Source: Lachnospiraceae bacterium (lineage in GTDB: Bacteria; Bacillota; Clostridia; Lachnospirales; Lachnospiraceae). Taken from it: a stretch of DNA of 64,000 nt. The notes beneath the pieces are model-generated. The model saw nothing but the letters and a program-made list of their open reading frames with translations, ran no database searches and had not been told where the DNA came from. The stretch spans positions 25,842-89,841 of the forward strand of contig JAAWAR010000028.1 in the NCBI GenBank assembly GCA_022792295.1, read 5' to 3'. The translations under genes and the position numbers were made by a program. Below, one piece after another: positions 1-64,000 of this stretch. The first letter of the stretch is position 1. Each line of letters starts with the position of its first letter.

Positions 1-293
1 TGAAGTTGAAAAAGCGGCAGCACAATAGCTCCTTTCTGCCTGCCGAAAAACATCTATCTGCAACATCCTGGTTTTCGGAACCTGCTGTTCAAGATTTGTA
101 GCACAGACGCACCTCGGGATGGGCTTGATCCCTACAGGCGAAAATCTCGAAACATACACGGATTCCTATATCAAATGGGCTTTTTGGAATGCCTTTCTGT
201 TTAGTATGATGGTCCTTCTGGGCCGCCACCAGCGGATTAATCGGCCTGTAAATATCGGAGGCCAGCCTGAATGGGCATCTGTAATTGGTAGTT

Positions 294-344
294 AAAAAAT
301 CCCGGAGCCGATGTACGCATCGCACATCGGCTCCGGGATTTTTT
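294..344. terminator. Bidirectional intrinsic terminator
   Basis: AAAAAATCCCGGAGCCGATGT-ACGCATCGC-ACATCGGCTCCGGGATTTTTT, ~20-bp perfect stem with A/T tails. Confidence 0.9.
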
Positions 345-352
345 CAGTTAAA

Positions 353-1396
353 TTAACGAATCGAATCCGCCAGCTTTTCAAATTCCGGCCTTGCCTCTTT
401 AAAGCACTCCAAAAGCTTTGGATTGAACGCCCCGCACTCTCCATTTAAAATCATATGAAACGCCTGGTCTTTTGTAAAAGGCGGCTTGTATACACGTTCA
501 CAGATCAACGCGTCATAGCAGTCTGCAATCGACACGACCTGGGCACTGATCGGGATTTCCTCTCCCTGCAGGGCATCCGGGTAGCCTCTGCCATCCCATT
601 TTTCGTGGTGATGCAGCGCGATGTCGTAACAGTGCTTATAATACTCCTCATCCATGGAAGAAATCTGCTGAACGATCTCGGCGCCCTTCGTCGTATGCGT
701 CTTCATGATCTCAAATTCTTCCTTTGTGAGACGTCCCGGCTTCAGCAGGACAGAATCGGAAATGCTGATCTTTCCGACATCGTGCAAAACGGCCGCATCC
801 GCAATCGTATCAATATCATGATCCGTCAACCCATACTCCGGACAACGTCTTTTAACCACCACAAGCAGCACACGGGAAAATTCCCGAATACGGATCGTGT
901 GGGAGCCGGATTCCATGTTTCGAAATTCAACGATCGTCCCCAGCGTATTGATCAGCTGCGTGTTATGCTCCAAAAGCTTTTTGGTCTGCTCCTTGACAAG
1001 GTCTTCCAGATCATTCTTATATAAATACAGCTCTACAATATTTTTCACACGGCCGCGGACAATATCCGGATCAAACGGTTTGCTGATTATATCAGAAACA
1101 CCTAGATCGTAAGCTTTTTTTTGTACTTCAGAAGAAAAGTCCCCGGTTATCATAATGACCGGTATTTCCTTCATCATATCCTCGCGATGCATAAAATTGA
1201 GGACCTCAAAGCCATCCTTGACAGGCATGACAATGTCCAGAAGGATAGCGGCGATTATCGACCGGTTCTCTGCCAGGCACTGCTCCGCCTGCTCACCGTT
1301 TTCTGCCTCCAGCATTTCAAATTTCCCCATAAAAAGGGCCTTCAGCAGCTCCCGATTCAACTCTACGTCATCGACAATCAGCAGTTTATTTCTCAT
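353..1396 (-). CDS. Response regulator with HD-GYP phosphodiesterase domain
   Basis: N-terminal receiver (LLIVDDVELNR...LLDIVMP...KPFDP) followed by HD-GYP (LHDVGKI, HHHEKWDGRGYP). Confidence 0.95.
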   Translation of the reverse strand: MRNKLLIVDDVELNRELLKALFMGKFEMLEAENGEQAEQCLAENRSIIAAILLDIVMPVKDGFEVLNFMHREDMMKEIPVIMITGDFSSEVQKKAYDLGVSDIISKPFDPDIVRGRVKNIVELYLYKNDLEDLVKEQTKKLLEHNTQLINTLGTIVEFRNMESGSHTIRIREFSRVLLVVVKRRCPEYGLTDHDIDTIADAAVLHDVGKISISDSVLLKPGRLTKEEFEIMKTHTTKGAEIVQQISSMDEEYYKHCYDIALHHHEKWDGRGYPDALQGEEIPISAQVVSIADCYDALICERVYKPPFTKDQAFHMILNGECGAFNPKLLECFKEARPEFEKLADSIR

Positions 1397-1463
1397 TATA
1401 TATACCCCCGATTGGTATTTTCGTATCCATCCGTTCCTTCTCCCTGCCGAGAAAGAACCGATT

Positions 1464-2300
1464 TTATTTTATCGTATTTGCCGTAAATTGTAAAGTTATT
1501 TTTTTACTAAGTTGACACCTGCTGCGAAAGCCTGCCCCTTCGATCTCTCCTGCAATTACAAAAAGCCTCCCATCCGGCCTTGTATATTCACACGTCATAA
1601 GCGTCACAAGCCGTTTGGGCCATTCGGGCAGAAATCCCGTATCATAGAGGCGTTCTTCACTCACATATTTTATAAACGCCTCATACTCCTCCTTTGTCTC
1701 TGCCAAAAGCTGCTTTGTAAATTCCTCTGTAAGCTCCCCGGCAGGACGGCATAGGACCGCCACAAGCCGATAGACGCCCGGTGTCTCCAGCGTATCAAAA
1801 CGGATGAGCGGATGCGCCCGGCCAAATTCCGGAGAAATATATTCATCCAATGCGCCGAACATGGCTCCGTTTTTCATGTGATGCCCATACAAAAGCACGT
1901 TTCTGCACTCTGCATCCCGCACGCAGGCCGCCTCCATATAGACCATGCCATACGCCGAAGGCGCCTTATCAAAGCCATGGTTCAAATAAAAATCCGGATC
2001 GGACGGTCTGCACATGACCGGGTAATCAACGGTCAGCCCCTCGATCCGAAGCCAGCCTGTCACATCCTCGTTTTCTGCAAGAAGGGGTGCATAGTCGGGA
2101 ATCAGCGGCTTAACCGCCCCTTCCGGCCCCGTTTTTTCCTCTTTCCTCTGCGTTTTGGCAGCCGCATATACCCGCGCCAGATCCTCCTCCCCTCTGCGGT
2201 ACTCTCCCACGCTCTCCAGATACTGCCTCCCACACCTGAGACATGCCCACACACTAAACACGGCAACCACACAGCGAAGTATGCCTCTTATTTTTTTCAT
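1464..2300 (-). CDS. Class B sortase
   Basis: N-terminal TM, VTGWLRIEGLTVDYPVM, LLYGHHMKNGAMFG (catalytic His), LVTLMTCEY...R (catalytic Cys/Arg). Confidence 0.92.
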   Translation of the reverse strand: MKKIRGILRCVVAVFSVWACLRCGRQYLESVGEYRRGEEDLARVYAAAKTQRKEEKTGPEGAVKPLIPDYAPLLAENEDVTGWLRIEGLTVDYPVMCRPSDPDFYLNHGFDKAPSAYGMVYMEAACVRDAECRNVLLYGHHMKNGAMFGALDEYISPEFGRAHPLIRFDTLETPGVYRLVAVLCRPAGELTEEFTKQLLAETKEEYEAFIKYVSEERLYDTGFLPEWPKRLVTLMTCEYTRPDGRLFVIAGEIEGAGFRSRCQLSKKITLQFTANTIK

Positions 2301-2355
2301 TATTCTTCCTCCGGGATTTTCCTGAATCCGATTATAATTTTTGTGACTGCCGCCG

Positions 2356-2384
2356 TTGGCGGAGATAAAGATTTGTGATAGAAT
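2356..2384 (+). promoter_or_regulatory. Candidate sigma-A promoter for the MBL-fold gene
   Basis: TTGGCG-N17-TAGAAT upstream of the start at 2415. Confidence 0.45.
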
Positions 2385-2414
2385 GAATTATAAAGAAAGA
2401 AAAGGAGTGATTTT

Positions 2415-3038
2415 ATGCGTACACTTACCCTTACCTGGCACGGCCATTCCTGCTTTTCGGCAGAGGCAGACAGCTTCCATGTTGTTTTTGATCCGTATTC
2501 ACCGGACAGTGTCCCCGGACTTAAGCCGCTGTCTCTGACCGCCGATCTGGTCCTTTCAAGCCACGAGCACCGGGACCACCAATGCCCGGAGGCAGTCTCT
2601 CTCTCAGGAAAGGAAGCAGACTGCCCGTTTCAAATCGAAACCATCGACTCCTTCCATGACGACGCCGGCGGGAGCCTGCGCGGAACAAACCGCATCCATA
2701 TTCTCACGGCCGGCGGTCTCCGGCTCGCCCATATGGGTGACATCGGATGCACGTTAGAGAGTGCGCAGCTTGAACGGTTAAAAGATCTCGATGTGCTCCT
2801 GCTGCCTGTCGGCGGCTACTACACCATTGATGCCTCCCAGGCAAAGGCACTCGAAGGTATCCTTCGTCCGCGCGTGACCATCCCGATGCATTACCGGACC
2901 GCAAACTTTGGCTATCCGGTCATCAGCACGCTTGACGCGTACACGCAGCTTTGTGATGATGTGGTCATCTATGACACAAATGTACTCACGATCGACAAAC
3001 AAACAAAGCCACAGACGGCCATCCTGACGCTTTCTTAG
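2415..3038 (+). CDS. MBL-fold metallo-hydrolase
   Basis: TWHGHSCF, SSHEHRDH and the overall metal-dependent hydrolase pattern; RBS AAGGAG. Confidence 0.85.
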   Translation: MRTLTLTWHGHSCFSAEADSFHVVFDPYSPDSVPGLKPLSLTADLVLSSHEHRDHQCPEAVSLSGKEADCPFQIETIDSFHDDAGGSLRGTNRIHILTAGGLRLAHMGDIGCTLESAQLERLKDLDVLLLPVGGYYTIDASQAKALEGILRPRVTIPMHYRTANFGYPVISTLDAYTQLCDDVVIYDTNVLTIDKQTKPQTAILTLS

Positions 3039-3070
3039 ATGCCTTTCTTTGGCCTTACCCTGGCTGAGCG

Positions 3071-3946
3071 TCAGATATGCCGCCGCCATTCTTCCATGCG
3101 GTAGCGTTTTTTTGCCCGGGTCTCCTCAAGGCTGGCCAGCATCCGCGGGATATCTTCATTGAATGTTCCCGCGAGCACTACATAATTAGAAGCGTGGTTC
3201 GTGCGGAAGATTGTCCCCGGCGAATCCACATGTGAGAGGAACAGTTCCATTTCCTCAACAATTTCATCCGGTGTGATGAGCTCCATTTCTCCTTTTTTTA
3301 CTTCCTCGTTCATCTGCGTCCCTTCATACAGACGCAGTGTCAAAAAGGAGGCATACTCCGGATTCATGGCGCTTATCAAGGCGGCGGATTCGACCGCATG
3401 CCTGCGGATCCCCTTTCTGCCGCCTAGGCCGGAGATCAACGTGACCGACGTCTTTAATCCACACCGTTTCAGCTTCTGTCCGGCGGCGGCGAGCTCTGCC
3501 GCCGTCACCTCCTTGTGGATATGCGAAAGCACGGCATCATCCCCGGACTCTGCTCCCAGATAGATTAGCTGCAGACCGGCCGCCGCCAAAGCCTTCAATT
3601 CCGCCTCCGGCTTTTTTAATACATCCTTTGCGGTCCCGTAGGATGAAACACGCTCCACTGCGGGAAATCTCTCGTAGACATATCCCAAAAGCTCGAGCAG
3701 CAGCTCCGTTTTGACCACCAGTGCATCCCCGTCCGCAAAAAACACTCTGCGCACAAGAGGACCATACTGTCTGCGTGCCTCCTCAAGATCCTGCAGGATT
3801 TCCTCCCGTGTCCGTACACGGAATTTTTTCTCCCGGTACATGTTGCAGAATGTACACGCATTATGCGCACATCCGATTGTCACCTGGATGATCAGACTGT
3901 ACGCCTCACTGGGCGGTCGGTATAAGACTCCTTCGTATTCAAGCAT
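3071..3946 (-). CDS. Radical SAM protein
   Basis: CAHNACTFCNMY (CxxxCxxC-type cluster) and radical SAM motifs (FADGDALV, LGAESGDD). Confidence 0.9.
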   Translation of the reverse strand: MLEYEGVLYRPPSEAYSLIIQVTIGCAHNACTFCNMYREKKFRVRTREEILQDLEEARRQYGPLVRRVFFADGDALVVKTELLLELLGYVYERFPAVERVSSYGTAKDVLKKPEAELKALAAAGLQLIYLGAESGDDAVLSHIHKEVTAAELAAAGQKLKRCGLKTSVTLISGLGGRKGIRRHAVESAALISAMNPEYASFLTLRLYEGTQMNEEVKKGEMELITPDEIVEEMELFLSHVDSPGTIFRTNHASNYVVLAGTFNEDIPRMLASLEETRAKKRYRMEEWRRHI

Positions 3947-3970
3947 ATCGGTTTTTCTTCCTCTCCTTTT

Positions 3971-5491
3971 CTAAAAGCCCAGCCGCTCAAGCCGGCTCTT
4001 AAGCCCTTTCTCTCTTTCCTCAAATAAAAGCCGTTTGTTGTAGCGATAGTAGCGCTCGCAGTCGTACTCCTCCAAAAACCGGACCGCATAATAGCTGCTG
4101 TTCAGCTCCGTAATGAAGATCACCATCTCCTGGCTATCACCAAACGCCCCCTCCATAAAGTCAAAGGCGGCTTCCAGCTTTTTGAGCACATTCCGGCAAA
4201 GCTCCTCATATCTGTCCCTCTCCTTATCAAACCGTTCGGCAAAGCACGCAAACACCGGTTCCCAGGCTGTAAGAGATCCGGCCTTGGCCTCCTGCAGGCA
4301 GCGGTTTAATGTTTCCGCCACATCCCGGAGGCGGTAATCCTCGGCGCGCGTTAAGAGTCCCGCCTTTTTCTTTTTTTCATGTTCGGATCTGAACGCTTCA
4401 AGAAGCCGCTCAAAGCGCATAAGCGGCGTAAGCATCCCTTCTGCCGTACCCGCAGACTCCGCTTGGAATTCCTTCAATTTTTCAAATAAAAGCTCCAGGT
4501 ATTCCTCCCTTTGCCCCACATCTTTGAAGGCCGTCTCAAGCCTTGAAAGAAGCAGGCTGACGATCGAAAGCCTTTCATCGAACTCCGCCCTGCCGGCCCG
4601 TTCCAAAAGCCCCTGGCTGCAGGCTCCGCACAGCATTTCATCAAGCTGGTATTCGGCCTGGTACCGTTTATAAAGCTCTAAATAATTCGCGAAATCCCTG
4701 GCAATCTTTTCATGCTGAAGATACTGGCCGATCACTTCGCGGTCCGCCTCCATGTTGTTTTTCTCATATACCCCAAGGAATCTTGACAGATCCTCCCAGC
4801 CGCGGGGCGTCGCAAACCGCTTTCCATTCACGGTCGTCTCTGTCCGGCAAACGTACTCTGGCTTTGCCGTCAGGTAGGACAGAATAGCCGGATGCAGGTT
4901 TACCTGCTTTGCATATTCCTTCCATACCTCAAAATCGGCCTCCACCTCGATCTTCTTTACCCGGTCTAACGTTGCAAGGTCGAACTCCCGCACAGATTTA
5001 TTGTATTCCGGCGGATTTCCGGCTGCCGCGATGATCCAGCCGTCTGGAATTTTATGGTTCCCGAAGCTTTTATACTGCAAAAACTGCAGCATGGCCGGAG
5101 CAAGCGTCTCGGATACACAGTTAATCTCATCAATGAACAAAAGCCCTTCCGTTAGTCCCGTCTCCTCCATCCGTTCATAGACAGAGGCAACGATTTCACT
5201 CATCGTATATTCGGTCACATGTCTTTTTTTTCCGCCGAATTCCTTCTCGGAGATAAACGGCAGGCCGATCGCACTCTGCCTTGTATGGTGCGTGATCGTA
5301 TAGGAGACAAGCGCAATTCTGCACTCTCTCGCAACCTGTTCCATGATCTGTGTTTTCCCGATTCCAGGCGGTCCGATCAAAAGAAGCGGCCGCTGCTGCA
5401 TCGGCGGGATCTCATATTCGCCGTGTGCATCCTTAAAAAGATATGCCGCAATCGTATTTTTTATCTCCTGTTTTGCCCGCTTAATGTTCAT
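3971..5491 (-). CDS. MoxR-family AAA+ ATPase
   Basis: Walker A GPPGIGKT, Walker B LLFIDEIN; internal Met (MNIKRAKQ) preferred start; overlaps the upstream vWA gene. Confidence 0.88.
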   Translation of the reverse strand: MNIKRAKQEIKNTIAAYLFKDAHGEYEIPPMQQRPLLLIGPPGIGKTQIMEQVARECRIALVSYTITHHTRQSAIGLPFISEKEFGGKKRHVTEYTMSEIVASVYERMEETGLTEGLLFIDEINCVSETLAPAMLQFLQYKSFGNHKIPDGWIIAAAGNPPEYNKSVREFDLATLDRVKKIEVEADFEVWKEYAKQVNLHPAILSYLTAKPEYVCRTETTVNGKRFATPRGWEDLSRFLGVYEKNNMEADREVIGQYLQHEKIARDFANYLELYKRYQAEYQLDEMLCGACSQGLLERAGRAEFDERLSIVSLLLSRLETAFKDVGQREEYLELLFEKLKEFQAESAGTAEGMLTPLMRFERLLEAFRSEHEKKKKAGLLTRAEDYRLRDVAETLNRCLQEAKAGSLTAWEPVFACFAERFDKERDRYEELCRNVLKKLEAAFDFMEGAFGDSQEMVIFITELNSSYYAVRFLEEYDCERYYRYNKRLLFEEREKGLKSRLERLGF

Positions 5492-6857
5492 ATGGCATAC
5501 ACTCCTGTTTCCCACATCCCGTCTCCATAAGCTCCTCTGCATCAAGCACCACCTTCATGGCCCAGGGCGGCACATCCGCATCTGTAAACCGGTCCCGGAC
5601 AAACACAAACGCCGTATCGAAAGGCGGCATTTTAACCGGAAAAATCCCACGGCCGTCCGTAAAGTATAAGAGCCCTTTTAACCTGTCAAACCGCCCCTCC
5701 CGGATTAGCTGCTCTACATAAAGGAACGCCGGCCTGAAATCGGTACCGCCAAGCCCGCAAAGCTCCAGTCCGTCCATATAGGAAAGAAGCGACTCCCGGT
5801 CTTCGATCTTCACATCCTGGCGTACCTTGTCATCACACTGGATTATATGGATGTTTACTTTTTTAAAAAAGCTTTCCGACTCTGCCAGGACCGTATACGT
5901 CTCCTCCAGAAAGCGCTTTACCAGCTCGCCCGAGCAGGACATGGATGTATCAATTACGACGGCAAAGTCCTCGACCTTTCGGATTTCCCGTGTCTCAAGC
6001 GGCTCGATGAGCGGCATATTTTTATAAAGACTTAAGCCATACGTATAAAACACATAGTCGAATGCGTCCGGGTCCACTTGGAGCGCCTCTCTCTGCACGG
6101 AAAATTTCCGCAGAAAGCTTCGGTAGTCATATCTCTCTCTGTTCTCCACCGCCAGATGCTCTTTGAAATCCTTCTCTCCGTCTGACGCCTCGCCGGTCTG
6201 TGCCTCCAATTCCATTTGAACCCTGGCACGCATCTCATCCCAGTCTTCTTTGCTGTTTCTCGGCAGAGCCCTGGAGTGCGGTTTTTCTCTCTGCTCCCAG
6301 AGCGTATGGTCATCCCGGCAGAATTCCACACATAGCCGCTCCCGGTCTTTTTCCGAGAGTCCCTGCAGCGCCCGGTAAACGCTCTCGGCGTTTAAGACGG
6401 CCAGCTCCTGTTCCAGATGTCCGTAAAGTTCCCGACGCAGGGAAGGGATCGGAAGATGCACACACGCTTTTTTTAACCCATCTGCCAAAGCCTCTACGGA
6501 GATGTCACATGCCAGGCTCCAAAGCTCGGGATCCCTCCATTTTCTCGCCCACATATGGCCAAACAGGCAGTGGAACAGCGTATGAAGACAGGCCCGATTT
6601 ATATAAATCCGGTTTTTTCGGTACAATTCGGCTATAAACTCCATCTGATAGAACAGCCGGCTGCCGTCTGTCCCCAGACCGCAGATCTTCCCGTCCGGCA
6701 CGGGGGTTAGGGCGTTCAGTGGAACATCCAGAAAGCGCATCGAGAGATACAGTTCATTCCTCGCATCCCGCAGAATCTCCCCACATACATCGGCCAGCTC
6801 CAAAAGGGCCGTTTGTTCTTTCCATATTGGCGATACGTATGCATCCAGTTCCTGCAT
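5481..6857 (-). CDS. vWA-like / putative metallopeptidase domain protein (DUF2201 type)
   Basis: HTLFHCLFGH N-terminal putative metal motif; MIDAS-like DTSMS...GGTDF...FTDGRG. Confidence 0.82.
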   Translation of the reverse strand: MQELDAYVSPIWKEQTALLELADVCGEILRDARNELYLSMRFLDVPLNALTPVPDGKICGLGTDGSRLFYQMEFIAELYRKNRIYINRACLHTLFHCLFGHMWARKWRDPELWSLACDISVEALADGLKKACVHLPIPSLRRELYGHLEQELAVLNAESVYRALQGLSEKDRERLCVEFCRDDHTLWEQREKPHSRALPRNSKEDWDEMRARVQMELEAQTGEASDGEKDFKEHLAVENRERYDYRSFLRKFSVQREALQVDPDAFDYVFYTYGLSLYKNMPLIEPLETREIRKVEDFAVVIDTSMSCSGELVKRFLEETYTVLAESESFFKKVNIHIIQCDDKVRQDVKIEDRESLLSYMDGLELCGLGGTDFRPAFLYVEQLIREGRFDRLKGLLYFTDGRGIFPVKMPPFDTAFVFVRDRFTDADVPPWAMKVVLDAEELMETGCGKQECMPYEH

Positions 6858-6889
6858 GGCCGGCTCTCCTTTCTGGATTTTGTCACCGC

Positions 6890-7813
6890 TTAGCCTTTGG
6901 TCAGGCCGTAACGAAACTTCTTTTTTTCGGGCAAAAGGACCTCATGGCGGTAATTCGTAAGAAGGCCCACAAGCTCCGGAAGGCGGCGGCGCGACGCCTC
7001 GGCCAGGAGCGTCTTTACCGCCTCGGACGAAAGACCGGCCTCACCGGATTCGTCTTTCCCGAAGCGGCCAAGCAGCCATTTAAAGCTTTCCCCGTCTGAC
7101 AAACAGCCGGATAATACCTCCTGCAGTCTTTCCTGCAGAAACGTTTCATACTGTGTCCTGGCATTTTTTGACAACGCATACGGGAAACGCAGGCGGCACA
7201 GGGCAATCTCTGCGGCCAGGCAGACCTCCTCCTCCGCCTTCTCATACACAAAAAGCCCGTCGTATTTATCAAACTGCAGCCGTCTGTCCACAAAACAATA
7301 GCGGTATTTCTGACCGCTTCCATGGATATTGGAAACTGTGATCCGCGCCGGCGTGTTCTCTACGGCCTCATCGTAGTAAGCCGGAAAAATCAGCCGTGCC
7401 GCCTCGTATTCTTCCCTTTCTTTGTCAGACAAAAGGCAGTGAACCATCATGCGTCCGTTCTGCTCGGTGACAAAATCGCGAAGCAAAGATCGGCCATCCG
7501 CATTCATATGCACAAACAGTTCCTTAAGACGATGACAGCCGTTTAACACACCGCCTCCGATTTCCAGGGTATCCGCATAAAAATGGAGTTCGCGAAGCCG
7601 GTCACAGCCGTAAAACGCATACCGCCCGATTTTTTTAAGCGTTTGCGGCAGAAAGATCTGTTCCGCCATGCTCCCGGCAAAAGCCCTGTCAAAGAGCTCC
7701 GTAACGGGCAGATCTCCAAGCCGTTTTGGCACAATGGCGCAGGCATTGTCTTTTAAAAGACCTGTTATACAGGCTCCCCCGTTTCGTTCTGTATATGCAA
7801 AAGATGTTTCCAT
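6890..7813 (-). CDS. Leucine-rich repeat (LRR_5/BspA-like) cytoplasmic protein
   Basis: LPQTLKKIGRYAFYGCDRLRELHF repeat pattern, no signal peptide. Confidence 0.7.
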   Translation of the reverse strand: METSFAYTERNGGACITGLLKDNACAIVPKRLGDLPVTELFDRAFAGSMAEQIFLPQTLKKIGRYAFYGCDRLRELHFYADTLEIGGGVLNGCHRLKELFVHMNADGRSLLRDFVTEQNGRMMVHCLLSDKEREEYEAARLIFPAYYDEAVENTPARITVSNIHGSGQKYRYCFVDRRLQFDKYDGLFVYEKAEEEVCLAAEIALCRLRFPYALSKNARTQYETFLQERLQEVLSGCLSDGESFKWLLGRFGKDESGEAGLSSEAVKTLLAEASRRRLPELVGLLTNYRHEVLLPEKKKFRYGLTKG

Positions 7814-7870
7814 ATTTTTCTCCCGATGCAGCCCATGCCGGCTGCTTCTATGCCGGCCTGCCTAAGCCGC

Positions 7871-9271
7871 CTATTGATCCCGGTCCATCAGCCTTTGCAG
7901 CTTTTTTAAACGCCGCATGCCGCTGAAACGGTAATAGTAAAGGATGAAGGCCGCCGAAGTGACGCCCCAGCTGATTGGATAGCTTGCAAGCGTCGTGTAC
8001 AGACCCGGGCGAAGAAAGCCGGCCGTAAAGATCCACACGATGCGCAGCACACAGGTGCCGAAGCAGATGAGGAGCATCGGAACAAAAGCGTCGCCGATCC
8101 CGCGCAGCGTACAGGGATATACGTTGACAAGCACATATAAGAACCAGAACGGCACCAAAAACCGAATGATCTGCATGCTCTCCGCAAGCACGTTTTGATC
8201 GCTCGTAAAGAGGTTTCCCAGGCTGCTTCCGAAGGTCAGCATCACTGCACCCAGCCCGGCTGTGATCAAAGCCGACATAATAATCCCGACCCAGGTCCCC
8301 TTTTTGATCCGGTCGAGCTTTCTCGCCCCGAAGTTCTGTCCGGTAAAGGTAGTCACGGAAATTCCCATGGCGTCCATGGTCATCCAGAACAGGCCGTCAA
8401 TCTTTCCATAAACTGCCCAGGCGGCGATTGTATTCGTACCAAAGCCGTTTATGTTGGCCTGGATCAAGACATTGGAGATCGAATACATCATTGACTGTAA
8501 GCCGGCCGGAAGCCCGATTTTGATAATCTTTTGCAGGAACATGTGATCCACCCGCAGCGCCTTTGGCTCAAAGCGGTACGCCTCCTTTGTACGCATAAGC
8601 GCCGACATGACAAGCACTGCCGAACAAAGCTGTGACAAAATCGTCGCGATTGCCGCACCGGCGACCTCAAGCTTCAATCCCACAACAAACAGAAGATCCA
8701 GCACGATGTTGACCAGGCAGCTTATAATCAGAAAAAGCAGCGGCCGCCTGGAATCCCCCACAGCGCGAAGAATTGCCGCACCCATGTTATACATCAGGTT
8801 TGCAATGGTGCCGAGGAAATAGATGCGAAGGTAGGTTACGGAATACTCCATGATCTCGGCCGGCACGCCCATGGCCCGCAGCGCCGCCGGCGAAAGCGCC
8901 TCCCCGACCAAAAGAAGCGCCACGCCGCCTCCGATTGCCAGGCAGAACGCAGTATGCACGGCTTTTTTTACATATGCGCTTTGACGTGCACCGAAATACT
9001 GGGACACAACGACCGATGCACCTGATGAAACGCCGACAAAAAAGCCCACCAGCAGATTGATCAATGTCCCTGTCGTGCCGCCCACAGCAGACAGAGCCTC
9101 TTTTCCCACGAATTTTCCGACGATCATGGCATCGGCCGTATTATATAGCTGCTGAAAGAAGGTTCCAAACAAAATCGGAAAGAAAAACAGAAGGATCTGC
9201 TGCCAGATCACGCCCTCTGTGATCCCGTTGTAGCCCTCTGCCTTCTGAGTCCCGTTTATACGTGTTCCCAT
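7871..9271 (-). CDS. MATE family efflux transporter
   Basis: Length, 12-TM pattern, NTADAMIVGKFVG motif. Confidence 0.92.
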   Translation of the reverse strand: MGTRINGTQKAEGYNGITEGVIWQQILLFFFPILFGTFFQQLYNTADAMIVGKFVGKEALSAVGGTTGTLINLLVGFFVGVSSGASVVVSQYFGARQSAYVKKAVHTAFCLAIGGGVALLLVGEALSPAALRAMGVPAEIMEYSVTYLRIYFLGTIANLMYNMGAAILRAVGDSRRPLLFLIISCLVNIVLDLLFVVGLKLEVAGAAIATILSQLCSAVLVMSALMRTKEAYRFEPKALRVDHMFLQKIIKIGLPAGLQSMMYSISNVLIQANINGFGTNTIAAWAVYGKIDGLFWMTMDAMGISVTTFTGQNFGARKLDRIKKGTWVGIIMSALITAGLGAVMLTFGSSLGNLFTSDQNVLAESMQIIRFLVPFWFLYVLVNVYPCTLRGIGDAFVPMLLICFGTCVLRIVWIFTAGFLRPGLYTTLASYPISWGVTSAAFILYYYRFSGMRRLKKLQRLMDRDQ

Positions 9272-9286
9272 TTTTCATCCTCTGCG

Positions 9287-9330
9287 AAAAAGGAGGGGAC
9301 ATTATAGATGTAACTATCTGTAATATCCCC
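9287..9330 (-). terminator. Hairpin with T-rich tail between the HPt gene and the MATE gene (terminator or attenuator)
   Basis: GGGGATATTACAGATAGTTACATCTATAATGTCCCC followed by TCCTTTTT on the minus strand. Confidence 0.6.
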
Positions 9331-9382
9331 TGTCCATGTTGATGCAGCCGTGCAGATGCCCTGCCTGCTGCGTTTTGATCTG

Positions 9383-9742
9383 TTATCCGTTGTGCCTTTT
9401 AATGACTGAGCAGATTTCTTCGTAATCCGCCGCCGCCTGCTCCATCAGCCCGTCTGTATTGCCGCTCTCGCCGGCCCGCAGCGCTTCCGTCAATTTAGCC
9501 ACACTCTCGTAAAAGCGGTCCAGTCCGAGATTCCCCGCCACGCCTTTTAACGTGTGGGCCGCACGGAACGCCGCCTCCGTATCACCTGCGGCCTGTGCCT
9601 CCTTGAGGCTTTCAAAGTTCGGGTCCGCCGGGAACCGCAGCAGGAACTTAAGGTACATGGCCTCCATATTCATAAATCTGGACAGCGCCGTCTCAAGATT
9701 CACTCCGGCAGCGATCAGGTCCTTTTTAAATTCTTCTGTCAT
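9383..9742 (-). CDS. Histidine phosphotransfer (HPt) domain protein
   Basis: AAHTLKGVAGNLGL HPt motif. Confidence 0.9.
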   Translation of the reverse strand: MTEEFKKDLIAAGVNLETALSRFMNMEAMYLKFLLRFPADPNFESLKEAQAAGDTEAAFRAAHTLKGVAGNLGLDRFYESVAKLTEALRAGESGNTDGLMEQAAADYEEICSVIKRHNG

Positions 9743-10729
9743 TTACAAAAGCTCCTTTCTGAGTTCTTCCCCGCTTTTGGCCGACAGGTATGCCGGCGCA
9801 ATGTCAAGCACCGTCTTGCAGCCGCTCATTCCCTCATTCTTCATGCGGTATGCGGCACGCGCACACGCTACAATGACTGCCGAGGTAAATTCCGGATTGG
9901 AATCCAGCTTTAAGCTGTACTCGATCACATGGTTATTTTCCAGATTCCAGCCGGTTTTCCCATTGCGGATCACAAAGCCGCCGTGGGGCAGGCCCGCATG
10001 CTCCTTCTTTAATTCTTCCTCACTGACAAAGCATACGGTTGTATCATAGTCGGAAAAATAATTCGGCATTGTTACGATCTCGTTTTCGATTCGTTTCCGG
10101 TCAGCGCCCTCCTCGGCGACCACAAAGCACTCTCTCGTATGCTTCTGTCTCGTTGTCAGAGCCGGTGTGCCTCCGTTTCGGATCTCGGTAAGTACGCTTT
10201 CTACCGGAACCGTATACTGTCTTGCATCCTTCACGCCAGAAATCCGGCGGATGGCATCCGAATGTCCCTGACTCACACCGCGGCCCCAGAAGGTATAGTC
10301 GCTCCCATCGGGCAAAATGGCGTTCGCATAGACACGGTTAATCGAAAACATGCCCGGGTCCCAGCCCGCAGAAATGACCGCCACTCTGCCTGCCTCTCTG
10401 GCAGCTTTATCTACTGCCGCAAAATGCTCTGGAATTTTCGCATGCGTGTCAAAACTGTCTACCACGTTGAAATATTTTGCATATTCCGGCGTCTGGACCG
10501 GAAGATCGGTCGCGCTGCCGCCGCAGAGGATCAAAACATCAATTTTGTCCGCCATCTGCTTTGCCTTGTCTGCTGAATAAACGCCGACATTTTCTGTTAA
10601 TATTTTCACGTCCTTGGGATCCCGTCTTGTAAAGACCGCCGTAAGCTCCAGATCGGGATTATGACGGATCGCACATTCCACACCGCGCCCCAGGTTTCCA
10701 TAACCCATGATTCCGATTTTCACTGTCAT
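9743..10729 (-). CDS. ddh: meso-diaminopimelate D-dehydrogenase
   Basis: MTVKIGIMGYGNLGRGVE, DVLILCGGSATDLPVQ, SAGWDPGMFSINR; internal Met chosen as start. Confidence 0.93.
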   Translation of the reverse strand: MTVKIGIMGYGNLGRGVECAIRHNPDLELTAVFTRRDPKDVKILTENVGVYSADKAKQMADKIDVLILCGGSATDLPVQTPEYAKYFNVVDSFDTHAKIPEHFAAVDKAAREAGRVAVISAGWDPGMFSINRVYANAILPDGSDYTFWGRGVSQGHSDAIRRISGVKDARQYTVPVESVLTEIRNGGTPALTTRQKHTRECFVVAEEGADRKRIENEIVTMPNYFSDYDTTVCFVSEEELKKEHAGLPHGGFVIRNGKTGWNLENNHVIEYSLKLDSNPEFTSAVIVACARAAYRMKNEGMSGCKTVLDIAPAYLSAKSGEELRKELL

Positions 10730-10895
10730 CCTTCCACTCTCCTCTGCCACCGAACCGATATAATCTATTATTTTTAAGAAACGACATAAATTTTTATGAC
10801 GTTTCCTGCACTGATTTTTGCCGTGTGCAAACACAGAAGCTTTCCTGCAAAAATCGTGCAGATCACCCAGAAGGTTATTATAGGTAACGGCAACT

Positions 10896-12248
10896 TTATT
10901 TGTCGTTTTCTATAGTTATAGCAGGTGCGCCGTTGTGTGTCAATTCTTTTTTCATGAAGAAAGCCGTAACAGCGGCCGTCAAAAATTCGGAGGCCGTCAC
11001 TGTAAGCCAGATGCCATTGACACCGAAAAAAACAGGCAGAAAAAATACAAAAAAACTGTTTAAAACCACGCCGCGCAGCAGGGAGATTGTCAGAGAAATC
11101 CCCGGCCGCACAGTCGACTGGAAATAAGCACTGCACAGAATGTTCCATTCGCTGGCCGGAAAACAGATAAAATACAATCGGATTGCCGGGACTGCCATTA
11201 AAAGGACCTCTGGGGAGGGATCCAAAAACAGATGAGATAAAGGGGTCGGGAACAACAGGCCAACCGCCATAAAAAGAACGCCCACAAAAAGCGCCGTCCG
11301 GATTCCGAGCGTACTTGCTTCCCGAACGCGCGCTCTCTTTCCTGCACCAAAGTTCATCGCCAGCAGCGGCTGCACCGCCTGTGCGATTCCGTTCGAGACG
11401 GAGAGCACAACAAGGGCCGTATTGCTGATGATCCCATACACAACCACGCCGATGTCACCCACGTAAGCCAGAAGCTGCCGGTTGAACAAAAACGTCACAA
11501 GGCCGCTCGATACCTCCATTAAAAAGCTCGCCAGACCGCTGCTTATAATTTCCCTCATTTTTCTTAAGCTTAAGGTAGGCACCGGGCGCAGGTGGTTTTC
11601 TTTCGCAAAAAAATGTGCGGAAAGAATCAGGACCGTCAGCGTGCTGCCCGCAGCCGTAGAAAGAGCCGCGCCTCCCATTCCCCATTTCAGGACATAAATA
11701 GTGACATAGTCCAGGATCACGTTCGTGACACCACCGCTTATGACACCTGCCATCGCGAGCCTCGGCGCCCCATCGTTTCTCACAAAGGCCTGTAAAAACG
11801 AGGAAAATACAAATACTGGGGCCGCCGTCACCAGCACCAGACCGTAGGGCCTTGCATAGCCTGTCATACTGTCTGTATTCCCGAGAAGTACAAGCAGGGG
11901 ATCAAAAAAAGTACGGCAGAGGCAAAAGGAAGACACAGCAAACACAACGGCCATGAAAAGCGCCGTCGTGAAATAACCGCGCGCCGCCTTCTCATTTCCC
12001 CGGCCTCGTTCAAAACAAAATAAGACGCTGCCGCCCACCCCGCAGAGCATGCCCAGGCCGAAATACACGCTGTAGAGCGGCAAAAGGAGATTAAGCGCAG
12101 CCATGCCAGCGGCCCCGATCCCGCGTCCGATCATCACGGTGTCCGCCAGGATGTAGATGGAAGTCACGAGTGTCGCACTTACCGACGGCATCAGATAGCT
12201 TATAAAGGCCTGGCGGACCGGAGCCTCAAGCAGATTTATCTGTTTCAT
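10896..12248 (-). CDS. MATE family efflux transporter
   Basis: YILADTVMIGRGIGAAGMAALN and 12-TM pattern. Confidence 0.9.
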   Translation of the reverse strand: MKQINLLEAPVRQAFISYLMPSVSATLVTSIYILADTVMIGRGIGAAGMAALNLLLPLYSVYFGLGMLCGVGGSVLFCFERGRGNEKAARGYFTTALFMAVVFAVSSFCLCRTFFDPLLVLLGNTDSMTGYARPYGLVLVTAAPVFVFSSFLQAFVRNDGAPRLAMAGVISGGVTNVILDYVTIYVLKWGMGGAALSTAAGSTLTVLILSAHFFAKENHLRPVPTLSLRKMREIISSGLASFLMEVSSGLVTFLFNRQLLAYVGDIGVVVYGIISNTALVVLSVSNGIAQAVQPLLAMNFGAGKRARVREASTLGIRTALFVGVLFMAVGLLFPTPLSHLFLDPSPEVLLMAVPAIRLYFICFPASEWNILCSAYFQSTVRPGISLTISLLRGVVLNSFFVFFLPVFFGVNGIWLTVTASEFLTAAVTAFFMKKELTHNGAPAITIENDK

Positions 12249-12272
12249 AAATTATTTTCTCCGACTTGCCCG

Positions 12273-12965
12273 TCATGCCACGTTAAAATTTGTGTCCTGA
12301 TAGCCTTTCAGGCAGGCCCCGGCCTCCTTTCCGTACGCCTCCTCAAAGTCCTCCAGGACCCCCTCAGCGGCGGCTTCTCCTTCCTCACCGAAAATGGCGG
12401 TTGCGACCTCGTAGAATGCCCAGTACAAATGCGCACAGTGGTATTCGAAGCTTCGCAGGCCGGAAGAATTTTTTTCGAGCCTAAAGCCTTCCGCCAGGCC
12501 CGCATTCCGGACTGTCTGGATACAGAAAGCATGGTCGTGCAGCGTCTGCGATACCTCGTATACGAGCTCCGGGTTAAAGCCGCGGCAGATGGATGCGTCC
12601 AGATCGCTGCAGTAGACAAGTCCTGCCTCTGTAAGCCCCATCTTCTTAAACTGCTCATGCCACGGGCAGACATGGATGTGCATCTCATAATCCGGCGAGA
12701 CCGTCTTTACCTCTGTCCGGTTCGCGAAACCGAGCGCCTTTACCTCGTTTGTGGAGATCCATTCCCCGTACTGGCAATATGTCTCATAGGTCAAATCCTT
12801 TCCATCTCGGATGGCACGCTGTGCCATCCGGCGGCCCCGCTGCTCGGCATAATACCGGGCCGCATGCAAAAATGCCGCCTTCCCGCGCTCTCCAAAGCAC
12901 TCCGTCAGACGGACATAGTATTTCGCGGCAAGAAACGCATGTGTCATTTCATTAAATCCCATCAC
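12273..12965 (-). CDS. L-2-amino-thiazoline-4-carboxylate hydrolase-like protein
   Basis: CPWHEQFKKMGL...YCSDLDASICRGFNP; 4-nt overlap with rsmA stop. Confidence 0.75.
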   Translation of the reverse strand: MMGFNEMTHAFLAAKYYVRLTECFGERGKAAFLHAARYYAEQRGRRMAQRAIRDGKDLTYETYCQYGEWISTNEVKALGFANRTEVKTVSPDYEMHIHVCPWHEQFKKMGLTEAGLVYCSDLDASICRGFNPELVYEVSQTLHDHAFCIQTVRNAGLAEGFRLEKNSSGLRSFEYHCAHLYWAFYEVATAIFGEEGEAAAEGVLEDFEEAYGKEAGACLKGYQDTNFNVA

Positions 12966-13831
12966 AATCCCCTTTCTCCCAGAAGGTCCGACAGCCTGGC
13001 AAACTGGGAAAGCGTCAGTGCCTCCCCCCGTACCGCGGCCGAAAGCCCCATTTTTTCTATGGCCTCTGCGGCCTGCTCCCTCGTAAACGGCAGGCCGGAC
13101 GAATTGCCGATGCCGTTTGCCAATGTTTTTCTCCTTTGATTAAACGATGCCCGAATCAGCCGGAACATAAGCCTTTCGTCATCGGCTTTAACCGGCTTTT
13201 CCTTGTACTTTGTCAGCCTGATCACCGCCGAGCCGACGTTCGGGCGCGGAATAAAACAGTTCGGCGGCACATTCGCCACCAGCTCCGCTTTCGCATAATA
13301 CTGGACAGCAAGAGAGAGCGCGCCGTAGTCCTTGGAACCGGGGCCCACCCGCATACGGTCCGCCACCTCCTTCTGTACCATAACCGTAATCATATCGACC
13401 GGAATATCGCTTTCTAAAAGTCCCATGACGATCGGTGTTGTAATATAATAGGGAAGGTTTGCCGTCACCTTCATCGGCCGGCCGTCGTTATAACGGTTGA
13501 CGATAGCGTTCAGATCCGTCTTCAGGATGTCGCCCTGGATCACTGTCACATTCTCATAACCAGCAAGTGTCTCTGCAAGAATCGGCAAAAGCTTTTTATC
13601 AATCTCCACAGCCACCACATGTCCCGCCGCCTCTGCCAGATACTGCGTCATCGTGCCGATGCCCGGACCGATTTCCAAAACACAGTCATCCTTTCTGATT
13701 TCGGCCGCTTCGATTATTTTATCCAGAACATGCGAATCAATCAAGAAATTCTGCCCGAACTTTTTTTGGAATGTAATTCCATGTTTCTGTATGATTTCTA
13801 TGGTATTTTTCGGATTTCCCAGATTTGCCAT
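12962..13831 (-). CDS. rsmA: 16S rRNA dimethyladenosine transferase
   Basis: KKFGQNFLID, VLEIGPGIGTMT, ANLPYYITTPI; start at MANLGNPK. Confidence 0.95.
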   Translation of the reverse strand: MANLGNPKNTIEIIQKHGITFQKKFGQNFLIDSHVLDKIIEAAEIRKDDCVLEIGPGIGTMTQYLAEAAGHVVAVEIDKKLLPILAETLAGYENVTVIQGDILKTDLNAIVNRYNDGRPMKVTANLPYYITTPIVMGLLESDIPVDMITVMVQKEVADRMRVGPGSKDYGALSLAVQYYAKAELVANVPPNCFIPRPNVGSAVIRLTKYKEKPVKADDERLMFRLIRASFNQRRKTLANGIGNSSGLPFTREQAAEAIEKMGLSAAVRGEALTLSQFARLSDLLGERGL

Positions 13832-13841
13832 GTATTTCTCC

Positions 13842-14642
13842 TTACCTCCCTCCGGCCGGCCGCGTATATTCGCACAGCCGGTACAGCCGTTTGGCATTTT
13901 CTGTGGTCTGTCGGATGACCCCCTCTGCCGTTATCCCCTTGAGCTCTGCAAGGGCCTTTGCGACAAGCGGAAGATTTTGGGAGGAATTGCGCTCCCCTCT
14001 GTGCGGCACAGGCGACAGATACGGGCAGTCCGTCTCCAAAACCAGCGCGTCAAGCGGCGCATACTCTACGACCTCCCTCAGCTTCCTGGCATTTTGAAAC
14101 GTGAGTACACCGCCGATCCCCAGGTAAAAGCCCATGTTCAGATATTCCCTCGCCATCTCGATTCCGTAGGAAAAACAATGGATCACACCGCCTGTCGTAC
14201 CTCCACACTCTGCCTTTATGATCTCTAGTGTGTCCTTTGCCGCATCGCGGCTGTGGATGACAACCGGGAGTCTTCCTTCCCTGGCAAGGGCAAGCTGCCT
14301 TACAAACCAACGTTTCTGAATGTCCCTGCCTGGCGTTTCCCAGTGATAATCAAGGCCGATTTCGCCGATCGCGACTACTTTTTCTTTCGCTGCCTGATCC
14401 CGGAGCCAGTCTATATCGGTCTCTGTAAGCTCCCCTGTCTCTGATGGGTGTACCCCGACAGCCGCGTAGATGAACGGATAACGTGCTGCCAGCATCTGGG
14501 TTGTTTTGCAGGATGAAAGGCTTGCGCCTATGTTCACCACCCGGCCGATTCCATGATTTTCTAAATCTCGCAGAAGCGTATCCCGGTCTGCGTCGAACGC
14601 CGCGTCATCGTAATGTGCATGTGTGTCAAATATAAGCTCCAT
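13842..14642 (-). CDS. TatD family DNase
   Basis: LIFDTHAHYDD, VGVHPSE, IGEIGLDYHW, LVLETDCPYLSP. Confidence 0.95.
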   Translation of the reverse strand: MELIFDTHAHYDDAAFDADRDTLLRDLENHGIGRVVNIGASLSSCKTTQMLAARYPFIYAAVGVHPSETGELTETDIDWLRDQAAKEKVVAIGEIGLDYHWETPGRDIQKRWFVRQLALAREGRLPVVIHSRDAAKDTLEIIKAECGGTTGGVIHCFSYGIEMAREYLNMGFYLGIGGVLTFQNARKLREVVEYAPLDALVLETDCPYLSPVPHRGERNSSQNLPLVAKALAELKGITAEGVIRQTTENAKRLYRLCEYTRPAGGR

Positions 14643-15324
14643 GAAGGATTCCCCCTGTAAAGTAAAGGATGGATAGATGCACCGGATAAAACACATACGG
14701 CAGGCAGCCCAGCCTTTTTCCTCTCTCCTGGCTGTAGCGATTCATGAAAAAAAAAGCGGTACAGGCTGCCGGCCACATGAGATCCGGGCCGTAAAGGAAA
14801 AAAAGTGTTAAAATGCCCGCCCGCGTCCGCATCGGAGGATTTTGCCGGAAGAAATAGAAAACCAGAACCAGCAAAAGCCCCACGGGACCGTAATCCATAC
14901 GAAACAGCCAGGCAGCCGTAAAACCGGCTATGGCCGTCAAGCACGCGCAAAGCCGGCCAGCCCGAGAAATCCCCTTTAACGTCAGAAGACCGACGAGCAG
15001 CAAAAACAGCGTATTTTGATTTTTGGGGGCAGACAGGCTGTTTTCTACAACCAGGTTATACGGAAGCTCTGATACGACTGCGGCGGCCAAAAGCCGAGCG
15101 GCATAGCGCTTCCAGTCTTTCGTATGAAGGAAACCTTCGACGAGCAAAAATGCAAAGAGAGGAAAAGCCATCCGCCCGACAAGGCGCATGGCCATACAAA
15201 TCCCCTCTTTAGGCAAGGAGGCGGCGTATTCCGACCCATACATCCAGACATAGGCCGCATGATCGATTGCCATCGCCCCCATAGCGAGAAGCTTTAAATC
15301 CGCCGATGAAAACCGTTTTCCCAA
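14626..15324 (-). CDS. TraX family membrane protein
   Basis: LKLLAMGAMAIDHAAYVW...RLVGRMAFPLFAFLLVEGF typical TraX N-terminus. Confidence 0.88.
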   Translation of the reverse strand: MGKRFSSADLKLLAMGAMAIDHAAYVWMYGSEYAASLPKEGICMAMRLVGRMAFPLFAFLLVEGFLHTKDWKRYAARLLAAAVVSELPYNLVVENSLSAPKNQNTLFLLLVGLLTLKGISRAGRLCACLTAIAGFTAAWLFRMDYGPVGLLLVLVFYFFRQNPPMRTRAGILTLFFLYGPDLMWPAACTAFFFMNRYSQERGKRLGCLPYVFYPVHLSILYFTGGILHGAYI

Positions 15325-17283
15325 CTAACTTACCTCGGAGCCCGCCTTCATATCTTTATCCGGCATCATGAGTGCCAGGTTCCCCTCATCATCCGCCGCG
15401 CTGAGGATCATGCCCTCAGACATCATTCCCGCCAGCTTTGCGGGCTTCAGGTTCGCAACGACCATGACCTTCCTGCCCACCATATCATCCGCTTTGTACC
15501 ACGCCTTGATGCCGCTTAAAATCTGTCTCGTCTCGGAACCAATTTTAATCTGGAAGCACAAAAGCTTCTTTGACTTCGGGACCTCCTCGCACTTTATGAC
15601 CTCTCCGATCTGAAACTGCAGCTTCGCGAAGTCGTCATACGTGATCTCCGGCTTTTTCTCCACATCCATACCGTTCTCCTCCCTGGCAGGCGCTTCTTGT
15701 TTTTCTGCGGCTGTGCACATAGCCCCGACTTTCTCCAAAACCTCCTTGATGTCCATGCGGGCAAAGAGGATCTCCGGTTTTTCCGTAACCTTGTTTTTGC
15801 TCGGGTATAGGCCGAATTCTTTCATGTCCGCAAGCGGCCTCTTTTCTGTCCGAAGCTGGGAGAGGATCCGCTCGGAAGTCTCTGGCATAAAGGAGGCTAA
15901 CAGGGAGGCGCCGATCACAATGGCCTCTGTCAGGTTATAGAGGACCGTCGCCAGGCGGTCTTTTTTCGCCTCATCCTTTGCCAATGTCCATGGAGTTGTC
16001 TCATCGATGTATTTGTTGCTACGCCGGAAAATATTAAAGATTTCCGTCATGGCATCGGCCACGCGCAGCCTGTCCATCTTTTCGTCAGCAAGTCTCGCAG
16101 CCTCCAAGACGACAGCCTTTAAGTCCTCATCCACAGGCTCTTTAACGCCCTTATTCTCCACAACGCCGCCAAAGTATTTATTCGTCATCGAAACCGTCCG
16201 GTTCACAAGATTTCCCAGGATATTCGCCAGGTCAGAATTCATGCGCTCCACCATCAATTCCCAGGAAATAACTCCGTCGTTCTCAAACGGCATCTCATGC
16301 AGTACAAAGTAGCGCACCGCATCCACACCGAAAAAGTCCACCAGTGTGTCTGCATACAGCACGTTCCCCTTCGATTTACTCATCTTTCCGTCGCCCTGCA
16401 GAAGCCAAGGATGGCCGAAGATCTGCTTCGGAAGCGGCTCGCCTAACGCCATCAGAAAGATTGGCCAGTAGATCGTATGGAACCGGATAATGTCCTTTCC
16501 AATTAAATGCAGATCGGCCGGCCAGTATTTTTTATAATTCTCACCATGCGTTTTGTCGCAGTCATAGCCGATTCCCGTGATGTAGTTGCTGAGCGCGTCC
16601 AGCCAGACATAGGTGACGTGCTTCGGGTCAAAATCCACCGGAATCCCCCAGGTAAACGACGTCCTGGACACGCACAGATCCTGCAGGCCCGGAAGCAGGA
16701 AATTGTTCATCATCTCGTTCTTGCGGGAAACGGGCTGGATAAACTCCGGATGTGCGTTTATATGGTCAATGAGCCTTTGGGCATATTTGCTCATACGGAA
16801 GAAGTAGGCTTCCTCCTTGGCCGGCTGTACCGGGCGGCCGCAGTCCGGGCATTTCCCGTCCACAGCCTGAGACGATGTCCAAAACGACTCACAAGGCGTA
16901 CAGTAAAGCCCTTCATAATGCCCTTTATAAATATCTCCCTGCTCGTACAGCTTTTTGAAGATCTTTTGTACCTGTTTTTCATGATCGGCATCCGTCGTAC
17001 GGATAAATTTGTCATAGGAGGTGTTCATCAAATCCCAGATCTTTTGGATCTCACCGGCCACCTGATCCACGAATTCCTTCGGCGTGACCCCGGCCTCCTT
17101 CGCCTTCAGTTCGATTTTTTGTCCATGCTCGTCGGTCCCGGTCTGGAAAAATACGTCATAGCCCTGCTCTCTCTTATAGCGGGCGATCGCATCCGCCAGC
17201 ACGATCTCATAGGTATTGCCGATATGCGGTTTTCCCGAGGTATAGGCAATGGCGGTTGTAATATAGTATGGCTTTTTACTCAT
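15325..17283 (-). CDS. metG: Methionyl-tRNA synthetase
   Basis: HIGN motif, KMSKSKGN, C-terminal tRNA-binding domain (FQIGEVIKCEEVPKSKKLL). Confidence 0.96.
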   Translation of the reverse strand: MSKKPYYITTAIAYTSGKPHIGNTYEIVLADAIARYKREQGYDVFFQTGTDEHGQKIELKAKEAGVTPKEFVDQVAGEIQKIWDLMNTSYDKFIRTTDADHEKQVQKIFKKLYEQGDIYKGHYEGLYCTPCESFWTSSQAVDGKCPDCGRPVQPAKEEAYFFRMSKYAQRLIDHINAHPEFIQPVSRKNEMMNNFLLPGLQDLCVSRTSFTWGIPVDFDPKHVTYVWLDALSNYITGIGYDCDKTHGENYKKYWPADLHLIGKDIIRFHTIYWPIFLMALGEPLPKQIFGHPWLLQGDGKMSKSKGNVLYADTLVDFFGVDAVRYFVLHEMPFENDGVISWELMVERMNSDLANILGNLVNRTVSMTNKYFGGVVENKGVKEPVDEDLKAVVLEAARLADEKMDRLRVADAMTEIFNIFRRSNKYIDETTPWTLAKDEAKKDRLATVLYNLTEAIVIGASLLASFMPETSERILSQLRTEKRPLADMKEFGLYPSKNKVTEKPEILFARMDIKEVLEKVGAMCTAAEKQEAPAREENGMDVEKKPEITYDDFAKLQFQIGEVIKCEEVPKSKKLLCFQIKIGSETRQILSGIKAWYKADDMVGRKVMVVANLKPAKLAGMMSEGMILSAADDEGNLALMMPDKDMKAGSEVS

Positions 17284-17458
17284 ATGTTTAGCTCCTTTTG
17301 GCTGGATAAAAAATGTTCGCTCTGCGTTTCCTTGCCCGATACAGCCTTTCTGTAGAAGTCTACCCCGTCTGCCAGATTTTGTCAAGCCGTGGCCCAAGGA
17401 ATTTTATTCAAAAGCCGCACATATACTGGCAGTGGAACATATCCCAAGGAGTGAAATC

Positions 17459-19282
17459 ATGCATTCTTTCTTTCCGCATTCTGTGCCCCGCCGGCTGCGG
17501 GCTGTTTTTTTCTTGTACCTAACCGTATTGACACTTTTTTTATGCTCCTGCGGGCGTGAGAGACTGGATGTCTCAGGAACCGGCGGACAAACCGGGGAAT
17601 TTTATTCATCCGATCAGCCAGCCGCCCAGACGGCTTTTTCTGACTTTTGTACCCGCGTTTTCCGTGAGGAAATGGAGGGGGCGCCGACCCTTGATCTGCA
17701 TTTTTCTCTCCTGCATCCGGAACGCTATGGGATCCAAACAGAGGAAGTAAGCCTAGGCACGGTGAGTCTCACCGGTATGATTGCCGCAAACGAGGACCGA
17801 AAGGCGCTGCGGGCGGAGCTTTTAAAGTTTCAGCCCGAGGAACTTGAGAAGCGGCAGAGGATCCTTTACGATGCGCTTTTAGAGACGCTTGACGCCTCAC
17901 TTCTCGGGGAAGGCCTGGAACTCTATGAGCAGCCCCTAGCCCCCACCATAGGCGTACAGGCGCAGCTTCCGATCCTCTTGGCCGAATACACATTTACCTC
18001 CCAAAAGGATGTGGAGGACTACCTTTCTCTGCTCTCCCAGCTTGACGGCTATTATGAACAGATCCTTGTATTCGAGCGCCAAAAGGCCGATGCCGGCCTC
18101 GCACCCTCCGACGCCTCTATTGATGCGATCATTGCTTCTTGTGAGAGCTACCTGATCGACCCGGAGGAAAACTTTTTGACCGAAACCTTTGAAACCCGGC
18201 TGGAGCGCCTTTTGGGCACGGGGGAGGATTCCGAGGAGCTAAAAAGCGCTTTACGCGGACGCCATGTTGCAGCGATCCGCGAACATTTCCTCCCCGCCTA
18301 TGAAAATCTGATCACAGGCATGACCGCCTTAAAAGGGCGCGGCATCCGGGACGGCGGGCTCTGCCAGCTTGCAGACGGCAGAAAATACTATGAATACCTC
18401 TTAAGAAGCGGCCCCGGCCTTTCTTATTCGGTCCCTGCATTAAAGAAAGCGCTTGCGGCACAGATGGAGGAGGATCTCACAGCCATTTCCCGACTTTTTT
18501 CCGAGAATCCGTCTCTTGACGCAACGGATTCTGACTTCTCCCTGTCCGACCCGCAAAAGATCCTCGACGATCTCAAGGTACAAATGGCAGGTGAGTTTCC
18601 GACAGGCCCGGACTGTAACTATGAGATCCGCTATGTTCCAAAGTATCTGGAAGGCTCATTAAGCCCCGCCTTCTATCTGACTGCCCCCATGGATGATCTG
18701 AATCAAAATGTAATCTACATAAACGGCGGCTATTCTGACGGGCTCTACACTACGTTAGCGCATGAAGGATTCCCCGGCCATCTCTACCAGACTGTCTATG
18801 CCCGGTCGCATGCCGCACATCCTTTAGAGTCAGTTTTAAGCTGTTCGGGCGCAAATGAGGGCTGGGCGACTTATGTGGAAAACTGTGCCTGCCTGTTTGA
18901 CAACGGACTTCCTGACGGCGTCGGCGAGTACCGCGCCAGGGCCCGTTCCTTTTCTCTCTGCGTCCATGGCCTTTTAGACATCGGCATCCATTACGACGGC
19001 TGGACTATGGAGCAGGCGAAAGAATTTATCACCACCTATTTCCAGGCTGACGATACAGTTGTGCAGGAACTTTGGCAGACCATGATCGACAATCCGACTA
19101 ATTACCTGGAATACTGCGGCGGCTATGTAGAGATCATGGAAATGCGCCGAATGGCAGAGCTGCAGCTTGGAGAACGTTTTTCTCCTTTGGAATTCCATCG
19201 CTTTCTTTTGGACATCGGCCCCCTCCCTTTCCCGGTCATACGGAACTATTTTTCGGAGTGGCTGGAAGCCTCGAAAGCGTAG
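17459..19282 (+). CDS. DUF885 family lipoprotein (putative metallopeptidase)
   Basis: Lipobox LTLFLCSCG; THEGFPGHLYQ (AHEGFPGHLYQT) motif. Confidence 0.85.
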   Translation: MHSFFPHSVPRRLRAVFFLYLTVLTLFLCSCGRERLDVSGTGGQTGEFYSSDQPAAQTAFSDFCTRVFREEMEGAPTLDLHFSLLHPERYGIQTEEVSLGTVSLTGMIAANEDRKALRAELLKFQPEELEKRQRILYDALLETLDASLLGEGLELYEQPLAPTIGVQAQLPILLAEYTFTSQKDVEDYLSLLSQLDGYYEQILVFERQKADAGLAPSDASIDAIIASCESYLIDPEENFLTETFETRLERLLGTGEDSEELKSALRGRHVAAIREHFLPAYENLITGMTALKGRGIRDGGLCQLADGRKYYEYLLRSGPGLSYSVPALKKALAAQMEEDLTAISRLFSENPSLDATDSDFSLSDPQKILDDLKVQMAGEFPTGPDCNYEIRYVPKYLEGSLSPAFYLTAPMDDLNQNVIYINGGYSDGLYTTLAHEGFPGHLYQTVYARSHAAHPLESVLSCSGANEGWATYVENCACLFDNGLPDGVGEYRARARSFSLCVHGLLDIGIHYDGWTMEQAKEFITTYFQADDTVVQELWQTMIDNPTNYLEYCGGYVEIMEMRRMAELQLGERFSPLEFHRFLLDIGPLPFPVIRNYFSEWLEASKA

Positions 19283-19355
19283 TTTTCCCACACTCTGGAC
19301 AAATGATAAAAAATTGCTTATGATAGAAGCAAAAAGACGAAAGGAGAGCGTACAC

Positions 19356-19877
19356 ATGAACGAAGTTTTAAACAATATCCTGACCCGCCGAAGCATCCGC
19401 AAATTTACCGGGACGCCTGTTCCAAAGGAAATCTTAGAGGAGCTTGTAAACGCCGCCCTTCACGCGCCGAGCGGAATGGGCAGACAGACCTGGAAATTTA
19501 CCGTGCTCACCAATAAGGCCCTTCTGGCCCGCCTTACATCTGCCATTGAAAAAGAGCTTGACCGTCCCGGCTACGACATGTACCGGCCGGCCGCTGTCAT
19601 CCTGCCTTCCAATGAGCGAGACAGCCGCTTCGGCAGAGAGGATGATGCCTGCGCGCTTGAAAATATTTTTCTGGCGGCCCATTCCCTGGGGATCGGCTCC
19701 GTGTGGATCAATCAGCTCCAGAATATCTGCGATAAGCCAGATATCCGGGCCGTGCTGGACGATCTGGGCATCCCCGCCGATCATGTCGTCTACGGCATGG
19801 CCGCCCTCGGGTATCCGGACCCGGATACCCCGATCCAGCCGAAGGAACGGATCGGAAAGGTTTCTTATGTGGAATAA
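19356..19877 (+). CDS. Nitroreductase family protein
   Basis: ILTRRSIRKFTGTPVP...APSGMGRQTWKFTVL. Confidence 0.92.
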   Translation: MNEVLNNILTRRSIRKFTGTPVPKEILEELVNAALHAPSGMGRQTWKFTVLTNKALLARLTSAIEKELDRPGYDMYRPAAVILPSNERDSRFGREDDACALENIFLAAHSLGIGSVWINQLQNICDKPDIRAVLDDLGIPADHVVYGMAALGYPDPDTPIQPKERIGKVSYVE

Positions 19878-19895
19878 GAGAAATGGCAGGGAATA

Positions 19896-19944
19896 AAAAG
19901 CCGCCCGACAGTATCTTTACCTAGGATACTGTCGGGCGGCTTTT
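19896..19944. terminator. Bidirectional intrinsic terminator
   Basis: AAAAGCCGCCCGACAGTATC-TTTACCTAG-GATACTGTCGGGCGGCTTTT. Confidence 0.92.
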
Positions 19945-20027
19945 ATCCTGCTTACGCCTCCTCGCGGCGTCTGATTTCCATTTCGACGTTTATAAAAGCC
20001 CAGACAAGCCTGAACGATTATCACCGA

Positions 20028-21266
20028 TTACCATTTGTCGCAGTGGTACAAATGTCTCGGAATCCCATCCACCATGATCGGCGGGACGTCTCCCTGGATT
20101 AAAGGCTTGACATAGCTGATAAAATCTTCGGTCACATAATCTCCGGACTCGTTGATCCATTTTCTAGGAACAACTTTCTCCACATTGGATACCTTGTGTA
20201 CGTTGCGCAGACTTGTCGTACACTGGTACGGATCATCGGAAAGGCGCTCTAAGATTACCATCTCGCCGGTATCGCCCTCATCGGCCGCTTTGACTGCAGC
20301 TCCGCCCACCTGGAACGCTTCTATGATGTCGATCCGCGAGCTAAGATGGGATGCCGCTCTCTGGAGCGTGGAAAGCTCGATGCCTCTGGTCTTGCAGCCG
20401 ATCTCGTTTGCAATCCTGCAGGCCAGGTAATTTGCCGTGCCGCTAAGCTGCTTATGGCCGAAGGCATCCACATAATCGACTCCATCCGTCAGCTCGCATA
20501 CATAGCGGCCATCCTGTAAACGAATCCCCTCAGAGACCGCCACAACGACCGACTGCTTCTTTTTAAGGAGCTCCTTCGTCTTTTCCACGAATTTCTCCAC
20601 GTCAAAGGCCAGCTCCGGCAGATAAATAAGATCCGGCCCCTCACAGTCCTCGCCCCTGGCGAGAGCCGTGGCCCCGGTAAGCCATCCGGCGTTTCGGCCC
20701 ATGACCTCAATGATCGTGACAAGACCCTTGCCGTACTCCAGCGCATTACTGTCACGGATGATCTCTTTTGTGGATGTCCCGATATATTTTGCGGCACTTC
20801 CGTAACCCGGCGTATGATCTGTGAGCGCAAGATCGTTATCGATCGTCTTCGGAACGCCGATAAACTTTGTCGAATGTCCCTTTACAATCGCGTAATCCGA
20901 AAGCTTTTTGATCGTATCCATGGAATCGTTGCCGCCGATATAAATAAAACACTCAATCTCCAATTTATCCAGAATCGAAAAAATTCTCTCAAATGTTTCC
21001 GGATCCTCGTGTATCTCCGGAAGCTTGTACCGGCATGAGCCAAGATAGGCGGCCGGTGTCCTCTTTAAAAGCTCTACGTCCAAGTCGTTGCGGATATGCT
21101 CCGAAAGATCGACGTACTGCTCGTCCATCAGGCCCTGAATTCCGTGCAGCATTCCGTATACCTTCTTTGCGCCTCTGTCAATCGCTGTCCTGTACACACC
21201 CGCAAGGCTGGAGTTAATCGCTGAGGTCGGGCCTCCTGACTGCCCGACGATCACATTCCCATTCAT
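20028..21266 (-). CDS. 6-phosphofructokinase, predicted PPi-dependent type
   Basis: VGQSGGPTSAINSS; GGNDSMD and PKTIDNDL (Asp/Lys signature of PPi-PFK). Confidence 0.88.
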   Translation of the reverse strand: MNGNVIVGQSGGPTSAINSSLAGVYRTAIDRGAKKVYGMLHGIQGLMDEQYVDLSEHIRNDLDVELLKRTPAAYLGSCRYKLPEIHEDPETFERIFSILDKLEIECFIYIGGNDSMDTIKKLSDYAIVKGHSTKFIGVPKTIDNDLALTDHTPGYGSAAKYIGTSTKEIIRDSNALEYGKGLVTIIEVMGRNAGWLTGATALARGEDCEGPDLIYLPELAFDVEKFVEKTKELLKKKQSVVVAVSEGIRLQDGRYVCELTDGVDYVDAFGHKQLSGTANYLACRIANEIGCKTRGIELSTLQRAASHLSSRIDIIEAFQVGGAAVKAADEGDTGEMVILERLSDDPYQCTTSLRNVHKVSNVEKVVPRKWINESGDYVTEDFISYVKPLIQGDVPPIMVDGIPRHLYHCDKW

Positions 21267-21310
21267 GTGATGTTGCCCCTTTCATTCATTTTTTTATTAC
21301 TATACGACAT

Positions 21311-21781
21311 TTATTTCCGATTTTCAAGCAAATCAGCATTTTCTTTTTCCTTCATCCGAAACCATTTATCGAGCTTAGCAAGCGCCCGGATCAAAAGACG
21401 CAGTTCGCTCTTTTCCATGCCTTCCATAATCGCTTTGATTAGCTCGCTGTGGAACCGCGCATGGTGTTCATAGGCTTTTTTCCCTTTTTCCGAAAGAGAG
21501 ATATAAACAACCCGTCTGTCCTCCTGCCCCCGCTCTCTGACCACATAGCCTTTTTTTACCAGGCTGTTCATGGCAATCGTCAGTGTTCCCACTGTCACAG
21601 AGAGCTCTCTGGCGATCGAGGTCATATTTTTGGGCGCGCCGGCGCCAATCGCCTCCATCACATGCATGTCGTTATTTGTAATATCTTTGAATTCCTGTGT
21701 GATAATTGCCTTCTGTTCGATGTCCATGACATCGCGGAACAGACGCACCAGTACCTCATTCAGTATCTCGTAATCGTTCAA
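21311..21781 (-). CDS. MarR family transcriptional regulator
   Basis: wHTH with VKKGYVVRERGQEDRRVVYISLSEKGKK. Confidence 0.9.
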   Translation of the reverse strand: MNDYEILNEVLVRLFRDVMDIEQKAIITQEFKDITNNDMHVMEAIGAGAPKNMTSIARELSVTVGTLTIAMNSLVKKGYVVRERGQEDRRVVYISLSEKGKKAYEHHARFHSELIKAIMEGMEKSELRLLIRALAKLDKWFRMKEKENADLLENRK

Positions 21782-21816
21782 CGGAGGGTTCCTCTCTTGC
21801 TTTTTGAGTTGCCTTT

Positions 21817-21845
21817 AGTATAGCGCAGATTTTGCATGAAAACAA
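21817..21845 (-). promoter_or_regulatory. Candidate promoter of the marR-like gene
   Basis: TTGTTT-N17-TATACT on the minus strand. Confidence 0.4.
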
Positions 21846-21852
21846 CAGCTTT

Positions 21853-22386
21853 TCACACCTGCCCCATAAATCCGGCCAGAAAAATGCTGGCGGCGATGCC
21901 TCCTGCCGTGGCCAAAAGCGCTCCCGGAAGTGTCCATCTGGTCTTTCGGATGCCTGCGCTCATAAAATACACGCTCATTGTGTAAAAAATCGTCTCCGTA
22001 CAGCCCATCATAATAGACACCATATTTCCGACCAGGGAATCCGGCCCATATTCCTTAAAAATGTCAAGGATCAGGCCAGTCGCGGCCGAGCTGGACACCA
22101 TCCGTACCAAAATGACTGGAATCAAAGGAAGCGGGATATGAAGCCTGGAAGCGGGAATCTTGAGGAACTCCGAGGCCGCCTCCAAAAGCCCCGAGGCACG
22201 CAGAATCCCCACCGCAGCCATCAATCCGATCAACGTCGGCAGGATTTGGGCCACCGTCTTCATCCCTTCTATGGCTCCCTTTAAAAAATCGTCAAATACT
22301 GGTCTGCCCGCAAGCAGGCCGAAGCCGACGATATAAAAAATGGAGAGCGGCACCATGAATTCTGATAAAAAGATCAAAATATCCAT
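21853..22386 (-). CDS. spmB: Spore maturation protein B-like (nucleoside recognition domain)
   Basis: FVPLSIFYIVGFGLLAGRPVFDDFLKGAIEGMKTVAQILPTLIGLMAAVGILRASG. Confidence 0.85.
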   Translation of the reverse strand: MDILIFLSEFMVPLSIFYIVGFGLLAGRPVFDDFLKGAIEGMKTVAQILPTLIGLMAAVGILRASGLLEAASEFLKIPASRLHIPLPLIPVILVRMVSSSAATGLILDIFKEYGPDSLVGNMVSIMMGCTETIFYTMSVYFMSAGIRKTRWTLPGALLATAGGIAASIFLAGFMGQV

Positions 22387-22476
22387 TGCTTTCCCTTAAG
22401 CTTCTTCTTTCTCCTATTGTATTCCTTTTTAAAATCGGATATACTTGTTTCATTCTTATGAAACGGAGGAAATGCC

Positions 22477-22833
22477 ATGTCTGTCTTGTTTATCGAATAC
22501 CCCGCCTGCTCAACCTGCAAGAAAGCCAAAAGCTGGCTTGACGCACACAAGATCTCCTACACAGACCGCCATATCAAGGAGAACAATCCCGCCAAAGAGG
22601 AACTCTCCATGTGGCTTAAAAAAAGTGGTCTGCCGCTTAAACGCTTTTTTAATACCAGCGGCCTGCTCTACAAGTCCATGAATCTTAAAGAAAAGCTCCC
22701 TGCACTTTCAGAGGAGGAGGCGCTTTCACTGCTTGCCACAGACGGTATGCTCGTAAAACGCCCCCTCATCGTCGCAGAGGATTTTGTACTCGTTGGCTTT
22801 AAAGAAGCAGAGTGGGAGGAAAAGCTGGGTTAA
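22477..22833 (+). CDS. ArsC/Spx-family reductase-like protein
   Basis: YPACSTCKKAKSWL, LKRFFNTSGLLYKS, MLVKRPLIV. Confidence 0.92.
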   Translation: MSVLFIEYPACSTCKKAKSWLDAHKISYTDRHIKENNPAKEELSMWLKKSGLPLKRFFNTSGLLYKSMNLKEKLPALSEEEALSLLATDGMLVKRPLIVAEDFVLVGFKEAEWEEKLG

Positions 22834-22850
22834 GAAACCCGGCTTTTTTT
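22821..22850. terminator. Convergent terminator containing both overlapping stop codons
   Basis: AAGCTGGGTT-AAGA-AACCCGGCTTTTTTT. Confidence 0.8.
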
Positions 22851-23762
22851 CTTTTTCCGGCCGGCCAGGCCCCATAACGCCGCCACTGCAAGCAGCCCTG
22901 CAAAAAAGCCGATGCCAAGCCTTACGACTGTCAGATGCGTTGTCAGCCACTGGAGAATGCGATCTGCAAGGGGCAGGGGCACTTCCCTTTCCTGCTTGGC
23001 CTCCGTCTGCAAAGGAACGGCCTGCGCCCGGGCTTTTTCTGCCTTTTGCACACTTTCTTTTGTTTCCTCCTCTGCCGCCTCCTCATAGATCCCGATGTAC
23101 TGTTTGCCGCGGATTTCCGGCGTCATGACCTGCCCTCCGTATTTTACCTCCACATTCCGCATCAGTTTTGCGCCTTTCGCCAGGGCGTCTCTGAATAATA
23201 CCCCTTCTTTCTCGTAAGGCGGGCCATCCCAGTCCACCGTTTCTACCCGGTAACAGTCCAGGGGAAGCTTTAGCCATGCAAGAAGTTCCTCCCCGTAATC
23301 CAAAAGCGGCACATCTGCCGGAATCTCTGTATCGCCGAGCAGATAGCTTTCTGCATCGTAGTCCGCCACCGTAAGCGGGAATGAAAAATCCTCTGACCAT
23401 GCCGCTCCCCTTTCTATCATTTCAAGCCTGGGAACCTCCCGTTCAAATGTGATCTCTGCTGTTTCATCTGTAATCGAGATCCTGGCCGTATCCGGCGGCT
23501 GCTCCTTCCCCTCCAGAAAAAAAGATACATTTGCCGAGGCATAAGTTGGTTCACTCGGTTTGGTTGCGTTTCTTATCCTGGTAGAAACCAGACGATAAGT
23601 CTTTCCCTCCTGTACGAGCTCCTCCTTTGGCCTGTACGCCTCGCCGCCGTCCGTAAAAACCGGGCTCTCCCAGGTCAGTCCGGACAGGGAACCGGCGCCT
23701 AAAAGCGCCGGAAGAAAAAATGCCAAAAACCCTGCTGCCTTCCAAAAGACTCTATCTCTCAT
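22830..23762 (-). CDS. Secreted protein with C-terminal TM anchor, partner of the giant adhesin
   Basis: Signal peptide, C-terminal TM plus KKKKSR; strong RBS AAGGAGG; overlaps the giant ORF by 11 nt. Confidence 0.7.
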   Translation of the reverse strand: MRDRVFWKAAGFLAFFLPALLGAGSLSGLTWESPVFTDGGEAYRPKEELVQEGKTYRLVSTRIRNATKPSEPTYASANVSFFLEGKEQPPDTARISITDETAEITFEREVPRLEMIERGAAWSEDFSFPLTVADYDAESYLLGDTEIPADVPLLDYGEELLAWLKLPLDCYRVETVDWDGPPYEKEGVLFRDALAKGAKLMRNVEVKYGGQVMTPEIRGKQYIGIYEEAAEEETKESVQKAEKARAQAVPLQTEAKQEREVPLPLADRILQWLTTHLTVVRLGIGFFAGLLAVAALWGLAGRKKKKSRVS

Positions 23763-26700
23763 CCCTTTTCCTCCTTGTCAGCGCCAGGCCTAAAAGCATG
23801 GCGGTGCTTACGGCCAGGCCAAGCAAATATGTCCCCGGCTGACGGTCGTCTCCGGTCTTTGGAAAGCGGAAATACTTTCTGCCCTCCTGCTTTAAACGCA
23901 AAATCCCTTCTCCCTTCTTGTCCGTCTGATAGGAAGCGAGGATTCGGCCCACTCTCCTCTCCTCCTGCGGTTTGGGCTCCTCAGGTTTTATCCGTACGCA
24001 TATCGTTTTGGGGGGATAGTGCTTGGGCTTATCATCCGGTTTGGGGGGAACTGGCTCCGATTCAGGTTCGGGCTTTGGTTCCTCCGGTTTTGGTTTTTGG
24101 GGCCCAGGCTCCGGCTCTTTGGGGATTTCCTTCTTCTTATCCTCCATTACAACCTGCTCGATCTCTCCGTATTCCGATACGGTAAACGAGATTGCCTCCG
24201 CCGTCTCATAGCCAGCCGGTGCCAGCTTCTCCGTCAGCGTATACCGCTCTCCCGCTTTCAGCCTCGCCTCAAACACATGTGGGCTGTCTCCCGAGATCCA
24301 TTGCTCTATAATCGTTCCATCTGCCTCCTGCAGCATAAGGCTGGCCCCGCTAAGTTCCTCACCGGTTGTCATGTCCGTTTTGCGGATCTCGACCTGCGTT
24401 TCCCGGTTTCTCAAATCGGTCTGAATCAACTCTCCGTTTTCATGAATAGCAAGCGATACCTTCGCTGTCTGAAGGCGGCTTCCGTCGGAAAGCCACAGCA
24501 TTTCCTCCAAAAGAAACGTGGTGCCCGGTGCAAACAGGAGATCTCCATCTGCCTTTCTTCGGTTCTCAATCCGATATTCTGTGAGGGTTTTGGGGTTATC
24601 CCAATAAAGAAGCGCCTTTCCATCACAGGTTTTCAGTGCAAATTGATGTTTGACAGGAAGGCGCCCCAAAAAGCGGACATTCCCATCCTCCCCAAACCTG
24701 AGCCGGAAGGTTTTTCGTCCCGTGGGAAGCACACACCCATCTGAAAACTCTGTCTGCTCGCACAAAGTAAGAACTTCCCCTTCCCTGGCGGTTTTAGCGG
24801 TGATTGGCCATTCTCCCCCGGTTCCCTGCCATTTCGCCAGCTCCTCGCCTTCTTTTAAAAGCGTATAGTGCATGCGGACCGCCGACCGGCCGCTGACGGC
24901 AAGCGCCTGGATTCCCTCTTTTCCTTCCTCATACACGGCCCGGATCGTCTGTGACTGGTCTGTGATGTGGAGAATTCTCCTGCCGTCCCAAGATATGCTG
25001 AACCGGACCGGCACCGCCAGGGCATATCCGTCAGGCACTTTTTCCTCTACCAAAAAATACGTCCTTCCGGCCGCGAGCGTCCCCACGGCCCGATGCGGCC
25101 TTTCCCCAGAAATCCAGCTCTCCACCGCAGATTCCTCCATAATAAAGTGACCGTCTTCTGCCCGTGCCGGATAGATGGAAAGCCTTGCGCCCTCCACGAA
25201 ATGCCCAGTTTTAAAGCTGCTTTTTGAAAACAAAAATTCCGTCTTCTCATTTTCTGCCGTGATCGTACAGATAGGCTTGTCTTTGTCCGGCTCATCAAAC
25301 CGTACTCTCCATCGGTCCCGGCTCAGACGATAGCCCTTTGGCGGGCTGACCTCTTGTACCTCATATGTATCGTACACACAGCCTCCATTTTCATCCAGCT
25401 CTCCTGCCGGTAGCCCTTTGATTACCGCCGTTCCGGTCTCATCGGTAACCGCTCGGACACGTTCTCCTGTCCGCAGGTTTTTTGCTTCGAACCATGCCCC
25501 GCAAAGTCTTTTGTCCTTTTGCGCGCGGTCGCTCTTTTTAATCACAAGCTCTCCCTCTGGGAGCTTTTGTTTTTTCTTTTTATTTTCCATTTCATACCTC
25601 TGCACATGTCCTGTCTCCGTTACCCGTAAAAGTTTTGGGGCCGCCGTATCGTAGCCGGGAGGCGTCCCGGTCTCCACAAGCGCATATAACCCCGGAGGGA
25701 TTCTGTCGATCCTGTGCACACCGTTTGCCGTATCATAGCGGACTGCCGCCGGATGAACCTTACAAAAATTTTCCTTATAGCCAAACTGATAGGCAAACGA
25801 GGTCCTTGGCAGCCCGTTCGTGTCAAGTCCTGCGCGGCCGTCATGCCTCACGGCCGTGATCCGGATCGTCTCCTTTTCCTCCGTCTCCCAAAGCTGCGTT
25901 ACAATCTGTCCGTTGCCGGCCGTATGCGACTCTTTCTGCACGGCATGCCGTTTGACTGCTGTCTTTCCATGCCCTTCTGTCCAGGAAAGTTCATGGAAGC
26001 GGTCCTCATATTCTGCAAACATTGCCTCATACGCATTTGTCATGCCAGGAATATAGCCAGATAAATCCGCGGAATCCCAGCTATCAATCAGGTCTGCGAC
26101 CTCATAGCAAAAGCTCCCGTCAGAATTGAGCACAGCCGGATACAAAGAAAGTTCTGCACAGGCCCCGGATAAAAGCGCCTGCTTTTTTTGCCCCTTCCTT
26201 TCATACTTAAAGATCTCCAGCTTTGTATGGTCGTCTTTAAGCACAAAGGACTGCAGCTTTTCTGTCGGCTTGATGGTAATCTCCATAGAGGCCAAAAGAT
26301 ACCCGGCCGGTGCTTCAAGCTCCTCTAAAATATAATCTCCTGCAGGGATTCCCTCAAAATATTTAGGTCTTCCATCGGTTATCCACAATCCGACCATAGA
26401 AATTGGAGAGTTATCCACTGGGTTTTCCACAATCCACTCAGCAGGGGTTTCCTCCTTTTTGACAAAATAATATCCTTTCGGATATGTCTTAAAGTCCATG
26501 CTCTGGATTCGCTCTGCACGGTACAGTGCCAGCTTCGTGCCGGAAAGCTGGCGGTTTGTGTATGCCCCGCTTCCCTCACTGCTCTGATGCACGCCGGCTC
26601 CTGGCTCCTCTCCATCAACCGTGTTCCGGTAATCCCTGGCCCCGTCTGTCTTGGAAATTTCAACCTTGATTTTTTCATCCGCCATGGCAGTTCTCTGCAC

Positions 26701-29700
26701 GGCCGTCTGTTCCTTTACACAGACGGCCACCGGCATCGCCTTGACATAACCCGCCGGAGCCTTAAGCTCCTCCATGATGTAGCAGCCCGGCATCACACGC
26801 CTTAGCAGGTCGGCCTGCCCATCCGTCTGTCCGTTGTCCGTACCATCCTGCGGGGTTGTTTCTCCGGAGCTCCAGAGATTCGGGAGCAGGTATGCTTCTC
26901 CGAGACGGTGCCACAAAAGCGTATCCTTCGCATACAGCGCCTCGTGATCCCGTATCGTATAGGCCGCCCGGTTATACAGTTCCAAAAGATCGTCATATTG
27001 ATACCGAACATAGTCCCCATCCCGGTCATATATGTTTTTTCCTTTTTCATAGTGATCCTGGCTTTTTTTGTAATATCGGATCAGTCCAAATGCATCATAG
27101 ACCGGCTGCATCCGCTTTTCAAAGCGTTTTTCGGCGGCGTTCCAGCTTCCTGTAAGATAGGCACCCTCTGTCCCGGCATAAATTTCTCCCGGACGTCCTG
27201 TGAGAATCTTCTCTCTTGCAAGCACAGTACCATCCGCCTTATAAGAAACCGTTACCGGCCATACGTAATACCGCGTTTCTTCGGGAGCTTTTGGTCCGGA
27301 TTTTTCTATATAGGCAAGGCCCGTGTATCCGTCCACCTGGGCATCCCGGCATAACGCCTCATCCAAATGGTAGAGGATAGATGCCTCGTCTAACTTCTTA
27401 AACGCTTTCGCCCCGCTGTCGTAAACCAGCTCTGAAAAATCGCCGCCACAGATTTCAAAGACAGGCCTCCCGCCTCTTAATGCGTAGACAGAATCTGTGT
27501 CTGCCGTGATTTTTATCCTTTTTCCTTCTCTGTCATATCCGAACAGGCTGCCCTGCCGGTCGGTTTCAAGCACCCTCAGCCCGCCGAGATCATAAAACAG
27601 GACCGGTGTGTCCTTACGTTCTGTCGTCCGCACCTTCCAGCGTCCGTCCCTTTGCAAAAACTCCGTCTTCTGCCCGGCAAAGCCTTCCTTTACAAGGATC
27701 TCCTTTACATTTCCGTTACGGTCTCTGTTTACCTCCACCCCCTCAAACGTATAATCTTCGCCATCGCCGCCTGCCCGCACTTCAATGGCCTCATACAGCG
27801 CCATCATAGCGCCTGCCACATAGCGGTTTTCGTCCCCGGCCGTCCCAAGTGTTTTGGAAATGTAGCCATAGCCCTGAAACACGCCGTTTTCGTATACAAG
27901 CTCTACGCGCTCTCCCGCTGCCTTACGGTTTTCCAGATATTCGAGCGTCCCCTTTTTCCAGCCAAAGCCCTGGTACTGTCCTGCGCTGTTGTAGGCGAGC
28001 TCCAGATTTTCCAAGCCGTATTCGATTCCCAGAAGGGTGATTGTCCCCTCTACGCGTCCCGATACCTTCATTCCCCGAACCGTGTCCCCGACCTTCCGTT
28101 TGGACACCTCCAGGCTTGTCGCCGTATCATTCACATAGATGCGTGCAGTCTCTGTCCTCTCCTTTTGCCCGTTTCCTTCGGCTTTACTTGTATAGGGATA
28201 GCAGACTGCCGCTGCCTTTTCTTCCCCGCTGTCCGGATAATAAGACACCGCATCGCTGTAGATCTCGACGGGGATGGGCCCGCTCCTTCTATATCCGGCT
28301 GGAGTTTTAAGCTCTGCCAACACGTAGACACCGGCCTTCACCGGATTTGGGGTCTCAAGATAGCCGGCTGTCTGCACAATCTTGCCGCCTTCCTCATTGA
28401 CCACGGTGGACAGCGCCTCAAACTCTCCCGTCCGGACGCCCTTTTCGTCCGAAAAGATTACGACATCCTTCTCCCGGCAGATCGGCGTACCGGCCGCCAC
28501 TGTGCCGGAAAAAAGCTCCCCGGGTCCCATGAACGGCAGGCCTCTTGCAAACGGAGCAATGTGTTCTGCCCCCATCGCCTCCAAAAATTCCCTGCTTCCT
28601 GCGATCCTGGTCGGCCTGCCGTATCTTTTTACTGAGCCGTCCCCGTCTCTCCTCTCGTCGCGCTCCGCCCTATAAAGCGCAAATACCGCGTCATCGTGCA
28701 GGATCGGCTCTCCGGTCTCTGCATCCAGTTTTTCGATCCGCAGCCTCGCCTGATATGGACGGTTCAAAAAACTCTGCTCTGCAAAGCCCGTGTGCGCTGC
28801 CGGTCCCTCACTTTCGGTCTCCGGCACGCTCCACGGCACAAGCATCGGCGCGTATCGTCTGTCATATGCCGTCTGCATTCCGTTCATGGCAAAGACATTA
28901 TCTTTCAGGTACAGGCCATATCCGCTTTCCAGCCCTCCTTTCCCGTCCGGATACGGAACATTGTCTTCAACCGAGGCGTTTTCGCTTCTTAAAACATAGT
29001 GATAATACTCCGCAACCTTTGGATTCCGATATGGTCTGCAATGCTCCTTTTCCTTCTCCCTGTCCAGCCCATAGGGGTAGAGTTCAAAGTCCCCGTCATG
29101 ACTGTGTGCCAGAATCACATACTCTCTGAGCGGTTCCGTATGCGTATTTGCCCACTCCTCATTAAAACGGATCCAATATTTTTTTGCCAGCTCATTGGGT
29201 GTCGTTTCTTTTTTATATTGATAAAAAGAGGAATACATTTCCGACTCTGTTTCATACACGCAGGGAAGTGAAAGCTCCTTTGGCGTGTCAATGGCATAAT
29301 GTCTGTTGGGGAAATCCCCGTATTCCGGCTTATACGGCTGCTGCTCGGAAAGGACGTATTCTCCGTAAGGCAGATACTGCGATATGCCATATGCATATTC
29401 TGTCTTTCCCTCCTTCTTAAACTGCCCCGCAGCAAGAGTCGAACAATCCTGATCGAGCCCTCCTCCCTCCTCGCTGTCCCATAAAATTTCGTACAGAGAA
29501 TCCAGATCATAGCAAAAAAACGGCGCCAAATACTCCTCCGCCTTCAAAATCGCCGCATACAGCGCCTGATCGTACAACTCGTCTGCGTACGCCGTATCGG
29601 AGCCGTCCCCGATTTTTTTCTTCAGCTTGTCCGTTTCCGTCTCCAGATACCAGGTAACTGCAAACTGCCGCACGGCATCCGAGCGCTTTGCGTTTTCCTC

Positions 29701-32700
29701 TGCCGCGGCAGAGGAATTGATCGTATTTCGGATCCCGCTGAATCGGCCGCAGGCAAACGGCTTAAACGACGTATTCATAATCTCCCCGTCGTTGTGCCAC
29801 CGGTCCGTATCTGCCGTTTTGATCGCGTCAAAAAACTTCTCGTAGTTATAGCTCTCCACGAGCCGCGAAGTCCCCGCTTCATCCTCTGCGCGGCACAAGA
29901 CCGTCTCTAAGAGCCTGCGTCCCGTCTTCTTCGTATACAGTCTGGGAACCAGCTCCGGGAAAGCCTCACAAGCGGCCTTCCCATCAAGCAAGATCCCATT
30001 TTTATCCGTCCAGAGAATCATCCCGTCCGGGTCACAGTATAACCGTTCCAAATTGGATTTCAGATAAACCTTAAAACGGAAATTGTCCATTGCCTCTCCA
30101 TCCGATAGCATCTTTTTTACCTTTATTTTCTGCTTGATCGGCCGTTCCAGAAGCTGCAGCGGGAACCTCCCTGTCTCTCCGTCCTCACTTATGCGGGTCT
30201 GTCCACGGTAGGAAAGCGTCTTTTCTGCGATATACGTGTCTGCCGAATTTGCCCCCTCTCCTGTCGAGACAGAAAGTGCCGCGCCCGCAAATCGAAGGAG
30301 ATATTCTGCGAAACCGATCTCCTCTTTGGCCCTGTAGTCAGCCGTATTCCCCGCCCCTAAAGACACAATATCCGCTTCGGTCAGCCGCACCTTTTTTTGC
30401 GGCAGCTTTGCCGTAAACCGCAGCGTAAGGCTTCCTCCGCTGTCTGAAAAGTCCTGTCCGAAGCTGTCCGTCCCTTCGGTCTCCACATGCAATCTATAGA
30501 CCCCTGTTTTTTTATCATAAACGGCCCCTTCTAGCAAAACGTCCTTTTCCACAAGCTCTGTCTCTGTCGTAATCTCAATTTTGTCCACTGCCTCCGTCTC
30601 CAAAATCCGGTACTGGTTTTTCGGATCGCCCAACAGATAGTCGATGATCTCCTCCCCGGCTTTATGGTAGACCATTACCCTATGCCGGATAGCCTCCAAA
30701 ACGCCTTGTTCGCTTACCAGCATGGCCGGTGTAAGTGTTGCGTCGATATAATAGCGTTTATCGCTTCCGCTTCCCATATAATAGCGGCGTTCTACCTCAT
30801 AACGGTATCTTCCCTCCGCCTGATAGGCCTGATACACCCATCTAAGCTCTGCCGGATTTTCATACACCGCGTAAATCCGATCCACCTCCAGGCTCGCACT
30901 TTTCTCCTTTCTTATAAAGAAACGGCGGCTGTCTCTGACAGAGGCACCTGCGTAGAGGACGATTCGGTAATGATCGCCTTCCCTTGTAATAGAGTCTATT
31001 CCTCCAAAGCTCCATTCCGGATTCTCCCTATACCATTCCAGAATCTTTGCAATTAGCTCTCCGTTTGTGCTCCCTGGCGTGATCCCAGACGGTGTCAGCT
31101 CTGCTGTCGCCGCTCCGTAAACCGTCCTTAATGCAGGCTCTAAAGGCGCGGTCGTCTGCCCGTAAATGTCAGGCTCCCCTTTTCTTACTCCGCGGCTGTA
31201 TACCGGTGCATCCCACTGCGAGCAGATGCCATCCGCCGTAACCGGTGTCTCATAGCCGTTTCGATTTAACACCTCCTCTACCGCCGCTTTGACAAAGCAA
31301 AGGCTTTCCGGCTCCAAAAGACTCTCCATAAGAAGCTCCTCTTTGGCGTCGGGCTCCAGATCCAAAAGCTGCATCCTCTTTTTCTCCGGAATCTGCAACG
31401 CCCTTATGATCTGGTCCTCCATGCGGCTTGCCGGAACCTGCCCCGTTATCTTTCCGTCTGTTCCGTATTCAGGTTCGTATCGAACATGGCTTCTGCCGCT
31501 TTCGGCCCGTTTCCAGACCGGATTTCCTTCCGGATCCGTAACCGGCCGCTCCTCGCTTCCTGTCACATGAGGTCCTGTCACACTGGCCTCTCCGCTGTCT
31601 GTCCTGTAAAAGCTTGTCCCCTCCGGGAATCCGGAAAAGATGAGTTCATAGCCCTCTGTTCCTGTTGAGGTGACAAAAAACGGGAGTTCATCGTAGCCCC
31701 TCCCTCCTCCGGCTTCCCCTTCCATGGAGGAGGAAATATCGGAAAGAGAGAGCACTGCGGTTCCCCTGGCCCCGGCTGCCTCAGGGGTCTTAAAGCCGGT
31801 CCCGTAATTTGTACGCTTTTTTGAAAGCCCGTTCACGGAAAGCTCAAATCCCTCGCTTCGGGAAAGCTCCTTCACATAATAGCTTCCGAGAAGCAGTGGC
31901 CGTCCAATCCAGCAGTTTCCGTTTCTTTCCTGATTTTCCTGATACCGGTTTATCGGCCCTTTTCCGTTAAAATCCGGCCGCTTTTTGATCTCTCCCGTCT
32001 CGTAATCATAGGTCACACCGGGCTCTCTTGTACAGGCAAGGAAGTCCGCGTTGCCGTCCTCGTCCGTAGCGGCAACCGCTACGAGATCATTTTTGTGGTA
32101 TACAATGCCAGTGTTGCTTAGTCTTCCCCTACTTTCAAGCTCCGCATCCGGATGGATGAGATCCTCTGCCGCAAAAAGCCCGTAAACCGCTCCCTCAAGC
32201 GTGGCATCCCCTTCGGCCTCCCCGTATGCGGTATAGGTGTCGCTCTCCTTTCTGTATAGATCCAGATCTCTTTTATTGATATGAAGCCGTCCTTCCGTCC
32301 GGTGGTCGCGGACATGCCAGGCATCCCCGCAGTCTTCCTTCCCGCTGCAGTGAGAAAACGTTCCCGATTGACCTTTCTTCAGATGCCGCTTTCCGTCTAA
32401 AGAAGCCCCGGCCAGATAGCCCTGGAAATCTTCCAGACTTCCGCCAAACGCCCACTCATTGTCGTCCGGCTCTGTCTCATCCGAAAACGCCGGCTTAAAC
32501 TGAAAAAGTCGTCTCTGTCTGACAGGCAGTTTCGCCTCCTCCCCCGCATTGGAGGCTGTCGCCCTTTTGACCCTGCTTTTTGCATTGGAAGCTGTCTCCT
32601 TTGCAGTCTGCCTTTTTGCATCGGAGGCCGTCGCCGGCTCCGTGTTTTTTTTGCTATTTTCCGTATCGGAAGCTGGTTTTTGCCATCCCGTCTTCCAAAC

Positions 32701-34755
32701 GCCGCGTTCGGACGTTACAGTGCTCTTTTTTATCTCCTGACCCCCTTCGGCCAGATAAAACGCAAGAACCCCGGCCAAATGTCCGCCACCCGGTCCACTG
32801 TTTTTTATAAGAGCGGTTCTTATGCTTTGACGCTGTCTGCGTTCTTCCTCGGTATTCCCTGTATACCACACATTTTCCGTGATCTGGCTGCTGGCTCCTG
32901 CGGCAAAGACTGCCTCGGCCCCTGCCTCGGAGGAATTTGTTGTCACCAGCTCAATCGGCTTATCATCCGCATGAAAACCGTGGAGAATATATCCCGGTCT
33001 TGCCTGTATCTCTTTCCAGGTATAGGTGAACCTAAGACGGATAAATTTCTCATACGTTTCCTCACAGTCCGCCCTACAGCCTGAAGCCTCAAATGCCTTG
33101 GTGCTCTCAGCGCCTTCCCCGCCGTATCCTCCTTTGGACGGACTTCCGCTTTCCAAAACTTCCGAGACAAGCTCTGGCGCATCCTCGTCGGCCAGCCAGT
33201 GAAAATGTGTCCCGCCGCTTTGGGCCTTTTCACAGGAGTCCAAAAGCTCCAGCCATTTCCCTGCCGCTTCCCGATTCGCATCTTTTACCTGCTCTGCAGA
33301 CTCTCCCTCCGGTTCTTCTTCCTCGTCCGCCTCCTCGGACTCCTCCTTTCCCCACTCCGGCAGCGGATGGCCGTCACAGTACGTCTTTGCATACGTGTAG
33401 CTTCGCGTATCCGTGTGGGTAATCTCTCCCTTCACATCCGTCGTTCCCTCGGAAAATACCTGAAAGCCGGTCCAGGGGGTAAAGCTTAAATTCTCCTTCA
33501 CAAGTCCTGCTGCCGCCTCGCTTTTACTTAAGGAATCCATGTCTTCAAACCGTTCGTACAAATAAAACTGGCTGCCCTTTAAGGGCTTTTCTGTTTCGTC
33601 GTCAAATTTCTTTAACCGCACATGATAATTTGCCTGAAACGTTTCCTCGTGCCGGAAAATCTGAAACTGCAGCTTTGGCTTTGTTTTCCCATGCCCCGGC
33701 GGCTCCCATTCGCTGTCCCCCTCCTGGCTGATGACAATATAAAACACCTGGTCGGACGGCGCAATTCGGATGTCCGCCTTATAAAGCCTCTGATGAGCCG
33801 GCGCATTGATGCAGGCCTTAAAATCCATCCATTCGTGAAGATAATCATCGCTCCAGCTCCCTTCCGTGTACCAGCCGGAGCCGCCGCGCATGGTAATTTT
33901 ATAGCGCACCGTCGTCTTATTGTATTTTTCTTCTTCACTCATCGTGCTGCCCACCGCATTTTCATTGGCGAGCGCCGAGCCGTTATTATGGATTCTGATG
34001 GAATCCCCGCTCCAGGTCACCTCATATAGGTTCTCACCCATGACCGATTTGGCGATGTTTTTATCCTGTGAAGCGTCCAGCCAGCCTACGTTTCCGCCGG
34101 TAGAGCCGTTGTCCCAGACGCTCTGTGGCTCGATCTTTGCAATATCGCGGATAAACTCGCTTCCCAGCTTAAACTCCGTATCCAGGGCTCCCGGCCCGTC
34201 AGAAAAGGGCAATACCTGAAACGGCACTGCCTTTTCCTCCGAGGTCGCCTCGCTGATCTCCTGCGGCGCTTCCTTTCCTTTGGCCGCTCCCTCTGCGGCC
34301 GCCTGTTCCATGGCCGAAACCGCACGTCTCTCGATCTCCTCATTGTCTGCCACCCAGGCGAATTTTGTTCCTGTGTCATCCTTTATGTACTTGACTGTAT
34401 TCGGTCCGGAGACTGTGGATGCAAGCTGCGCATACAGATTTGGATCGTACTTTTTCGCCGCTTCTTTGAGTGCCGCCCAGTTGGCAGGATAGCCCCAGAA
34501 CAGACGCCTGGCCTGCACGTCTGTGAGCGGCGCCGGCAGCGTATCGTATTTATAAGTATCGTAGCGGTCTGCCGCCCTCCAGCTTTTCCCTCCATCCAGG
34601 CAGTAAAACGGAGCCGTCGATTTCTGCGGCCATACATCCGAAGCATGCGCCTTCATAGGAAACGGCACACGCATCCAAAGTGCTGCCAGCACCACTGCCA
34701 GGATGCCGGCCACCGGCCGTTTCTTCCCTGCTATCAATTTCTCCACAGCCTTCAT
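23752..34755 (-). CDS. Giant (~3667 aa) SpaA/Cna-B isopeptide-domain cell-wall adhesin with LPXTG-like signal (FPKTGD)
   Basis: Signal peptide from MKAVEKL; about 9-10 K...E-box modules (e.g. VEIRKTDMTTGEEL...YTLTEKLAPAGYETAE); proline-rich stalk; FPKTGD-TM-RRKR C-terminus; RBS at start. Confidence 0.9.
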   Translation of the reverse strand: MKAVEKLIAGKKRPVAGILAVVLAALWMRVPFPMKAHASDVWPQKSTAPFYCLDGGKSWRAADRYDTYKYDTLPAPLTDVQARRLFWGYPANWAALKEAAKKYDPNLYAQLASTVSGPNTVKYIKDDTGTKFAWVADNEEIERRAVSAMEQAAAEGAAKGKEAPQEISEATSEEKAVPFQVLPFSDGPGALDTEFKLGSEFIRDIAKIEPQSVWDNGSTGGNVGWLDASQDKNIAKSVMGENLYEVTWSGDSIRIHNNGSALANENAVGSTMSEEEKYNKTTVRYKITMRGGSGWYTEGSWSDDYLHEWMDFKACINAPAHQRLYKADIRIAPSDQVFYIVISQEGDSEWEPPGHGKTKPKLQFQIFRHEETFQANYHVRLKKFDDETEKPLKGSQFYLYERFEDMDSLSKSEAAAGLVKENLSFTPWTGFQVFSEGTTDVKGEITHTDTRSYTYAKTYCDGHPLPEWGKEESEEADEEEEPEGESAEQVKDANREAAGKWLELLDSCEKAQSGGTHFHWLADEDAPELVSEVLESGSPSKGGYGGEGAESTKAFEASGCRADCEETYEKFIRLRFTYTWKEIQARPGYILHGFHADDKPIELVTTNSSEAGAEAVFAAGASSQITENVWYTGNTEEERRQRQSIRTALIKNSGPGGGHLAGVLAFYLAEGGQEIKKSTVTSERGVWKTGWQKPASDTENSKKNTEPATASDAKRQTAKETASNAKSRVKRATASNAGEEAKLPVRQRRLFQFKPAFSDETEPDDNEWAFGGSLEDFQGYLAGASLDGKRHLKKGQSGTFSHCSGKEDCGDAWHVRDHRTEGRLHINKRDLDLYRKESDTYTAYGEAEGDATLEGAVYGLFAAEDLIHPDAELESRGRLSNTGIVYHKNDLVAVAATDEDGNADFLACTREPGVTYDYETGEIKKRPDFNGKGPINRYQENQERNGNCWIGRPLLLGSYYVKELSRSEGFELSVNGLSKKRTNYGTGFKTPEAAGARGTAVLSLSDISSSMEGEAGGGRGYDELPFFVTSTGTEGYELIFSGFPEGTSFYRTDSGEASVTGPHVTGSEERPVTDPEGNPVWKRAESGRSHVRYEPEYGTDGKITGQVPASRMEDQIIRALQIPEKKRMQLLDLEPDAKEELLMESLLEPESLCFVKAAVEEVLNRNGYETPVTADGICSQWDAPVYSRGVRKGEPDIYGQTTAPLEPALRTVYGAATAELTPSGITPGSTNGELIAKILEWYRENPEWSFGGIDSITREGDHYRIVLYAGASVRDSRRFFIRKEKSASLEVDRIYAVYENPAELRWVYQAYQAEGRYRYEVERRYYMGSGSDKRYYIDATLTPAMLVSEQGVLEAIRHRVMVYHKAGEEIIDYLLGDPKNQYRILETEAVDKIEITTETELVEKDVLLEGAVYDKKTGVYRLHVETEGTDSFGQDFSDSGGSLTLRFTAKLPQKKVRLTEADIVSLGAGNTADYRAKEEIGFAEYLLRFAGAALSVSTGEGANSADTYIAEKTLSYRGQTRISEDGETGRFPLQLLERPIKQKIKVKKMLSDGEAMDNFRFKVYLKSNLERLYCDPDGMILWTDKNGILLDGKAACEAFPELVPRLYTKKTGRRLLETVLCRAEDEAGTSRLVESYNYEKFFDAIKTADTDRWHNDGEIMNTSFKPFACGRFSGIRNTINSSAAAEENAKRSDAVRQFAVTWYLETETDKLKKKIGDGSDTAYADELYDQALYAAILKAEEYLAPFFCYDLDSLYEILWDSEEGGGLDQDCSTLAAGQFKKEGKTEYAYGISQYLPYGEYVLSEQQPYKPEYGDFPNRHYAIDTPKELSLPCVYETESEMYSSFYQYKKETTPNELAKKYWIRFNEEWANTHTEPLREYVILAHSHDGDFELYPYGLDREKEKEHCRPYRNPKVAEYYHYVLRSENASVEDNVPYPDGKGGLESGYGLYLKDNVFAMNGMQTAYDRRYAPMLVPWSVPETESEGPAAHTGFAEQSFLNRPYQARLRIEKLDAETGEPILHDDAVFALYRAERDERRDGDGSVKRYGRPTRIAGSREFLEAMGAEHIAPFARGLPFMGPGELFSGTVAAGTPICREKDVVIFSDEKGVRTGEFEALSTVVNEEGGKIVQTAGYLETPNPVKAGVYVLAELKTPAGYRRSGPIPVEIYSDAVSYYPDSGEEKAAAVCYPYTSKAEGNGQKERTETARIYVNDTATSLEVSKRKVGDTVRGMKVSGRVEGTITLLGIEYGLENLELAYNSAGQYQGFGWKKGTLEYLENRKAAGERVELVYENGVFQGYGYISKTLGTAGDENRYVAGAMMALYEAIEVRAGGDGEDYTFEGVEVNRDRNGNVKEILVKEGFAGQKTEFLQRDGRWKVRTTERKDTPVLFYDLGGLRVLETDRQGSLFGYDREGKRIKITADTDSVYALRGGRPVFEICGGDFSELVYDSGAKAFKKLDEASILYHLDEALCRDAQVDGYTGLAYIEKSGPKAPEETRYYVWPVTVSYKADGTVLAREKILTGRPGEIYAGTEGAYLTGSWNAAEKRFEKRMQPVYDAFGLIRYYKKSQDHYEKGKNIYDRDGDYVRYQYDDLLELYNRAAYTIRDHEALYAKDTLLWHRLGEAYLLPNLWSSGETTPQDGTDNGQTDGQADLLRRVMPGCYIMEELKAPAGYVKAMPVAVCVKEQTAVQRTAMADEKIKVEISKTDGARDYRNTVDGEEPGAGVHQSSEGSGAYTNRQLSGTKLALYRAERIQSMDFKTYPKGYYFVKKEETPAEWIVENPVDNSPISMVGLWITDGRPKYFEGIPAGDYILEELEAPAGYLLASMEITIKPTEKLQSFVLKDDHTKLEIFKYERKGQKKQALLSGACAELSLYPAVLNSDGSFCYEVADLIDSWDSADLSGYIPGMTNAYEAMFAEYEDRFHELSWTEGHGKTAVKRHAVQKESHTAGNGQIVTQLWETEEKETIRITAVRHDGRAGLDTNGLPRTSFAYQFGYKENFCKVHPAAVRYDTANGVHRIDRIPPGLYALVETGTPPGYDTAAPKLLRVTETGHVQRYEMENKKKKQKLPEGELVIKKSDRAQKDKRLCGAWFEAKNLRTGERVRAVTDETGTAVIKGLPAGELDENGGCVYDTYEVQEVSPPKGYRLSRDRWRVRFDEPDKDKPICTITAENEKTEFLFSKSSFKTGHFVEGARLSIYPARAEDGHFIMEESAVESWISGERPHRAVGTLAAGRTYFLVEEKVPDGYALAVPVRFSISWDGRRILHITDQSQTIRAVYEEGKEGIQALAVSGRSAVRMHYTLLKEGEELAKWQGTGGEWPITAKTAREGEVLTLCEQTEFSDGCVLPTGRKTFRLRFGEDGNVRFLGRLPVKHQFALKTCDGKALLYWDNPKTLTEYRIENRRKADGDLLFAPGTTFLLEEMLWLSDGSRLQTAKVSLAIHENGELIQTDLRNRETQVEIRKTDMTTGEELSGASLMLQEADGTIIEQWISGDSPHVFEARLKAGERYTLTEKLAPAGYETAEAISFTVSEYGEIEQVVMEDKKKEIPKEPEPGPQKPKPEEPKPEPESEPVPPKPDDKPKHYPPKTICVRIKPEEPKPQEERRVGRILASYQTDKKGEGILRLKQEGRKYFRFPKTGDDRQPGTYLLGLAVSTAMLLGLALTRRKRDER
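32546..32677 (-). repeat. Short degenerate tandem repeat encoding (A)TAS(N/D)A-type units in the giant adhesin
   Basis: Four related ~18-nt copies at 32546, 32582, 32618 and 32663 (gcattggaggctgtcgcc-like); peptide TASDAKRQTAKETASNAKSRVKRATASNAGE. Confidence 0.7.
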
Positions 34756-34798
34756 ACCTTTCTCCTTTAATCTTCTATTCCTGGCTCGGCCAGACGGC

Positions 34799-37700
34799 TC
34801 AAATCCCTTCTTTACCGGGCGTTGTTTCCTGCGTCTGGACAACACCGTCAAGCGTCCAGGCTCCGGAACCATCTACGGTATATCCATCCGGTGTCACCGT
34901 GTCGGAATACATATATCCATCCGGTTTGGCCAGGCAGTAGCATCTGCCGTCCACCCAGCGCCAGCCTGTCGCCATCTGCCCGCCGCTCTCAAAATAATAC
35001 CAGCGTCCTCCTATAAGATGCCAGCCCTTGTACATGCGCCCCAGGCTTCCGTCCGCTTTGTCGTGCAGGTAATACCAAAAGGCCCCTTTCGAATCGAAGT
35101 ACCAGCCCGTATGCAGCTTCCCGTCATCGTCAAACCGAAACCAGGAGGCGCTTTCCTGCCCAGCCCCTGCATAGGGATTGTGGATATAAGCCCATTCCTT
35201 CGCATACGTTCGCCCTCCCTCTGTAAACAGCCAGTTTCCGGCTCCGTCCTGTACCCAAGTCCCCATGACCGCGCCCTTTGGCGTCTCTGCCAGCACTCTT
35301 GTCGTCCCTGATGTGGTTATCCCGAGCGAGGAGCGTTTTGCGGCCGAGCCTTGCGAGCCTCCTGAGCTGCCCGTGGAATAGGTCTTATTTACAAGCCTGA
35401 ACTTTAAAAGCACCTCTGCCGTCTTCGATGCCTGGCCTGCTCTTGCCGTTACCTGCACTCTTTGCTCTGCGGTATACGGATATTTTTTTATGGCCTCTGT
35501 AATCCAGGCAGCGTCTGTAATCGGCACAAAAAGTCCGTCATCCGTCACGGAGAGTATGTCCGTATCCGTCTCCCACTCTACCTTTTTCTTTGCTTCTTTG
35601 GGATAAACGGCCGCATTCAATTTTTGCCCGCCCGCCCCGCTCCAGGTAAGCGTAGGTTTCCCCGCCGGTCCGGTCTTTGTAAGCAGCATGTCAAACTCCA
35701 GTGCCTTCTGATTAAGCTCCACACGTTCCGGAAGGATTTCTGTCTCGTCTATCGTAGAAAAACGGATAACCGCTTCACAGAAAGCTGTCTGCCGGTTCCC
35801 CAGTGTATCCTTTGCCGTCACAGTCACTTCTGCTTTCCGTTCTCCTGCCCCCGTGCGCTTTGTATATGGATTTTCCTTATAAACCGCGTCATCGACAGCC
35901 ATAATATCGCGAATCCACTTAGTATCTTTAACGACATGGAGGCTGGCATTTTTATAGTCTGCCTCTGCCTCCCCGTTTCCATAGCCTCCTGCCTTTACCG
36001 TGAGCAGATTGGTGTCATCCACTGTCCAGGAAACATCCTTTTTATCAAAATAATCCGGTGAAAATTCGGCCTTCAAGGTCTGCGGAGGCGAGATGAGAAC
36101 CGTCTCCCTCGGATTTTTCCTGTCTCCCGTAAGCCGCCTGGTGACTGTAAACTCCAGCGCCGTTTTGTCAAGCGATGCCCCTTCTACGGCCACATGCGTC
36201 CGGTCTTTGATCTGGAAAGTCACGAGAATCCGGCAGTTTGCCGCAAGCGGCTTTCCTTCAAAGCTCGCGGCCGGACGCGTCCTGGCGGTAAGGACAGCCA
36301 CGCCTCCTTGTATCCCTCCGCCGTAAATCGTATTTGGAATCGTATACCGGTATTCTTTGTCCGCCTGCTCCCTTTCCAGCCGCTCCTCAATATCCTTAAA
36401 AAAATCGGCCTCCAGATTCAGCTCGATGGAGGCGCTTTTTTCCGTATATCCGGACGCATCCTCGTCCCCATTGGCCTTCAAAAAAATCAGATCGGCATCG
36501 TCAACACTCCAGGCCGTTCTCTTGTCGGCTACGTCGTTGTTTTCTCCGATCACCGATTCGATCCGCACCTCCTGCACCTCGGTTCCTTCCTCCAGCGCCC
36601 CGTTGAGATAACGCGCAATCAGTTTTCCGGACTGCTCTCTGACCTCTGTGACAATGGAGGGCGACCGTCTGTCTCCGCTTCTCTCCTGAACAACATGAAA
36701 GGAAATTTCCTCCGGTACAGTCCCAATCTTTGCCGCCACCTTTTTATACACGGCTGAAACCTCCGTATCGTTTTCTGGCATCACAAAACGATAGCTGCCG
36801 CCGGTCTGATACGACATAGCGATGCGCTTGCCGGCCGCATCGCTATACGTTGGCGTCCCATCCATCTGATACTTTTCCTCCTCCGTATTCCGCGGCGCGG
36901 TTGTTACCGTGACCGTATCCCCGGCGGCAACGGCTCCGCGGTGCGATTTATCCAGATCGTGGCTGTAGGCAGATGAGCCTCTTGCCGTAAGCGTCGCCAC
37001 GTCATAATAATTCTGTACATTGGCTGCCGTGTCGATCTGAAGAACGGAGACCAGATAGCCGCGAACCGGACGCCCTACCGCACTGGGTGCAAAATGATCC
37101 GGGGAGCAGAGGAACATTTTTACCGCGTCCTCCGTGTCAATGACATGGAGAACCCCTTCCTCCAGTTCTTCGTAAAAATATCGTCCCTCCTCGGGTTTGC
37201 TCCCCCGTCCCTGAACCAACGTATAAAAATTATCTCCGACATGCCAGAACCCGATGTGATCCTCATAGGCAAACTGATTGTCCTCCAAAATTCCGCAGCC
37301 GCAGACACCGGCCGCAAGCTTCTCCTCGCGGTCCGTAAAAAGATAGGCCAGATCAGCGCCTGTCTCCGTCCCGTATCGAAAATGAAACCCTGTATCATGT
37401 GTACCGATGAAGCTTCCTTCATGGGCCGCACTTCCTAACCCCGAGCTCGCAATCTCCCCCTCAAACCGGGCCACCTTCAGCCTACCGGAGGCATATTTTC
37501 CACTCACGCCTCCGATTGACTGCGAGCCGGCGCCTCCGATGGTCCCCATTACGTGTACGTTAAAGATATCCGTATCGTTTTGAAAGCCGGCAATCCCGCC
37601 GACATAGCCGCCTCCCTGGATTCTTGCGCTTTTCGTGCTCCCTGTATTGACGGTGCAGTCTACGAGCAGAGACCCGGATGCGTTTCCCACGATGCCCCCT

Positions 37701-38638
37701 GTATACGTCTCCCTCTTTGTACTGCTGTCGATCGCCACATGATCTGCCGTACAGTTTTCTGCCACGCTTTTGTCTGTGAGGATGCCCACCACCCCGCCGG
37801 CCGTTCCTTCCGTTTTCAACGTTCCGCTCACGGTAACTCTGTGGATTATGCTGTTTTCTGCCGTCCCGGCAAGAATCCCGGCCTCTCCTTTTGCGGTGAT
37901 GACATTTTCAGGCTTCACGGTCAGATCTGTCACCGTTGCTCCCTTTAATGCCCCGAACAGGCCAACCTGCGTCCAGTTCGGCCTATACATGCGGAAATTG
38001 GACACCGTCTTCCCATTCCCGTTAAACGATCCGCAAAACGGAGTTGCCCTTTTTGCCTCCCGCTCCTCCTCCGTTCGGTAAAAGCCGATTGGCATCCACG
38101 CGATGCCCTCCAAATCAATGTCTCTTGTCAATTCGAAATGGGCTCCCGTATAATCACCGGGAAAACTCCCGGCACCCTCCTCAACCACCATCCCAAGCGA
38201 CGCCAGCTCGGAAAGCCCCATAAGCTCGCCCTTCGTTGAAATCTGGTAAGGCCGTTCCTCTGTCCCGTCTCCGGCTGTCCCGTCAAGGAAGCGCATATCT
38301 CCTATCCAGCCTTCCCACAGTTCTCCTGTCCCCTGAAAGCGAAGATCGTAGGTGGAGGCAGGCATCGGAAGGAGCGTGGCGTTTGAACCTGTTTTTATCA
38401 GAGCATTGGCGGCCGTGGCTTTAAAAGGCAGCCGGACATTCTTTTCTTCCATTCGGCCGTTTCCCGGTATGGCCGTACCGGTGACGGCTACACCGATGCG
38501 AAGCGAAACCCTTCCAAATTCTCTTGCCGTCGCTTCTGCCAGGGCCTGGACCGGCAGCAAAAATGCCGCGAGGGAGCAGAGCCCGGCCGCCATCGCGCAG
38601 CGGGCCGGCCATTTTCTTTTCTTTGTTCTTTTTGCCAT
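34799..38638 (-). CDS. Secreted surface protein: GLUG repeats, Ig-like repeats and C-terminal cell-wall (choline-binding type) repeats
   Basis: Signal peptide; GGVVGILTDKSVAENC / GGIVGNASGSLLVDCTV GLUG pattern; GWYFDSKGAFWYYLHDKADG...GWHLIGGRWYYFESGGQMATGW repeats. Confidence 0.85.
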   Translation of the reverse strand: MAKRTKKRKWPARCAMAAGLCSLAAFLLPVQALAEATAREFGRVSLRIGVAVTGTAIPGNGRMEEKNVRLPFKATAANALIKTGSNATLLPMPASTYDLRFQGTGELWEGWIGDMRFLDGTAGDGTEERPYQISTKGELMGLSELASLGMVVEEGAGSFPGDYTGAHFELTRDIDLEGIAWMPIGFYRTEEEREAKRATPFCGSFNGNGKTVSNFRMYRPNWTQVGLFGALKGATVTDLTVKPENVITAKGEAGILAGTAENSIIHRVTVSGTLKTEGTAGGVVGILTDKSVAENCTADHVAIDSSTKRETYTGGIVGNASGSLLVDCTVNTGSTKSARIQGGGYVGGIAGFQNDTDIFNVHVMGTIGGAGSQSIGGVSGKYASGRLKVARFEGEIASSGLGSAAHEGSFIGTHDTGFHFRYGTETGADLAYLFTDREEKLAAGVCGCGILEDNQFAYEDHIGFWHVGDNFYTLVQGRGSKPEEGRYFYEELEEGVLHVIDTEDAVKMFLCSPDHFAPSAVGRPVRGYLVSVLQIDTAANVQNYYDVATLTARGSSAYSHDLDKSHRGAVAAGDTVTVTTAPRNTEEEKYQMDGTPTYSDAAGKRIAMSYQTGGSYRFVMPENDTEVSAVYKKVAAKIGTVPEEISFHVVQERSGDRRSPSIVTEVREQSGKLIARYLNGALEEGTEVQEVRIESVIGENNDVADKRTAWSVDDADLIFLKANGDEDASGYTEKSASIELNLEADFFKDIEERLEREQADKEYRYTIPNTIYGGGIQGGVAVLTARTRPAASFEGKPLAANCRILVTFQIKDRTHVAVEGASLDKTALEFTVTRRLTGDRKNPRETVLISPPQTLKAEFSPDYFDKKDVSWTVDDTNLLTVKAGGYGNGEAEADYKNASLHVVKDTKWIRDIMAVDDAVYKENPYTKRTGAGERKAEVTVTAKDTLGNRQTAFCEAVIRFSTIDETEILPERVELNQKALEFDMLLTKTGPAGKPTLTWSGAGGQKLNAAVYPKEAKKKVEWETDTDILSVTDDGLFVPITDAAWITEAIKKYPYTAEQRVQVTARAGQASKTAEVLLKFRLVNKTYSTGSSGGSQGSAAKRSSLGITTSGTTRVLAETPKGAVMGTWVQDGAGNWLFTEGGRTYAKEWAYIHNPYAGAGQESASWFRFDDDGKLHTGWYFDSKGAFWYYLHDKADGSLGRMYKGWHLIGGRWYYFESGGQMATGWRWVDGRCYCLAKPDGYMYSDTVTPDGYTVDGSGAWTLDGVVQTQETTPGKEGI

Positions 38639-38658
38639 TTTCTATTTTCTCCTCTCTT

Positions 38659-40188
38659 TTATGCCTGCGGCAGGCAGAACGCAGGCCTTAGCCCTATGCT
38701 CCCGTCGTCCACTCGTGCAGGCCGGATGCAGCCTGCCTTCAGGTCAACTGCGTAAACCAGCTTTCCATAAGAAAACAGGCCTTGTGCATCCTCCTCATAT
38801 ACGGGTGTACGCAGCCAGTAGCCGCGGTCAAACGAGCTGTTTCCCCCATCCGGTGTCCAAAGCTCCTTCCGGTATCGGAGCGCTTCCTCTACAGACAGAA
38901 GAAAAATCGGATCTGTCATGGACTGGAACAAAAGCTCGCAACAAAGCAGACGGCTGTCCGCAAATTCCTCGAAGCTTCCTTCCTCCGTCCTTCCCAAAAA
39001 CGCAGTGTTTACCCCCGTAGGGACCGCAAGCAGTCCGCTGTCCGTGTCCGCCTGTTTTAACAGCCACTCGCGGGCCTTCGAAGTTTTATAATTACTGGTT
39101 TCGCCAAATGGCAGAATTTTTCTCTGGGTGTTTGTACTGTCGATATCAGAACGTATGACAGTCTCGCATAAGAACAATGCGCTTTTTTGATAATTAGAAT
39201 CTGCATCCTTATAATCGTCGTCTATGCATCGGAAGCGGTATGGGATTTTTCCTATCCTTCGGATCTGTATATCCCCTGTAGACCAGCTCCTTTTTTCGGC
39301 CGGCTCTCCCGTCTCCGGTTTTTTTAAAATAAGGCCAGGACGAAGTTCCATGCCTTCCTTCCACTCCTCCTCCGGAATCGGAAGCCCAAGAGCATCTAAA
39401 AGTTCGGTCCCCAGACAGGCACGGTATGCAGAAATCCCGTTGGCAAAATCCGCCCGGAGCCACCACCGAAGCCGTTCCTTAAGCGTCCCGAAACGTTCGG
39501 AGGCCGATTCGGCAGCCACGGCCTTTGGAATTACTCCTTCAAGCGCGTAGAGCATCCCGCCCTTGTAGTCTTCCTCCACACAGACAAACGGCAGCCGTTC
39601 CTCACTTGTTCCAAAACGGTAGAGTACCGAAATTCGGTCGCCCCTTTTTTGTGAATCAAAGCGGGTTCCGCAGCGGTCACATACGGAATCCCCTTCTGCA
39701 TCCGTATGGCCAAGGCTTCCCAAAAGAGCCTGCCGCTCCTCGCCGCAAAAGCGGCAGAAGATCCGTTCTCGCCCGTCTCGCAGGCAGTCCGCCTGCTGCA
39801 GCTTCTCGTTCTCCCACACATGCGGACAGGTTTCCTTTAAAAGCCTTTTCTCAACCCCGATGCGATTCGTCATATAGACGTGACCGGCCTCCTTTTTTTC
39901 CGTAAGCTTCGTATTGGAAATGTTGACAATGCCGGGAAACATCTGCGCGATCACCAGCGTATCCGGCTCAAAATCCTCTGCGGTTACATAGAATTCATGC
40001 CGGCCGGGCTCTCGTATCGACGAGACCACTTCCATGAGAAGGCGGCTGCATTCCTCTTTCTCTGAAACCGTATACGTCTGTTTACCGGCCAGATTTCCTG
40101 CCGCGTAAGACCGCATCGTCATTTGGCTGCCGGCCAGGACTGTCAAAATTCCTGCCGCTGCCAAAAGCCGTCCTGTTCTTCTTTTCAT
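38659..40188 (-). CDS. Secreted protein with Cys-pair zinc-ribbon-like segment and DUF6273-like C-terminus
   Basis: Signal peptide from MKRRTGRLL; CPHVW...CRFCGEERQALLGSLGH...CDRCG; ...GYWLRTPVYE...GSIGLRPAFCLP; RBS GGAGG. Confidence 0.75.
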   Translation of the reverse strand: MKRRTGRLLAAAGILTVLAGSQMTMRSYAAGNLAGKQTYTVSEKEECSRLLMEVVSSIREPGRHEFYVTAEDFEPDTLVIAQMFPGIVNISNTKLTEKKEAGHVYMTNRIGVEKRLLKETCPHVWENEKLQQADCLRDGRERIFCRFCGEERQALLGSLGHTDAEGDSVCDRCGTRFDSQKRGDRISVLYRFGTSEERLPFVCVEEDYKGGMLYALEGVIPKAVAAESASERFGTLKERLRWWLRADFANGISAYRACLGTELLDALGLPIPEEEWKEGMELRPGLILKKPETGEPAEKRSWSTGDIQIRRIGKIPYRFRCIDDDYKDADSNYQKSALFLCETVIRSDIDSTNTQRKILPFGETSNYKTSKAREWLLKQADTDSGLLAVPTGVNTAFLGRTEEGSFEEFADSRLLCCELLFQSMTDPIFLLSVEEALRYRKELWTPDGGNSSFDRGYWLRTPVYEEDAQGLFSYGKLVYAVDLKAGCIRPARVDDGSIGLRPAFCLPQA

Positions 40189-40288
40189 TGTATCCTCCAT
40201 GGTTTTTCCGGCTGATCCTGCCGGGTAAGAATCCGAATTCCGTTTGACAGATGGAGAGAGAGTCCCTCCATAGAATGTATAAACTATA

Positions 40289-40314
40289 GCATGGACAAGT
40301 ATAAAAGTCCATGC
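40289..40314. promoter_or_regulatory. Candidate operator dyad spanning the -10 box
   Basis: GCATGGAC-AAGTATAAAA-GTCCATGC, 8-bp perfect arms. Confidence 0.55.
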
Positions 40315-40326
40315 GTGATTTGTCAA
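40298..40326 (-). promoter_or_regulatory. Near-consensus sigma-A promoter of the surface operon
   Basis: TTGACA (40326-40321)-N17-TATACT (40303-40298) on the minus strand, ~110 nt upstream of the first start codon. Confidence 0.8.
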
Positions 40327-40471
40327 AAAATCCCCCCTCAAATGAGACACTTTGACGGTTTTACCATCCTGACTGACAAAAAAATTCGGCAGGATGACCA
40401 CTCCGGTCCCCTGCCGTTACTCGAGGATTCCCGTTCACTGACAAACCGCCATGCGGGAATCCAGATCACCA

Positions 40472-41437
40472 TTACGGGAAAAGGTCCCTTGCCGCAGGGA
40501 TTCCGTATGCCGATTCCGCGCTCCAAACCGCGCGCAAGATCGCCTCAGCCATGACCTGTGCCGCAAGTGTCCCAACCATATCCAAATCCGCCTCTATCAT
40601 CCCGACAGACAAGGCATAGATACTGTCCCCATCCGAGGAGGTATGCACCGGCCGGACTGCACGGGCATATCCGTCATGCGCCATGCCTGCAATCTTACAA
40701 AGCCTTGTTTTATCGAATCTGGCATTGGTGATGACCGCACCGATCGTTGTATTTTTTACAAACTTATTCTCCACGACTTCATAGCTTCGAAAGACCGCTT
40801 CCTCCGTATCGGCCAACGTTTTCTTATCGGCGTTTAAAAGTCCGGCGGCCTTCTTTCCGGTTTTCCAGTCATAAATGTCCCCGGCCGCATTCACCGCCGC
40901 AAGCGCACCTACCTTCAGGTCGCCGATCTGGAGCGCATAACTCCCGATCCCGGCCTTCATGCAGAAATCCCGGCCCCGCATTTTTCCGACCGTCGCCCCG
41001 GTTCCGGCGCCGTAGTTTCCGTCGCGGTAATTCTGCTTTTGGGCCCCTTCGCAGGCCGCATATCCCATCGCCTTATCCGGCCGTATCCGGCAGCTCCCCA
41101 CGCTCAAATCAAACAGGCAGGACTCACATACAAGCGGTACCTTCGTGATCCCCACGTCAAAGCCGATATTCCTCTCCTCCAGATACTGCATAACGCCGCC
41201 CGCCGCATCCAGGCCGAATGCACTTCCTCCACTTAAAAGCACCGCATGGATGGCCTGCGCTGTTGCCATTGGCTTTAAGAGCTCCGACTCACGCGAAGCC
41301 GGCCCGCCGCCACGCACGTCAAGCCCCGCGGCCATTCCCTTCTCACAGAGCACCACTGTGCAGCCGGTTCCTGCTTCCTTATTTTCTGCACTTCCGATTT
41401 TGATGTTTTCGATCTCCTTAATAGATAGTTCCTTCAT
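40472..41437 (-). CDS. P1 (DmpA-like) family peptidase
   Basis: LDVRGGGPASRESELLKP, HAVLLSGGSAFGLDAAGGVM, GAVITNARFDKTRLCKIAGMAHDGYARAVRPVHT. Confidence 0.92.
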   Translation of the reverse strand: MKELSIKEIENIKIGSAENKEAGTGCTVVLCEKGMAAGLDVRGGGPASRESELLKPMATAQAIHAVLLSGGSAFGLDAAGGVMQYLEERNIGFDVGITKVPLVCESCLFDLSVGSCRIRPDKAMGYAACEGAQKQNYRDGNYGAGTGATVGKMRGRDFCMKAGIGSYALQIGDLKVGALAAVNAAGDIYDWKTGKKAAGLLNADKKTLADTEEAVFRSYEVVENKFVKNTTIGAVITNARFDKTRLCKIAGMAHDGYARAVRPVHTSSDGDSIYALSVGMIEADLDMVGTLAAQVMAEAILRAVWSAESAYGIPAARDLFP

Positions 41438-41649
41438 TCTACATTCTCTCCCTATACTCGCAGTGGACAAGGGGCTGCACGGTTCTACCGCGCAGATTAA
41501 CGAGCCGTTCCTCAAAATACGGCTCACCTGATTCACGGCCTCAACCGGGCTGTACCCCCCGCATCATAAAAGATATGCTTTCCATAAAAAGGCACAAAAA
41601 AAACACCGACCCCGCAGCATGTTATATCTGCAAAACCAGTGCTTTCCAC

Positions 41650-41722
41650 TGCGCCCTCAGGGACTCGAACCCTGGACAAATAGATTAAGAGTCTACTGCT
41701 CTACCAACTGAGCTAAGGGCGC
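41650..41722 (-). tRNA. tRNA-Lys(CTT)
   Basis: GCGCCCTTAGCTCAGTTGGTAGAGCAGTAGACTCTTAATCTATTTGTCCAGGGTTCGAGTCCCTGAGGGCGCA folds as a cloverleaf. Confidence 0.95.
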
Positions 41723-41858
41723 ATATTTTTTAGTTCTGTGTCCTTATTGCTGACACGTCCCTTATTATAAGATACACACTTTCAAAAGTCAACACTTTTT
41801 TTTATTTTTTTTAACAAATTTTTACAGGTATGGGAACCGTTCAGACAAAAAAGGGTCA

Positions 41859-41880
41859 AAAGGCCGGCGCGCCGGCCTTT
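41859..41880 (-). terminator. Terminator-like perfect palindrome after trxA
   Basis: AAAGGCCGGCGCGCCGGCCTTT. Confidence 0.6.
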
Positions 41881-41895
41881 CACAAATCTCCCATT

Positions 41896-42213
41896 TTACA
41901 GCATCCCGTCAATCATCTTTTTTAAGGTCTCCTTACTCTGAACCCCAACGGTCTTCGTCACCAGCTCACCGTTCTTAAAGAAAAGAATTGTCGGAATCGT
42001 CATAACGCCGTAGCGCGCGGCAATGTCCTCGTTTTCATCGACATCCAGCTTTCCGATCACGGCCTTTCCGTCATACTCTCCGGCCAGTGTCTCGATTACC
42101 GGTGCCATCATTTTGCAGGGACCGCACCAGGTTGCAAAAAAATCCACAACAGCCGGTACAGCTGCACCGAGAACCTCAGAATCAAAATTCGCACTCGTAA
42201 ACTTCTTTTCCAT
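41896..42213 (-). CDS. trxA: Thioredoxin
   Basis: VVDFFATWCGPCKMMAPV. Confidence 0.96.
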   Translation of the reverse strand: MEKKFTSANFDSEVLGAAVPAVVDFFATWCGPCKMMAPVIETLAGEYDGKAVIGKLDVDENEDIAARYGVMTIPTILFFKNGELVTKTVGVQSKETLKKMIDGML

Positions 42214-42230
42214 TGTTTTCCTTCTCTCCT

Positions 42231-42371
42231 TTATTTTTTCTTCTTTTTTCCACCTATCGCAGCGTTTGCCTCGTCAAACCGTTTTTTGAGTGTGAGAATT
42301 GTCTGATTTAAGTCCGTTTTGTCACAGGTCGCCTGGGAAAGGCTGCGAAGAAGTTTCGTTTTCATATCCAT
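42231..42371 (-). CDS. Small protein (46 aa) with poly-Lys tail, unknown function
   Basis: MDMKTKLLRSLSQATCDKTDLNQTILTLKKRFDEANAAIGGKKKKK with RBS AAGGGAG. Confidence 0.5.
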   Translation of the reverse strand: MDMKTKLLRSLSQATCDKTDLNQTILTLKKRFDEANAAIGGKKKKK

Positions 42372-42426
42372 CCGGGCACTCCCTTTTCTTGTCGGATTTC
42401 TTTTATTATATGCAGGGCGCCCGTCC

Positions 42427-43068
42427 TTATTCCCCACGAAAAGCCACAAGCCTGCAGATCGGCTTACCCTCCGCCACAAATCGTGTCTCATATTCGGTCA
42501 TAACATTAGAGGCGGCCGCCGCACTGTGATGTAAGTCAAAGGTCTTCTCTCGTATCCGCCATCTGCAGGCCTCGATCGACTCAAGGGAAAACTGAAACAA
42601 CTCCTGATTATCTGTCTTGAATTCAATTACCCCGTCTTTTTTTAAAATCCGGTCATAGACGGCCAGAAAACGATCCGAGGTCAGACGACGTTTGGTATGG
42701 CGGTCCTTCGGCCATGGATCAGAAAAATTCAGATAGATCCGGTCCACTTCGCCCTCGTCGAAAATGTCCGCCAGCTCCCTGGCGTCTACCCGCATAAACC
42801 AGCTATTGGAAAGCCCCGATTCCTCCCGCTTTTTAAGTCCCTTTAATAAAACGCTTGAATACCTCTCGATTCCTACATAGTTGATGAGAGGATTCATCGC
42901 GGCCAATTCCATGAGAAACTTTCCCTTCCCCATACCAATCTCGATGTGAATCGGATTCTCATTTTTAAAAAATGTATGCCACCGGCCTTTAAGCATCTTA
43001 GGCTCCTGAATGACATAGGGACTCTCTGCGATTTCCTCCTCCGCGCCTTTGATATGGCGTAACCTCAT
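42427..43068 (-). CDS. trmB: tRNA (guanine-N7-)-methyltransferase
   Basis: IEIGMGKGKFL, YLNFSDPWPKDRHTKRRLTS. Confidence 0.96.
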   Translation of the reverse strand: MRLRHIKGAEEEIAESPYVIQEPKMLKGRWHTFFKNENPIHIEIGMGKGKFLMELAAMNPLINYVGIERYSSVLLKGLKKREESGLSNSWFMRVDARELADIFDEGEVDRIYLNFSDPWPKDRHTKRRLTSDRFLAVYDRILKKDGVIEFKTDNQELFQFSLESIEACRWRIREKTFDLHHSAAAASNVMTEYETRFVAEGKPICRLVAFRGE

Positions 43069-43285
43069 GCTGCTTCCTCCCGCTGTTTTATGCATTTACT
43101 TTTATGACGCGATTATAGCATTTTTACTCTGGGAATGCAAGACGCCTTCACATTCTGAACGTTCTGTCGGTCTTTCTTTCAAAAACGACAAAATTTCTTG
43201 AAAGTTTACAAAATGTTAATGCAAAATTCCTTTTTTTCTATTATAATAAAAGAAATAATGTAGCAATGTGTATGGAGGTCAGCGT

Positions 43286-44206
43286 ATGGGAAAGATGGAT
43301 AATCCCGTTATCTGGGATAAGATACAAAGAAATGCGCAGGAAGCCAGACGTCTGGCAGAACAAAAGAAATACAATCTTTCGATGATTAAGTCCCGCCAGA
43401 CATTAGAATATATCGTAAAGCTTCAATGTGATAAAGCCGGTATTGTGGAGGGATCGCCGGATGATATGATTCGGCAGCTTTATGCAGGAAAATGGGTTTC
43501 CAAGCCCACCGCGGAACATTATCTGCAAATATTGGCACTCGGCGTCAATGCCGCAAAAACCGGGGATGGCAGCGCCGCCAACGCCAACCAGGCTTTAAAG
43601 CTTCTGACTGAGGAGGTCTACGCTATGGCCGGATCCGGGCGCAGCTCCCGCCCCCGGTCTGCAGCGTCCGCGCCGCCCCGCCAGTCCCAGGCTTCGCGTC
43701 AGACGGCTACCTCTGCGGCAAGACGCCAGCAGGGATCCCCAAAAGGTACACGCCGGTCCTCCTCATCCCGCAGCCGGAAAAAGCGCTCAAAGGCCGGATT
43801 AAACGGCAGCGATCTGATTAAGCTTCTTATACCGGTCGTTTTGATCGTCATTCTGCTCGTTCTGATTCGCGTGCTGGCGCCCAAAAAAACCGAGACAAAC
43901 GAAACCACGCCCGCACCGACGACCACCGAAGCTGTGACAACGGAAGCGCCGACCACCGCACCGCCGCCTGTGACGACCGAGGCGCCGACAACTCCTCCCG
44001 AAACCGAGCCCGTGACCTATAAGACCACCGATACACTCAATGTCCGCAAGACCCCTGCCCTTGCGTCAGACAACCGAATCGGCAAGCTTGATCCGAACAA
44101 GACAGTCGAATATGTAGGCGACTATGACGACACTTGGGCCATTATCCTATACAACGGCCAGCAGGCATATGTATCAAAAGAATTTCTGACTGAGGTCACC
44201 GAATAG
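43286..44206 (+). CDS. Membrane-anchored SH3b domain protein
   Basis: Central TM (LIKLLIPVVLIVILLVLIRVL), T/E/P-rich linker, C-terminal SH3b (TTDTLNVRKTPALASDNRIGKL); RBS GGAGG. Confidence 0.8.
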   Translation: MGKMDNPVIWDKIQRNAQEARRLAEQKKYNLSMIKSRQTLEYIVKLQCDKAGIVEGSPDDMIRQLYAGKWVSKPTAEHYLQILALGVNAAKTGDGSAANANQALKLLTEEVYAMAGSGRSSRPRSAASAPPRQSQASRQTATSAARRQQGSPKGTRRSSSSRSRKKRSKAGLNGSDLIKLLIPVVLIVILLVLIRVLAPKKTETNETTPAPTTTEAVTTEAPTTAPPPVTTEAPTTPPETEPVTYKTTDTLNVRKTPALASDNRIGKLDPNKTVEYVGDYDDTWAIILYNGQQAYVSKEFLTEVTE

Positions 44207-44211
44207 GCGGC

Positions 44212-44267
44212 CGGCCATAAAAAAATTCCGGGAGTCTTTTTTCGTCTCCCGGAATTTTTTATGGCCG
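44212..44267. terminator. Bidirectional intrinsic terminator
   Basis: CGGCCATAAAAAAATTCCGGGAG...CTCCCGGAATTTTTTATGGCCG. Confidence 0.9.
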
Positions 44268-44335
44268 ATTTCTAAAATTTTTATATTCTATAATTTTATA
44301 TTATGCTAATTATGGAAAATATAAATATTACATAT

Positions 44336-44363
44336 TTGCAATTAGCAAAAAGTGGTCTATACT
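44336..44363 (+). promoter_or_regulatory. Candidate promoter of the V-type ATPase operon
   Basis: TTGCAA-N16-TATACT. Confidence 0.6.
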
Positions 44364-44403
44364 AAAGATTTAGGATTAAATTTCTCCGAGAGGAGCTTTG
44401 CTT

Positions 44404-44715
44404 ATGAACAATACCATTAAACGCCTTTCCCAGATTGAAGATGAAGCCGTCAAAATCCTTGCTGACAGCGCTTCCCGCAAAAAGGAACTCACAGCAGAGT
44501 ATGAGGAAAAGACAAGGTTGTTTGATGAAGAATTGAAGAAAGAAACACAAAAACGGATTGCGTCACTGACAGAACAACTTTCACAGACCATGCAGGCAAG
44601 TTTGAAGGAGCAGGAGGCTGCGGCAAAAGAAAGCATTTTGGCACTGGAACGGCATTTTGAGGAAAATAAGGAGCGTTACCTCGATTGCCTGTTTCGGACC
44701 CTGACAGAGAGTTAA
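44404..44715 (+). CDS. V-type ATPase subunit G/H (peripheral stalk)
   Basis: Charged coiled-coil, first gene of the V-ATPase operon, RBS GAGAGGAG. Confidence 0.75.
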   Translation: MNNTIKRLSQIEDEAVKILADSASRKKELTAEYEEKTRLFDEELKKETQKRIASLTEQLSQTMQASLKEQEAAAKESILALERHFEENKERYLDCLFRTLTES

Positions 44716-45774
44716 ATGATGAAAGGCCTTATAAACTACAGCGCCATTGCCGCTAAGCTTTCCGCCATGCGGGGAAAGCTTTTGACCCAACAGCAATACG
44801 AAGAACTGCTTTCGGCCAAATCCGTTCCGGAAGCCGTCGCGTATCTGAAAAATCTCCCGGCCTACCACGCAGTATTCGAGGAGAGCGGGGAGGAGGAGAT
44901 GCATCGCGGCCGGATTGAACAGCTTCTTTGGCTTTCCCTTTACCGTGATTATGCAAGCCTTTACCGTTTTGCCTCTGTCAAACAGAAAAATTTCCTGGAT
45001 ATATACTTTCTTCATTTTGAGATTGACCTTTTAAAGCGCTGCCTGCGCAATACGCTCTCCAACCGTCGTTCTGAGCTGAATCTGAGCGTTTATGAAGAAT
45101 TTTTTTTCCGCCACTCTCATTTGAATCTGGCGGCCCTCGCGGCCTGTACCTCGTTGGAGCCCTTTCTCAAGGAACTTTCGGGCTCCCCCTATCAGGCTCC
45201 CTTAGGCCAACTTTTTGAGAGCGGCACGGCGGCATTATTTGACTATGAAGTGGCGCTTGACCTTTTCTATTTTATCCGCATGTGGAAAGCGCTTGAAAAA
45301 CAGCTTGAAAAAAATGAACGGGCTACTGTTGTCGAGGCGGTTGGAGAAAAGCTTGATCTTTTAAACCTGGAATGGCTTTTACGTGCACGCCAATACTACA
45401 GGCTCCCACCAGAGAGCATCCATACGTTTCTGATCCCGATTTTTTACCACCTGAAAAAGAGGCAGCTCACAGAGCTGGCTTATGCGGCAGGACCGGAAGA
45501 ATTTTTGGAGCTTTTGAGAAAAACCCACTATAAAAACAAGATTCCGGGGGATTTGTTTATCGGTCCGGAAGGCCTGAAGCTAAAGCAGGTATTCCGTGCC
45601 GTCACAGACGCCGCCTATCTCTCCTCAGGCCGCAAAAATCCATATTCTGCTGCGGCATTAAACAGTTTTTTCTATTTTAAGGAAGAAGAAATCCGCAAAA
45701 TTATTACCATCATAGAGGGCGTCCGTTATCAGCTTGACAAAGAGGAGCTCCTCTCTTGTCTGGCAGAAAGTTAG
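44716..45774 (+). CDS. ntpC: V-type ATPase subunit C
   Basis: AC39/NtpC-like helical protein in operon context. Confidence 0.88.
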   Translation: MMKGLINYSAIAAKLSAMRGKLLTQQQYEELLSAKSVPEAVAYLKNLPAYHAVFEESGEEEMHRGRIEQLLWLSLYRDYASLYRFASVKQKNFLDIYFLHFEIDLLKRCLRNTLSNRRSELNLSVYEEFFFRHSHLNLAALAACTSLEPFLKELSGSPYQAPLGQLFESGTAALFDYEVALDLFYFIRMWKALEKQLEKNERATVVEAVGEKLDLLNLEWLLRARQYYRLPPESIHTFLIPIFYHLKKRQLTELAYAAGPEEFLELLRKTHYKNKIPGDLFIGPEGLKLKQVFRAVTDAAYLSSGRKNPYSAAALNSFFYFKEEEIRKIITIIEGVRYQLDKEELLSCLAES

Positions 45775-45791
45775 AAAGGAGGCAGGATTTC

Positions 45792-47726
45792 ATGATAGAA
45801 AAGATGAAATTTATCAGTATTTCCGGGCCTAAGGATGATTTAGACCGGGTGGTAAACCAGGTGCTTTCCCACTATCCGATCCAATTTGAACATGCCTTGA
45901 CGGAATTAAAATCTGCGTCGCACTCCAGTCTGGTTCCCTATCCCGCGGCCAATCCCTATAGAGAGCCGTACCAAAAAGCAAAGCGCCTGATCAAACGGCT
46001 TTCGGGCGGTAAACCAGAGCAAAGCAGACAGTCGTCTATGGAGATCAAGGCCGCTGTCTCGCTCGTCGAAGATACACTGGGCAAGCTGACGGCTTCTCAA
46101 AAAAAGCGGGAGGAGCTTTTAGAAAAAGTCAAGAGCGATCGGGAGCTTTTGGAGCAGATCGAGCTTTACCAGGAACTGGATTTTGACATCCCTGCGATTT
46201 TAAAGTTTACACATATTAAATACCGCTTCGGCCGCGTGCAGAAGGAGCTCTATCCACAATTAGAACGCTTCGCCGTCGTTTCAAGCGATGTGATCCTATA
46301 CAAGTGCCATGAAACCGACCATTATGTCTCGCTTATTTATTTTACCCCGGCCGTCCTGGCAAATCGGATTGACGCCATGTTCGTATCACTCCAGTTTGAA
46401 AAGATTTTCCTGCCGGACCAGTTTGATGGAACGCCAAAGGAGGAAACCGAACGGCTGGAAAAGGAAATAAGCGGGCTGGAACATACGTATCGGGAGCTTG
46501 AGACTGCCGACGCCTCGCTTTTGTCTGCGCGTTCAAAAGAGCTTTTTGACGCTCTTTCGGTTTTAAAAAGCTACAATGACAATGCGGATGTCCACAAATA
46601 CGCCGCCTGCATCCATGACGATGCGCATCCCTATTATCTGCTCTGCGGCTGGATCCCAGCCGGTCAGGCAGACGCCTTACGCAAGGAGCTGCTGCCCGAT
46701 CATAAAACTTTCTTTGTTTTTGAAGACAGCCGGCTTCAGCGCCGGAAAACACCGCCGACCCGTTTGAAAAATCTGCCGTTTTTCAGACCTTTCGAACTGT
46801 TTGTGCGCATGTACGGACTTCCGGCCTATGGGGAATTTGACCCGACCATCATCGTTGCCATCACCTATTCCCTCTTTTTCGGCTTTATGTTCGGCGATTT
46901 CGGGCAGGGCCTTTTACTCCTTGTGGGCGGTTTCCTTCTCTATAAATGGAAAGGCATGGAGCTTGCCGCGATCGTATCCTGCTGCGGCTTTTTCTCGGCA
47001 GTTTTCGGCCTTTTGTTCGGCAGTGTCTTCGGCTTTGAAGACATTCTTCCGGCCCTCTGGCTGCATCCGGCAAAGGCCATGACAAATCTGCCGTTTGTCG
47101 GCCGCTTAAATACCGTATTTGTCGTGGCAATCGCGCTCGGCATGTGTATGATCCTCTTTACAATGCTCATAAACATGCTCATAAACTTTAAGAACCATGA
47201 TCCAGAAAAAACCTGGCTCGACACGAACGGCCTGGCGGGCTTTGTCTTCTATGCGGGGCTGGCTACTGTGAGCGTCCTGTTTATGACAGGGAGGTCTATT
47301 CCCGCCTTTGGCGTTCTGCTTGTCCTGTTTGTACTGCCGCTTCTTTTGATCTTTTTAAAGGAGCCGCTTTCCGCCTTCCTTTTAAAGAAAAGCCCGCTTA
47401 TTTCGGGCGGAATCGGTATGTTTTTTGTTGAGGGCTTATTTGAACTGTTCGAAGTTTTGTTGAGCTATTTTTCGAACACACTCTCTTTTGTCCGGGTTGG
47501 CGCTTTTGCAGTCAGCCATGCCGCCATGATGGAAGTCGTTCTCATGCTCGCGGGCGCGGAAAGCGGAAACTTAAATCCGCTCGTTGTGATCCTCGGAAAT
47601 CTGTTTGTCTGCGGCATGGAAGGCTTAATCGTGGGCATCCAGGTACTGCGTTTGGAATACTACGAGCTGTTCAGCCGGTTCTATCAGGGCACCGGCCGTG
47701 AATTTAAACCATTTTATCAAAAATAG
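45792..47726 (+). CDS. ntpI: V-type ATPase subunit I
   Basis: EKMKFISISGPKDDLD N-terminus, FFGFMFGDFGQGL, SFVRVGAFAVSHAAMM. Confidence 0.95.
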   Translation: MIEKMKFISISGPKDDLDRVVNQVLSHYPIQFEHALTELKSASHSSLVPYPAANPYREPYQKAKRLIKRLSGGKPEQSRQSSMEIKAAVSLVEDTLGKLTASQKKREELLEKVKSDRELLEQIELYQELDFDIPAILKFTHIKYRFGRVQKELYPQLERFAVVSSDVILYKCHETDHYVSLIYFTPAVLANRIDAMFVSLQFEKIFLPDQFDGTPKEETERLEKEISGLEHTYRELETADASLLSARSKELFDALSVLKSYNDNADVHKYAACIHDDAHPYYLLCGWIPAGQADALRKELLPDHKTFFVFEDSRLQRRKTPPTRLKNLPFFRPFELFVRMYGLPAYGEFDPTIIVAITYSLFFGFMFGDFGQGLLLLVGGFLLYKWKGMELAAIVSCCGFFSAVFGLLFGSVFGFEDILPALWLHPAKAMTNLPFVGRLNTVFVVAIALGMCMILFTMLINMLINFKNHDPEKTWLDTNGLAGFVFYAGLATVSVLFMTGRSIPAFGVLLVLFVLPLLLIFLKEPLSAFLLKKSPLISGGIGMFFVEGLFELFEVLLSYFSNTLSFVRVGAFAVSHAAMMEVVLMLAGAESGNLNPLVVILGNLFVCGMEGLIVGIQVLRLEYYELFSRFYQGTGREFKPFYQK

Positions 47727-47738
47727 GGGGCATTTATC

Positions 47739-48170
47739 ATGACTTTCACAGTAAAAATTCTTTTAACAATCGCACTGATCCTGAGTATTGCCGTTCCGTT
47801 CGGCACGTTTGCGGCCGGTGAAAAAACCAAAGGCCGTTACAAAACCGCCCTGGCGGCAAACGCATTCCTGTTTTTTGGCACTATGCTGTTTGCGGTCTGC
47901 GTATTCTTTAACGGCCATGCCTTTGCCGCTGAGACTTCCACCCAAACCGCGGCGACTTCCGCAGGTCTCGGCTATCTCGCGGCGGCACTTTCCACAGGCC
48001 TCTCCTGTATCGGCGGCGGTTTAGCCGTATCCGCAGCCGCTTCCGCGGCGCTTGGCGCAATCAGTGAGGACTCCTCGATTCTCGGAAAATCTTTAATCTT
48101 CGTCGGCCTGGCAGAGGGCGTATGTCTGTACGGACTGATTATTTCCTTTATGATCATCGGTAAGCTTTAA
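47739..48170 (+). CDS. ntpK: V-type ATPase subunit K (membrane rotor)
   Basis: GLGYLAAALSTGLSCIGGGLAVSAAASAALGAISED...FVGLAEGVCLYGLIISFMII. Confidence 0.9.
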   Translation: MTFTVKILLTIALILSIAVPFGTFAAGEKTKGRYKTALAANAFLFFGTMLFAVCVFFNGHAFAAETSTQTAATSAGLGYLAAALSTGLSCIGGGLAVSAAASAALGAISEDSSILGKSLIFVGLAEGVCLYGLIISFMIIGKL

Positions 48171-48188
48171 GCCAGGGAGGCATTTTTC

Positions 48189-48497
48189 ATGAAAATGTAT
48201 CTGATCAGCGACAACATCGATACGCTGACCGGCATGCGCTTAGCCGGCGTGGAAGGCGTTATCGCCCATGAACGGCAGGAGGTTAAGGCGGCTCTTGATG
48301 GGGTGCTTTTACAGAAAGACATAGGTATTCTTCTTATGACCGAATTCCTCGGAAAGAAATATCCGGATCTGGTAAAGGCGGTTCGCACGGAGCACAAGCG
48401 GCCTCTCTTAATTGAAATTCCGGACCGCCACGGGACGGGCCGCAGGCCGGACTTCATTACAGCGTATGTGAACGAGGCCATCGGCCTGAAGCTCTGA
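48189..48497 (+). CDS. V-type ATPase subunit F
   Basis: MKMYLISDNIDTLTGMRLAGVEG...IGILLMTE. Confidence 0.92.
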   Translation: MKMYLISDNIDTLTGMRLAGVEGVIAHERQEVKAALDGVLLQKDIGILLMTEFLGKKYPDLVKAVRTEHKRPLLIEIPDRHGTGRRPDFITAYVNEAIGLKL

Positions 48498-48514
48498 GAA
48501 ATGAGGTGACTTTT

Positions 48515-49114
48515 TTGACCATCGACCTGAAATTACAGCGGTTCGAGGAAATCTGTCTTGGAGATGCAAAAAGACAGTATGACGAGGCCGTATCCGAATA
48601 TACGGACCGCCAGGAATCACTTTTTGACGAATATCAGAAAAAGGCCAAAATTCTGGCCGAGCAGCATCTCCAGGCAGAAACAGAAAAAATCCGCCGGAAT
48701 CTGAACCGAGAGCTGTCCGTGAACCAGATTGCGATCCGCCGTACCTGCAGCCAAAAGCAGGCAATGCTTCGTGAGGAACTGTTCGCAAAGCTCCGTCAAA
48801 AGCTGAAACGCTTTATGGAGACCTCCGGCTATGAAAAACTCCTGGAACACCAGATCAGACAGGCAAAGGAATTTGCAGGCGGCGACGAAATCCATATATA
48901 CATGGACCCGGCCGACGAACGTTTTAGAGATATTCTGTCCCAAAAAACAGGCTGTGAGATCCGTATCAGCCAGTATCCGTTCTTTGGCGGCACACGGGCG
49001 GTTATCTCATCCAGAAATATTCTCATCGACAACTCGTTCGAGACCCGCCTAAAAGACGCCGAAGAAAATTTCCAGTTCACGTTAGGAGGATGGAAGCATG
49101 ACGGCAACAGGTAA
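48515..49114 (+). CDS. V-type ATPase subunit E (TTG start preferred)
   Basis: Helical stalk subunit; RBS GAGGTGA directly upstream of TTG. Confidence 0.8.
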   Translation: MTIDLKLQRFEEICLGDAKRQYDEAVSEYTDRQESLFDEYQKKAKILAEQHLQAETEKIRRNLNRELSVNQIAIRRTCSQKQAMLREELFAKLRQKLKRFMETSGYEKLLEHQIRQAKEFAGGDEIHIYMDPADERFRDILSQKTGCEIRISQYPFFGGTRAVISSRNILIDNSFETRLKDAEENFQFTLGGWKHDGNR

Positions 49115-50864
49115 AATTTATGGCATCAACGGTCCCATCGTCTATCTGGCAGGCGATTTCGGCTTCCAAATGAACGAAATGGTCTATGTGGGCGAGGAAC
49201 GGCTTGTAGGCGAGGTAATCGGTCTGACCTCCGAGCGGACTACCATCCAGGTCTACGAGGAGACTACAGGTTTAAAGCCTGGCACACCGGTCGTTGGGAC
49301 GGGAGCTCCTGTCTCCGTCACATTGGCTCCCGGCATCCTCACAAATATTTTTGACGGGATCGAGCGTCCTTTAGGCGCGATTTTGGAGGAAAGCGGATGC
49401 TATATCGGCCGCGGCGTCCATGTCCCCTCTCTCGACAAACAGAAAAAATGGCAGACGCATATAACGGCAGAAGCGGGAACCTATCTCTATCCGGGAAGTG
49501 TGATTGCCGAGGTTCCGGAAACACGCGCCATCACACATAAGATCATGGTTCCCCCCGGTGTCGAAGGACGTGTCCTTTCCGTGGTTCCCGACGGGATTTA
49601 CACGATCGAGGAACCGCTCGTGACTTTGCAGACGCGAGACAAAGAAGAAATCGTCCTTACCATGACACAGAAATGGCCGATCCGGGCGCCGCGGCCCACG
49701 AGCCGCCGCTATCCCATATCCCGGCCGCTTGTCACGGGCCAGCGGATCGTTGACACGCTGTTTCCGCTTGCCAAAGGAGGCACAGCCGCGATTCCCGGCG
49801 GTTTCGGAACCGGAAAAACCATGATGCAGCATCAGATTGCCAAATGGTCCGACGCTGACATTATCATCTACATCGGCTGCGGCGAGCGCGGAAACGAGAT
49901 GACACAGGTCCTGGAAGAATTTGGTGAGCTGACAGATCCAAAAACGGGAAATCCATTGATGGAGCGTACGACGTTAATCGCCAATACCTCCAATATGCCG
50001 GTGGCTGCCAGGGAAGCAAGCCTGTATGCCGGCCTTACTTTGGCAGAATATTACCGCGATATGGGGTATCATGTCGCAATCATGGCCGACTCCACCTCCC
50101 GCTGGGCTGAGGCGTTACGAGAGTTATCCGGACGCCTTGAGGAAATGCCGGCCGAAGAAGGCTTCCCTGCCTATCTGGCATCACGTCTCTCCCAGTTTTA
50201 TGAACGTGCCGGCATCGTAGAAACTTTAAACGGCAGCGAGGGCTCCGTCTCGATCATCGGTGCAGTCTCGCCTCAGGGAGGTGACTTTTCCGAGCCCGTC
50301 ACACAGAACACAAAGCGGTTTGTCCGCTGCTTCTGGGGGCTTGATAAGAGTCTGGCCTATGCGCGCCACTTTCCGGCCATCCAGTGGCTCACCAGCTATT
50401 CCGAATATCTTTCCGATTTGTCCGGCTGGTATTCTGAATATGTAGACAAACGCTTTGTCACCTACCGGAATGAACTGATTATGCTTTTAAATCAGGAAAG
50501 CAATCTGATGGAGATCGTAAAGCTCATCGGCTCGGATGTGCTGCCTGACGATCAAAAGCTTGTATTGGAAATCGCAAGGGTAATCCGGCTCGGCTTTTTA
50601 CAACAGAATGCCTTCCACAAGGATGACACTTGCGTACCGTTAAAAAAGCAATTTAAAATGATGGAGATCATCCTTTATCTTTATAAGAAAGCCCGCTCTC
50701 TGATTGCCATGGGAATGCCGATGTCTGTCCTTAAAGAGGAGCCGATCTTTGAACGTGTGATCGCAATCAAATATGATGTGCCAAACGACAGGCTGGAGCT
50801 GTTTGACAGATATAGAGAGCAAATTGATGATTTCTACAACTCTGTCATCGAGAGAAACGCATAA
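49098..50864 (+). CDS. ntpA: V-type ATPase catalytic subunit A
   Basis: [35 protein letters not shown]. Confidence 0.97.
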
Positions 50865-50876
50865 GGGGGTTGCGCT

Positions 50877-52280
50877 ATGGCAATCGAATATTTGGGCTTA
50901 AGCTCTTTAAATGGACCTTTGGCCGTCTTAGAAGGAGTCTCGGGAGCGGCTTATGACGAGATTGTTGAAATGACGGTCAATGAAACACAAAAGAAACTCG
51001 GACGGATCATTGAGGTCTATGAAGACAAAGCCGTGATCCAGGTCTTTGGAGGGACCGAAAACATGGCTCTGCGAAATACGCACACCCGCCTGACTGGCCA
51101 TCCCATGGAAATCGGCGTCTCCCCTGACATGCTCGGACGCACTTTCGACGGTCTCGGCAACCCCATTGACGGTCTCGGGCCTATCCAGCCTGAAATGCGT
51201 CTGGATGTAAACGGCAAGCCGTTAAATCCTGTGGCACGCGAATATCCGCGTGATTATATCCGTACCGGGATCTCCGCCATTGATGGATTGACGACTCTGA
51301 TTCGCGGACAGAAACTCCCTATTTTCTCCGGAAACGGCCTGCCCCATAACGAGCTGGCGGCACAGCTTGTCATGCAGTCCTCTCTCGGAGACAATTCGGA
51401 TGAAAAATTTGCTGTTGTGTTTGCCGCAATGGGTGTCAAATATGACGTAGCGGAATATTTTGAACGCGTTTTCAGAGAGAGCGGTGTCATTGACCATGTG
51501 GCTATGTTCATAAATCTTGCCAACGACCCGGTCGTAGAGCGTTTGATTACGCCAAAGGTGGCGCTAACCGCCGCGGAATACCTGGCTTTTGAAAAAGGCA
51601 TGCATATTCTGGTGATCATGACGGATATGACCTCTTATGCCGAGGCAATGCGCGAGGTCTCCTCCTCAAAAGGTGAGATTCCTTCCAGAAAGGGGTTTCC
51701 GGGCTATCTGTATAGTGACCTGGCCTCTCTGTATGAGCGCGCCGGTATCGTAGCGGGAAGAAAAGGTTCTGTGACACAAATTCCGATCCTTACAATGCCG
51801 AACGACGACATCACACATCCGATTCCCGATCTGACCGGATATATTACGGAGGGACAGATCGTTTTGGATCGTACCCTGCACGGCCAGTCCATTTATCCGC
51901 CAATCCACGTCCTTCCTTCGCTGTCACGGTTAATGAAAGACGGCATCGGAAGCGGTTTTACGAGAGAGGACCATCAGGCTGTGGCAAACCAGCTCTTTTC
52001 CTGCTATGCAAGGGTCGGCGATGCAAGGGCCCTGGCGTCGGTAATCGGTGAAGATGAGCTATCCCCTATTGACAAAAAATATCTCGTCTTCGGCCGGGAA
52101 TTTGAGCAGCGCTTCGTCGGGCAGGCGCTTCATGACAACCGAACCATTCTGGACACGCTGACGCTTGGCTGGGACCTTCTGGGGCTCCTGCCAAGAGAGG
52201 AATTAGACCGAATCGATACGAAGCTTCTTGACCAATACTATAAGCCGACCGAGATTTCTGACGGGGAGATGAACGCATGA
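50877..52280 (+). CDS. ntpB: V-type ATPase subunit B
   Basis: [32 protein letters not shown]. Confidence 0.97.
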
Positions 52281-52900
52281 CACCCGCAATGTTCCCGACA
52301 AAGGGTAATTTAATTCTGGCAAAAAATTCTCTGGCGCTGGCCTCCCAGGGATACGGGCTCATGGACAAAAAAAGAAATATCCTCCTGCGAGAGCTTACAG
52401 CGTTAATCGACAGAGCTAAAGGCATTCAGTCCGAGATTGACTCCACCTTTACGTCCGCCTACCGGGCCCTGCAAAAAGCCAATATCGCACTCGGCATCCA
52501 TTTTGTCGAGGAGATTGCCGAGTCGATTCCCGTTGAGGCGTCTATCCGCGTCAAGGCGCGCAGTGTTATGGGTACAGAAATTCCCCTTGTGGAATTTACT
52601 CCTGTTGTTCACACGAAACCGCCCTATTCCTTTTTCAGCACGGATGCCTCCCTGGATGAAGCCGTCCGGGCCTTCGAGAAAGTAAAGGAACTTATGGCTG
52701 AGCTTTCTGCAGTGGAAATATCGGCCTATCGGCTTGCGGAGAGTATCCGAAAGACACAGAAGCGGGCTAACGCCTTAAAAAATATTACAATCCCGGTTTA
52801 CCAGAAGCTTGTAGCCGACATCACCAACGCGCTCGAGGAAAAGGAACGGGAAGAATTTACCCGGTTAAAGGTTATTAAACGTAACGGGGAACGCTGCTAA
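52277..52900 (+). CDS. ntpD: V-type ATPase subunit D
   Basis: [35 protein letters not shown]. Confidence 0.96.
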
Positions 52901-52928
52901 AACTGTCAACACCAAACGGAGTACACGC

Positions 52929-53645
52929 ATGAAAACAAAAACCGTCTGGATCTATCCTGCAGGCATCCTCTGCGCCGTCTGCTTTCTTCTGGCATTTCTC
53001 ATCACAGCCATTGAAGCGGTCGCCTACTGGACGCCCGGGTATTATGAAAAAGAATATACGAAATATGAGGTTTTAAACGATCTGCCGGAAATGACCATGG
53101 AGGATCTTCTGGAAGTGACTGATGAAATGATGGCTTTCCTGCGCGGAAAACGCCCGGATCTGCATGTCTTTACGACCATGGGGGGCGAATACCGTGAGTT
53201 CTTCAACGCAAGGGAGATTGCACATATGGAGGATGTACGGACGCTGTTTATCGGCGGCCTGTGGCTCAGGCGCATCTGCCTTCTTCTTGCTGCGTCCCTG
53301 ATTGGCGCATATGGCTTTCTGCGTCCAAAAAGTTGTCCGCGGGGGGCCTTCTCAAGGGCACTCTGCGTGGGAACCGGCGCATTTTTTGCGGTATCGTTCC
53401 TGATCGCCGGACTTATAGCTACAGATTTTTCTAAATATTTTGTGGTTTTTCACCGTATCTTTTTCCGAAACGACCTTTGGATTCTTGACCCGCGGACCGA
53501 TATGCTCATCAATATTGTTCCGGAACCCTTTTTTATGGATACGGCATTTCGTATCGGCGTTCTGTTTGCCGTCATGTCCGGTGTTTTTTTCGCCATAAAT
53601 TTTTTGATCGGCTTTATGCATCGTAAGGCGGCGTTGTCTTTTTGA
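52929..53645 (+). CDS. TIGR01906 family integral membrane protein (Lit-like)
   Basis: 4-5 TM; FVVFHRIFFRNDLWILDPRTDMLINIVPEPFF motif. Confidence 0.8.
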   Translation: MKTKTVWIYPAGILCAVCFLLAFLITAIEAVAYWTPGYYEKEYTKYEVLNDLPEMTMEDLLEVTDEMMAFLRGKRPDLHVFTTMGGEYREFFNAREIAHMEDVRTLFIGGLWLRRICLLLAASLIGAYGFLRPKSCPRGAFSRALCVGTGAFFAVSFLIAGLIATDFSKYFVVFHRIFFRNDLWILDPRTDMLINIVPEPFFMDTAFRIGVLFAVMSGVFFAINFLIGFMHRKAALSF

Positions 53646-53668
53646 ACAGGATGTGATATACTGAATCC

Positions 53669-55201
53669 ATGAAAAAATTCTTCAGTTTTTTTCTTTGTCT
53701 CGCTCTTTTTACGGGCCTTTTAAGGACCTCAGCTTATGCCGATACCGCATGGCCTTCCAATATCTCCATTCAGGCAGACGGCGGCGTTGTAATCGACGCG
53801 CGCTCCGGCGCGGTGCTGTATGGGAAAAACATACATGAATCGTATTATCCGGCCAGTATCACAAAGATTCTCACAGCGCTCATCATCATAGAGAACTGCG
53901 ACCTTGACGATACGGTGACCTTTTCCCATACCGCCGTTCATTCACTTGAGGCGAATGCGACCATACTGGGGGCACGGGCCGGCGATAAGCTGAGTGTACG
54001 CGACTGCTTATATGCGTTGCTTTTACAGTCTGCCAACGAGGTTGCCAACGCGTTAGCGGAGCATTGCTCCGGTAGCATTGAGGAATTTGCAGAATTAATG
54101 AACCGAAAAGCCGAAACTTTAGGCTGTACGGGAACGCATTTTGCAAACCCGAGCGGGCTGAATAACGAGAACCATTATACCACGGCCTATGATATGGCAT
54201 TGATTGCGAAAGCTGCTTTTGACAATCCTGTTTTTGTGGAGATTGATAAAACCACTTATTATGATGTTCCGCCCGGACAGCTTCAACAGTATCCGGACGG
54301 CTGGCGCTATTACACTCACCACAAAATGCTCAAAAAAAGCGATGCCGCTTATTATAATGGAATCTTAGGCGGCAAAACCGGTTATACCATCCTGGCCGGC
54401 AACACGCTCGTGACCTGTGCCGAACGTGAAGACCTAAAATTGATTGCTGTCGTCTTAAACGGGCATTCAACCCATTATGACGACACAAAGACGATGCTGG
54501 ACTTTGGCTTTAAAAATTTTAAATCTGTCTCTATTGCCGAAAAGGACAGCACCTATGAAAAGGTTGAAAACGATCTGACGATTGCCGGAATCTTTCCGGG
54601 AAACGCGATTCGTCTCTCTATTGACAAAAGCAGTGTCATTACGCTCCCGGTCAACGGGGACTTTGCGGATGTGACCTCAGCCTTGGATTACAGTCTGAAT
54701 CAAAATGCGCCGGATACAGCGGTCGCACGCATTGACTATATGTATGGGGAACGCAAGGTCGGGGAAGCCTACCTGGAGGCAAATGTCTCTGCCGGATACA
54801 CGCCTGGGCTCGTTGAAATGCCAAAGGCCTCCGGACTGGGTACGGGAAGCACGATCGAAATAACTGCCAAGGCACAGGAGGAAACATTTCCTCCAAATGC
54901 AGAAGCCGTACCGGAGACAGAGACCGCTCCTGAAAAGCCTGTAATTCCTCATGCATTTCAGGTTTTGATTTACGTGATTCTTGTCATGGCCCTTCTGGCC
55001 GCTGCTTTTTCCGCTGTCTTTGGCATTCTCAGCCATCAGGCCCGCAAGGAGCAGCGTGAGCTTTTGGAGCGGCGTGAACGCCGGGAAAAACGGCGCAGGG
55101 AATGGGGATATTCACAGTCCGAGTTCGATCTGCTCATACAGCAGCATGTAAGAGACAAAGACAACGCACAGAAAAAACGGCGGTTTTTTGGCAGATTTTA
55201 A
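53669..55201 (+). CDS. D-alanyl-D-alanine carboxypeptidase (S11)
   Basis: YYPASITKILTAL (SxxK), SANEVANAL (SxN), GGKTGYT (KTG), C-terminal TM. Confidence 0.95.
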   Translation: MKKFFSFFLCLALFTGLLRTSAYADTAWPSNISIQADGGVVIDARSGAVLYGKNIHESYYPASITKILTALIIIENCDLDDTVTFSHTAVHSLEANATILGARAGDKLSVRDCLYALLLQSANEVANALAEHCSGSIEEFAELMNRKAETLGCTGTHFANPSGLNNENHYTTAYDMALIAKAAFDNPVFVEIDKTTYYDVPPGQLQQYPDGWRYYTHHKMLKKSDAAYYNGILGGKTGYTILAGNTLVTCAEREDLKLIAVVLNGHSTHYDDTKTMLDFGFKNFKSVSIAEKDSTYEKVENDLTIAGIFPGNAIRLSIDKSSVITLPVNGDFADVTSALDYSLNQNAPDTAVARIDYMYGERKVGEAYLEANVSAGYTPGLVEMPKASGLGTGSTIEITAKAQEETFPPNAEAVPETETAPEKPVIPHAFQVLIYVILVMALLAAAFSAVFGILSHQARKEQRELLERRERREKRRREWGYSQSEFDLLIQQHVRDKDNAQKKRRFFGRF

Positions 55202-55213
55202 TCGTGGCAATCT

Positions 55214-55263
55214 AAAAAGGCAAAACCAGACCTGGATTACTCCGGATCCGGTTTTGCCTTTTT
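55214..55263. terminator. Bidirectional intrinsic terminator
   Basis: AAAAAGGCAAAACC...GGTTTTGCCTTTTT. Confidence 0.9.
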
Positions 55264-56244
55264 GGTTTTTCCGCGCTCCGAATTTCGAAGCTTGGTTTCT
55301 TCTTTTTTCTTAACTACTAGCTTTACGCCTTCATCGCCCACGAGTTTTTCCGTCCGCACCGCAAAAACCTCGCCGGACTCGGTCTTCTTCATCCGAATTT
55401 TGGCCTTTATGGGTCCATGCTCCGGGCAGACGGCCAGACACAGGTAAAACCGCTGGCCGTAGGAAAACCAGCGAATCTTCTTTCGCAACATCCGGTGGCA
55501 TTTGTAGCAGATCACATCCGTAACCCGCTTATCCGCCATGGCATCCTCCTTGGTCGGAAACGATCGGGATACAAACTTCGAATACTTCGGAAATTCCAGC
55601 GTGAACTCCTCTTTTTTTGTCTGCGGCACATGATAATAGTCTACAGAGACGTACTCCTGCACCGCCGTAAAGTCCAGCATAGTCAGAATTTTCGCCGTAT
55701 ACTCCGCATCCTCCAGCGCACGGTGAAACGGCTGCCTGGCTTCGATTTCGAGTTTCTTTACGGCCTCGTCCAATGATTCCCTGCTTTTTCCATCCGAGTA
55801 GCAAAGACTATACAGCTTTTGAACGTCATAAAACAAAAACGGCTGCGGAAACGCAATCTCCATCTCATGATAAGACATATTTCTCTGGAGCTCTGTCAGA
55901 TCCATGCTGCCCCAGGTACAAAAAAACACTTCCCCGCCGCACCAGTCCAAAAATTCTTCCATGGCCTGCACAAACGGGTAGCCCTGATTGGCAAGCTCCT
56001 GTGTGGTTGCGTGGGTCATCTCCGCAATGATCGGATGGAGCCTTGGATAGACGCAGGGCCGAATCAGCCGGTGGAATTCTGACACTTTCTCAAACTTTTC
56101 GTTTAGCTTTACAGCCCCGATCTCAAAAATTTCAAAGGGAAGGCATTCCAGAGACTCCTCCTTACCTGCAGAGCTCTGATTCCATTCCAGGTCAAATACA
56201 ATAAAATCCTTCATAGCAATCCCAGTATACGCAGACGGTATCAT
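55237..56244 (-). CDS. DEDDh-type 3'-5' exonuclease
   Basis: FIVFDLEWNQ, EIFEIGAVKL, HRALEDAEYTAKIL. Confidence 0.88.
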   Translation of the reverse strand: MIPSAYTGIAMKDFIVFDLEWNQSSAGKEESLECLPFEIFEIGAVKLNEKFEKVSEFHRLIRPCVYPRLHPIIAEMTHATTQELANQGYPFVQAMEEFLDWCGGEVFFCTWGSMDLTELQRNMSYHEMEIAFPQPFLFYDVQKLYSLCYSDGKSRESLDEAVKKLEIEARQPFHRALEDAEYTAKILTMLDFTAVQEYVSVDYYHVPQTKKEEFTLEFPKYSKFVSRSFPTKEDAMADKRVTDVICYKCHRMLRKKIRWFSYGQRFYLCLAVCPEHGPIKAKIRMKKTESGEVFAVRTEKLVGDEGVKLVVKKKEETKLRNSERGKTKKAKPDPE

Positions 56245-57614
56245 TCTTTGGTTCTTGGAAGCTTTGCAAATGCCGTTTTGAGCTCCTCGTCGCTTGGAAC
56301 ATAGTCGCTCATTTGGCCGTCATTATATTTTTGATACGCCATCATATCAAAATAACCAGTTCCCGTCAAGCCAAAAACGATGTTTTTCACCTCACCGGTT
56401 TCCTTGCATTTGACTGCCTCATCGATTGCGACTTTGATCGCATGGCTGCTCTCCGGCGCCGGAAGGATTCCTTCGACTCTGGCAAAGGTCTCGGCCGCCT
56501 TAAATACCTCTGTCTGCTCCACACTCCTCGCAGTCAGAAGCCCCTGGTCATACAGCTCCGATACGGTCGCGCTCATCCCGTGATACCGTAGCCCTCCCGC
56601 ATGGTTTGCCGATGGAATGAAGCTGCTGCCAAGTGTATACATCTTTGACAGTGGACAGACCTTACCCGTATCACAGAAATCATAGGCGTAAACGCCCCGC
56701 GTAAGGCTCGGACACGAAGCCGGCTCCACGGCGATGATCTCATAATCGGCCTTACCCCGCAGCATGTCGCCTGCGAATGGGGAAATCAGGCCGCCTAAGT
56801 TGGAACCGCCCCCAGCGCAGCCGATAATCATATCTGCCTTAATGCCATATTTTTCAAGTGCCGTTTTTGTCTCCAGGCCGATTATCGACTGATGGAGCAG
56901 AACCTGGCTGAGCACAGAGCCAAGCACATAGCGATACCCTTCCTGCGTCATTGCCGCCTCCACGGCCTCAGAAATTGCACATCCGAGGCTTCCCGTAGTG
57001 CCGGGAAATTCTGCGTTGATTTGTCGGCCAACCTCTGTATGCATCGACGGGGATGGGGTCACTTTTGCACCGTATGTCCGCATAACCTCCCTTCTGAAGG
57101 GCTTCTGTTCATAAGAACACTTTACCATGTAAACCTGGCAGTCCAGATCAAAGTAAGAGCATGCCATTGAGAGCGCCGTTCCCCACTGACCTGCGCCTGT
57201 CTCGGTCGTCACACCTTTAAGTCCCTGCTTTTTCGCATAGTATGCCTGTGCGATGGCAGAATTTAATTTATGGCTTCCCGAAGTATTGTTTCCTTCAAAT
57301 TTATAGTATATATGTGCCGGGGTATCCAGCTTCTTTTCCAGGCAGTACGCCCGCACAAGCGGCGACGGACGGTACATACGGTAAAAGTCCCGGATTTCAT
57401 CCGGAATGTCGAAGTAAGGCGTGCTATCGTCAAGCTCCTGTCTGGCAAGCTCCTCGCAGAAGATTCCGGACAGCTCCTTTAAGGTGATGGGATTTAATGT
57501 GGCCGGATTTAAAAGCGGCGACGGCTTTTTCTTCATATCCGCCCGTACATTGTACCATTGCTTTGGCATCTCCTGTTCTTCCAGGTAAATTTTATAAGGG
57601 ATTTCCTGTTTCAT
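56241..57614 (-). CDS. TrpB-like PLP enzyme (TrpB2 type)
   Basis: KFEGNNTSGSHKLNSA, ETGAGQWGTAL, IGCAGGGSNLGG. Confidence 0.93.
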   Translation of the reverse strand: MKQEIPYKIYLEEQEMPKQWYNVRADMKKKPSPLLNPATLNPITLKELSGIFCEELARQELDDSTPYFDIPDEIRDFYRMYRPSPLVRAYCLEKKLDTPAHIYYKFEGNNTSGSHKLNSAIAQAYYAKKQGLKGVTTETGAGQWGTALSMACSYFDLDCQVYMVKCSYEQKPFRREVMRTYGAKVTPSPSMHTEVGRQINAEFPGTTGSLGCAISEAVEAAMTQEGYRYVLGSVLSQVLLHQSIIGLETKTALEKYGIKADMIIGCAGGGSNLGGLISPFAGDMLRGKADYEIIAVEPASCPSLTRGVYAYDFCDTGKVCPLSKMYTLGSSFIPSANHAGGLRYHGMSATVSELYDQGLLTARSVEQTEVFKAAETFARVEGILPAPESSHAIKVAIDEAVKCKETGEVKNIVFGLTGTGYFDMMAYQKYNDGQMSDYVPSDEELKTAFAKLPRTKE

Positions 57615-57733
57615 TTTGACTCGTTCCTTTCTTCCTGGTATTTTTCTTCTGCCTTCTCTATTCTAGCAGACGAAAGAAGAATTGCAAAGGGGATTCGTGC
57701 AAAAACAGGAAAAAAGGCCAGGAGAGCCGTAAA

Positions 57734-58483
57734 TCAGCGAACTTCCCACTTGAAAAACCGGACAGAAATTCCCGCACAGATGCCGGTGACGACAGCCATA
57801 GTACAAACCAGAATCCAGCCCTTATCCACAGGAATTCCAAGAAACACCTTCTTCATCAACTGAATTCCCTGAACCATTGGAAACATAGATACAATTCTTT
57901 GTATACCCTCTGGCATAATTTCAAAGGGAATCGTGGTTCCCGAAAAAATCAACATTGGAAAATACAAAAAGCAGGCAATCAAACCCGCACTTTTCGTATT
58001 GTTTGCAACACCGCCTGCCATCATTCCAATACTCAGAGTTGATACCATTGTGAACAGCCAGCTTCCCATGAAAGCAGGCAAAGAGCCGCGCACTCGTATC
58101 TTGCAAAATACGGAAGCTGCAGCAGCCAGGGTAAGCAGAAAGGCAAGACAATAGAGCATATAAACGGTAAATTCCACCGCCAGAAGCTTAACAGGGCTGA
58201 CAGGTGTGACCCAAAACCGTTTCAGAACTCCCCTCTCCCGGTATTCCGATACTGCCAGAGGGAGGCCCATTAATCCCCCGGCACAGATTGAAATGGCACA
58301 TAGCGCACCAAAAGATTGTTCTATAAAGGTATACTCCAATCCTTTGCCTGCAGGCTTTGTCCCATAGATTAAACCCAGAAAAAGCATGACGACTAACGGC
58401 ATCAAAACAGCAGAAATTATCATGTTCATATTTCTGAAAGTAAGCTTCAGTTCATATTTTAAAAGAATACCAAAGGATCTCAT
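57734..58483 (-). CDS. ABC-2 type transporter permease
   Basis: 6-TM ABC2 pattern; follows the ATP-binding gene. Confidence 0.88.
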   Translation of the reverse strand: MRSFGILLKYELKLTFRNMNMIISAVLMPLVVMLFLGLIYGTKPAGKGLEYTFIEQSFGALCAISICAGGLMGLPLAVSEYRERGVLKRFWVTPVSPVKLLAVEFTVYMLYCLAFLLTLAAAASVFCKIRVRGSLPAFMGSWLFTMVSTLSIGMMAGGVANNTKSAGLIACFLYFPMLIFSGTTIPFEIMPEGIQRIVSMFPMVQGIQLMKKVFLGIPVDKGWILVCTMAVVTGICAGISVRFFKWEVR

Positions 58484-59200
58484 TCTGCAAAAACCTCCTC
58501 TCCGGAAAGCATAAGATACGCGTCTTCAAATTTTTTGCACTCACTTTTCTCCTTTGCCTGTTCGATGGTTCCTTGAAAAACTGCGGTTCCCCTTTTCAGG
58601 ATACAAATCTCATCGCAAAGTTCCTGTACCTCATCCATAAAATGAGAAGTCAAAAAAATTGTTATTTTCCTTGAGTTCCGAAAGAATTTTCCAAACGTCA
58701 CGGCGTGCCTTTACATCAAGGCCGGTAGTCAGCTCGTCCAAAAATACAACCTGCGGATTGGAAATCAGTGCAAGTACAATAAAAAGCCTCTGCCTCTCAC
58801 CTACAGACAGGCTTTTTACCGCATGTTTTATTTTTTTGTCAAGCTTAAACCGGCTGCACAAGTTTTGCCAGTCATCCGGAGCCTTGTAAAGGCTGGCGGT
58901 CTCCTCGCACAACTCAAAAACCCGAATTTCCGGCTGGTAAGCACATTCCTGAAGCTGGACACCGATCTTCTCAAAAAGTCGGTGTCTGTCCTTTCGCGGA
59001 TTGCAGCCTAATATAGAAACTGTACCTCCATCCGCCTGGCGCGTTCCCAGCATGCATTCGATCGCTGTGGTCTTCCCTGCACCGTTTGAACCAAGCAGTC
59101 CAAAAATTCTCCCCCGCTTCACTGACAAACTCAGCTCATTCAATGCAATCAATTTGCCGTACTTTTTTGTAAGACGTTCAACCTTTATGGTTTCTTCCAC
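58480..59200 (-). pseudogene. ABC transporter ATP-binding protein, split by a frameshift near 58652-58670
   Basis: ORF 58631-59200 (Walker A GSNGAGKT, LSVGERQRL signature, Walker B VVFLDE) continues in a different frame as ORF 58480-58701 (TIFLTSHFMDEVQELCDEICILKRG). Confidence 0.8.
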
Positions 59201-59230
59201 TGCTTTTACCTCCTCGTTATTGATAAGATA

Positions 59231-59258
59231 AAAATACCACCAATGAAAACATTGGTGG
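59231..59258 (-). terminator. Terminator-like hairpin between the MerR gene and the ABC genes
   Basis: CCACCAATG-TTTT-CATTGGTGG-TATTTTTA on the minus strand. Confidence 0.65.
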
Positions 59259-59271
59259 CAAAGTGGAGTGT

Positions 59272-60014
59272 TTAAGAAAATTTGTCTCTCATGCCCTGCA
59301 GCATGAGGATCATTTTGTGAGCGTTATTCTCGGCATCTGATAAGGAAAAAAGCAGTTTATCGCATACAGAAATAATCTCCGCATCGGCAGTCGGCGTATT
59401 CAGAATGTACTGTATGTCCGACTGTGGATTCTCGGACAGCTTGGAGAGCATGCGCAGAATCGCTTCCAAAGAATAATTGGCACATCGCAGAGCACGAATG
59501 ATTTTAAGGCGCTGTATATCCTCATCTGTATATACCCGATACCCGTTTTGTCTTCGTTTAACCGTCAGAAGGCCGTTCATTTCCCAATTTCGCAGGGTAT
59601 CCATTGAGATGTGAAGGTAGCAGGCTGCCTCTTTTCTTTTTAAAAAATGCGTTTGGTTCGTTTCTTCTCCCGACAGCATTTTTTTCACAATTTCTATGGA
59701 CTCCCTTGCATTCTTTTGCTCTTTTTTAAGTTGTTCCAAATATTCTCTTGCAAGCGCAAGCGCCGCATCAAATTCACCGGATGCGGACTGCTTTACCATC
59801 TGAACCATTTTTTTCGCAGGCCATTTTGTATCAGTTCGACTTTAAAGGCAAGACGGGCCAGCTTCATCTGTTCAACATGCTTTTCAGTAAATATGCGGTA
59901 GCCATTTTCCTGGCGCTTTACCCTGGGGATCAATCCCAGTTTTTCATATAAGCGGACGGTATTCGGATGAATCCCAATTATAGACGCAACTTCGGCAGTT
60001 TTGTAAGTCTTCAT
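59272..60014 (-). pseudogene. Double-MerR-domain regulator, split in two frames at an A7 run (frameshifted, slippage-expressed, or a sequencing error)
   Basis: ORF 59793-60014 (KTAEVASIIGIHPNTVRLYEKLGLI) and ORF 59272-59808 (second MerR HTH YLHISMDTLRNWEMNGLL) join in frame with one extra A or a -1 shift. Confidence 0.75.
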
Positions 60015-60029
60015 ATTATTTCCTCCCTA

Positions 60030-60057
60030 TTGCAAGGAATATCTTATCATCCTGCAA
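60030..60057. promoter_or_regulatory. Candidate MerR-type operator upstream of the MerR gene
   Basis: TTGCAAGGAATATCTTATCATCCTGCAA imperfect dyad. Confidence 0.35.
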
Positions 60058-60141
60058 AAGTCTGGTGTCTAAATGGAAGGTTTTTTCAGAAATATACGGG
60101 ACAGTACCAAGGGAATAAAAAAATTTGTAGCCTCTTAATTA

Positions 60142-60555
60142 TTAGTCAATCGCTTTTATCCCCATTTCAGACAGCTTCGTAAGGTTTTCAATCATACGAT
60201 TTAACATTTCAGGGGAATGTCCCTCCCATTTGGTTACTTCTGCCAAAATTCTTAGCGGGTGCTTTGATCTATACGATTTTGTTGGATTTCCGGGAAATTT
60301 CTTATCTGTCAGATTTGGATCGTCTTCGAAATCACCTGTTGGCTCGACAACATATATTCTTTCCGTATCATCTCCCTCTGCCAATTCTGCTCCCCAAATT
60401 GCTGCATCCAAGGTTCCTGCAAAATAAACATATTCGGATTTTCTATTGTCACTATAATTCTTTTTCTTTCCTGTGATTATTAAATCTCCTACTTTCAAAT
60501 TTGCTTTTGTTCCATGAAAAAAAGAACCTCGGCTAAATACTATTTTCTCACTCAT
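60142..60555 (-). CDS. arr: Rifampin ADP-ribosyltransferase (Arr)
   Basis: FFHGTKANLKVGDLI, YVYFAGTLDAAIWGAELAEGDDTERIYVVEPTGDFEDDPNLTDKKFPGNPTKSYRSKHPLRI, EWEGHSPE-like (KWEGHSPEML); RBS AAAGGAG. Confidence 0.93.
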   Translation of the reverse strand: MSEKIVFSRGSFFHGTKANLKVGDLIITGKKKNYSDNRKSEYVYFAGTLDAAIWGAELAEGDDTERIYVVEPTGDFEDDPNLTDKKFPGNPTKSYRSKHPLRILAEVTKWEGHSPEMLNRMIENLTKLSEMGIKAID

Positions 60556-60680
60556 ATGATTTTCTCCTTTACAACTTCTGAATCTATATACTGGATTATA
60601 AAATATCTGCCTGCTGCCCGCAATGCCTGTTTGCAAGCAAATTTTTAATGGGTACACAATTCCGAAAAAGAAGAAAAAAT

Positions 60681-61109
60681 TTAACTTACTGTGCGTTTTC
60701 GCAAAGAGATTAAATAAAATACATCCGATAGGATCTGCTTATCCCGTACCTCCAGCATCAGCCATTTCTGCCCGTTACCAGTTTTTGTATTCCTGAATAC
60801 TTCCTGCACATAGGCAGAGCACTGCGGCATTGACGATTCTGCTTCTGCAAATTCCTGATTCCCTATGACTACAAGCGCAATAAAATATCCCTGCGCAGGG
60901 TACAGAGTACAAAGAGATTTCCCACCTTTTCTGTATTTTATATTCCAGCCTGCCTGCATCAGACAGCGGCTGTATTCCATATGTGGTTTGACCTGGTATG
61001 CGGACTGAATACGGGCATTAAACTCTATCCATAATGGATTGTCAATGTATTTTGCAACTTGCTTCAGCGATGGGGGCGTTTCGTTTGTAAAAAGCACACT
61101 CCATTTCAT
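60681..61109 (-). CDS. DUF3788 family protein
   Basis: MKWSVLFTNETPPSLKQVAKYI...MEYSRCLMQAGWNIKYRKGGKSLCTLYPAQGYFIALVVIG pattern. Confidence 0.7.
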   Translation of the reverse strand: MKWSVLFTNETPPSLKQVAKYIDNPLWIEFNARIQSAYQVKPHMEYSRCLMQAGWNIKYRKGGKSLCTLYPAQGYFIALVVIGNQEFAEAESSMPQCSAYVQEVFRNTKTGNGQKWLMLEVRDKQILSDVFYLISLRKRTVS

Positions 61110-62053
61110 CTCTGGTTTTCTCCTGTTCCTTCATTTTTTAACGGCAGAGGTTTGATCCAAATCTCCATGCAGGCCATCCCTTCTGCATCCCGGTAATACT
61201 TTTCTGCCGAAAATGCCTCCGTTGTCAGCCTATGATGCAAAAGCCAAGTATTAAAAAAATATTGGTTGGCCTGATCCAAAGCATGCGTTACCAATTTTTC
61301 AAAGCTTTCCGCTTCAACTTTACAGATAATGTATTCTCCCTCTGGAAGTTCCTTTTTTATAAAGCCAGGCTCCATCTTCTCCGGAATCGTTTCAGCACGT
61401 CCTCCTGCAAAATAAGCAAATGTTCCCCGTAGCGGATCTGCCGAATGTGACATTCCCATTTCCACACCGGTATTGAGATGGGATGCAATGGAACCTTTCT
61501 CCAGGTGGTATCGGCGCCAAAGTTGGCCGGGAACATCTACACCCATACTTTCGCCAACTGGAGCTTGTCCGGAAATTTTAACTTTTGTTTCAAACCCCAA
61601 ATAAATTTCTGCTTGTTTCAACGTCTTTTTATAGATTTCTAAAACCATATCTTTTGTTACCAACGGGACTCCCTCATCTATCTGTACATACTGCATAGAA
61701 ATCTCCGGTTTTTCAAATGTGTTGAGCATTTGCAGATCTTTCCTGTATTCTTCAGGGGTAATCCCATATGTTTCTTTGAAAGCTCTTGTAAAATTTGCAT
61801 GGCCTGAAAACCCGTATTCTAAAGCGACATCGAGAATTCGCTGTTCTGGATCTTTCAGAGCCTCGATTACTCTTGTCAGGCGACGAAGCTTTACATACTC
61901 TTGTACCGGTTTCTTTACCAGCCGCTTAAATAATCGTTGAAAGTAAAATGGGGATAATCCAACAAAATTTGCCAGAGATTCTGTTGGAATTTCCTCTGTC
62001 AAATGCCCCTCAATATAGTCCAATGCCTGTTCTATTGTTTCCCATGCCTGCAT
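61106..62053 (-). CDS. AraC family regulator with GyrI-like effector domain
   Basis: Two AraC HTHs (LANFVGLSPFYFQRLFKRLV; ILDVALEYGFSGHANFTRAFKETYGITPEEYRK) and a GyrI-like C-terminus. Confidence 0.92.
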   Translation of the reverse strand: MQAWETIEQALDYIEGHLTEEIPTESLANFVGLSPFYFQRLFKRLVKKPVQEYVKLRRLTRVIEALKDPEQRILDVALEYGFSGHANFTRAFKETYGITPEEYRKDLQMLNTFEKPEISMQYVQIDEGVPLVTKDMVLEIYKKTLKQAEIYLGFETKVKISGQAPVGESMGVDVPGQLWRRYHLEKGSIASHLNTGVEMGMSHSADPLRGTFAYFAGGRAETIPEKMEPGFIKKELPEGEYIICKVEAESFEKLVTHALDQANQYFFNTWLLHHRLTTEAFSAEKYYRDAEGMACMEIWIKPLPLKNEGTGENQR

Positions 62054-62225
62054 TGTTGCACCTCCTTGCTTGGATATTCCTATTCTATCATTTTATTTTT
62101 TCACAGACTTTTCACTCTATGCCCTTTTTTGATTTTATACGTATGTCATTCGCATGTTCAAAATGAGAGAAAAAGCCTTTTAACTTGAAAAAAGAATCAA
62201 AATCTTTTGAAATAGAAATCGTATA

Positions 62226-62254
62226 TTGATTTTCCGACACATATGTCGTATAAT
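62226..62254 (+). promoter_or_regulatory. Promoter with dyad operator in the spacer, upstream of the tetR-like gene
   Basis: TTGATT-N17-TATAAT; spacer holds CGACA-CATA-TGTCG (62235-62248). Confidence 0.7.
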
Positions 62255-62289
62255 ATTTTTTAATATATTAGGCAGAAAGTGGTATTTCT

Positions 62290-62892
62290 ATGAATAAAAG
62301 AGGGCAGGAAACAAGAGAGCGAATTAAGAAACATGCATGTATTTTATTTGCCGAAAAGGGCTTCAAACAAGTAACAATGAAAGATATTTGTGAAGACTGC
62401 GAGCTTAGCCGGGGTGGCTTGTATTGTCATTATAAGAGTACTCGCCAGATATTTCAAGAGATTATAGATGACAAGATGGGACAGCAAGATTACGAATTTG
62501 ATTTGAGAATACAGCAAAATCAATCGGCCGTAACCATATTAAATGATATTTTAGAGGGATATAAAAGTGAAATGCTTGACAGCCAATCCTCCCTAAGTAT
62601 TGCAATCTATGAATATTTTAGTGACTATGACCTTGCAGCTTCGGACAATGCATTGTATAAACAGTATTTAATCTCTGCAAATACATGGAAAAAATTAATA
62701 CAATATGGGATTGACACGCAGGAATTTAATGAAGTAGATATTGCCGCAGTCTTTGATTTAATTGTATTTTCGTATCAAGGGGTCAGGATGTATAGTAAAT
62801 TGATGCCTCTGGATAAAGAAATCCCTTCCAGAATCATCAAAGAAATTAAAAAAATATTAGTAAGGAGTGATCGCAGTGGCAACAATTTTTAA
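62290..62892 (+). CDS. TetR/AcrR family regulator
   Basis: RERIKKHACILFAEKGFKQVTMKDICEDCELSRGGLYCHYKSTRQIF. Confidence 0.93.
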   Translation: MNKRGQETRERIKKHACILFAEKGFKQVTMKDICEDCELSRGGLYCHYKSTRQIFQEIIDDKMGQQDYEFDLRIQQNQSAVTILNDILEGYKSEMLDSQSSLSIAIYEYFSDYDLAASDNALYKQYLISANTWKKLIQYGIDTQEFNEVDIAAVFDLIVFSYQGVRMYSKLMPLDKEIPSRIIKEIKKILVRSDRSGNNF

Positions 62893-63649
62893 TCATTTTG
62901 GTAAGGATAAAAACGCCTTTATCAATCCATGGGATGTCATAGAGAGGATTTCTGACTTTCCAGAGGTGTGTATCACTACATTTTCAGAAATCATTATAAC
63001 AGATTTTATTAAACAGAATGCAGCAAAAATAGTTGCAAATTTATATTCTGCAAATGGAGCTGTTCCCGTATATGAAATAGAATATGCAGGCAAAAAGCTA
63101 GGCTTATTCCTTTCCAGAGTCGGTGCCCCTGCCTGTGCGGCTGGTTTAGAAGAAATCATAGCTTTGGGTACAAAAAAAATTATACAGTTTGGAAGCTGTG
63201 GTATACTAAATCAATCTTATGCGGACAATAAAATAATTCTTCCATCTTCCGCTATCAGGGATGAGGGCACAAGCTACCATTATTTTCCGGCAAGTGAAGA
63301 AATACATGCGGACCGTTCTTCGACCGATATAGCAATACAGTGTTTAGAAAGGCATAAAATTCCCTATGTAGTAGGAAAAATCTGGACTAGTGACGCAATT
63401 TACAGAGAAACACTTGAAATTATTGAAGACCGTAAGGCACAGGGCTGTATCGCTGTTGAGATGGAGTGTTCAGCTTCTCTAGCCGTTGCCAAATTTAGAA
63501 AAATACCTATTATCCAGTTCTTCTATGGGGCAGACAACTTAGATTCAGACAAATGGGAGCCGAGAGATTTAACAGATTACGGGGCAAGTTCTGGCAATAA
63601 GTATATGACAATAGCCTTGGAATGCGGCATTGATTTTTTGAAGAAATAA
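62876..63649 (+). CDS. Nucleoside phosphorylase (GTG start preferred)
   Basis: SRVGAPACAAGLEEIIALGTKKIIQFGSCGIL, GCIAVEMECSASLAVA; RBS AAGGAG. Confidence 0.88.
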   Translation: MATIFNHFGKDKNAFINPWDVIERISDFPEVCITTFSEIIITDFIKQNAAKIVANLYSANGAVPVYEIEYAGKKLGLFLSRVGAPACAAGLEEIIALGTKKIIQFGSCGILNQSYADNKIILPSSAIRDEGTSYHYFPASEEIHADRSSTDIAIQCLERHKIPYVVGKIWTSDAIYRETLEIIEDRKAQGCIAVEMECSASLAVAKFRKIPIIQFFYGADNLDSDKWEPRDLTDYGASSGNKYMTIALECGIDFLKK

Positions 63650-63730
63650 AGATTGCTGTCCAAATGGGGACAATGATAAAAAAGAAAGCCAAAGGCCTAT
63701 AACTATCTAGGCTTTTGACTTTTTTCCCAG

Positions 63731-63772
63731 CGTTCCCGAGGTGACTCGAACACCCGACCTACCGCTTAGGAG
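63731..63772 (-). tRNA. 3' remnant of tRNA-Arg(CCT) (putative att site, not a complete gene)
   Basis: CTCCTAAGCGGTAGGTCGGGTGTTCGAGTCACCTCGGGAACG: anticodon loop, 3' anticodon strand, T-arm and 3' acceptor strand; no 5' half adjacent. Confidence 0.75.
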
Positions 63773-64000
63773 TTAAAAGGGCTGTTTCCACGCAGGTTCA
63801 GCCTAATCCTTGTGGTATCTCCAAGTCCAATAAAATCAACACTTTTGAACCTTTCATTTCCACCTAAGAGCACCTACGTCTACCTCAAAGCGGTATGATT
63901 TTCGTAGTCGTATTAGCAAAATATTAGCAGTTTTTCAATGAAGGTACAAGTGAAACTTATACGTTCACTTTGCATTTTCGAACCTACCTGCTTATTTTGC

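Follow-up and report, generated by a model that had tools for sequence, protein, structure and literature searches.

The CIRCE element, which is located before chaperone genes, reads TTAGCACTC-N9-GAGTGCTAA, i.e., has the geometry 9-N9-9. In the operator-promoters of the MerR family, the dyad lies between the -35 and -10 elements, and activation requires an overlong spacer of 19–20 bp. CIRCE is named as the element of HrcA in PMC9696931.

Here, we analyze a dyad with a similar geometry that is located in front of a giant surface protein operon of the Lachnospiraceae, in a window of 64,000 nucleotides (the whole stretch of DNA under study). In this window, it had been predicted that the operon is transcribed from a near-consensus promoter and that an operator with 8-bp arms is centered on the -10 box. 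Literature searches retrieved no account of either the operon or its promoter. Comparison with the orthologous promoters leads us to a modified form of the operator idea, which has moderate support. Specifically, with roughly even confidence, we interpret the region as a sigma-A promoter that carries a degenerate putative operator in its spacer, along with a conserved upstream site, and is dedicated to a single operon of the sortase type.

The surface operon and its surroundings

The operon consists of four genes, all on the minus strand. The first (38659..40188) encodes a secreted protein of 509 aa with a DUF6273 domain (Pfam) and has orthologs in the footprinted genomes; the second (34799..38638), assigned from Pfam and synteny, encodes a GLUG/choline-binding-repeat protein of 1279 aa. 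The third gene (23752..34872) encodes a giant surface protein of 3,706 aa that contains SpaA domains (Pfam SpaA, 1.4e-62) and has an FPKTG-type sorting signal at its end; its actual start is probably downstream of 34872. The product of the fourth gene (22830..23762), 310 aa long, contains hydrophobic segments at both the N-terminus and the C-terminus and produced no match against Pfam and NCBIfam. Genes 1–3 are found together in related genomes, and gene 4 is the next gene in all seven of those that were checked. A class-B-type sortase is encoded about 21 kb away from the surface operon (1464–2300, minus strand) and may be the anchoring enzyme of the giant SpaA protein.

The upstream neighbor of the operon is a peptidase S58 gene with a hairpin resembling a terminator behind it (CGGCAGG...CCTGCCG, then a T-run after two bases), so that the operon needs a promoter of its own. 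The leader of the operon contains another hairpin, CCGGC-N7-GCCGG (40208..40224, minus strand), just upstream of the Shine-Dalgarno sequence GGAGG (40198–40194). The five pairs of this hairpin are kept, wholly or mostly, in ten leaders, and one pair is changed on both sides; translational control is possible, although with so few pairs this pattern is suggestive only. A search of the leader against Rfam identified no family, with one below-threshold chance match of 9.4 bits.

Register of the conserved promoter

The promoter of the original prediction, TTGACA-17-TATACT (minus strand, 40326–40298), is present as described and matches the consensus in 11 of the 12 bases. A promoter scan detected a second, overlapping promoter-like site that is absent from that prediction, namely, TGGACT-17-TATAGT (minus strand, 40311–40283), with 9 of the 12 consensus bases and, additionally, the TG of an extended -10 element.

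The three genomes of the genus all have an ortholog of gene 1, as do 22 of 397 genomes of the family; genus-level searches for further orthologs yielded no new ones. From these, close orthologs with a clear start and upstream region were chosen, so that the footprint set comprises ten promoters, including that of the window, from ten Lachnospiraceae species that represent six genera. The closest ortholog, with 84% protein identity, comes from the sister genome, Lachnospiraceae bacterium C57_80_CC_BP (G001, locus L015). Over the 59 bp that lead up to the -35, the ten promoters can be aligned with just one gap, of 1 bp, in one genome (G002). All ten contain TGGAC-N18/19-TATANT, with the TACAAT variant in two; in other words, a -10 element of the pattern TA(T/C)ANT is universal and is located 17–18 bp away from a TGGACN -35 element. 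Of the extended -10 motif, the G is present in every promoter and the T in nine, with G002 retaining the G alone. Given that TGGAC and TATANT/TACAAT occur in all ten sequences, the promoter common to these species is TGGACN-N17/18-TATANT with an extended -10. In the window, the conserved -35 and -10 hexamers correspond to TGGACT (40306..40311, minus strand) and TATAGT (40283..40288, minus strand), respectively, the latter preceded by TG at 40291–40290; the +1 A predicted from this -10 is at about 40276 (minus strand).

The view that TTGACA-17-TATACT is the working promoter, with the dyad being an operator centered on its -10, draws on the 11 matching bases, the 17-bp spacing and the perfect dyad around TATACT (40298..40303, minus strand), the dyad center (40301.5) being 1 bp off that of the hexamer. 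However, TATACT is found in this genome only. The sister promoter, which is otherwise nearly identical, reads TTTTTGACAGATCGCGCATGGACTTTTATCCCCGGCCATGCTATAGTTTA, with TATCCC in place of TATACT and with CATGGAC and TGCTATAGT intact; in the remaining orthologs, this position is occupied by unrelated sequence without any -10-like hexamer, whereas the pair of TGGAC and the extended -10 is universal. We consider this view very unlikely. Because TATACT is not a -10 element in nine orthologs and TGGAC/TATANT is universal, the expected start shifts from about 40291 to about 40276; the promoter and start site first proposed are most likely off by 15 bp, with the conserved promoter located downstream. 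TTGACA-17-TATACT is probably an accidental overlap specific to this species, although it may fire weakly. Thus, the region with the promoter and the dyad is conserved and the proposed geometry holds in outline, but not in register: the dyad is situated between the -35 and the -10 rather than around a -10. More generally, the best consensus match in a single genome need not be the promoter; here, footprinting shifted the start by 15 bp.

Another possibility that we considered is an invertible promoter located between TTTGACAGAT and ATCTGTCAAA, a 10-nt inverted repeat that matches at 9 of 10 positions in the window and exactly in the sister genome. All ten promoters, however, have the same orientation, for which reason inversion was rejected; furthermore, the right-hand repeat is missing outside G000 and G001, the 65 bp between the arms are very short for inversion, and inverted repeats of similar size occur elsewhere in the same region. 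The probability of inversion appears to be negligible.

Partial conservation of the dyad and conservation of the upstream block

The dyad itself is exact, GCATGGAC-N10-GTCCATGC at 40289–40314, as originally predicted, and is found once in the window and, in agreement with a genome-wide search, once in the 2.8-Mb draft genome, where the second-best site has 2 mismatches. Nevertheless, a bare dyad of such size is not rare: the window contains 68 perfect inverted repeats with 8-bp arms and a spacer of 0–20, and at least one such dyad appears in 7.7% of the Markov shuffles of the 283-bp intergenic region. These numbers, together with the fact that the dyad is perfect in this genome only, would be compatible with a chance inverted repeat that has no function. 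What renders chance unlikely is the conservation of the left arm, which is nearly invariant across ten species, and the match of the right arm, which exceeds both the slid-register and the k-mer controls even when the window is left out.

Relative to the predicted start, the dyad fills the -35/-10 spacer of the conserved promoter (about -38 to -13), one arm spanning -38 to -31 and the other -20 to -13. The left, promoter-distal arm GCATGGAC (40307..40314, minus strand) contains the conserved TGGAC of the -35, and the right arm GTCCATGC (40289..40296, minus strand) ends in the TG of the extended -10 and adjoins the -10 hexamer. The left arm reads CATGGAC in nine of the ten orthologous promoters and AATGGAC in the tenth. 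The right arm is variable, and little of it is left in G002, G050 and G065; the column consensus over the ten sequences, GTCCATG, is the exact mirror of the left arm. With the TG of the extended -10 ignored and related pairs treated as one lineage (eight lineages altogether), the mirror bases GTCCA occupy 23 of the 40 cells at the dyad register, compared to 4.5–11.5 at ten slid registers. In a k-mer test, which includes few lineages and was devised after the window had been seen, 0.1% of all 5-mers equal this value; with the window and its sister excluded, GTCCA scores 18.5/35, which is matched by 0.2% of the 5-mers, and when the A is dropped as well, GTCC scores 13.5/28 against 7 expected, which is matched by 0.8% of the 4-mers. 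GTCCA is not a general trait of extended -10 sites, as judged from 103 such sites in related DNA. Given that the match of the right arm stays above the controls without the window and the sister, the symmetry appears to be older than this species, yet degenerate. Accordingly, the dyad is not lost outright among the homologous operons: the left half is nearly invariant, and the right half, although degenerate, scores above the controls.

The spacer of the dyad is 10 or 11, tracking the spacer of the promoter, which counts against a rigid operator with two sites; a single operator would not usually vary in this way, and the position of the right half may instead be coupled to that of the -10.

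Conservation is strongest upstream and at the -35. The conserved block TTTTTTGACAAATC (40317..40330, minus strand; consensus TTTTTGACRGATC) is located at about -54 to -41 from the predicted start, 3 nt (4 nt in G002) upstream of the region where the CATGGAC arm starts. Its columns keep a constant distance to the -35, with TTTT present in all ten sequences, A in nine and GATC in eight or nine. The ortholog alignment further reveals weaker conservation upstream of the block (40331..40365, minus strand; consensus AAAATCGGCGTAnTGCATAGTTTTnGnnGGGG), and the partly conserved 59-bp stretch has TTTTTGACRGATCNNNCATGGAC as its end. In three orthologs (G281, G230 and G065), part of this weaker region forms a terminator-like hairpin ahead of the T-run (z from -1.8 to -5.1), and G002 has a weaker candidate there; several other orthologs lack any hairpin. 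Because the hairpin is present in some orthologs only, a terminator role cannot account for the whole block; it would also leave the fixed-distance GACRGATC unexplained, and was rejected. We propose that the TTTTTGACRGATC block is a putative second protein site.

The same data can be read in terms of an activator-dependent promoter that has no operator, such that TTTTTGACRGATCNNNCATGGAC (-54 to -31) is a single site for an activator that extends into the -35, and the dyad arises merely because CATGGAC happens to face a CATGN extended -10 across the spacer. This scheme is in line with the prevalence of conservation upstream and at the -35 over that in the degenerate right half, as well as with the weakness of the -35 (TGGAC vs. 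TTGACA). Moreover, the core promoter by itself generates part of the symmetry: the TG is an extended -10 feature and CATG is self-complementary, so that a CATGN extended -10 accounts for four pairs of the dyad. Against this, the right-arm columns outside the extended -10 still mirror the left arm above the controls, and GTCC is not carried by extended -10 sites in general. We regard an activator alone as possible but doubtful.

Returning to the sigma-A promoter with an operator in its spacer, the conservation of the promoter register and the upstream block, the partial conservation of the dyad and the single occurrence of the element per genome are the observations from which we infer protein binding, repression, the role of the block and the start site. 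The four-gene operon would be transcribed from a sigma-A-type promoter composed of the -35 TGGACT, a 17-bp spacer and the extended -10 TG-C-TATAGT (40291–40283), with one half of the dyad overlapping the -35 and the other half overlapping the extended -10. A DNA-binding protein positioned on the dyad would then cover both core elements and, most likely, block RNA polymerase, i.e., act as a repressor, whereas the TTTTTGACRGATC block would most likely be a second protein site that helps the weak -35.

A single site per genome and candidate regulators

In a search of the ten genomes with the block, the operon promoter was the best match in nine, and the other matches were scattered near-matches; the G002 promoter, with its 1-bp insertion, was detected by the sequence profile rather than by the block search. 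The exact block pattern was identified in four of 395 genomes, always at this operon. In one draw of 397 genomes of the family, the profile recovered nine orthologous promoters with 49–70 bits, the next match scoring 23 bits, and a profile search of another 396-genome draw, which overlaps the first, added no new site. The search for a regulon with the dyad, the block and the profile likewise detected no second convincing site: the full element is present once per genome, before this operon only. Weak profile matches in G375 (L101, about 1500–1550) and G035 (L102, about 1500–1573) combine ATGGAC, a partial mirror half and an extended -10 before unrelated genes; they may be due to chance and, having been selected by the model, are not independent evidence.

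The searches revealed no gene for a regulator in tight linkage with the operon. A linked regulator or a regulon of several sites is usual for repressor operators, though not essential; since each genome has only one site and lacks a linked regulator, no candidate protein emerges, which counts against the operator reading. The earlier statement that no regulator gene is adjacent holds for the direct neighbors; just beyond the operon, on its downstream side, there are genes for ArsC-family (22477–22830), Gate-domain (spmB-like), FabT-like MarR and phosphofructokinase proteins. The MarR gene (21311–21781, minus strand) scores 139 bits, under the 200-bit FabT cut-off, and is located between the spmB-like gene and the gene for a PPi-type phosphofructokinase, not with fab genes; the order spmB-like/MarR/phosphofructokinase after the surface operon is shared by several genera. 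Because the MarR gene is also found in genomes without a close operon, and in G281, which has the operon, is encoded on another contig, it is a regulator candidate by proximity only. We also considered whether this MarR protein acts on the FabT-type palindrome TTTGACNGTCAAA, but rejected the idea, as the window contains no above-chance match to it. In the spmB-like/MarR gap of G230 (L124), several near-identical repeats, CGCAGAGCGGTTATTATAACTCTGCG and CATCAAACCGTTATGTCCGGGAAGCGGACATAGCG, are located upstream of the MarR gene and resemble a small repeat element.

Tentatively, a dedicated, undescribed regulator that is encoded away from its target might control this one giant sortase-type operon in several genera of Lachnospiraceae. 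Its compound site would consist of the TTTTTGACRGATC block and the CATGGAC-N10/11-GTCCATG dyad that fills the promoter spacer. If so, the element (~50 bp, one site per genome) would provide a precise handle on the control of an operon that costs more than 5,000 codons of surface proteins in gut Lachnospiraceae, and could serve as bait for the regulator.

Comparison with known systems

Among the described systems, CIRCE/HrcA is similar in arm length and spacer, 8-N10-8 here compared to 9-N9-9. Identity with CIRCE was rejected given that TTAGCACTC-N9-GAGTGCTAA is not matched, the arms being GCATGGAC and GTCCATGC with a spacer of 10; furthermore, unlike CIRCE, this is a single site before a surface operon. 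With the operator-promoters of the MerR family, the element shares the location of the dyad between the -35 and the -10; the promoter spacer, however, measures 17 or 18 bp throughout the ten orthologs, not 19–20 bp, and a MerR-type arrangement was rejected as well (the literature was also searched for MerR spacing, but no paper was retrieved). Similarly to generic dyad operators between the -35 and the -10, the dyad overlaps both core elements, but differs from these in its degenerate right half-site and its spacing of 10 or 11.

The element also corresponds to the extended -10 promoters of sigma-A (sigma-70), which are defined by a TATAAT-like -10 preceded by TG (TGN-TATAAT) and a -35 at 16–18 bp. 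The orthologous promoters share these features, i.e., TATANT, the TG one base upstream (in nearly all of them), the 17/18-bp spacing and a -35 related to TTGACA. The difference is that the -35 reads TGGAC in every ortholog and is part of a conserved upstream block of more than 20 bp, which is absent from ordinary promoters. We regard this promoter region as one more, modest case of a type of regulatory region that is already well known.
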